A DNA stretch of 33,770 bases from an uncultured Bacteroidales bacterium. GTDB taxonomy: Bacteria > Bacteroidota > Bacteroidia > Bacteroidales > UBA4417. The notes beneath the pieces are model-generated. The model made no database searches and was not told where the DNA came from. It saw only the letters and a list, made by a program, of their open reading frames with translations. The DNA lies in assembly GCA_903879715.1 (NCBI GenBank), contig CAIRMR010000083.1, positions 1 to 33,770 on the forward strand. The letters run 5' to 3'. Position numbers and translations under genes: made by a program. How positions within the stretch are numbered: position 1 is the stretch's first letter; each line of letters starts with the position of its first letter. This document shows positions 1 to 33,770 of the stretch, piece after piece.

Positions 1-1719
1 CAATACATTAGAGTACTGGCAACAAAATTATCTGAACTTCCGGGCTCCGGATTATACATGTGGCACCTTGCAGAATTTGATTATACTGTAAAAAGCGTAG
101 TGGCAGCTACAGTTTCTGCATCAACAGTTTGGGCTGTTGGGGGTCTTGAAGCAACATCAGCACGGGATGGCAACAATGAAACGTATTGGTCTAGTGACCA
201 TCCAGGAGGTGAAACAGGTAGACAAGAGTGGATTGCTCTTGATTTAGGAGAAAAGATTGCACTTTCAAAAGTTTCGTTAACACCGCGTTTTGCTGGTGTA
301 TCGATATGCTTTCCTGTTGATTTTAAAATTCAATCTAGTGAAGATGGCACCAATTGGACAACAATAACAGGCCATGACTATACCAACTATGCAACACCAA
401 CTACTGGTAGTCCAATTGATTTTGTATTTGCCGAAGCTATAGGTACACAATACATTAGAGTACTGGCAACGAAATTATCTGAACTCCCGGCCTCCGGATT
501 ATACATGTGGCACCTTGCAGAATTTGATTATACTGTAAAAAGCGTAGTGGCAGTTACAGTTTCCACCTCTTCAGAATGGATTCCTGATTTTTCTGGTACT
601 AACGCCATCGATGGTAATCCGGAAACCTATTGGGCAAGTAACCACCCTGGAGGGGAAACAGACAGGCAAGAATGGATTGCACTTGATCTTGGTGAAAGTA
701 AAACGCTTGCAAAAATAACGCTGACTCCTCGCGTTAATGCTGCATACTTTCCTGTCGATTTTAATATTCAATCCAGTAGTGATGGTACAAATTGGACAAC
801 CATATCCGGCCAATCTTATACCAACTATGTAAATCCGGGAAATGCTAGTCCTATTGATTTCAATTTTCCAGAGGCTGTAACCACAAAGTATATTAGAATA
901 TTGGCTACTAAATTGTCTGATTTCGGAAGCGGCTTTTATATGTTTCATATAGCGGAATTTGATTATACTGTAAAAAGCGTAGTGGCAGTCACAGTTTCCA
1001 CCTCTTCAGAATGGATTCCTGATTTTTCCGGTACTAACGCCATCGATGGTTATCCGGAAACCTATTGGGCAAGTAACCACCCTGGAGGGCAAACAGACAG
1101 ACAAGAATGGATTGCACTTGATCTGGGTGAAAGTAAAACGCTTGCAAAAATAACGCTGACTCCTCGCGTTAATGCTGCTTACTTTCCTGTCGATTTTAAT
1201 ATTCAATCCAGTAGTGATGGAATCAATTGGACAACCATATCCGGCCAATCTTATACCAACTATGTAAATCCGGGAAATGCTAATCCTATTGATTTCAATT
1301 TTCCAGAGGCTGTTACCACAAAGTATATTAGAGTATTGGCTACTAAATTATCTGATTTCGGAAGTGGCTTTTATATGTTCCATATAGCGGAACTTGAATG
1401 TTCCGCACCTATGCGCACTGTTCCGGGGTCTCCTGTAAACGTGAAAGCTGTGGCAGGCGATACTAAGGCTACAATATCCTTTTTACCGCCTTCCAACAAC
1501 GGAGGTTCAAATATCACGGGGTACATTGCAACATCAACCCCCCAAGGCATTGTAGTAAACGGAACCGAAAGCCCAATAATTGTAACGGGTTTAAGCAACG
1601 GTACAAGATATACTTTTGCGGTTACAGCAATAAATGAAATAGGAGAAAGTGATCCAAGTGAGCCTTCAAATGCTGTCTTTCCTTTCAACTCTGAACCGAT
1701 GAAGGTTTTCAATGGTTAG
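1..1719 (+). CDS. 5'-truncated multidomain protein: tandem F5/8 type C (CBM32-like) domains plus FN3
   Basis: The frame is open from base 1, so the gene starts before the window; the ATG at 58 lies inside a domain and is not the start. Counting codons from base 1, the tail of one discoidin-like domain (1-27) is followed by three F5/8C domains (about 37-176, 186-321, 331-466). Each carries an 'AIDG..ETYW' type motif, 'EWIALDLGE', 'FPVDF.IQSS.DG.NWT' and a 'KYIR.LATKLS' ending. A fibronectin type III domain follows at about 474-559. F5/8C domains bind glycans outside the cell. The frame ends at TAG 1717-1719, but the same frame resumes at once and encodes the rest of a secreted protein, so this is very probably one gene with the 1783-3477 reading frame. 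The original may be a glycan-binding hydrolase; the upstream part is not visible. Confidence 0.85.
   Translation, partial: QYIRVLATKLSELPGSGLYMWHLAEFDYTVKSVVAATVSASTVWAVGGLEATSARDGNNETYWSSDHPGGETGRQEWIALDLGEKIALSKVSLTPRFAGVSICFPVDFKIQSSEDGTNWTTITGHDYTNYATPTTGSPIDFVFAEAIGTQYIRVLATKLSELPASGLYMWHLAEFDYTVKSVVAVTVSTSSEWIPDFSGTNAIDGNPETYWASNHPGGETDRQEWIALDLGESKTLAKITLTPRVNAAYFPVDFNIQSSSDGTNWTTISGQSYTNYVNPGNASPIDFNFPEAVTTKYIRILATKLSDFGSGFYMFHIAEFDYTVKSVVAVTVSTSSEWIPDFSGTNAIDGYPETYWASNHPGGQTDRQEWIALDLGESKTLAKITLTPRVNAAYFPVDFNIQSSSDGINWTTISGQSYTNYVNPGNANPIDFNFPEAVTTKYIRVLATKLSDFGSGFYMFHIAELECSAPMRTVPGSPVNVKAVAGDTKATISFLPPSNNGGSNITGYIATSTPQGIVVNGTESPIIVTGLSNGTRYTFAVTAINEIGESDPSEPSNAVFPFNSEPMKVFNG
520..1389 (+). 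repeat. Two near-identical 435-bp tandem units (F5/8C domain repeats)
   Basis: Units 520-954 and 955-1389 each encode 145 residues, including a short 'EFDYTVKSVV' linker, and differ at only a few bases. The preceding unit (73-519, 447 bp) shares the linker and the domain end almost exactly, but its middle has diverged. The linker DNA beginning GAATTTGATTATACTGTAAA occurs at 73, 520 and 955. This looks like recent in-frame tandem duplication of one carbohydrate-binding module. Confidence 0.9.
1717..1719 (+). other. In-frame amber codon interrupting a long secreted-protein gene
   Basis: TAG in frame 1. The codons after it (1720-1782) read D-I-Y-A-T-T-I-I-R-E-G-N-V-W-K-Q-W-F-G-G-W, which looks like the first strand of a five-bladed beta-propeller, and run without a break into the 1783-3477 frame. 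One base change (for example TAT/TAC Tyr or CAG Gln to TAG) would explain it. TAG is also a normal terminator in this window (genes ending at 9098, 15169 and 19178), which argues against recoding. Confidence 0.85.
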
Positions 1720-1782
1720 GATATTTATGCTACAACAATTATCAGGGAAGGCAATGTTTGGAAACAATGGTTTGGCGGTTGG

Positions 1783-3477
1783 ATGACAGCAGCAGACCTG
1801 CCATGGGACAGAATGTATTATTCTGTTTCCGAGGATAATGGTCAAACCTGGGCGAATCCCGTAGAAGTATTTACCATTGAAAAGGTACAGGTGAATGATC
1901 CTTCTGTAATACGACTTTGGGACCCGGAGAATTCCAGATACTACTACCAGATGTATTATACCTATTATCCCAGTGGTTATGGGGACAATACCAATTATAT
2001 TGCCGTTTCAACAAGTCTTGATGGAATTAACTGGACACATCTGGGTGACCAGGGAAATGGAGTGCTTATCGGTGCCGATAATGGAATAGACACCGCTGGA
2101 GCATGGGCACCCTCGGTGATGTGCCTTGATTCGCTGGGCAGTGAAATATACCTCTATTTCCACAACAATATACCAACAGGAGTTTACCGTACAACGCTTT
2201 CAAACAAAGGATTAACCTTTGATAAAGAATCGACCATAGTTGTATCAGGAGGATTTAAAGTAAATGTAGATGTAAGCATTGCTCCTGACAGCACCTGGTG
2301 GATGTTCTATAATAGTCCCGGTACTTTTGGTTTCGAAACGAGTAAAATGTTTTCGAAGGATGGTATCAATTGGTCTGAAAGTTTCTATAATCCCACATTG
2401 GCTTTTTCAGACAAGATTACTGTTACACCTCATATTGTATGGGAAGATAGTATAAATTACCAAATGTGGTACGGTTTGGGGCCGAGTATTGTCGATTTTG
2501 ATGTTTACAAGCAAAACTTTCAACTGGAGGCTGAACCTTTTTCCCCGGTTGTTGCCTCCTCGAAAGCATTAAGTGTTTTAGGTGCGGAAAATGCCATAGA
2601 TGGTAATATAAGCACTATTTGGTCATCCAGCGGTTACGTTGATAATATGCACAATGAATGGATATATATCGACTTCGATGATTTAAAAGAAGTGTATCAG
2701 GTTATTCTAACACCAAGAGCAATTGAAAGTAAACCTGCCTGTTTCCCAGCTGATTTCAGTATTCAATTCAGCCTTAATGGTTTTGACTGGACAGATATCT
2801 CCGGGCATTCCTATTCAAATTATAACAGAGCCGACATACTGCCTAACATTTTTACTTTAAGTGAACCAGTGACTGCAAAATACATAAGGGTAAATGCAAC
2901 AAAGCTTAACCCGGATACATATGGTAATTTTTATTTTCAACTGGCTGAATTTGAAGTTGTTCATGTATTATCGGAAGTAAAACTTAACAACAATCCATAC
3001 TTAATCTCAATAAAAGTAAATGGTACGGAGCTCAAAGATTTTAGCCCCATTAAATTTCAATATGACATTCAAGTTGGGGAAGGAAGCAGTGTTAATGTAA
3101 CAGCAAGTCCTACAGATTTAAATGCTAAGGTGAATATTATTCATGAAGAAAATAAAGTAACTATTCAGGTTACTGCAGAGAATAATGTAAATGACACCAC
3201 CTATGTTTTAAATATTGCTTACATCACTGCCGTTGATCTTTTACGAAACAACAAATTTGAGATTTTCCCGAATCCTGCAACCGACAGAATTAGCATAATA
3301 AACGCTGGAAACTCTGATGTGTTTATATATTCCTCAACTGGAAAATTGATTTACTCCGGGAAATGTAATGATACGAATGAGGTAATAAACATTGAAAATT
3401 TTGTTCCGGGATTATACCTCATTAAGTTAAGTTTGAACAATGATGTTAAATATAGTAAGCTGCTGATAAAGAGATAA
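1783..3477 (+). CDS. Beta-propeller + F5/8C + cadherin-like domain protein with T9SS sorting signal (C-terminal half of the interrupted gene)
   Basis: The first ATG after the amber codon is at 1783, but coding potential begins at 1720 in the same frame and there is no signal peptide, so this is the downstream half of the gene starting before base 1. Residues about 1-245 form a GH43/GH32-like five-bladed propeller ('DRMYYSVSEDNGQTW', 'NDPSVIRLWDPENSRYY', 'VSTSLDGINWTHLG'). Residues about 250-410 form an F5/8C domain of the same type as the upstream repeats. About 415-490 is a cadherin-like beta-sandwich. The last ~75 residues are a type A T9SS sorting domain ('FEIFPNPATDRISI', ending 'YSKLLIKR'), implying export across the outer membrane and anchoring or release. 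No catalytic residues are assigned with confidence. If the amber codon is real, this half is probably not made. Confidence 0.8.
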   Translation: MTAADLPWDRMYYSVSEDNGQTWANPVEVFTIEKVQVNDPSVIRLWDPENSRYYYQMYYTYYPSGYGDNTNYIAVSTSLDGINWTHLGDQGNGVLIGADNGIDTAGAWAPSVMCLDSLGSEIYLYFHNNIPTGVYRTTLSNKGLTFDKESTIVVSGGFKVNVDVSIAPDSTWWMFYNSPGTFGFETSKMFSKDGINWSESFYNPTLAFSDKITVTPHIVWEDSINYQMWYGLGPSIVDFDVYKQNFQLEAEPFSPVVASSKALSVLGAENAIDGNISTIWSSSGYVDNMHNEWIYIDFDDLKEVYQVILTPRAIESKPACFPADFSIQFSLNGFDWTDISGHSYSNYNRADILPNIFTLSEPVTAKYIRVNATKLNPDTYGNFYFQLAEFEVVHVLSEVKLNNNPYLISIKVNGTELKDFSPIKFQYDIQVGEGSSVNVTASPTDLNAKVNIIHEENKVTIQVTAENNVNDTTYVLNIAYITAVDLLRNNKFEIFPNPATDRISIINAGNSDVFIYSSTGKLIYSGKCNDTNEVINIENFVPGLYLIKLSLNNDVKYSKLLIKR

Positions 3478-3987
3478 AATATCATGAGAATTTGTACAAA
3501 CGACCATGAAATCATACTACGTTATGGTTGTCCTGCCCTACCAATGCTGCATTCTGGAATTTTATGTTGAGTATTTCCAAATAGCGAATATTCTATAACA
3601 TTGAAGTTCGGCCTATAGTTCCACAGCGAAGGAAGATAGCGAACCGCTGTATCATTACAAAGAAAATAAGTATAAGTACAGCGGTTCTCTTCATCCATTT
3701 ACCGCATTGAAATTTACGATGGAGTGGAATTTTCTGATGCTTTATGAATTAACTGGAGCACAGATATGAACAAATGGAATCCGGAGAATAGCGGTTTTTT
3801 TTGATGCTATGAATTGTACATAATCGGATAAGCATATCGGATAAACTCTGGTTCCAAAGGTTAGCGACTGATTAGCAAAGTATAATGCTACTTCCGAGTT
3901 AATAGTATAAATCATTTGTATAACAATATTGGTATTGCTTAGTTGCATTTGATGAAAGCTGACCTGTAAACTTAATGTAGTTTTAAT
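3478..3987. other. 510-bp intergenic region, no gene recognised
   Basis: AT-rich spacer after a T9SS-protein gene. A reverse-strand open frame crosses it into the next gene but has no recognisable domain or signal peptide. The only clear structure is the inverted repeat at 3641-3687. No canonical Bacteroidota -7 (TAnnTTTG) / -33 (TTTG) pair was found by eye. Confidence 0.5.
3641..3687. promoter_or_regulatory. Perfect 11-bp inverted repeat (hairpin or operator)
   Basis: GAACCGCTGTA (3641-3651) and its exact complement TACAGCGGTTC (3677-3687) are separated by 25 nt. No U-rich run follows, so it is not a standard intrinsic terminator. It could be an mRNA 3' hairpin of the upstream gene or a protein-binding site for the downstream one. 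Confidence 0.45.
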
Positions 3988-5226
3988 ATGAGAAAAATCA
4001 CTAAAAAAATAAGCTTTCTGCTTTTGATTCCAGTGTTTCTTGTTTTTAATCATTGTGCAAGTAATAAAGATGGTTACCGGCATAGAAATAAAGCAAATGC
4101 TGTTGCCAGCAGTCCTGAATTCGCACTTGACAAATGGGAACGCAATCCAAACCCGGTATTAAAAGGATTTATGCATGCTTACCAGCCATGTGTTGCCGAA
4201 ACCGGCAACAAAGAATATCCATACATGATGTGGTTTTTTGGCTGGATTGAGTCTTTGTGTAATCCCGGCTACACGGGTTGTGATGCTATCTATGTTGCGC
4301 GATCAAAAGATCTGGACAATTGGGAAGTTTACTGCAAAGACGGAACCTGGGATGCGGATGAACAGAATCAAAAATGGCAACCCGTTATTTATGGCGATCC
4401 GGATACAAAAAACAAATATTACGACAGTTACCATAATGGTGATCCATCAGTAGTTTTAAAAGATGGTGTTTATTACATGGCATACAGTGCTACTTCCGAT
4501 ATTTTTCCTAAAACGGAAGGATATCCATTTTCGATTATATGTTGTGTGATGGGTGCAACTTCTAAAGATGGTATTCATTGGACAAAAACCGATAAACCCC
4601 TGCTGATGGCAGCAGAAGATGAAATATTCCCTCCTAAACCTTATCCGAATAGAATCGGGGATTTTCATCGTCCATGCTTACTTTGGGATAAGAAACAAAA
4701 TAAGTGGAACTTGTACTTTGATTACATTATTGTACAGGCTCCCGATTTCGTGGTGGGTTTAGCTGAAAATAAGGGCGATTTTATGAAAGATAAATTCGAG
4801 GTTGTAAACGAACTGGATGAACCCTTACTCAGAAACTGGCCCAATCCTGAAATGGTGTGTTTCGATTCGGTTTATTATAGTTTTTCTGATGGTTCTGGCT
4901 ACAATGCCTCAGCACCCTCAGGCAAAAAACCAAGTGAGTGGCAAAGCCGACAGATAATGGTTGCTAAGTCAAATGATGGTTTGAAATGGGAAAAACTATA
5001 CACCATTCCACCCGACCCGGGAATTGACGCCAATCAAATACCACAGACATTAGTTTGTAAACGCGATGGGAAATGGTGGCTTTATGTTTTTTATGCTACA
5101 CAGGTTGGCTGGAGGAACAATGGGGTTGATTACGAACTTTTTAAAGAAGGTGAAGAGTACAACTGGTTTTACGATCAAATCAGGTATATGCGCCAGGAAA
5201 TTACAAACCCCAAACATAACTATTAA
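3988..5226 (+). CDS. Beta-propeller glycosidase-like lipoprotein (GH43/GH32-superfamily fold)
   Basis: 412 residues. The N-terminus has Lys/Arg, then a hydrophobic stretch ending 'LVFNHC' (Cys about 23), a probable though imperfect lipobox, suggesting a membrane lipoprotein. The body shows the repeated blade signatures of five-bladed propeller glycosidases: 'MMWFFGW', 'IYVARSKDLDNWEVY', 'NGDPSVVLKDGVYYMAYSA', 'ATSKDGIHWTKT', 'HRPCLLWDKKQNKWNLYFDY', 'MVAKSNDGLKWEKL', 'DGKWWLYVFYA'. Acidic residues in the 'GDPSV' and 'RIGDFHRP' motifs are candidate active-site positions. The family (GH43, GH32, GH117 or an unclassified relative) cannot be fixed by eye. Gaps of more than 500 bp on both sides suggest its own transcription unit. 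Confidence 0.75.
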   Translation: MRKITKKISFLLLIPVFLVFNHCASNKDGYRHRNKANAVASSPEFALDKWERNPNPVLKGFMHAYQPCVAETGNKEYPYMMWFFGWIESLCNPGYTGCDAIYVARSKDLDNWEVYCKDGTWDADEQNQKWQPVIYGDPDTKNKYYDSYHNGDPSVVLKDGVYYMAYSATSDIFPKTEGYPFSIICCVMGATSKDGIHWTKTDKPLLMAAEDEIFPPKPYPNRIGDFHRPCLLWDKKQNKWNLYFDYIIVQAPDFVVGLAENKGDFMKDKFEVVNELDEPLLRNWPNPEMVCFDSVYYSFSDGSGYNASAPSGKKPSEWQSRQIMVAKSNDGLKWEKLYTIPPDPGIDANQIPQTLVCKRDGKWWLYVFYATQVGWRNNGVDYELFKEGEEYNWFYDQIRYMRQEITNPKHNY

Positions 5227-5763
5227 CAGGATGTGTCAAAATAAAAAGTGACTTCAGTTGATACAAGTTCAGGATCTCAGATATATCTCGTTTTTTTGAG
5301 TTTTGGAGTGTTCTTAGTGATGGCAAGGTTGAGTTATTAACCCGAAATAGACAACGGCAAGCATAAAGACGGATTCAAATCGACCTACACCTTGCAAGAC
5401 CATGCGTATCTTAAATAAGCATGCAAGTGAATGGGAGAAATCAGTTCTTATAAGTAAAAATGTAGTAAAAAGTCGATTTCCCCTTGTTGAAATCGGGATT
5501 AATAGGTCCGGTTAAAATACTAATTCTAAAAAGCTACTGAGAAGACACTTGAGATGAAATAGCCATGATTGAAATAAATCAACAACCGAAGATGATATTA
5601 TGATCAATCTGGCGTATTCCATGCGACCCGTAAAAAATTAAATAATAACGCATGAAAAACATTTTAAGACAGAGGGATTATTGGCTGAATTTCCAGGCAT
5701 GCTGGAATTAGGATGGAATTAGCCATGCTAAGATAAAATACCATTAATACTCAAACTCCAAAA
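5227..5763. other. 537-bp intergenic region with decayed sequence and one leader copy
   Basis: The 5227-5550 stretch holds no credible reading frame. A small hairpin (CGATTTC 5474-5480 / GAAATCG 5489-5495) is the only local structure. Part of it has the look of degraded mobile-element or gene DNA, but nothing can be named. At 5551-5656 lies a copy of the leader that also precedes the DUF1080 gene. It leads into a 19-codon open frame (5652-5711, starting MKNILRQRD) that stops at once, probably the stump of a lost gene. Confidence 0.45.
5551..5656 (+). repeat. Leader repeat copy A
   Basis: Gapped alignment by eye to 8252-8350: both contain AGATGAAA, then AGCCATGA, a TGAT(A/T)TTATG block, TTCCAT, CCCGTAAAAAAT, an A-rich run, and end at CATGAAAAA with an ATG. 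In copy B that ATG starts the DUF1080 gene; in copy A it starts only a 19-codon stump. The middle is diverged, so the copies are not recent. Confidence 0.6.
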
Positions 5764-7956
5764 ATGAATAGATTTATTTGTGTTATCATGGTTGTAGTCG
5801 CCTTGTTTGCAGGCAGCTGTTCGCAGAGCATAACCGAAACGGCATTTGCGGTATTGAAAAAAGATTTTTTAAATCCACCTTTGAAGTATCGGATGAACCA
5901 GAATGTTCACAGAATTCCTTTAGATGAAAAAGGACAGGATTCTTTGATCAAAGTGTATCTCGATAATGGCTACGGGGGATTTACCATAAATGTCCCCTAC
6001 GAACATTACCTGGAAGATGCAGCGATGAAAGCCACCCTTCGTTTCTGCGAAAAGGCCAGGAGTGCAGGACTGGAGTTGTGGCTTTATGATGAGAACGGTT
6101 ATCCATCCGGTAACGCGGGATATCTTGTTATCAAGACAAACCCTGAATGGGAAGTTATGGGGCTCTTTTTTGATGATACGCTGGTAACCGGGGGCCCTTT
6201 ACATTTCAGGCTACCTCCCGGGAAATCGGAATTAGTGGCTGCATTTCCTGTTTCAGGGAAGGTGGTGGATTATAGCAGGAAAACGGATCTTTCAGGTTTT
6301 ATCAAGGGTTCTTATCTTATATGGAATGCTCCTGAAGGCGAATGGAATATATTTGCTGTTACAAAGGATCAGCTTTATGAAGGATTTCAGGTTTCAAAAA
6401 AACCGGGTGGATCTGCCAGTCCGCATTATCCATCCCTGATGATCCCGGAGGTAACCGAGACTTTTCTCAGGGTAAATCACGAAGTTTACGCTGAATACCT
6501 GGGGAAAGACCTGGGTAAATATTTCACTTCTACCTTTACCGATGAACCTTCACTTATGGCGGTCCCTTTCGAATGGTACTCATGGTCGGTAATCCCCTGG
6601 CAGGAAGTTCTGTCGGAAGAAATTAAAAAACGGTATGGATACCGGCCTGAAGAAAGGCTTGTTGAGCTTTTCTCCGACAAAGGTCCTGCAGGGCAGCAGG
6701 TGCGGTATCAGTATTTCCATACTGTGGGGGATTTGATAGTCAATAATTATTTTAAGCCAATTAAAGAGTGGTGCGCTAATCATAACTTTAAATCGGGAGG
6801 CCACCTTCTTTTGGAAGAAACTATGATGGCGCAGGTTCCTCTTTATGGAGATGCAATGAAATGCTTCAGAGAAATGGATGCCCCGGGAATCGACATTCTA
6901 AGCTGTTTACCCCGGTTTATGCCGGTTCATTCACCTAAGCTGGCTTCCAGCGCTGCTGAACTTGAAGGCCACGATCGGGTAATGAGCGAGCCCTGCCCTA
7001 TAATGGAGATTTATACCCTTGGCAGCGAGCCTCCCGCCGCTGAAGTGCGGGGCCATCTCAACATGCTGATGGCCGGAGGGGTGACTGACTTTAACAATTA
7101 TCTGAAGCTGTCTCACTCTGATCAGAAGCAGAAAATTGAGTTTAATACCTATGTTGGCAGAACTGTTATGCTTCTCCATGGAGGCTTTACTCGGGCTGAC
7201 ATAGGCGTTGTATACCCAATCGAATCTCTTTGGACACAGTTTACGCCCCAGCCACTTAAGGTAGTTGATGGCTTCTTCACGGACCCAAACATGTCGGGTT
7301 GGGACACAGTGGCCGGAGGATCCCCCGACGCTATCCTGGTTGAACAAACCTTCCGGAATATTTCCAGGTTCATGTTCAAAAACCGTAGAGAATATTCTTT
7401 CCTTGATTCACGCGCTATCATAGATTCAAAAGTGATTAATGGTGAATTGGTAAATGGCCGGTTGCACTGGAAAGTCATCGTGTTACCGGCTGTATCTACC
7501 TTGCCGGAAGAAGCCTGGAAGAGATTATTTGAATTTGCTGAGGGCGGTGGAAAAATTATTGCCCTTGAACTGATGCCTCTCAACACGGAAAAGAAATTCC
7601 CTGACACAGAGATTCAATCCAGGGCTAAAAAGCTTTTTGAAACCAATGACAATGTCAAACTGGTGACAAACTGGAAATCGCAGAAAATAGAAGAGCTACT
7701 GAACGGGTGGCTGGGAAAAGAAGTGAATCTGGAGGATGAATTGCTACCGGTAAGGATTGCCCACCGGCAGATCGAAAACAAAGATGTCTTTTTTATCTTG
7801 AATGATTCCGGCAAAGCATTATCAACAAAGGTTACTTTGAAAGCACCTTCTGAAATGGAAGAGTGGGATCCTGCTTCAGGAAAAATCCTGGAAGTTTCAA
7901 ATTCATTTACCATCAATCTTTTGCCATATCATGCCAAAATATACAGGAGTAAATGA
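5764..7956 (+). CDS. GH106-like (alpha-L-rhamnosidase-related) glycoside hydrolase lipoprotein
   Basis: 730 residues. The signal peptide ends in a lipobox-like 'LFAGSC' (Cys19), so a surface or periplasmic lipoprotein is likely. The N-terminal module has the GH106-type TIM-barrel start: 'FLNPPLKYRMNQNVHRIPLD', then 'VYLDNGYGGFTINVPYE' and 'GLELWLYDENGYPSGNAGYLV'. A 'TFTDEPSL' motif (Asp260-Glu261) is a good candidate for a catalytic acid. Later parts include 'KSGGHLLLEE', 'GIDILSC' and a Rossmann-like stretch near 'VIVLPAVSTLPEEAWKRLFEFAEGGGKII', followed by a beta-sandwich end. GH106 enzymes release L-rhamnose from pectic glycans, but this protein is shorter than typical GH106 members, so the substrate is open. 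It sits between the two leader repeats and ends just before a sulfatase remnant. Confidence 0.7.
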   Translation: MNRFICVIMVVVALFAGSCSQSITETAFAVLKKDFLNPPLKYRMNQNVHRIPLDEKGQDSLIKVYLDNGYGGFTINVPYEHYLEDAAMKATLRFCEKARSAGLELWLYDENGYPSGNAGYLVIKTNPEWEVMGLFFDDTLVTGGPLHFRLPPGKSELVAAFPVSGKVVDYSRKTDLSGFIKGSYLIWNAPEGEWNIFAVTKDQLYEGFQVSKKPGGSASPHYPSLMIPEVTETFLRVNHEVYAEYLGKDLGKYFTSTFTDEPSLMAVPFEWYSWSVIPWQEVLSEEIKKRYGYRPEERLVELFSDKGPAGQQVRYQYFHTVGDLIVNNYFKPIKEWCANHNFKSGGHLLLEETMMAQVPLYGDAMKCFREMDAPGIDILSCLPRFMPVHSPKLASSAAELEGHDRVMSEPCPIMEIYTLGSEPPAAEVRGHLNMLMAGGVTDFNNYLKLSHSDQKQKIEFNTYVGRTVMLLHGGFTRADIGVVYPIESLWTQFTPQPLKVVDGFFTDPNMSGWDTVAGGSPDAILVEQTFRNISRFMFKNRREYSFLDSRAIIDSKVINGELVNGRLHWKVIVLPAVSTLPEEAWKRLFEFAEGGGKIIALELMPLNTEKKFPDTEIQSRAKKLFETNDNVKLVTNWKSQKIEELLNGWLGKEVNLEDELLPVRIAHRQIENKDVFFILNDSGKALSTKVTLKAPSEMEEWDPASGKILEVSNSFTINLLPYHAKIYRSK

Positions 7957-7986
7957 GAAGGAACCGACAAAAGCATTTGTACCTAA

Positions 7987-8253
7987 TCAGTTAATTTAAA
8001 GCATTTATCGGGTCCATGGTTGCTGTTCTACAACCAGGAAGATCCTTTTCAACTCTATAACCTGGTAATAGACGAAAAGTATCAGCAGATTAGGAATGAA
8101 CTGGAAGTAAAGCTCAGTCATTTGCTGGCTCAAAACAATGACCAATTTTTGCCGGGTTTGAATTATGTTGAAAAATGGAATTATGTGATAGACGAAACCG
8201 GGACAATCCCTTATGTTAAAACTAATTATCAGGGTTTACCAATAATCGAATAA
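7987..8253 (+). pseudogene. Sulfatase C-terminal remnant
   Basis: An in-frame stretch with no proper start encodes the characteristic C-terminus of formylglycine-type (S1) sulfatases: 'GPWLLFYNQEDPFQLYNLV' (from 8011), a helix 'YQQIRNELEVKLSHLL', 'NNDQFLPGLNYVEKWNY', ending 'NYQGLPIIE' and TAA. The sulfatase core with the C-x-P-S-R motif is absent; a stop at 7984-7986 and the end of the GH106-like gene at 7956 lie immediately upstream. I read it as the ~80-residue tail of a sulfatase whose front was deleted or displaced. A TTG at 8020 could formally start a 77-residue peptide, but it would not fold as a domain. Confidence 0.75.
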
Positions 8254-8350
8254 GATGAAACGAGCCATGACAGTAAATTGTCTCACAGAGTGGTGATTAT
8301 TATGTCGAGTTCCATCTGTCCCGTAAAAAATAAAAAAATAAACACATGAA
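8252..8350 (+). repeat. Leader repeat copy B, upstream of the DUF1080 gene
   Basis: Counterpart of 5551-5656. It begins at the stop of the sulfatase remnant and ends at the start codon of the next gene, so it is probably that gene's promoter/5' leader. Shared blocks are AGATGAAA, AGCCATGA, TTCCAT and CCCGTAAAAAAT. Confidence 0.55.
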
Positions 8351-9098
8351 AAAGAAGCAATCTTCCTACCAGTTTTTGCCAATCGGTTTAATCATAGCGG
8401 CAATCTGTTTTGTAATATCAAGCGGCAATCTTTTTGCGCAGTCAAATTTTCCGGAACCCGAAACAAGCGACGAAAAAGATTTCATCCCGATTTTCGATGG
8501 AAAATCACTCAAAGGTTGGGAAGGAGACCCGGTTTACTGGCGCGTTGAAGATGGAAAGATGATAGGAGAAGTAACTCCTGAAACAATCCTGCAACGAAAC
8601 ACATTCCTGATCTGGTGTGAAGGTACTACCGGCGATTTTGAGTTGAAACTGGAATATAAAGTCTCGGCCGAAGGCAACTCAGGAATAAATTACAGGAGCT
8701 ATGAAGTGGCCGGGGTCCCTTTTGCATTAAGGGGCTATCAATGCGATATCGACGGTCAGGATCAGTGGAGTGGCCAGAATTATGAAGAAAGAGGAAGGGC
8801 TTTTCTGGCGCTGCGCGGGCAAATGACTCAAATCAGCGAAAATGAAAAACCAGTCGAAATAGCGTCTCTGGGCGGAAAAGACCAATTAACAGAGTTTATT
8901 CATAAGGGAGATTGGAATGAATGTCACATTGTTATCCGCGGAAATACCCTGATCCACATGATCAATAACCATGTAATGAGCATTGTTGTTGATAATGACA
9001 TTGCCAACCGGAAAAATGAGGGGCTGCTTGGTATACAGGTTCATGTTGGCCCTCCAATGAAAATTGAATACCGGAATATCAGGATAAAGAATTTCTAG
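8346..9098 (+). CDS. Secreted DUF1080 (3-keto-disaccharide hydrolase-like) protein
   Basis: 250 residues. A signal peptide (about 1-31, ending 'NLFAQ') is followed by one DUF1080 domain: 'FIPIFDGKSLKGWEGD', 'YWRVEDGKMIGE', 'FELKLEYKVSAEGNSGINYRS', 'GYQCDIDGQDQW' and a final 'GLLGIQVHVGPPMKIEYRNIRIKNF'. This concanavalin-like fold occurs widely in Bacteroidota and Planctomycetota. Characterised members hydrolyse 3-keto-glycosides as part of an oxidative glycoside cleavage route, but no 3-dehydrogenase partner is visible here, so the precise role is inferred. ATG start with an A-rich upstream run; the stop is TAG. A 365-bp gap separates it from the methyltransferase cassette. Confidence 0.85.
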   Translation: MKKKQSSYQFLPIGLIIAAICFVISSGNLFAQSNFPEPETSDEKDFIPIFDGKSLKGWEGDPVYWRVEDGKMIGEVTPETILQRNTFLIWCEGTTGDFELKLEYKVSAEGNSGINYRSYEVAGVPFALRGYQCDIDGQDQWSGQNYEERGRAFLALRGQMTQISENEKPVEIASLGGKDQLTEFIHKGDWNECHIVIRGNTLIHMINNHVMSIVVDNDIANRKNEGLLGIQVHVGPPMKIEYRNIRIKNF

Positions 9099-9463
9099 GG
9101 ATAGAAAAAGCCTACTGAATTTATTCAATATGCCTTTTATTTCAGCTGGAATATTGTGTCATTTTGTGTAAAACAAGAATCATTCTGCATATTGATTCAT
9201 TTTATAAGCGAAGTATCTTTACAGTAGCATATTGCGTGAAATTTGCATGTAATATGTAATTTGGAAGTGCTGAATTCAACAGTTGAAATGGACTGGCAAC
9301 CGTGTTTTCCGCTGCCATATTCAGCTCTGCTCCATGCCTGGCATAGTTGTTTTACTGCGGATCGGCCCTTAATGCAAGAGAGAATTCATCTGTGTTGACC
9401 TGCCGCCGAAAATCTGTTTTAAATATGCCTCAGAATTCAAAGCCAAAATAGAGAACCATCATT
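9099..9463. other. 365-bp intergenic region upstream of the methyl-transfer cassette
   Basis: The likely site of the cassette promoter and any leader RNA. I looked for a cobalamin riboswitch (GCCACTG-type B12 box with flanking helices) and a SAM riboswitch and could not convince myself of either. A short palindrome ATGCCTGGCAT and an approximate -7-like TATCTTTA are present but unremarkable. No gene is seen. Confidence 0.45.
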
Positions 9464-10345
9464 ATGACACTTACTGAAAGAATTACAAGCCATAAAATAC
9501 TGATCCTTGATGGTGCCACAGGATCCGAATTAATTGCCCGTGGATTAGTTGCAGGCGAATGCCCGGAGTTGTGGAATATATCTCATCCTGAAACAATTAA
9601 GGAAATTTCTGCATCTTATTTCGAGGCGGGATCAGATGCTGTGCTCACTAATACATTTGGAGGATCTTTTTTGAAGCTCAAGGCCTATAATCTCGAAAGC
9701 CAGGCCTACGAGTTGAATTTCGGGGGTGCGCGAAATGCCATTTCTGTCAAGCCTGAAGGGAAGTTCGTTATCGGTTCCATCGGACCAAGCGGGTTGATGT
9801 TGGAGCCTTTCGGCGACACAACATACCAGGAAATGACCGATTCATTTGCGGTGCAGGTTAAAGCCATGGCTGATGCAGGCGTTGATGGATTTATGCTCGA
9901 AACGTTCACCGACCTGGAGGAAATACAATGTGCAATCCATGCTGTAAAAGAAAATTCAGACCTTCCATTCTTTGCTTCCATGACATTCAGCAATACTCCC
10001 GATGGGCATAAAACTATGATGGGTGTCAGCGTGAAGGATTTTGTTGAAGCAATGCAAACAGCAGACGCACTGCTGGTCGGATCAAATTGTGGCAACGGAA
10101 TACTGAAAATGATTGATCTGGCTAAAGAATTCAGAAGTGTGTCCGCCACCGTTAATCTATTGCTCAAGGCAAATGCCGGGGAACCTCATCTTCATGATGG
10201 AGCGATTTGTTATTCTGAATCTCCTGAGGTGTTTGCGTCAAATTTGACTGAACTTCTGGCCATTTCACCTTCAGCAATCGGAGGTTGTTGCGGCACCAAT
10301 CCTGAACATATCAGGAGGATAAAACAGAAAATTGATTCCGTTTAA
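9464..10345 (+). CDS. Homocysteine S-methyltransferase (MetH N-terminal-module type)
   Basis: 293 residues covering one complete homocysteine S-methyltransferase barrel: 'ILDGATGSELIARGL' (about 13-27), 'DAVLTNTFGG', 'GSIGPSGLMLEP', 'DGFMLETFTDLEE'. Zinc ligands are visible as Cys209 in 'GSNCGNG' and Cys275-Cys276 in 'GGCCGT', matching the Cys/Cys-Cys set of MetH and BHMT that activates homocysteine thiolate. It lacks the pterin, cobalamin and activation modules of full MetH. The next genes encode separate corrinoid and activation proteins, so it probably takes a methyl group from the corrinoid protein to make methionine in the cytoplasm. Direct use of another methyl donor, as in BHMT, remains possible. 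ATG start; first gene of the cassette. Confidence 0.9.
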   Translation: MTLTERITSHKILILDGATGSELIARGLVAGECPELWNISHPETIKEISASYFEAGSDAVLTNTFGGSFLKLKAYNLESQAYELNFGGARNAISVKPEGKFVIGSIGPSGLMLEPFGDTTYQEMTDSFAVQVKAMADAGVDGFMLETFTDLEEIQCAIHAVKENSDLPFFASMTFSNTPDGHKTMMGVSVKDFVEAMQTADALLVGSNCGNGILKMIDLAKEFRSVSATVNLLLKANAGEPHLHDGAICYSESPEVFASNLTELLAISPSAIGGCCGTNPEHIRRIKQKIDSV

Positions 10346-10450
10346 TCTTAATGTTTTCAACATTTACCCCTTTTCTGGAAAATAAATAATTTACATTAAA
10401 CCGAATTTTCAGAACTCACCACAACAATGTAAGATAAATACCAAAATGCT

Positions 10451-11119
10451 ATGAACGAACTACTTGAAAAGTTATCACTTGCTGTTGAATCAGGAAAAAT
10501 CAGTAAATTATCGCCTTATCCTCCTGCAATGAAGGGATTGGACGGAGCAGATGAACTTTGTCAGCAAGCACTTGAAGCAGGGATTAAACCTGAAGTCATT
10601 TTAAATGATGCCTTAATACCGGGCATGGGTCGCATAGGGAAAAAATTTTCCGATGGAAAGGCTTTTGTACCCGAAATGCTTATTGCCGCCAAAGCTATGT
10701 CAGCGGCTTTGAAACACATTAAGCCATTCTTTACCTCAGGCGAAGTAAAACGCAAGGGTGTTTTCGTAATAGGAACGGTTATGGGCGATTTGCATGATAT
10801 TGGTAAAAATCTGGTAGCCATGATGATAGAAGGTTCCGGATGGGAAGTAGTTGACCTGGGTGTGGATGTAAAACCCGAAAAATTCCTGGAGGCTATCAAC
10901 CAACATCCTGACTGTGTGATCGGATTATCGGCGCTTCTTACAACCACGATGGTAAATATGGAAGTCATTGTAAAGCAAATCAGAGCTCAATATCCCGATA
11001 ATAAGATATTGGTCGGGGGTGCACCTTTATCGCATGATTTCTGTAAAAAAATAGGCGCCACTTTCTATTCTTCTGATCCGCAGGGCGCAGTTGAATTCCT
11101 GGAAAGATCAGTTGCTTAG
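10451..11119 (+). CDS. Corrinoid (methyl-carrier) protein, MtaC/MtbC-like
   Basis: 222 residues. Residues about 1-90 form the helical B12-binding cap ('LNDALIPGMGRIGKKFSDGKAFVPEML'). Residues about 101-222 form the Rossmann-type B12-binding domain. The D-x-H-x-x-G signature is Asp113-Leu-His115-Asp-Ile-Gly118, with His115 expected as the lower axial cobalt ligand. It is supported by 'GLSALLTTTM' (158-167) and 'LVGGAPLS'. Such proteins carry a methyl group on Co(III) between two methyltransferases. It stands 105 bp after the homocysteine methyltransferase and 45 bp before the MtaA-like gene, and is the only corrinoid protein in the window, so it is the likely hub for both URO-D-type proteins. 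Confidence 0.95.
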   Translation: MNELLEKLSLAVESGKISKLSPYPPAMKGLDGADELCQQALEAGIKPEVILNDALIPGMGRIGKKFSDGKAFVPEMLIAAKAMSAALKHIKPFFTSGEVKRKGVFVIGTVMGDLHDIGKNLVAMMIEGSGWEVVDLGVDVKPEKFLEAINQHPDCVIGLSALLTTTMVNMEVIVKQIRAQYPDNKILVGGAPLSHDFCKKIGATFYSSDPQGAVEFLERSVA

Positions 11120-11164
11120 AATCCGAATAAAATGAATAATTATTTACACTTAATACTATAGAAT

Positions 11165-12175
11165 GTGAAGAACAATACAGAATGGTTTAATACATTGCTT
11201 AAAGCAAATAAACGCTATGCAATTCCAATTATGACCCATCCGGGTATTGATCTGATAGGAAAAACAGTAAAAGAAGCAGTAACAAACGGAGAAATTCATT
11301 ATCAGGCTATTGATGCACTGAATAAAAAATATCCTGCTGATGCTGCTACCATTATAATGGATTTAACCGTTGAAGCAGAAGCATTTGGCTCAACCATAAA
11401 TCTTCCGGAACACGAAGTTCCCACCGTAACGGAACGGTTAGTTTCCGATGCCGAAGCTGTTGATAATCTGAAAGTGCCTGGCCTGGACGCCGGACGGATT
11501 CAGGAGTATTTATTGGCAGCCCGTTTGGCGGCACAAAACATTACCGATAAACCTGTATTTGCCGGTTGCATAGGCCCCATTTCATTGGCTGGCCGGCTTT
11601 TCGATATGACGGAGTTAATGACCTCGCTTTATATTGAACCTGATGTTATCGAAAAACTTCTTGAGAAATGCACTGAGTTTATAATTAAATATATACGCGC
11701 ATTTAAGGACACCGGGGTAAGCGGAATTATTATTGCTGAGCCGGCTGCCGGATTGTTATCAGAGGATATGTGCGACGAGTTTTCATCTAAATATATTCAT
11801 CAGATTGTGGCTCAGTTACAGGATGAAACTTTTATGATTATCCTCCATAATTGTGGCAACAAAGGTCATTTAACCAAATCGATGGTTTCCACAGGCGCAC
11901 AAGGACTGCATTTTGGAAATGCCATTAACATGGTTGATGCCCTCGCCGAAATTCCTTCAGGCGTTATCGCCATGGGAAATCTCGATCCGGTTAATGTGTT
12001 TAAAATGATGAACCCCGGGCAATTGTATAGTTCCACAACCGAACTTTTACAAAAAACAAGAGAGTACACTAATTTTGTCATCTCTTTGGGATGCGATACA
12101 CCTCCCAACGTTCCCATAGCAAATATTGATGCTTTTTATCAGGCAATTACTGATTTTAATACATTGCAAAATTGA
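11165..12175 (+). CDS. MtaA/CmuA-type (URO-D family) corrinoid methyltransferase
   Basis: 336 residues of the URO-D fold. The MtaA-type zinc site is intact: His228 and Cys230 in 'LHNCGN' and Cys310 in 'SLGCDTPPNVP', the same H-x-C ... C arrangement that activates coenzyme M in MtaA. 'CIGPISLAGRL' and 'AMGNLDPVNVF' also fit. The start is GTG at 11165; a stop (TAG 11159-11161) lies just upstream, and the first in-frame ATG (11231) would remove the start of the fold. Bacteroidota do not make coenzyme M, so the thiol partner must differ, or, as in CmuA, this domain may methylate the corrinoid. The stop overlaps the start of the next gene by 4 bp (TTGA), suggesting translational coupling. Confidence 0.9.
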   Translation: MKNNTEWFNTLLKANKRYAIPIMTHPGIDLIGKTVKEAVTNGEIHYQAIDALNKKYPADAATIIMDLTVEAEAFGSTINLPEHEVPTVTERLVSDAEAVDNLKVPGLDAGRIQEYLLAARLAAQNITDKPVFAGCIGPISLAGRLFDMTELMTSLYIEPDVIEKLLEKCTEFIIKYIRAFKDTGVSGIIIAEPAAGLLSEDMCDEFSSKYIHQIVAQLQDETFMIILHNCGNKGHLTKSMVSTGAQGLHFGNAINMVDALAEIPSGVIAMGNLDPVNVFKMMNPGQLYSSTTELLQKTREYTNFVISLGCDTPPNVPIANIDAFYQAITDFNTLQN

Positions 12176-12870
12176 ATACAACAGCCATAAAAGAGATTTC
12201 ATTTGAAGAACTTTTGCTAACCCGCGAAGATGTAATTCCCCTTTTGGGTGGTGAGTCGGAATATGCTTTTTTAATGCACGAATATCTTGATACTCTTTTC
12301 GAACAAGGCAAACAGATATTTCAGATTATGGGAGGTTACCTGGTGTTCGATAAGCTGACATTTAACCCGGAAATACGCGAAATAGTAATAGGGGATGTGA
12401 ACTTCGATGTTAAAAAGATAGTATTCAACATGCTTAAGCGAAGCAGCAAAATTGCCGTTTTTGTATGCACGGCCGGTGATAAAATCCATGAACTGTCGAG
12501 GCAATATATGGCAGAAGGCGATATGCTGAAAGGATATGTGTATGACTTATTCGGCTCGCTTGTGGTTGAAAGTGCCATGGATCTGGTTCAGCAATCGCTC
12601 AGGCTGGAAATGGAAGGTGAAGGCTATAAATTAACTAACAGATATAGCCCCGGTTACTGCGGGTGGACAGTAGATCATCAGAAAAAATTATTTAGTCTCT
12701 TAAATCAGAATTTCAGTTTTGTTACACTATCAGATAGCTGTTTGATGCAGCCAATAAAATCGGTAAGCGGAATTATTGGTATTGGTCACGATGTGAAACA
12801 CAATGACTATACCTGCCATATCTGCGACTCAACCAATTGTTTGTATAAAAACCTGAAAAAACATGGCTGA
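12172..12870 (+). CDS. Stand-alone MetH activation-domain protein (corrinoid reactivation), with Cys-rich tail
   Basis: 232 residues resembling the C-terminal activation domain of B12-dependent methionine synthase. The AdoMet-binding signature is visible as 'RYSPGYCGW' (Arg157, Ser159-Tyr162) and 'SVSGIIGIG' (197-205). The likely role is reductive methylation of inactive Co(II) corrinoid using AdoMet. The tail holds C-x2-C-x4-C (Cys215, 218, 223), absent from MetH itself and suggesting a metal or Fe-S site, or redox thiols, for electron delivery. The start is TTG at 12172, overlapping the preceding stop as TTGA; no better start is visible, and the N-terminal 'ISFEELLLTREDVIPLLG' fits the family. 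It is probably translationally coupled to the MtaA-like gene. Confidence 0.85.
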   Translation: MNTTAIKEISFEELLLTREDVIPLLGGESEYAFLMHEYLDTLFEQGKQIFQIMGGYLVFDKLTFNPEIREIVIGDVNFDVKKIVFNMLKRSSKIAVFVCTAGDKIHELSRQYMAEGDMLKGYVYDLFGSLVVESAMDLVQQSLRLEMEGEGYKLTNRYSPGYCGWTVDHQKKLFSLLNQNFSFVTLSDSCLMQPIKSVSGIIGIGHDVKHNDYTCHICDSTNCLYKNLKKHG

Positions 12871-12944
12871 AATTCATGTAGTTTAAAACGAATAGGAAGC
12901 TATCAAAAGTTAATATGAATCATGTGATCTAACAAAAGATGATT

Positions 12945-12962
12945 GTTGTGAGTCATCACAAC
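12945..12962. promoter_or_regulatory. Short palindrome GTTGTGA-N4-TCACAAC
   Basis: A perfect 7-bp inverted repeat around GTCA, 74 bp before the DUF6580 gene. It resembles a CRP/FNR-family half-site pair, but with a 4-bp rather than 6-bp spacer. It could equally be a small tetraloop hairpin. No T-run follows it directly. Confidence 0.35.
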
Positions 12963-13035
12963 TGGTGAAACAGGAGATAATAAATTTCAATGTTTTTTAC
13001 ATTCTTTAATCGAAAATCCTTTAAAAATCAATACA

Positions 13036-13560
13036 ATGAGAAAAATTGAACTTACCCCAAAATTGTATGTAGTAATCGTGATGATCGTTACCGGAGCCAT
13101 GATGCGTCTTATTCCCCACTGGCCCAATTTTACTCCGATCGCTGCAATAGCATTATTTGGCGGTACTTTTGTAAAACGCAAAGACCTGGCATTTCTTATA
13201 CCGGTTGCGGCTATGTTGTTGAGCGATCTGATTATTGGATTTCATTCAACTATGCTTCCTGTTTACCTGAGTTTCATTGCAATTGTTGCTTTTGGATTAG
13301 TATTGCAACGAAGGCTTACTGTTGTGAATACGCTCTCAGCCTCCCTGGCAGCATCAGTTTTATTTTACCTTGTTACCAATTTCGCGAGTTGGACTTCAGG
13401 ATTAATGCCTTATCCAATGAATGCTTCAGGTCTAATACAATCATACATTGCGGGTCTGCCTTTCCTGTTTAATGGAGTACTTGGTGATTTGTTTTATACA
13501 TCAGTCCTTTTCGGAGCAGCTTACCTGGTATCAAACCGCCAGGCTGTTTATGTGAAATAA
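13036..13560 (+). CDS. DUF6580-type integral membrane protein (possible ECF-type transporter component)
   Basis: 174 residues, almost entirely membrane segments (about 10-30, 38-58, 62-80, 84-105, 108-130, 145-165). The 'PHWPNFTPIAAIALFGG' motif after the first helix, 'LIPVAAMLLSDLIIGF' and the C-terminal 'GLPFLFNGVLGDLFYTSVLFGAAYL' are characteristic of DUF6580, a family thought to be related to substrate-binding (S) components of ECF vitamin transporters. Its place straight after the corrinoid genes suggests cobalamin or precursor uptake, but that is inference; no ECF A or T component is visible. A 165-bp gap with a palindrome precedes it, so it may have its own promoter. Confidence 0.75.
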   Translation: MRKIELTPKLYVVIVMIVTGAMMRLIPHWPNFTPIAAIALFGGTFVKRKDLAFLIPVAAMLLSDLIIGFHSTMLPVYLSFIAIVAFGLVLQRRLTVVNTLSASLAASVLFYLVTNFASWTSGLMPYPMNASGLIQSYIAGLPFLFNGVLGDLFYTSVLFGAAYLVSNRQAVYVK

Positions 13561-13753
13561 AGCCAGCTTTTATTGTTGTAATGTTTGAAAAAGTTTTCAC
13601 TTTGGATTGAAGACTCCTGGATTGATTTCTTTAAATGAAACCAGCTGATAATTGATACAAATTCATAATAAATTGACCAGTATTAATCTTCTTAGTTTTA
13701 CGGATTAAGTAAACTTGCAGAGATATTAAGTAACATAAAAATTCAACAGTTAA

Positions 13754-15169
13754 ATGAAGACTAAAGTAGGATTATTTGGAATTGGCCTCGACACGTATTG
13801 GGCACAATTTGATGGATTGCTCGACAATCTGAAAACATACCAGGGACAGATTAAAAACCGCATTGCCGGATATGGTGTTGAGGTTGTGGATGCCGGTATG
13901 GTTGACAACCCGGTGAGGGCCCGCGAAGCTGCAGACTACCTGAAATCACAGGATGTTGAAATTGTATTTTTGTATGTTTCAACCTATGCATTATCTTCAA
14001 CCGTATTGCCGGTAGCGCAAAAGCTGAAAGTGCCGGTAGTGATTCTAAACCTTCAGCCGGTAGCCGAACTGGATTACGCAACATTCAATAAACTTGGCGA
14101 TCGCGGTAAGATGACCGGCGTATGGCTCGAACATTGCCAGGCCTGCTCGGTTCCCGAGATTGCCAGTGTATTTAACCGATCAGGTATACAATACGATTTT
14201 GTAACCGGTTACCTTCAGGACGAAGAAGCCTGGCGGGAAATTGAGGCCTGGACCGAAGCAGCCCGCGTTGCCGCAGCCATGCGGAATAACCGTTTGGGTG
14301 TTTTGGGTCACTATTACTGTGGAATGCTCGATGTTTATACCGACATGACCAAACAATCAGCCGTTTTTGGCACGCACATCGAACTGCTCGAAATGTGTGA
14401 GCTGAAAAAATACCGCGACGAAGCAACAGATGCTGAAGTTCAGGCTAAAATCCGGGAATTTGCTACTGCTTTTGATGTGGCTCCTGAATGCGAAACCTTT
14501 GAAATTGAGCGTGCTGCACGTACTTCGGTGGCGTTGGATATGCTGATTAAAAAACGTAACCTGGGCTCAATGGCCTATTATTACGAAGGCGAATCAGGCA
14601 ACGATTACGAAAATATAGTGACTTCGGTAATTGCCGGTAATACCTTGCTGACAGGCAAAAACATTCCGATTGCCGGTGAGTGTGAAGTTAAGAATGCGCA
14701 GGCTATGAAAATCATGGCCGAGTTTGGCAGCGGAGGTTCGTTCTCCGAATTTTACCTGATGGATTTCAAAGACGATGTGGTAATGCTTGGCCACGACGGG
14801 CCGGCACATTCGGCCATCGCCGAAGGCCGGGTGAAACTGGTTCCTCTGTCGGTGTATCACGGGAAACCGGGAAAAGGATTATCCATTCAGATGAGTGTGA
14901 AACATGGCCCAGTTACATTGTTATCGGTAGTTGAAGGCAATGACGGCGTGTTCCTTCTGGTTGCCGAAGGCGAGTCAGTAGCCGGGCCGGTACTCGAAAT
15001 TGGAAATACTAACAGCCGATACCGCTTTTCAGTAGGAGCTAAAGGATTTATGAATTCATGGTCCAAACAGGGACCGGCACACCATTGCGCCATTGGAGTG
15101 GGGCATATTGCTGATAAGATTCAGAAACTTGGACAAATTCTGGGGATTGAGGTGGTGAAGATTTGTTAG
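13754..15169 (+). CDS. L-arabinose/L-fucose isomerase-family protein
   Basis: 471 residues, no signal peptide, cytoplasmic. The layout follows the arabinose isomerase superfamily: an N-terminal Rossmann-like part ('KVGLFGIGLDTYWAQFDGL', 'VSTYALSSTVLPVAQKLKVPVVILNLQP'), a middle domain ('RLGVLGHYYCGMLDVYTD') and a C-terminal metal-site domain. Candidate metal ligands are Glu278/Glu280 ('YYYEGE'), Glu309 ('AGEC'), His347 ('LGHDGPAH') and His443/His444 ('GPAHHCAIGVGH'), mirroring the E-E-H-H set of AraA. Family members interconvert aldoses and ketoses. By eye it looks richer in G+C than the next gene. Lying between the B12 cassette and the carbohydrate genes, it may act on the sugar freed by demethylation. 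The exact substrate is unknown. Confidence 0.8.
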   Translation: MKTKVGLFGIGLDTYWAQFDGLLDNLKTYQGQIKNRIAGYGVEVVDAGMVDNPVRAREAADYLKSQDVEIVFLYVSTYALSSTVLPVAQKLKVPVVILNLQPVAELDYATFNKLGDRGKMTGVWLEHCQACSVPEIASVFNRSGIQYDFVTGYLQDEEAWREIEAWTEAARVAAAMRNNRLGVLGHYYCGMLDVYTDMTKQSAVFGTHIELLEMCELKKYRDEATDAEVQAKIREFATAFDVAPECETFEIERAARTSVALDMLIKKRNLGSMAYYYEGESGNDYENIVTSVIAGNTLLTGKNIPIAGECEVKNAQAMKIMAEFGSGGSFSEFYLMDFKDDVVMLGHDGPAHSAIAEGRVKLVPLSVYHGKPGKGLSIQMSVKHGPVTLLSVVEGNDGVFLLVAEGESVAGPVLEIGNTNSRYRFSVGAKGFMNSWSKQGPAHHCAIGVGHIADKIQKLGQILGIEVVKIC

Positions 15170-15203
15170 AATTCATGTTTCATGATAAATTCATAATAAT
15201 AAT

Positions 15204-15210
15204 AAGGAAG
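15204..15210 (+). promoter_or_regulatory. Shine-Dalgarno site AAGGAAG fixing the start at 15220
   Basis: Nine bases before ATG 15220. An earlier ATG at 15163 in the same frame would overlap the previous gene and put ~19 residues before the signal peptide, so 15220 is preferred. Confidence 0.5.
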
Positions 15211-15219
15211 ATAAAGAAT

Positions 15220-16584
15220 ATGGAAAGCAATTTTAAACTGGTATTAGTGGCAGTAATCATGCTTAGTTCAACAATGTGCAAGAGCCCCTCAAATCTAAAT
15301 AAAGAAGATACAACACTCAATTCTAAAATTAAAGATGAGGAAAAACCGAAACATTCATCTAAAGGAAATTACGACTGGGAGAAAAATATGGTAGTTGCTG
15401 ACAGAAAGCATTCCGCTGCTGGTATGTTACTGCCTCTTCAGTCTTATGAGGAGACAATTAAGCGAGGCGTGTCATTTTTGTTAGATGATCATTTGAAATG
15501 GTTCAAAGGATCGACCGAAATTCTTATTGATGAGAATGGACAGACTCAGATGCCATGGTTGTACTATTCGAATTTGCAGCACAATGGTGAGCCATTTCCA
15601 AATGCTATAGACCGTTTTATTTCGTATCCAGCATTTCATCACTCTTTGATGATTAAGACTTTTGTTAAACTATTTAATTATTTCGATGATAAGCGAGCAC
15701 TCAACGAAGCTATTAAACTGGCAGATTGGAATATCGCACATAGTACACCAAACGACGTGGCATATGCAAACATGCCTTACAGTACGTTGGAGGAAAAGAA
15801 ACCCGGAGGATTTCGAGACGGAAGCGGTATCATGCCAGACAAAGCAGCTATTATGGCTTTGGCGTATATAGAATTGTATAAAGCCAGTAATAAGGAGCGG
15901 TTTTTGAAAGCCGCTGAAGCTATAGGTCAGAGCCTGGCAAAGAATCAACGAGCTAATGGCACCTGGCCTTTCCGTGTCGATCCTAAAACAAAAAAGGTGA
16001 TTGAAGATTATACAAGCAGTGTCATCTATGCGGTCATATTGTTTGAGAATCTGGATGAATTGAATAAAAATGATCATTACAAAGTCTATCGTGACAGAAC
16101 ATGGGAATGGTTGCTGAATGGACCTATCAAGACCAAAGAATTTCGAGGTTTCTATGAAGACATCCTGGAAAGCACAGAGGGTCGTACCAATTACGATTGC
16201 CTAGACGTGATTCGTTATTTATTGGCCAATCGTACGGATAACAATGGCTATCTTGAGAAGGCACTGGAACTTAATGCCTGGATTGAAGAAATCTTTATGG
16301 ATAAGATCGAGGGATTTGAGCCTGCTGAAGGGATTAGAGAACAGTTGCAATGTAACTACATAATGGGGATTCACAGCCTAAACTGGGCATCTGTGCTAAA
16401 GGAACTTGCAGAGACTTCGAGTGATGAAAAGATGATGGAACGGGCTAAGCAGACAGCCAATTATGTCACCTATTACCTTCAGCCAGACAACCGGATTGTG
16501 GTGGGATTTCAGTTTAATGCATGGTGGTATAGTTGCCATACTGGGGTGATCCTGTATTTGTTGGATTTCATCAAGCAAGAGTGA
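15220..16584 (+). CDS. Alpha/alpha-toroid (six-hairpin glycosidase-like) lipoprotein
   Basis: About 454 residues from ATG 15220. The signal 'FKLVLVAVIMLSSTMC' ends in a Cys (about 20), suggesting a lipoprotein, followed by a Lys/Asp/Ser-rich linker. The rest is helical with repeated hairpins and aromatic/glycine turns ('FHHSLMIKTFVKLFNYF', 'KAAIMALAYIELYKASN', 'ANGTWPFRVDPKTKKV', 'TNYDCLDVIRYLL', 'GFQFNAWWYSCHTGVILYLLDFI'), the look of an (alpha/alpha)6 toroid as in GH88/GH105, GH127-like enzymes or polysaccharide lyases. No family motif is decisive. It follows the isomerase by 50 bp and precedes the acetylesterase by 62 bp, so a joint role in oligosaccharide processing is likely. Possible alternatives are an epimerase or lyase. 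Confidence 0.7.
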   Translation: MESNFKLVLVAVIMLSSTMCKSPSNLNKEDTTLNSKIKDEEKPKHSSKGNYDWEKNMVVADRKHSAAGMLLPLQSYEETIKRGVSFLLDDHLKWFKGSTEILIDENGQTQMPWLYYSNLQHNGEPFPNAIDRFISYPAFHHSLMIKTFVKLFNYFDDKRALNEAIKLADWNIAHSTPNDVAYANMPYSTLEEKKPGGFRDGSGIMPDKAAIMALAYIELYKASNKERFLKAAEAIGQSLAKNQRANGTWPFRVDPKTKKVIEDYTSSVIYAVILFENLDELNKNDHYKVYRDRTWEWLLNGPIKTKEFRGFYEDILESTEGRTNYDCLDVIRYLLANRTDNNGYLEKALELNAWIEEIFMDKIEGFEPAEGIREQLQCNYIMGIHSLNWASVLKELAETSSDEKMMERAKQTANYVTYYLQPDNRIVVGFQFNAWWYSCHTGVILYLLDFIKQE

Positions 16585-16646
16585 GATAAATTCGGTTTAA
16601 ATCTTAAAAAGTAGATATATGTTACTATAAATTTTTAATCAAAAAC

Positions 16647-18041
16647 ATGAGACAAATTCTTTTGAACATCATTCTACTTTTCATCTACATTCCCAATGGA
16701 TTTGGGAAAATTGTGCTTTCAACAGTTTTTTCGGACAATATGGTCTTGCAACAAAATTCTGAAGTTGTTATTTGGGGCTGGGGAATACCTGGTGAAAAGA
16801 TTAAAATAATAGCAAGTTGGAATGTAAAAGATACAGTGATAGCAGTGCCTGATAATCAGGCTAAATTCCTTATTACTTTAAAAACCATTCAAGCCGGCGG
16901 TCCATATATCGTCCAACTTATTGGTACTTCAAAAATTACATTGAGCGATGTTATGCTGGGTGAAGTTTGGCTGTGCAGCGGGCAGTCGAACATGGAATGG
17001 TCTGCTGATTACGGTATTAAAAATGGAGAACAAGAAATTGCCAATGCAAACAATCCTAATATTCGAATTCTTCATATTCAGAAAATAGGTGCTGATTTTC
17101 CTCAGCAAACATGTCAGGGATCATGGGAAGTATGCTCGTCCGAAACCATGCGCAAAACAAGTGCGATAGGCTATTTTTTCGCTCGGGAATTACAGCAAAA
17201 GCTGAATGTTCCGGTGGGAATCATAGTTTCGGCATGGGGTGGAACTCCCATCGAAGTCTGGATGGAAAAAAGCAGCATTATTCAAAATCCGGAACTTAAT
17301 AAAAACAAATTTAAGTGGCCGGATGCCAATCGACCGGACGAATCCGGGGTACTTTACAATTCGATGATTAATCCTTTAATTCCATTTGGTATTGCCGGAG
17401 CAATCTGGTACCAGGGCGAGTCGAATACAATGAATTATTCGGTTTATGCAGCCATGATGAAAACCATGATTGAAGGCTGGCGTAAAGACTTTAAAAAAGA
17501 TTTCCCGTTCTATTTTGTTCAGATAGCCCCATTTGATTATTGGGAAGGTGCTGATGCCAGACTACTTCGTGAACAACAGGGCATTGCTTCTAAAACCATT
17601 CCCAATACCGGCATGGTGGTGATTTCTGACCTTGTTGATGATGTAAAAGACATTCACCCGAAAAACAAACTGGATGTTGGTAAACGCCTGGCAAACTTCG
17701 CCCTGGTCGAAACTTATAAAAAAGAGATTGGTGCATATAAAAGTCCGATGTACCAGGCCATGCAGTTTGAAAAGGGCAAGATGCGTCTGTCGTTCAGCAA
17801 TGTGCAGACGAGCCTCAAATGTTCGGCTGAAACTCCCGGGAAATTTCTGATTGCCGGCGAAGATCAGAACTTTATTCCTGCAACGGCTAAGATTGAAGGA
17901 AAAACGATTTTGCTTTCGTCGAAACTGGTAAAATCTCCGGTAGCGGTTCGGTATTGTTTCGATAACACTTCGTTGCCGGATATTTTCAGTTCTGAAGGTT
18001 TGCCTTTGGCTCCGTTCAGGACTGACAACTGGGATAATTAA
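16647..18041 (+). CDS. Sialate O-acetylesterase-type carbohydrate esterase (SASA, SGNH-like)
   Basis: 464 residues with an N-terminal signal peptide (cleavage near residue 20). After a jelly-roll-like N-terminal part ('FSDNMVLQQNSEVVIWGWGIPGEKI') comes the SGNH hydrolase core: 'LCSGQSNMEW' with the nucleophile Ser114, 'SAWGGTPIEVWM' (195-206), 'AIWYQGESN' (252-260) and 'DIHPKNK' with catalytic His337. Enzymes of this family remove O-acetyl groups from sialic acid, xylan, pectin and other glycans. In this neighbourhood, deacetylation of a plant or algal polysaccharide is as plausible as host sialic acid. No other sialic-acid genes are present. The next gene follows after 33 bp, suggesting a shared transcript with the URO-D protein. 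Confidence 0.9.
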   Translation: MRQILLNIILLFIYIPNGFGKIVLSTVFSDNMVLQQNSEVVIWGWGIPGEKIKIIASWNVKDTVIAVPDNQAKFLITLKTIQAGGPYIVQLIGTSKITLSDVMLGEVWLCSGQSNMEWSADYGIKNGEQEIANANNPNIRILHIQKIGADFPQQTCQGSWEVCSSETMRKTSAIGYFFARELQQKLNVPVGIIVSAWGGTPIEVWMEKSSIIQNPELNKNKFKWPDANRPDESGVLYNSMINPLIPFGIAGAIWYQGESNTMNYSVYAAMMKTMIEGWRKDFKKDFPFYFVQIAPFDYWEGADARLLREQQGIASKTIPNTGMVVISDLVDDVKDIHPKNKLDVGKRLANFALVETYKKEIGAYKSPMYQAMQFEKGKMRLSFSNVQTSLKCSAETPGKFLIAGEDQNFIPATAKIEGKTILLSSKLVKSPVAVRYCFDNTSLPDIFSSEGLPLAPFRTDNWDN

Positions 18042-18074
18042 GTAAAAATAATGTAAAAAAATAAAACTAAAATC

Positions 18075-19178
18075 ATGAATTCTAGAGAGCGTGTTTTAAA
18101 AGCCTTTAAACGGCTGCCAGGATTACCAGATCGGGTTCCGGTTCAGTTTGAACTTTGCCGGCAGTTGTCCGACCATTTCGGAAAAGAACTGGGTATCCCT
18201 GTTCATTACACCGATAATCCGTATGAAGATGTTACATACCGTATCAGCGCCAACGAGTTGCGTGTGGCCATGGGGAGCGATGTAGTCGTAACCGGAGCTG
18301 CGGTTTCCGACGATTATAAAATTATCATGGATGAGCAGGGTTGCTGGCTAAATGAATATGGCATGAAAATGCGGCAAGGTGATATTTATGTGGAAGTGAT
18401 TGAATATCCTCTGGCAAACGCTGAAACAAGGGCTGATATAGAGAACTTTCAATTCCCTGATCCTGATGCGCCGGGACGATACAGAGACGCTGAAGCACTG
18501 GTAAAAAAATATAAAAACGATTACCTGGTTATCGGCGATATTGAAGTAACGGTATTCTCACTGGCTCATCAACTGGCCGGCATGGAGAAACTACTGGTTG
18601 ATATGATGATGGAAACAGAATACGTGATACCCTTATTCGAAGCCTGTGCCGAATACCAGACACAAGTTGGCCTGCGACTCATCGAAAAGGGAGTGGATGC
18701 TATCTGGTTCGGCGATGATTTTGGAACACAAACCAGTTTGATTCTCCCTCCCGAAACTTTTCGCGAACAACTGAAACCACATTACAAACGAATGATCGAT
18801 CGGTTTAAAGAAGCCAAGCCTGACATTATTCCTATCCTGCATTGCGACGGGGCTGTTGCTGAACTTCTTGATGATATCCGTGAAATGGGTTTCGAGGTCT
18901 TTAATCCGGTTCAGCCTGGTGTTCCCGGGCATTTGCCCCAGGATATGAAAGAGCGGTTCGGCGAAAAGTTTGCTTTCTGGGGTGCCATTGATCAACAGGA
19001 TTTGCTGCCTAACGGTACAGATGAAGACTTAGAAAAAGACATTATCGAAAAAATCAGCATTCTTGGCAAAGGGGGCGGTTATATGATTTCTCCGGCCCAC
19101 ATCCTGCAGAACGACGTTTCGCCCGAACGGGTACTGAAATTTATTGAACTGAGCAAAAGACATGGAAGTTATAGTTAG
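18075..19178 (+). CDS. Second URO-D-family protein, candidate substrate-specific corrinoid methyltransferase
   Basis: 367 residues of the URO-D fold, but a different branch from the MtaA-like gene: 'WFGDDFGTQTSLILPPETFREQLKPHYKRM' region (211-240), 'LHCDG' (His256-Cys257), 'EVFNPVQPGVPG' (274-285), 'FWGAIDQQDLLPNGT' (301-315) and 'GGGYMISPAH' (333-342). The H-x-C...C zinc triad of MtaA is absent, and true porphyrinogen decarboxylation is unlikely here because no haem genes are nearby. Relatives with these motifs are common beside corrinoid proteins in anaerobes. The best guess is a methyltransferase that removes a methyl group from a specific substrate and loads it onto the corrinoid protein encoded ~7 kb upstream. 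Tight spacing to the esterase suggests co-expression with sugar processing. Confidence 0.75.
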   Translation: MNSRERVLKAFKRLPGLPDRVPVQFELCRQLSDHFGKELGIPVHYTDNPYEDVTYRISANELRVAMGSDVVVTGAAVSDDYKIIMDEQGCWLNEYGMKMRQGDIYVEVIEYPLANAETRADIENFQFPDPDAPGRYRDAEALVKKYKNDYLVIGDIEVTVFSLAHQLAGMEKLLVDMMMETEYVIPLFEACAEYQTQVGLRLIEKGVDAIWFGDDFGTQTSLILPPETFREQLKPHYKRMIDRFKEAKPDIIPILHCDGAVAELLDDIREMGFEVFNPVQPGVPGHLPQDMKERFGEKFAFWGAIDQQDLLPNGTDEDLEKDIIEKISILGKGGGYMISPAHILQNDVSPERVLKFIELSKRHGSYS

Positions 19179-19322
19179 GTCTGGTAAGCAGAATAAATTT
19201 GAATTACTTTTTTGTTCTTAAAGATCAAAATACAATGTGATAATCGGGTAGTTCATTAGTGGTATGAAAAAGCGGTTATGAATATTCTGATTGTAAAATA
19301 ATACTAACAAAGCCGGATCATC

Positions 19323-21863
19323 ATGTGGGAAATACACCCTGAAAATCACCTGCGAAGTAATAAAAAATCATTCTCTTTACTTCTTGCTGTTCTATTTATA
19401 ACAGCAATTGAAACATCAGGACAAAATATCGTAATCAACGAGGTTGTGGCTTCCAATTCTACAACCATATTGGATGAAGATAATAATTCCAGCGACTGGA
19501 TCGAACTTTATAACTGGGGAGACACTATTGTTAATCTGGCTGGTTTCGGATTGTCAAACGACAAAAGCCAGCCTCTTAAATGGATATTCCCCTCTGTTGA
19601 TATTCCTGCCAAAGGCTTTTTGCTGGTATTTGCTTCTAATAAAAACCGTAAAACGATTCCTCTTCATACTAACTTTAAAGTAAGCGCGTCAGGAGAATTT
19701 CTATCGGTCTCTAATCCTTCAGGTTCAATCGTTGATAGTATTCAAACTCCAGTATTGCTCACTGATTTATCCTACGGACGTATTCCTGACGGAGGCATTG
19801 ATTTTGCAATTCTTGCCAAACCAACCCCAGACTCAGGCAATATCGACTCCTTGTTTTTGCCACGATGCCAGGCACCGGTTATCTCACTGGCAGGTGGATT
19901 TTATTCAGGAACTGTAACCCTGAATATCAGCTCCAATGATCTCACTGCCAAAATATTTTATTCAAAGGATGGAAGCGAGCCAACCACCAGTTCCAACCAG
20001 TACAGCGTTCCCATAAACATAACAGGAACTACCGTTGTGCGTGCCAGATGTTTTGCTGATAGTATGTCGCCCAGTTTAATAGCTACAGAAACCTATTTCA
20101 TTAATGAAAATTTTTCCTTGCCTGTAATTTCGGTAACAACCGATCCGTACAATTTATGGGATAAAAATTACGGCATTTATGTTGATGATGGGGGATATCC
20201 CAATTGTAATTCATTTCAGGATTGGGAGCGACCGGTTAATATTGAGTATTTTGAAAAAACAGGGGATATCGGTTTCAAACTGGATGGCAGTGTGAAAATT
20301 CACGGCGGGCTTACGCGTATTGTGAACCAAAAGGCGTTGAATATTTATGCAAAAAAGGCTTATGGTCCTGATAAAATAGAGTACAAGCTGTTTGAAGAAA
20401 AAGACATCAGCGAATTTGAATCGCTTGTTCTTCGGAACGGCGGAAATGACTACAAATATGGAATCTTTCGAGATCCCATGATGATGACTTTGGTGAAAGG
20501 TCAGATGGACCTTGAAACACCGGCTTTCAATTATGTGATCCATTATCTGAATGGGAAATACTGGGGAATTGAATGCCTTCAGGAGAAATTTGATGAGCAC
20601 TATGTAGCTGCTAACAACCACCTGGATTCGGATAGCATTAATCTGATTGAATACCAGGCGTATAAAAGTCAGCCGGTTGCCTCGGCTGGTTCCGCTGAAA
20701 GTTATAACAACCTGATGAAATTTGTTGAAACCAATGATCTTTCGTTAAAAGCAAATTACGACAATGTGGCTGCACAAATTGATATCGAAAACTATATCAA
20801 TTACAACATCACTGAAATTTACATCGACAACGGCGACTGGCCCGGGAACAATATCAGGATATGGAATTCGACAAAGTCAGGGAGCAAATGGCGCTGGCTT
20901 TTGTGCGACCTCGATTTTGGATTTGGATTAAGTCCGTTTGGCTATGTGGAAGATCATACCAATCACAATACCATGGCAGTAGCAACACAACCTGATTTTT
21001 CAGGTGTATGGCCTAATCCGCCTTATTCCACTTTACTGCTCCGAAGCCTTTGTACTAATAGCGATTTCAGCCAAAAATTCATTAATAATTTCTGCGATCA
21101 GCTAAACACCACTTTCGAGCCTGAAAGGGTAAAAGGAATAATCAACGATTTTAAAACTCTGCTTAGCCCCGAAATGGCACGGCATAAGACCCGGTTCCCG
21201 GAATCAGCTCCCAACTGGAACAATGAGATAAATGTAATGCTGACTTTCGCTGATAAACGTGCAAACAATGTTTTCAACCACATAATGACAAAATTCAAGT
21301 TGCAGCGGACTTCCATCCTTACTTTCAATGCTGATACAGCCAAAGGCCAGATCCAGCTAAATACGTTGCTGCTGAAAACATTTCCCTGGAGCGGGAAATA
21401 TTTCCCTCATATTCCTTCAACAATAACTGCATTACCAAAACCGGGTCATACGTTTAATATGTGGTCGGATGGGGATACTGCCCGTGTTAAAATTATTGAT
21501 CCTGCCGGGCTGAAGCAATATACAGCATTCTTTGATTCAGATGGTACTACTCTGGCAAACGCTTCATTTGGCACTGCGGGTGTTGACGAACTAAAACAAA
21601 ATTTTCCGAATCCGTTTTCCGGATCCACCACCATCGGATTTGAACTGAAACAATCTTCAAAAGTAAGTTTGTTGGTTATAAATAGTTTTGGCGAAGTTGT
21701 TAAAACCCTTGAAAACAATTTGTTATCAGCAGGCAGCTATTCTTACGAATGGAATGGTACCAACCAGAATGGATCTCGGGTGGCAGCGGGCATGTACCTG
21801 TATCAATTGCGCACCGGTAACAGTCAGCAAACGAGGAAACTTTTCTATCTGAATAAAGATTGA
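19323..21863 (+). CDS. T9SS-exported lamin-tail / CotH-kinase-domain protein
   Basis: 846 residues. The signal peptide lies at about 14-34 after a charged extension. A lamin-tail domain (LTD) spans about 36-165 ('VINEVVASNS', 'DWIELYNWGDTIVNLAGFGLSN'). A chitobiase/hexosaminidase C-terminal-like Ig domain spans about 185-260 ('KIFYSKDGSEPTTSSN'). A CotH domain spans about 270-640, with 'VKIHGG', 'GDWPGNNIRIW' and the kinase-like 'CDLDFGFG' (Asp529, Asp531). The end is a T9SS type A sorting domain ('NFPNPFSGSTTIGFEL', '...AAGMYLYQLRTG'). CotH proteins are atypical kinases in spore coats and fungi. In Bacteroidota these LTD-CotH-T9SS proteins are common next to polysaccharide genes, but their role is not established. 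Probably surface-exposed. Confidence 0.85.
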   Translation: MWEIHPENHLRSNKKSFSLLLAVLFITAIETSGQNIVINEVVASNSTTILDEDNNSSDWIELYNWGDTIVNLAGFGLSNDKSQPLKWIFPSVDIPAKGFLLVFASNKNRKTIPLHTNFKVSASGEFLSVSNPSGSIVDSIQTPVLLTDLSYGRIPDGGIDFAILAKPTPDSGNIDSLFLPRCQAPVISLAGGFYSGTVTLNISSNDLTAKIFYSKDGSEPTTSSNQYSVPINITGTTVVRARCFADSMSPSLIATETYFINENFSLPVISVTTDPYNLWDKNYGIYVDDGGYPNCNSFQDWERPVNIEYFEKTGDIGFKLDGSVKIHGGLTRIVNQKALNIYAKKAYGPDKIEYKLFEEKDISEFESLVLRNGGNDYKYGIFRDPMMMTLVKGQMDLETPAFNYVIHYLNGKYWGIECLQEKFDEHYVAANNHLDSDSINLIEYQAYKSQPVASAGSAESYNNLMKFVETNDLSLKANYDNVAAQIDIENYINYNITEIYIDNGDWPGNNIRIWNSTKSGSKWRWLLCDLDFGFGLSPFGYVEDHTNHNTMAVATQPDFSGVWPNPPYSTLLLRSLCTNSDFSQKFINNFCDQLNTTFEPERVKGIINDFKTLLSPEMARHKTRFPESAPNWNNEINVMLTFADKRANNVFNHIMTKFKLQRTSILTFNADTAKGQIQLNTLLLKTFPWSGKYFPHIPSTITALPKPGHTFNMWSDGDTARVKIIDPAGLKQYTAFFDSDGTTLANASFGTAGVDELKQNFPNPFSGSTTIGFELKQSSKVSLLVINSFGEVVKTLENNLLSAGSYSYEWNGTNQNGSRVAAGMYLYQLRTGNSQQTRKLFYLNKD

Positions 21864-21912
21864 AAGAATTGAAATACAAAATCTTATCTATCAACTCAAA
21901 TAAACCCCAGGC

Positions 21913-24900
21913 ATGAGAACTAAACTTCAGAATTTTGAAATGACAGATTTAATTCTATTACCTAAGAATATATTGCAATTTGCAATCGCTCTGCTGTGGA
22001 TGGCATTGTTTCTCTTTTCCGGTTTTGCTTACAGTCAGAATGATGCTAAGGATGCACTGCAAACCTTAAACCTGATTAACGAAAATATCCACGATGCCAC
22101 CCTTAGCGTTGAGGCTGGTTCGTACCGGATAAAAACTACCGGAAATGATCCGTTTATTTACACGGATGCACTTCAAAACAGTCTTTCTCTGGGAAACACA
22201 GTCCTTTCATTTGAATACTTCTGTCCGCGCGGGCTCGACCATCTGGAAATCTACTTTTGCCCTCCGGTTGATGTAAATCATTCAAAACTGGTAAGTAAAA
22301 TAGGGCTTTCGGAAGGCTGGGTCGGGTTTTCCATAGACCTGGGAAAGGATATCGGGGATTGGGGAAAACCGGGAGAATATCTCCGGCTTGATTTAGGTAG
22401 TATTTCGGGTGTCGATATTCAAATCAGAAATATAAAACTAAGGGCCAAAACAGCCCGCGAAATCCAGCTGGCAAGCGAATACCAGGAAAAGAAACGAAAA
22501 GAAACCATTCTCGAAAACAACCTGAATAAGTATCTTTCAACGGAATATGCGGCCCATATTACAAAGGTTGAAGTTGGCAGCGACAAAATTACAATAAGTG
22601 GAAATGCTGAAAAAGCATCTTCACTCTTCCTTTGCGAGATTCCGCCTTATCAGGATGTGACGGAAGAACAAACTTTTGCCACAACAATTCCTGTTTCAGG
22701 AGGGACATTTAAAACTTCGGCTCCGCGTTTCATTAAACGTGATGGACAAACTTACGACCGGCTGCTTTCTAAATGGGTTCTTGCAAAAAAAACGGCATCG
22801 GGTTATTCATTGGTTTCACATGCCCGTTATCCCGATCAGATCAAGTCCAAATATAATCTTCCGTATGAAAAAGCCAGCAGCCGGAAAGGTTTAGGCGGAT
22901 TCAGCACTAACCGAGGGCATACAGAAGATATGGAAGACCTTGATATTACAAGTGCAACGGTAAATATATGGATTACCAGGTTCATGTACAGCAAAGCTGC
23001 GCCCGACCGGATTGAACACCAATACAACGGAAAATCTTACTATTTTGGCAAAAAAGAAGTAGCTGTATTTGATTCAACTTTCAGCTTTACAGCAAAAAGG
23101 AATATCATTACGGCAGCCATTCTCCTTATCGACAAAATTGAAAATTGTGCTGATCCCGAAATCGGGAAACTCCTGCAGCACCCCGATTGCGACCCGGCAG
23201 GAATTTATGCTATGCCGAATATGACCAATCCTGAAAGCGTTGAATGTTATGCTGCGGCACTTGATTTCCTGGCAAGCAGGTATAGCCGTCCCGACAAAAA
23301 ATATGGCCGTTGTAATCACTGGATTATGCACAACGAAGTGGATGCTGGTTGGGTCTGGACCAATGCTGGAGACAAAACTGCCCTGGTTTTTATGGATACA
23401 TACATCAAATCCATGCGTATGTGTTACAACATCGCACGAAGCTACAACCCGCATTCAGAGGTGTTTGTAACGCTTACCCATTACTGGGCGTGGACATCAC
23501 ACCCTAAATTCTACCCTTCAAAAGATCTGATGGAATACCTCCTGAAATATTGCCGTGCTGAAGGGGATTTTCAATGGGCAATGGCTCAGCATCCGTATCC
23601 TGAAGATCTGTTCGAGCCCAAAACATGGCTCGATCCGAGAGTTACCTTCGATTTTAATACTCAGCTGATCACATTTAAAAACCTGGAAGTCCTGGATGCC
23701 TGGATCAAGCTTCCCGAAGCACTTTACCAAGGAAAGACAAAACGAACACTCTGGCTTTCTGAAAACGGTACCAATTCAAGAACTTATTCCGATCAGGATT
23801 TAAAAGAACAGGCAGCAGGCTTTGCCTATACCTGGAAGAAAATGAAAGATTTGGATGGAATTGACGGTTTTCAATGGCATAACTGGTTCGATCACCGGGG
23901 GGAGGGAGGCTTAAGGATCGGATTGCGTCGTTTTCCGGATGATGAAACTGATCCCGGTGGAGCGAAACCGGTTTGGTATGTGTACCAGGCTGCCGGAAGA
24001 GCCAATGAAGATTCGGTATTTGATCAGTACAAACAGGTTATTGGTATCAGGGATTGGGATGAAGTCAACTACATCGGTGAAATAGACCCGGCGAAGAAAC
24101 AACAGTCGTACCGTGATCTGAAGAGCGACTCCTGGGTGGCAACCGATGCTTTGGGCCGAAAACTTCCGACTTATGAAGATTGTGGTCCGGTAAAGAAAGA
24201 CCGCTTTGTCGGGATGTTTTATTTTATGACCCATATCACTCCGGGAGGTCCTGGTCCGTATGATGTAACTAAAACAATGAAAGCCAATCCTGATAATCCG
24301 CTTTGGGTTGATGGTGATTATTTCTGGGGCGAACCTGAAAACGGGTATTATCTTTCAAATGAAAAATGGATGATCCGGAAACATGCTCAGCTATTGTCGG
24401 ATGCCGGAGTGGATGTCATCATTTTTGATGTAACCAATGATAAAACATTCCCTGAAGTATATCTTCCGGTTTGCGAAGTTTTCCGTGAGATGCGTTCAAA
24501 TGGCGAAAAAACTCCTGATATCGCATTCCTGGGAAGTGAAATTTCAGTGAATACATTATGGAAAGACTTCTATAAAAAAGCCATGTATCCCGACCTGTGG
24601 TTTCAATGGAAAGGAAAGCCATTGCTGCTTTTTGGCCAGCATGAAATCCCGACGAGGAAGAAAAATAACGATGTGGTTTTCGCTGAGGAGATCCGCAGTT
24701 TCTTTTCAATCCGCCAGAGCTGGGCCTGGACTTCGCTTCCCTGGTATCAAAGCTGCCCGTATGGAAAAGATAAATGGCCATGGGTTGATCATTATCCCCA
24801 GGCTATCAACTGGCACGAATCTCCGGATAAAGCTGAGATGATCCCGGTGGCAGTAGGGCAGCACCCGCTTTCAAACATCGGCAGGAGTTATCATAACTAC

Positions 24901-25857
24901 AATCAACCGCAAGCAGACAAATTTGACCTGACTCCTTTTACTGATCAGGGACTTTGTTTTGAAGAACAATGGAGCCGTGCGCTCGCAGTCGATCCGGAGT
25001 TTGTGTTCGTAACCGGATGGAACGAATGGAGTGCCGGTGCGCAGGTAATGGGAAAGGATATCAATAAATCGCTCCTGAAATGGGATTTTTATCCCGGGGC
25101 TAATCTGGGAAAAGGAGGGAGAAAGTTAAAAGAAGGTGATCACTATTTTATCGACCAGTACAACCAGGAGTTCAGCCGCGATATTGAACCCATGACAGGC
25201 GGACATACCGATAATTATTATTACCAGCTGATGGCCAATATCCGCAGGTACAAAGGAATGGAAAAACCTATGGAGGCCGGACCTTCGGTTGCCATTGACA
25301 TCCGTGGCGATTTTAAACAATGGAACAACGTTAAAGCAGTTTATTACGATCATATCGGCGACACCGAACACCGGAACAGCCTTGGGCAGGGACAGGCCGG
25401 ACCTTATGTGAATAATACCGGAAGAAACGACATTGTTACTCTGAAAGTGGCCTATGATGCCAATTCGGTATATTTCTATGCCGAAACTGCCAAAGATATC
25501 AGTCCGACGACAGATAAAAACTGGATGTTGCTGTTTATTGATGCTGACCAGCAAAAGGAAACCGGCTGGGAAGGATATGACCTGGTAATCAATTCAGTAG
25601 TAACCAATCCTAAAATGACAACCCTTTCGTGGTTAAACAAGGATGGATCGATTGGGAAATCAGTAGCTGTACCTTACCAGCTTAATCAGAACAAACTAAT
25701 GATTAAGATCAAACGATCTGATTTGAGCAAAAATGAAAAGATTGCTTTTGACTTTCACTGGGCCGATAATATTCAAAAGATTGGTGATATTACGGAATTT
25801 TTCCTGAATGGCGATAACGCGCCCGAACGCCGTTCTAATTATCGGTTCCAACCATGA
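21913..25857 (+). CDS. Giant secreted double-barrel glycosidase-like protein (DUF5722-type + GH99/GH71-like) with C-terminal CBM9-like domain
   Basis: 1314 residues. The signal peptide ends near 'FAYSQ' (about 42); ATG 21940 (Met10) is an alternative start. Residues about 45-175 form a beta-sandwich. About 215-690 form a DUF5722-like GH-A barrel with 'MHNEVDAGW' (Glu475) and 'LSENGTNSRTY' (Glu617) as candidate acid/base and nucleophile. About 763-1110 is a second barrel of the GH99/GH71 type: 'FVGMFYFMTHITPGG', 'DAGVDVIIFDVTND' and 'VTGWNEWSAG' (Glu1038). Residues about 1127-1314 are a CBM9-like domain ('DIRGDFKQWNNVKAVYYDH', 'DIVTLKVAYDANSVYFYAE'). It presumably hydrolyses complex oligosaccharides in the periplasm or outside the cell. 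No lipobox or sorting domain is seen. Two catalytic modules fused in one chain is notable. Confidence 0.75.
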   Translation: MRTKLQNFEMTDLILLPKNILQFAIALLWMALFLFSGFAYSQNDAKDALQTLNLINENIHDATLSVEAGSYRIKTTGNDPFIYTDALQNSLSLGNTVLSFEYFCPRGLDHLEIYFCPPVDVNHSKLVSKIGLSEGWVGFSIDLGKDIGDWGKPGEYLRLDLGSISGVDIQIRNIKLRAKTAREIQLASEYQEKKRKETILENNLNKYLSTEYAAHITKVEVGSDKITISGNAEKASSLFLCEIPPYQDVTEEQTFATTIPVSGGTFKTSAPRFIKRDGQTYDRLLSKWVLAKKTASGYSLVSHARYPDQIKSKYNLPYEKASSRKGLGGFSTNRGHTEDMEDLDITSATVNIWITRFMYSKAAPDRIEHQYNGKSYYFGKKEVAVFDSTFSFTAKRNIITAAILLIDKIENCADPEIGKLLQHPDCDPAGIYAMPNMTNPESVECYAAALDFLASRYSRPDKKYGRCNHWIMHNEVDAGWVWTNAGDKTALVFMDTYIKSMRMCYNIARSYNPHSEVFVTLTHYWAWTSHPKFYPSKDLMEYLLKYCRAEGDFQWAMAQHPYPEDLFEPKTWLDPRVTFDFNTQLITFKNLEVLDAWIKLPEALYQGKTKRTLWLSENGTNSRTYSDQDLKEQAAGFAYTWKKMKDLDGIDGFQWHNWFDHRGEGGLRIGLRRFPDDETDPGGAKPVWYVYQAAGRANEDSVFDQYKQVIGIRDWDEVNYIGEIDPAKKQQSYRDLKSDSWVATDALGRKLPTYEDCGPVKKDRFVGMFYFMTHITPGGPGPYDVTKTMKANPDNPLWVDGDYFWGEPENGYYLSNEKWMIRKHAQLLSDAGVDVIIFDVTNDKTFPEVYLPVCEVFREMRSNGEKTPDIAFLGSEISVNTLWKDFYKKAMYPDLWFQWKGKPLLLFGQHEIPTRKKNNDVVFAEEIRSFFSIRQSWAWTSLPWYQSCPYGKDKWPWVDHYPQAINWHESPDKAEMIPVAVGQHPLSNIGRSYHNYNQPQADKFDLTPFTDQGLCFEEQWSRALAVDPEFVFVTGWNEWSAGAQVMGKDINKSLLKWDFYPGANLGKGGRKLKEGDHYFIDQYNQEFSRDIEPMTGGHTDNYYYQLMANIRRYKGMEKPMEAGPSVAIDIRGDFKQWNNVKAVYYDHIGDTEHRNSLGQGQAGPYVNNTGRNDIVTLKVAYDANSVYFYAETAKDISPTTDKNWMLLFIDADQQKETGWEGYDLVINSVVTNPKMTTLSWLNKDGSIGKSVAVPYQLNQNKLMIKIKRSDLSKNEKIAFDFHWADNIQKIGDITEFFLNGDNAPERRSNYRFQP

Positions 25858-25886
25858 CAAAGAGAACGATTTATAAATGACTGCCC

Positions 25887-26954
25887 ATGAAAACTTCATC
25901 TGTATTTGTTTCGCTTATTGCCCTTGTACTCTTGTCTTTTGTCCGGCCGGATAAGGAGTTTCGCATATTCCAGTTCCCTCAAAACCAGGTACCTCGAATC
26001 GACGGTGATTTCTCGGATTGGAGCATAGTGCCTGAATCGTATACCATTGGTATTGATGAACTGAAGAATACCGCACATGGAGAAGGAAAAGCACAGGATC
26101 CAAAAGACTTCGATTTGAAAGTTAAAGTGGCCTGGGTGAAAGATTTGAACCGGCTTTATTTTTACGTCGATGCATACGACGACTTCTGGGACTTCAGTGA
26201 TAGTGCTCTTCAGCAGGATATCTTTGAAATAGTTGTTGACGGCGACAATTCCGGTGGACCCTTTATAACCCAGGCAAACTGGAATTTTATTAACAGAGCT
26301 AAGAACCAACCCTTTTTCAATGGTAAAGGAACCCAGGCACAGAATTACCATATTTTTACTCCTGTTAGTAATAAAGATTGGGCATTAGCGTGGGGAAACT
26401 TCCCTTGGATCAAGGAATTTCCGTATGCGAATTCAGCATGCAGGTATAATTTTAAACAGGGTGAAAGCGGCAGGCTTCAAATGGAATTCTACATTACACC
26501 ATTTGATTATGCCTCTTTCAATGGACCTGATAAATCCACGGAATCAGTTCTGAAAGAGAATGAACTGATTGGGATTTCGTGGGCCATGCTCGATTTTGAT
26601 GGCAAAAAATGCGAGGCATTTATGAATCTTTCGCACGACTTACGGATGATCAACAATGCTTCGTACCTGTGTGCATTCCGACTGATGCCGCTGGAAAAGG
26701 CACTTGTAAAACCCATTGAAGCCAACTGGAAATGCATTGTTGATAGCAAGGATCAAAGAATTATCAGGTTCTATGATAATTCAGTGGGCGAAATCACAAA
26801 ATGGCACTGGGAATTTGGCGACGGGAAAACATCGGAAGAGCAAAATCCGGTGCACGAATACAAGGGCAGCAATGCCTGGACAGTGATTCTTACCATAGAA
26901 GGACCAGCAGGAAAATCAATCCGTTCGAAAGTATGGGAAGTGGTTACAGAATAG
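25887..26954 (+). CDS. Secreted CBM9-like + PKD domain protein
   Basis: 355 residues with a signal peptide (about 1-20). Residues about 22-270 form a CBM9-like carbohydrate-binding sandwich: 'PRIDGDFSDWSIVPESY', 'LKVKVAWVKDLNRLYFYVDAYDD', 'DIFEIVVDGDNSGGPF'. Residues about 280-355 form a PKD domain with the signature 'WEFGDGKTSEEQNPVHEY'. There is no catalytic domain, so it is a glycan-binding partner. Its N-terminal module is of the same type as the C-terminal module of the giant glycosidase 29 bp upstream, which suggests the two recognise the same ligand. The 206-bp gap after it may end the transcription unit. Confidence 0.8.
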   Translation: MKTSSVFVSLIALVLLSFVRPDKEFRIFQFPQNQVPRIDGDFSDWSIVPESYTIGIDELKNTAHGEGKAQDPKDFDLKVKVAWVKDLNRLYFYVDAYDDFWDFSDSALQQDIFEIVVDGDNSGGPFITQANWNFINRAKNQPFFNGKGTQAQNYHIFTPVSNKDWALAWGNFPWIKEFPYANSACRYNFKQGESGRLQMEFYITPFDYASFNGPDKSTESVLKENELIGISWAMLDFDGKKCEAFMNLSHDLRMINNASYLCAFRLMPLEKALVKPIEANWKCIVDSKDQRIIRFYDNSVGEITKWHWEFGDGKTSEEQNPVHEYKGSNAWTVILTIEGPAGKSIRSKVWEVVTE

Positions 26955-27160
26955 GAGTTTGGGAAATATGGACTGCATTAAACCCCTATTATGGTAAGCA
27001 TGACATCTGGCTTTGATAGAATAAAAGCAGGAAAGGAATATGCGTTAATAGAGTTAAAGGCTATGTCATAAACTACTTCTTATCGTTGAAACAGACATAT
27101 TCTGCCTTATCTGAAATTATAATTAAAACCGGATTTATGCAAATTGATAGAAGCAGTAAA

Positions 27161-28228
27161 ATGACCCGAATGCAAAAAAGCATTACAGCTTACTTTTGGC
27201 TCCGCTTATTGGCATTGGGTTTCATCATCCATGGGTGTAAAGCAGAAAGTTCCCGGCAAAACACGGAAAAAACACCTGAAAAAAAATCCATCAAATCGGG
27301 ACAAGAATGGTACGATACGGATGGGAAGCTCATTCAGGCGCATGGCGGGGGAATGCTTTACCACGAAGGGGTTTATTACTGGTACGGAGAAAATAAAGAT
27401 ACAGACACAAAATTTCCAAGATTAAGAACTGATATAATTGGCATTAACTGCTATTCGTCCACCGATTTTTACAACTGGAAAAATGAAGATATAGTTTTGC
27501 CCGCAGTAAAAGATGATCCGGGCAGCGCCCTTTATCCGCAAAATGTTCTTGAACGCCCCAAAGTAATTTTTAACGACAAAACCGGTAAATTTATCATGTG
27601 GTTTCATGTTGATGATTCTCTATATCAAAAAGCACATGTCGGGATTGCCGTAAGCGATAGCCCGAAAGGCCCGTTCATTTTCAAGGAAAGTTTCAGGCCA
27701 CTTGGTTTCGAAAGCCGCGATATGACAGTATTTAAAGATGATGATAGTAAAGCGTATTTAGTATTTGGCTCAGGATGGCATAATAAAATTGTAATTGCCG
27801 AACTATCTGAAGATTATCTATCATTGAATGGATCTTATACAACCCATCTGCACACCGATGGTCCGCCCTTGGGCAGGGAAGCTCCGGCTTTGTTCAAACG
27901 AAAAGGTAAATACTACCTGATAACATCCGGAACAACAGGATGGTTTACAAATCCGGCCCAATGTGATGTGGCAGAAAATATAAACGGACCCTATAAAACC
28001 ATTGGTAATCCTTGCGAAGGAATGTATGCAGAAGTTACTTTTTTGGGGCAAAGCACTCACGTACAAAAAATACAGGGAAAGGAAGATGCATTTGTATTTA
28101 TGGCCGACAGGTGGATTCCAACTGATTTAAAGAACTCCAGATACCTTTGGCTTCCGGTACAATTTAATAAAAACAACGAGCCGGTATTAAAATGGATAAA
28201 TGAATGGGATATGGATTCCTATAAATAA
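27161..28228 (+). CDS. GH43-family lipoprotein (GH43_24-like arabinofuranosidase/galactanase clan)
   Basis: About 355 residues from ATG 27161; ATGs at 27137 and 27170 are equally possible and none has a good ribosome site. The signal ends 'LGFIIHGCKA', with a lipobox-like Cys. The catalytic five-bladed propeller begins 'WYDTDGKLIQAHGGGMLYHEGVYYWYGENK', a start typical of GH43 enzymes related to exo-beta-1,3-galactanases, and continues with 'CYSSTDFYNWKNE', 'LERPKVIFNDKTGKFIMW', 'ESRDMTVFKDDDSKAYLVF' and 'GREAPALFKRKGKYYLITSG', the last holding the likely acid Glu. Substrate guesses are arabinogalactan or another galactan/arabinan side chain. It is followed by another GH43 and a GH2, forming a beta-galactoside/arabinoside degradation block. 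Confidence 0.85.
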   Translation: MTRMQKSITAYFWLRLLALGFIIHGCKAESSRQNTEKTPEKKSIKSGQEWYDTDGKLIQAHGGGMLYHEGVYYWYGENKDTDTKFPRLRTDIIGINCYSSTDFYNWKNEDIVLPAVKDDPGSALYPQNVLERPKVIFNDKTGKFIMWFHVDDSLYQKAHVGIAVSDSPKGPFIFKESFRPLGFESRDMTVFKDDDSKAYLVFGSGWHNKIVIAELSEDYLSLNGSYTTHLHTDGPPLGREAPALFKRKGKYYLITSGTTGWFTNPAQCDVAENINGPYKTIGNPCEGMYAEVTFLGQSTHVQKIQGKEDAFVFMADRWIPTDLKNSRYLWLPVQFNKNNEPVLKWINEWDMDSYK

Positions 28229-28296
28229 TCAAATATCAAATTCATATAGCGGGATTGAAAAGTGCAAAGCAGGATAGATCTTAATCAAGCATTAAA

Positions 28297-29964
28297 ATGA
28301 ACATTGTGATTAAACCTTTATTGTTTGTTGCGTTTCTAACAATTGTTTTAAACGGTCAGGCTCAGATGGTAGAGATTTTAAAACTGGACAAAAGTGCCTT
28401 TATGATTGACAGCCGGCAAAAGATGAAGATAAACTTCAAAGGTGAATTTAATGGCAAGGTATTGTGGACATCAAGTAACAATAATGTTGCTACGGTATCT
28501 CAGGATGGTGTTGTTAAAGGAAAATCGCATGGAGATGCTGTTATTACTGCTTTATACGGTACCCAAAAAGCAGAATGCATCGCTTCGGTGGATTATGAAG
28601 GCCAGAATCCTATACTTCCACCAACATGGGGGCTTTTTATTGCCGATGGTGAACCCCATGTCTTTGATGGGAAGATGTACATTTTTGGTTCAAGGGATGT
28701 CGAAAACGGATTTCTCCCTACAGGAGAAAGGGACTGGTGTTCCCGGGATTATCATGTAATTTATTCTGACGACTTGATTCATTGGATCGATGGAGGGATT
28801 ATCCTTTCATTGAGCGATATTCCGGATGAATTCCTGAATGAGGGTGATAACCGGTTGTGGGCACCTGATATTTTTAAAAGTCCGCTCGAAAAGGAGAAAT
28901 ATTATTTGACCTTTTGTGTAAACAACAATAACGGCATGTTTATCGCGGAAAGTAAAAGCCCATTGGGCCCATTTATCAATGTTAAACAAATAACCCTTAA
29001 TAATGAACCTGTCAGGGTTATTGATCCCGGGACTCTGGTGGATAAAGATGGGAAAGTGTATATGGCAAATCCTGACTTCTACATTTCACAACTTGATCCT
29101 GCGGATTATTCAAAAATTATCCCTGGTACCTATCAGAATGTAAAAGAATACATGCCGGATGATAATCAGCCTTTCGAAGGTCCTTCACTGAGAAAAAGGG
29201 CAAATACCTATTATTATATCTACATCCAAAATAAAGGGAATATTAAGAAAGATGGTGCAGTTCCAACCAGAATGGCCTATATGACCTCAAAACAACCCCT
29301 GGGACCCTATTCATATAAAGGATTGATAATTACTAATTATGATTATCTGAATGCCGGCAACATTCATGGATCTATTGAGGAGTTTAAAGGACAATGGTAT
29401 GTTTCGTACCACATGCCTTTGGCGGATAATGAACTCACACGGGTAGCTTGTCTGGACAAATTATATTTTAACACGGATGGAACAATTAAACAGGTATTAC
29501 CTTCTTCTTCCGGGGTTAAAGGCTATTTCGAAGCGGGTGATAAAATTCAGGCTTCAAGTGGTATTTTATTCTCTGGTGGCAGGGGTGATGTAAGAATCAA
29601 AACCCGTAAGGAACATACCGAAAATAAATATGTATTTAATTATATTGATTATCCATACTCATTTTACAGTGAAGCAGGGCAATGGATATGTTACAGGTAT
29701 ATGAAATTTGAAAGAAAAATTGACAATTTGCAAATTCGTGTTTCTACAGAAAGTCAAGGTTCGGAAATTGAAATCCGAAGAGGGACGGAAAATGGCAAGC
29801 TTCTATCGACGTTGACCTTGCCAGATACAAATGGGAAATGGGAAACTGTTGAAGCTCCGGTAAAAATAGAAAACAATGGGGTCGAAGAGTTTTACATTGT
29901 ACTTAAAAATAACAATTCAAAGCATGATGTAAAGATTGACTGGCTGATATTTGGAAATAATTAA
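28297..29964 (+). CDS. Secreted GH43 enzyme with N-terminal Big2-like Ig domain and C-terminal CBM6-like domain
   Basis: 555 residues. The signal peptide ends at 'GQAQ' (about 22). A bacterial Ig-like (Big2) domain spans about 25-95 ('LWTSSNNNVATVSQDGVVKGKSHGDAVITA'). The GH43 propeller spans about 105-420, with the usual three acids visible: Asp117 ('IADGEPHVFDG'), Asp243 ('DPGTLVDKDG') and Glu294 ('FEGPS'). About 430-555 is a CBM6-like sandwich ('YRYMKFERKIDNLQIRVSTESQGSEIEIRRG'). The domain order matches Bacteroidota exo-acting alpha-L-arabinofuranosidases or beta-xylosidases; the substrate is not decidable here. The next gene's true start follows 85 bp on. Confidence 0.9.
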   Translation: MNIVIKPLLFVAFLTIVLNGQAQMVEILKLDKSAFMIDSRQKMKINFKGEFNGKVLWTSSNNNVATVSQDGVVKGKSHGDAVITALYGTQKAECIASVDYEGQNPILPPTWGLFIADGEPHVFDGKMYIFGSRDVENGFLPTGERDWCSRDYHVIYSDDLIHWIDGGIILSLSDIPDEFLNEGDNRLWAPDIFKSPLEKEKYYLTFCVNNNNGMFIAESKSPLGPFINVKQITLNNEPVRVIDPGTLVDKDGKVYMANPDFYISQLDPADYSKIIPGTYQNVKEYMPDDNQPFEGPSLRKRANTYYYIYIQNKGNIKKDGAVPTRMAYMTSKQPLGPYSYKGLIITNYDYLNAGNIHGSIEEFKGQWYVSYHMPLADNELTRVACLDKLYFNTDGTIKQVLPSSSGVKGYFEAGDKIQASSGILFSGGRGDVRIKTRKEHTENKYVFNYIDYPYSFYSEAGQWICYRYMKFERKIDNLQIRVSTESQGSEIEIRRGTENGKLLSTLTLPDTNGKWETVEAPVKIENNGVEEFYIVLKNNNSKHDVKIDWLIFGNN

Positions 29965-30037
29965 CAGGAGAACAGACAAGATGGTCAAAAGCCGTAGTTA
30001 CATGTGTTTTGGTAATATGAACCTCATTATAATTTTA

Positions 30038-30044
30038 AAGGAAG
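30038..30044 (+). promoter_or_regulatory. Shine-Dalgarno site AAGGAAG fixing the start at 30050
   Basis: Five bases before ATG 30050, whose product begins with a clean signal peptide. The in-frame ATG at 29951 would overlap the previous gene and add 33 residues before that signal. Confidence 0.55.
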
Positions 30045-30049
30045 TAAAG

Positions 30050-32515
30050 ATGGATTGTAAAAAAATACTGATTTTAGTTTTTATATTCTTAGGAAGCATA
30101 CAAGCATTTCCTCAGACAGACGAGAATGTATTCCGGAATACATCAGTCGTTAAAACGAAATTGAATTCAGAATCCATCATGGATGAGGATATTAATTTCA
30201 ATACAAACTGGAAATTCCAGTTGGGGGTATTACCCGGATTTTATGTTCCTGGCTATAACGATAACAATTGGCGTACACTTGATGTTCCGCACGATTGGTC
30301 AGTGGAAGGGAAATTCGACGAGCAAAATCCAGCCGGTGCTTCAGGTGGTTTCCTCCCTTCTGGAATTGGATGCTACCGCAAACACTTTGTAATGCCCGAA
30401 GGCTCAAAAGGGAAACGGGTAAAAATAAGGTTCGATGGCGTTTATATGAAGTCTTCGGTTTATCTGAATGGAGTATTTTTGGGAAACAGACCGTATGGGT
30501 TCAGCACGTTTGAATATGACCTTACTCCACATCTCAAATACGATAATGCGGAAAACATAATAGCCGTTGAAGTGGATAACTCTTTGCAACCAAGTTCCCG
30601 TTGGTACACAGGCTCAGGCATTAACAGGAATGTGTATTTGTTAATTACCGAACAGCAGCATTTCATGTCGTTCGGAACTTTCGTCCGGACCGATAAGCTA
30701 ACTGCAAATAACGCCGTTGTTAAAATTGACTGTAAGGTTGTTTCCAACCAATATCCTGAAAGTGAATCTGTAAAGTTTCAGCGATTTCCTGAAGATGTTA
30801 CAAGGAAAGTAAAGCCATCAAAAATTGTGGCCCAGCTAAAAAATGCCAAGGGTGAAGTGGTCAAAGAAGTAAGCACTGATCAACCTTTAATCGACTATTC
30901 AGAGCTTGCGGCTCAATTACAAATAAACGTTGAAAATCCAATTCTGTGGTCGGATAAAACACCTTTTCTCTATATATTGGAATTGCAGTTGTGGGTTGAT
31001 GGTAAGCTAACGGATACGGAGCAACATCAGATCGGAATCCGAAAAATTGAATTTAACAGTAATAACGGGATGCTGGTAAATGGCGAAAAAGTTATAGTCA
31101 AAGGAGTCTGCCTGCATAAAGATGCCGGTTCGTTCGGTACAGCGGTACCCAAAGATGTCTGGCGGTATCGTTTACGGAAATTAAAGGCTTTGGGCAGTAA
31201 TGCTATACGTACGCATGGCCCGGTTGATCCTGTTTTTATTGATGTATGCGACGAAATGGGGTTTTATCTGATGGCCGAAGCGTTTGATGAATGGGATAAA
31301 ACCTGGGAATACGGATACTCCGAAGATCCCTGGGGGAAATTACCCTATACCTATAATAAATTCTTTAAACAGTGGGCTGAAACCGATCTGAAGGATATGG
31401 TGAAGCGGGATAGAAATCACCCTTCCGTATTTATGTACTCAGTTGGAAACGAGGTACCCAATCAACGCTATTCCGACGGGGCAAAAACACTGAGTATGCT
31501 GGAGGACTGGGCTAAGGAAGAGGATCCGACACGTGCGGTAATTTCCTGCTGCGACTGGGCTCCGTGGGCAAATAAGTCAGGCTTCATGGATACAATGGAT
31601 ATTGCAGGATATAATTATCCCGACAGGTATTTCAGGAAACATTATGAGGAGGAACATGAGGCTCATCCCGGCAGAGTTCTGTTAGGCACTGAAAACTACC
31701 TGAATCTCGAAAACTGGATTATGGTACGCGACAATCCTTATGTTGTAGGTCTGTTTTTATGGGTTGGTATTGATTACCTGGGCGAATCATTGCAATGGCC
31801 CCGCCGTGGTTGGGAATGGGGAATAATTGACATTGCCGGCTTCGAAAAGAGTCTGTATTATTACTGGCAGGCGTTCTGGTCGGAAAAGCCAATGGTTCAT
31901 ATTGCCGTAAATCTGAAAGAGAAAGATAAATTTGAGTGGAGGAGCTACAACATCGCTTCGCATTGGAATTTTACCCCAAATGAAGTTGATACCGTTTTTG
32001 TTTACAGCAATACGGAAGAAGTGGAATTATTCCTGAATAAAAAAAGCCTTGGAAGAAAGAAAGTGAACCCGGATACGTACCAGGCTATTTATGTACTTGG
32101 TTTCAAAAAAGGTGAACTTCAGGCCAAAGGCTATAATAAAAAGAAGGAAGTTGCTACGCATACATTGAATACAGCCGGTGAGCCAAAACAATTGAAACTG
32201 CTACCCGAATATGTAAAAGAAGCTTATTCGGATTCCGGATTAATCTTCGTAACTCTTGAAGTTCAGGATGAAAAGGGAACAAGATGTCCAAAGGCCACTG
32301 ATAACATAGAAGTTATTATTGACGGGCAGGGCGAGCTTATAGGACTGGATTCGGGCGACCAGAAAAGCCATGAATTGTACAAGCAAAACAAACGAAAAGC
32401 ATATGAAGGAAGGCTGTTGCTTACCATCAGGCCAAAAGGACAGGGAAACATTAAAATCGTCTGCAATTCGAATGGGCTGAAATCAGCCAGTTTAGAAATA
32501 GCTGCAGGGAAATAA
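30050..32515 (+). CDS. GH2 family glycosidase (beta-galactosidase type), secreted
   Basis: 821 residues from ATG 30050, with signal peptide 'MDCKKILILVFIFLGSIQAF'. Domain order is standard for GH2: jelly-roll (about 45-200, 'WRTLDVPHDWSVEGKFD', 'GSGINRNVYLLI'), Ig-like domain (about 205-335), TIM barrel (about 338-620) and C-terminal Ig-like/DUF4982-type domains. The acid/base is Glu468 in 'YSVGNEVPN' and the likely nucleophile Glu548 in 'LLGTENY'. 'IRTHGPVDPVFIDVCDEMGFYLMAEAFDEW' (386-415) is the family signature. Many Bacteroidota GH2 proteins of this type are beta-galactosidases, though glucuronidase or mannosidase activity cannot be excluded. Fourteen bp separate it from the last gene, suggesting co-transcription. 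Confidence 0.92.
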   Translation: MDCKKILILVFIFLGSIQAFPQTDENVFRNTSVVKTKLNSESIMDEDINFNTNWKFQLGVLPGFYVPGYNDNNWRTLDVPHDWSVEGKFDEQNPAGASGGFLPSGIGCYRKHFVMPEGSKGKRVKIRFDGVYMKSSVYLNGVFLGNRPYGFSTFEYDLTPHLKYDNAENIIAVEVDNSLQPSSRWYTGSGINRNVYLLITEQQHFMSFGTFVRTDKLTANNAVVKIDCKVVSNQYPESESVKFQRFPEDVTRKVKPSKIVAQLKNAKGEVVKEVSTDQPLIDYSELAAQLQINVENPILWSDKTPFLYILELQLWVDGKLTDTEQHQIGIRKIEFNSNNGMLVNGEKVIVKGVCLHKDAGSFGTAVPKDVWRYRLRKLKALGSNAIRTHGPVDPVFIDVCDEMGFYLMAEAFDEWDKTWEYGYSEDPWGKLPYTYNKFFKQWAETDLKDMVKRDRNHPSVFMYSVGNEVPNQRYSDGAKTLSMLEDWAKEEDPTRAVISCCDWAPWANKSGFMDTMDIAGYNYPDRYFRKHYEEEHEAHPGRVLLGTENYLNLENWIMVRDNPYVVGLFLWVGIDYLGESLQWPRRGWEWGIIDIAGFEKSLYYYWQAFWSEKPMVHIAVNLKEKDKFEWRSYNIASHWNFTPNEVDTVFVYSNTEEVELFLNKKSLGRKKVNPDTYQAIYVLGFKKGELQAKGYNKKKEVATHTLNTAGEPKQLKLLPEYVKEAYSDSGLIFVTLEVQDEKGTRCPKATDNIEVIIDGQGELIGLDSGDQKSHELYKQNKRKAYEGRLLLTIRPKGQGNIKIVCNSNGLKSASLEIAAGK

Positions 32516-32529
32516 ACAGGTTAAAAGAC

Positions 32530-33770
32530 ATGAAAAAGACAGTTCTCAGAAATTGGTTTTTTTGCATACTTGTCATTGCAGGTTGTTCGGCTTTTTCTCA
32601 AACAAAGCCCGATACAATGCATTTCAAGCCTTTTATCTGGATGTCAGAACCTCCAGCAGATTGTCCGTTTGTTCAGTCAAAGGAACTTACAGGCATTAAA
32701 TTTCTTGGCATTAAGAGCGGATTTCACGTGGGTGATACCTGGTATCCTTCATGGGCCGACGATGACAAATTGTATTCCCCGTTTACCGATGGCGATTGTC
32801 CCCGACTCGACGGAGGAAGAGATCTTTCTATTTCGGATGGAAATGTGCCCCAGGGAAATGGCGTTGAGCGCACTTCAACCGGACAGGCTGTGATTGAAGG
32901 CGATGATCCGGTAAATCTGAAGATTTACAGCCTGGGACTGTCTCATGTTTCGGCATTACCTTATCACGGACGATATCCCGCCGGGAGCCTGGTTTACAAC
33001 AAAGTCTGGTATTATGGAACCTATTGCCTCGATCCCAAAGGATCGACACCATACGGCGATAAAGCATATAATTGGCCCTGGCTTGGCCCGTTTGTCGGAT
33101 TCAGGTATTCAGCCGATTACGGACGCAGCTGGGTTGAATGCCCTCACTCTCCGCAAAATCCTTTATTCGGAGAATCGGGATTGAACGGGTATCCCGTTAA
33201 GATTGGTTCTCCGCATTTTGTCGATTTTGGGAAGAATATGCAGTATTCGCCCGATGGAAAGGCATATTTAGTTGCTCATGGCGCAGATGTGAGTGATAAA
33301 TTGCCCAGATTCTGGAATGCAAGCTGGATTACCGGCGACCAAATCTACCTTTTACGTGTAACCCCATCAATCGAAAATATCAATGATATTTCGAAATACG
33401 AATTTTATGCAGGCAAAGATGGAAAAGGGAATCCTGTCTGGACCAACGATTTTAAACAAATCAAACCTCTGATGGAGTGGAATAATAATATGGGTTGTGT
33501 GACCGTAACTTACAATGCCTCCCTGAAAAAATATATGATGTGTGTAACGGATGGGGGCAATACCTGTTCGAAGATGAACTCCTACGTCCTCGAATCAAAA
33601 GATATTACCGGAGAATGGAAGCTGGTCAGCTACCTTAAAAATTTCGGAGAGCAGGCCTATTTTCTGAATATTCCTTCGAAATTCATCAGTATGGATGGAA
33701 AAACAGCATGGTTGCTTTATTCAGGCAATTTTGCAACAGACTGGAATGGCATGCAAATACAAAACAATCC
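32530..33770 (+). CDS. Partial beta-propeller lipoprotein (DUF4185/sialidase-like fold), cut by window end
   Basis: The frame is open from ATG 32530 to the last base (413 codons seen, no stop). The signal peptide has a good lipobox, 'LVIAGC' (Cys19), so the protein is probably an outer-membrane lipoprotein. The body shows blade-like repeats: 'FHVGDTWYPSWADDDKLYSPFTDG', 'PAGSLVYNKVWYYGTY', 'RYSADYGRSWVECP', 'GSPHFVDFGKNM', 'GCVTVTYNASLKKYMMCVTDGG', 'SYVLESKDITGEWKLV'. This pattern resembles DUF4185-like and five-bladed glycosidase propellers; the exact family is not recognised. It belongs with the GH43/GH43/GH2 block by spacing (14 bp after the GH2 gene) and strand. Confidence 0.8.
   Translation, partial: MKKTVLRNWFFCILVIAGCSAFSQTKPDTMHFKPFIWMSEPPADCPFVQSKELTGIKFLGIKSGFHVGDTWYPSWADDDKLYSPFTDGDCPRLDGGRDLSISDGNVPQGNGVERTSTGQAVIEGDDPVNLKIYSLGLSHVSALPYHGRYPAGSLVYNKVWYYGTYCLDPKGSTPYGDKAYNWPWLGPFVGFRYSADYGRSWVECPHSPQNPLFGESGLNGYPVKIGSPHFVDFGKNMQYSPDGKAYLVAHGADVSDKLPRFWNASWITGDQIYLLRVTPSIENINDISKYEFYAGKDGKGNPVWTNDFKQIKPLMEWNNNMGCVTVTYNASLKKYMMCVTDGGNTCSKMNSYVLESKDITGEWKLVSYLKNFGEQAYFLNIPSKFISMDGKTAWLLYSGNFATDWNGMQIQNN

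Follow-up and report, generated by a model that had tools for sequence, protein, structure and literature searches.

Within the window, the whole stretch of 33,770 nucleotides analysed here from an uncultured Bacteroidales bacterium, open reading frame calls place a cassette of five genes between positions 9464 and 13560, all on the + strand. The first encodes a homocysteine S-methyltransferase-like protein (SMT, 9464..10345; PF02574 S-methyl_trans, 6.4e-63) with Cys209, Cys275 and Cys276, for which methyl transfer to homocysteine is the likely role. It is followed by a stand-alone corrinoid protein (Cor, 10451..11119; PF02310 B12-binding, 1.4e-24, and PF02607 B12-binding_2, 1.5e-18), whose DLHDIG motif starts at residue 113 and therefore contains His115, and by an MtaA-like, C-type member of the URO-D superfamily (Uro1, 11165..12175; PF01208 URO-D, 2.8e-58) with His228-x-Cys230...Cys310, which reaches 125.2 bits against TIGR01463, under the cut-off of 235.4, and matches structure 4ay7 at 1.2e-17. 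The fourth gene encodes a MetH-activation-domain-like protein (Act, 12172..12870; PF02965 Met_synt_B12, 36.9 bits, cut-off 25) with a C-terminal C-x2-C-x4-C, its Cys215/218/223 being invariant in 20/20 sequences (alignment A1); its likely role, judged from this domain, is the reductive reactivation of the corrinoid. The last gene encodes a DUF6580 membrane protein (13036..13560; PF20221, 7.6e-51) with a possible role in corrinoid uptake; a cobalamin riboswitch lies upstream of two relatives, and no Rfam RNA was found within the window or in the locus of the second copy described below (L004). The intergenic gaps from SMT through Cor, Uro1 and Act to the DUF6580 gene measure 105, 45, -4 and 165 bases, and 193 bases separate the latter from the next gene. 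These genes and residues agree with a preliminary description of this DNA, which had also reported that the cassette contains no methyl-THF module, and the Pfam scan found no pterin-binding domain within it.

The next gene on the + strand encodes an AraA/FucI-type sugar isomerase (Iso, 13754..15169; PF11762 and PF02952; AraA structures matched down to 1.8e-08). Aligned with AraA, and judged by what we take to be the active-site ligands of that enzyme, Iso matches at two Glu and at the last His and has Asp at the fourth ligand position. A second URO-D superfamily protein, of the H-type (Uro2, 18075..19178, +; PF01208, 2.2e-25), carries His256-x-Asp258...His342. The remaining context, also on the + strand, includes a GH106-like (alpha-L-rhamnosidase family) protein upstream (5764..7956; PF17132, 3.7e-13), a SASA-type carbohydrate esterase (16647..18041; PF03629, 3.2e-23), a DUF5722 protein (21913..25857; PF18989, 2.6e-123), on whose function our literature search found no paper, a GH43 protein (27086..28228; PF04616, 2.5e-23) and, by their Pfam families, a GH43 protein with CBM6 (28297..29964) and a GH2 protein (29951..32515). 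The 21 window proteins that we scanned include no recognisable sugar transporter or kinase, which counts against a sugar-related reading, and no Ram/RACE-like family, the activase there being of the PF02965 type.

The unit SMT-Cor-Uro1-Act-DUF6580-Iso-Uro2 is present twice in the genome, the second copy lying on another contig (C9), with proteins 83-98% identical (SMT 91%, Cor 98%, Iso 96%, Uro2 90%). The duplicated unit runs past 13560 to include Iso and Uro2, and since it is kept whole as a second copy, the grouping of these genes is more than chance. The cassette had been described as a split MetH with its pterin module replaced by URO-D methyltransferases. It does hold the homocysteine and cobalamin modules and lacks the pterin module; however, it is not a split MetH, because the same genome encodes a full-length MetH (1220 aa, contig C96) with homocysteine, pterin and cobalamin modules, next to the methylene-THF reductase gene MetF (PF02219). 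This enzyme has not been replaced, and the site of Uro1 is of the thiol type. Of the two methyl-THF-dependent enzymes that the preliminary description had considered as possible feeders of the cassette, full-length MetH is thus present and a stand-alone methyl-THF:corrinoid transferase (AcsE-like) was not found: the genome-wide PF00809 matches are MetH and one other protein (L245), which reads as FolP by what we take to be the FolP motif.

The two URO-D proteins fall in two deep clades. The C- or H-type label changes once on the tree, whereas shuffled labels give 27.9 changes on average. In the alignment and typing of 90/108 URO-D matches (those of 280-520 aa), both types are present in 21/57 loci. 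The predicted structure of Uro2 (pLDDT 92.9) matches UroD and 4ay7/4ay8 in Foldseek, and by sequence and predicted fold Uro2 is a member of the URO-D family, with Asp215 invariant in its alignment (A5). According to PMC10418091, His-Cys-Cys is the signature of sulfur substrates, and a carboxylate or the loss of a ligand that of oxygen substrates. The site of Uro1 is His-Cys-Cys and that of Uro2 is His-Asp-His. Because its site is of the thiol type, Uro1 more likely acts on the acceptor (thiol) side. Uro2, which lies beyond the coordinates first described, is likely to be the donor-side enzyme, and we propose it as a putative sugar-methyl-ether:corrinoid methyltransferase. In the H-type proteins the middle position is Cys, not Asp, in 31/42, so that the published carboxylate rule suits only 11 of them.

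Relatives of Uro2 point to sugar metabolism. In some of them the H-type clade adjoins L-rhamnose transporters, mutarotases, galactokinase or fucosidases, or lies in a rhamnose operon. One locus (L126) combines a 49% Uro2 homologue with Cor, Act, SMT, GH78, GH42, GH43 and, upstream of Cor-Act-Uro2-SMT, a 67% homologue of the window DUF5722 protein. In another genome (G125) a 47% Uro2 and a 78% Iso homologue share one 13-kb contig; the L091 protein, considered there as a DUF5722 partner of Uro2, resembles the window 21913 protein at 38% over 659 aa, but we discarded it because its matches are to PA14, CBM and sorting domains and not to DUF5722. A 70% Act homologue precedes a GH106 protein (8.4e-34) in L125. 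The H-type genes of L190 and L200 adjoin RhaT, L207 contains GntR, UroD, RhaT, RhaM, RhaA (1.3e-188) and an FGGY kinase, L205 contains RhaT, UroD, fucosidases and a mutarotase, and in L178 the H-type gene adjoins galactokinase (TIGR00131, 288.7 bits, cut-off 226.65). Cor and Act were absent beside close Uro2 relatives in the stretches examined of G022 and G131, and G022 has no Act match in its genome. With genome sizes rounded, and with 38/39 RhaT rows (one below the cut-off left out) and 15/17 Iso rows (two fragments left out), UroD-RhaT pairs at most 2 kb apart numbered 3 against 0.061 expected, tested only once these pairs had come to our attention; at up to 10 kb, UroD-Act pairs numbered 7 against 0.21 and Act-RhaT pairs 0 against 0.12.

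Plant and algal glycans often contain methyl-capped sugars. We consider it somewhat probable (roughly 0.55) that the cassette serves to O-demethylate a methylated sugar derived from the glycan degraded by this locus. Glycosidases and the esterase would free an O-methyl sugar, which Uro2 would bind, its ether oxygen being activated at the His/Asp/His metal site, and the methyl group would pass to Co(I) of Cor. Methyl-Cor would then methylate homocysteine on SMT to form methionine, a thiol on the His-Cys-Cys protein Uro1, or both; oxidised Co(II) would be reactivated by Act with AdoMet, Iso would isomerise the demethylated sugar, and the DUF6580 protein may supply corrinoid. All of these reactions are inferred; what the sequences themselves show is which components are present, the motifs they carry, their duplication and the gene neighbourhoods of relatives. 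As a first guess, the donor would be an O-methyl-6-deoxyhexose of the rhamnose or fucose type. The joint duplication of Uro2, Iso and the cassette supports this sugar O-demethylation, as do the two URO-D clades with their published signatures, the neighbourhoods of relatives, the UroD-RhaT and UroD-Act pairs, and the lack of MtaB, P450 and stand-alone AcsE-like matches in this genome. Against it, an unactivated alkyl methyl ether is chemically hard for Co(I) to cleave, and methionine demand is too small for one methyl per sugar, so that homocysteine may not be the main sink. Further points against it are the Cys at the middle position of most H-type proteins, the Uro2 relatives lying apart from Cor and Act, the absence of Act-RhaT pairs, the lack of Iso and DUF6580 matches in the named Act loci, and operons with MtaB or AcsE/MetVF. 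The corrinoid chain to homocysteine with MetH-type reactivation that had been suggested earlier is supported in its parts. So is its link to sugars, for which some relatives also show, beyond glycosidases, the cytoplasmic RhaT, RhaM, galactokinase, RhaA and a sugar kinase. The earlier word anaerobic was too strong: because the genome has five COX1-family matches, the route is to be called oxygen-independent and is not proof of an anaerobe.

It seems unlikely that the cassette serves methyl-sulfur (or selenium) salvage, in which Uro1 would move the methyl group of a methylthio compound to Cor, and SMT would use it to form methionine, the sugar genes being incidental. Methionine is indeed the expected SMT product and bare SMT-Act pairs occur in some relatives (L095, L100), and such salvage is close to what has been proposed for type 1 mlp gene clusters, His-Cys-Cys as in Uro1 being read as the S/Se type in PMC10418091. 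However, it leaves unexplained both Uro2, an H-type protein duplicated with the cassette, and the occurrence of RhaT, RhaM, galactokinase and fucosidase genes beside the H-type clade. We regard as very unlikely that the donor is methanol from methyl-esterified pectin, which had been listed among possible donors: in operons of relatives, MtaB does occur among the proteins that accompany Cor and Act (2/69 and 2/71 proteins), but this genome has no match, and across the order a match is present in 8/149 genomes. Methoxylated aromatics associated with plant polysaccharides are a similarly remote prospect; known aryl O-demethylases belong to the URO-D superfamily (PMC13222342 and PMC10418091), but no aromatic-metabolism family was seen among the window proteins scanned or beside UroD genes (among the 25 families listed per tally), and in parts of the H-type clade the neighbouring genes encode sugar transporters and kinases.

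The lack of any functional link, with a methyl-transfer cassette in a carbohydrate-rich genome having glycosidase neighbours by default, is also rather improbable. Bacteroidota genomes are rich in carbohydrate loci, and it is this genome alone that ties Iso and DUF6580 to the cassette, because neither has a match among genes of at least 100 aa in 80 named Act loci and the Iso-Act pairs among 149 genomes are its own two copies; DUF6580 occurs in 39/149 genomes, with Act in only 4 of these. On the other hand, the 25 commonest of 72 families beside 28/30 UroD loci (this genome's two left out) include fucosidase (3), sulfatase (3), galactokinase (3) and RhaT (2), whereas the 25 commonest of 101 families in the controls include RhaA and no glycoside hydrolase. 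The controls were 20 chosen stretches from genomes with UroD matches, three of which come from this genome and two of which lie no more than about 16 kb from a UroD gene on the same contig. The UroD-RhaT and UroD-Act adjacency and the joint duplication also argue against the lack of a link.

Of the systems described so far, the type 1 mlp clusters of Kountz and Balskus (PMC10418091) resemble the cassette in that more than one MtaA-like URO-D protein accompanies a corrinoid protein, and in the methionine salvage proposed for them; the His-Cys-Cys of such URO-D proteins is present in Uro1 and absent in Uro2. In contrast to their Ram/RACE, the activase here is a MetH-activation-domain protein, and a His-Asp-His URO-D, SMT and sugar genes are added. 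The aryl O-demethylases OdmB/VdmB/MtvB/MtoB share with the proposed system a URO-D superfamily MTI, a corrinoid protein and an ether substrate (PMC13222342 and PMC10418091), whereas here no pterin-type MTII and, among the window proteins scanned, no RACE was recognised, and sugar genes are neighbours. MtgBCDE of Ruegeria pomeroyi likewise couples demethylation to methionine synthesis through separate corrinoid and homocysteine proteins, but uses a pfam06253 donor enzyme and the pterin-binding MtgD (PMC12478193) where the cassette has URO-D proteins and no pterin module. MtaABC shares a corrinoid and an MtaA-like protein and differs in its MtaB. The sugar demethylation that we found in print, by P450 on 6-O-methyl-D-galactose in porphyran users, performs the proposed task oxidatively and yields formaldehyde (PMC10033563); this genome has no P450 match. 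Our literature search, limited to open-licence PMC papers, turned up no corrinoid-dependent demethylation of sugars.

The odds are about even that Bacteroidota and some other phyla process O-methylated sugars by a modular, corrinoid-dependent pathway, in which interchangeable H-type URO-D enzymes would each lie in the locus of the sugar they serve (RhaT and RhaM going with rhamnose/fucose, GalK with galactose, Iso with the glycan of this window) and would feed a common Cor, Act and C-type URO-D, the methyl passing to homocysteine, other thiols or THF, not formaldehyde. If true, this oxygen-independent route would fill a gap in the use of methylated plant and algal sugars, and would add the alkyl ethers of sugars to the amines, sulfides, methanol and aryl ethers that corrinoid demethylation is known to use; in sediments and guts, methylated sugars would then be a source of C1 units. 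Sugar O-demethylation is testable in named strains whose genomes contain operons of this kind: Carboxylicivirga sediminis (L178, L190), Sunxiuqinia elliptica (L202) and Parabacteroides faecis (L182). In the 100 Act loci, type counts keep two repeats (L163 of L099, L134 of L095), and the neighbour lists, restricted to proteins of 95-1200 aa, leave out L163, L134 and L149 and count the near relatives L200 and L202 each. AcsE/MetVF occurs in 29/100 Act loci, and related Cor-AcsE-Act modules lie in loci resembling glucuronoxylan loci with GH115.

The five genes at 9464-13560 of the window, which encode a homocysteine S-methyltransferase-like protein (SMT), a corrinoid protein (Cor), a URO-D protein (Uro1), a protein resembling the MetH activation domain (Act) and a DUF6580 protein, lie where the preliminary description placed them, and the residues it named are all present. 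In a profile search Act scores 36.9 bits against the MetH activation domain (cut-off 25), and Cys215, Cys218 and Cys223 are invariant across 20 of 20 sequences of the Act family alignment. Since Uro1 reaches 125.2 bits against the MtaA/CmuA family, under the curated cut-off of 235.4, it is classed by sequence as MtaA-like and not as a certified member. The suggestion that the cassette is a split MetH, with URO-D proteins replacing the pterin module, is not borne out: contig C96 of the same genome (6.07 Mb, 223 contigs, completeness 99.6%; the window is C83) carries an intact 1220-aa MetH with homocysteine, pterin and cobalamin modules in a single frame, adjoined by a methylene-THF reductase gene, and therefore the cassette is not the organism's MetH in pieces. 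The unit, together with a sugar isomerase (Iso, 13754-15169, + strand) and a second URO-D protein (Uro2, 18075-19178, + strand), is repeated on contig C9, with identities of 91% for SMT, 98% for Cor, 86% for Uro1, 83% for Act, 91% for DUF6580, 96% for the isomerase and 90% for the second URO-D. Because Act, Uro2 and Iso have no match in G119, a genus mate within the 149-genome sample of the order, the unit looks accessory.

The fetched loci gave 108 URO-D hits, and alignment of 90 of these separates an H-type, His-x-[Cys/Asp]...His (42/90, Uro2 among them), from a C-type, x-x-Cys...Cys (41/90, including Uro1 and a 450-aa form); seven are of neither type. With these seven left free, the H and C labels change once on the FastTree tree, compared with 27.9 changes on average, and never fewer than 21, when the labels were shuffled 200 times, and both types are present in 21 of 57 loci. 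According to the residue rule in PMC10418091, where His-Cys-Cys marks S-substrates and a carboxylate or lost ligand marks O-substrates, Uro1 is predicted to be thiol-type and Uro2 (His256, Asp258, His342) O-type. The middle position of the 42 H-type proteins is Cys in 31 and Asp in 11, and the rule thus suits the Uro2 group better than the whole H clade. The predicted structure of Uro2, modeled from 25 sequences (mean pLDDT 92.9), has its best PDB matches among uroporphyrinogen decarboxylases and in 4ay7/4ay8, a methylcobalamin:CoM methyltransferase, at query TM-scores of 0.71-0.73. The C-type form of ~450 aa (Phe-x-Cys...Cys; L106:8511-9866, with relatives in L178, L190 and L200) has Act and a CobW-like GTPase as neighbours in all four, and in L106 it contains a CxxC within its C-terminal part.

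We propose that Uro2 would transfer the methyl group of an O-methyl sugar to Cor, both the sugar and the metal of Uro2 being putative, and that SMT would pass it on to homocysteine, a putative methyl sink. Uro1 may move it from Cor to a thiol, its presumed acceptor; Act would provide the repair step and Iso an isomerisation step. Separate-protein corrinoid demethylation has been described with glycine betaine as substrate, tied to methionine synthesis (PMC12478193), and, in PMC13222342, with aryl ethers and with chloromethane; PMC10418091 proposes it for methyl-S/Se. The folate-independent methionine synthases of Price et al. (PMC7857596) are of another type. Searches of open-licence PMC papers turned up no description of sugar demethylation by a corrinoid enzyme. 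Alternatively, Uro1 may act as a methyl-sulfur demethylase, which its predicted thiol type would also fit. With regard to other routes, the source genome has no match to MtaB (matched in 8/149 genomes of the order) or P450, and no stand-alone methyl-THF:corrinoid transferase was found in it. It has five COX1-family matches, and the organism is therefore probably not a strict anaerobe.

The proposed transfer from O-methyl sugars is consistent with the genes beside H-type URO-Ds. The rhamnose transporter gene rhaT adjoins URO-D in L200, which also has a mutarotase, and in L190; L207, ordered GntR regulator, URO-D, RhaT, RhaM, RhaA (1.3e-188) and FGGY kinase, is a rhamnose operon headed by URO-D. 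In L205, RhaT and URO-D are accompanied by three genes resembling fucosidases, of which the two tested match at 2.2e-86 and 4.5e-72, and by a mutarotase 71% identical to that of L200; galactokinase-like genes lie beside URO-D in L178, L104 and L106, the one in L178 passing TIGR00131. Pfam matches among operon neighbours of URO-D-type loci include rhamnosidase (5/69 and 3/71), RhaM (5/71), RhaT (4/71), sulfatase (4/71), sugar transporter (5/69) and GH127 (4/69), and also MtaB (2/69 and 2/71). Across the 149 genomes, URO-D-RhaT pairs within 2 kb number 3 against 0.061 expected, in a test made after the pairs had been noticed. URO-D-Act pairs within 10 kb number 7 against 0.21 (two being the source genome's copies), URO-D-Iso pairs 4 against 0.13 (two from the source genome), Act-Iso pairs 2 against 0.047 (both from the source genome) and Act-RhaT pairs 0 against 0.12. 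Among the 25 commonest of 72 families in 71 ORFs around 28 sample URO-D loci are fucosidase, sulfatase and galactokinase (3 each, two of the galactokinases being L104 and L106 again by coordinates), RhaT (2), B12-binding (4), Act (2) and SMT (1); none of these is among the 25 commonest of 101 families in 75 control ORFs, from 20 other stretches of URO-D-bearing genomes at places chosen by hand, where RhaA occurs once. The other two URO-Ds of the source genome also have carbohydrate surroundings: an H-type on C106 (L211:5503-6636), flanked on both sides by homologues of the window's GH106-like protein, and a C-type on C75 (L210:8308-9447), one gene from a SASA-like esterase.

Counting the source genome, the order sample has matches to Act in 22/149 genomes, to the Uro2 query in 21/149 and to Iso in 12/149. 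Close Uro2 relatives (at least 47%) outside the source genome are few: G022 (82% identical), G131 (two) and G125; G022 has no Act match. Of the Act loci, 20 come from the sample and 80 are named (two repeats counted); these 100 comprise operons with URO-D (41), an AcsE/MetVF set (29), both (1), Act alone (13), Act and Cor (7) or Act and SMT (5), and four with no Act gene called. L126 carries a homologue (67%) of the DUF5722 protein encoded in the window, followed by GH78, GH42, GH43, Cor, Act, Uro2 (49%) and SMT (40%), in that order; in L125 Act (70%) is followed by a GH106 protein (8.4e-34), and window-type SMT in L128 (59% over a 123-aa fragment) and L129 (56%) shares its gene run with a sugar porter (in L128, 394.6 bits; cut-off 237.8). 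Two observations count against this association: neither Iso nor DUF6580 is matched among the genes of the 80 named Act loci, and the fetched stretches around the Uro2 relatives in G022 and G131 show neither Cor nor Act.

DUF6580 (13036-13560 in the window) is found in 39/149 genomes, 4 of these 39 with Act. Among 30 DUF6580 loci, a cobalamin riboswitch directly precedes the gene in L221 and L215, and the adjoining gene in L230 and L234 reads as CobU; on these grounds DUF6580 may be a corrinoid transporter. In L164 (4126-19541), Cor-AcsE-Act stands directly behind one of two GH10 genes, alongside the other GH10, GH115, GH3 and a SASA esterase, a corrinoid module within an apparent glucuronoxylan locus; no donor-side methyltransferase was recognised on the fetched stretch, and L159 and L151 resemble it by gene sizes. 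Two genes (~492 and ~440 aa) follow Cor-AcsE(-MetVF)-Act operons in L137, L140, L141, L147, L153, L169 and L180, the pair in L137 encoding a sugar kinase of the FGGY family and a protein resembling xylose isomerase; each of these two families matches 8/49 neighbours in the AcsE set. Cor with Act and/or URO-D genes also occurs in records named outside Bacteroidales, L187 (Neiella marina), L166 (Fibrobacteria), L179 (Ignavibacteriales) and L197 (Melioribacteraceae), which suggests transfer between phyla. Decayed pieces of Act and Uro1 in L124 (G064:C18), of a corrinoid/URO-D gene in L205 (13447-13812) and of Iso in L088 (17441-18160) are read from sequence as repeated loss of these genes in relatives.
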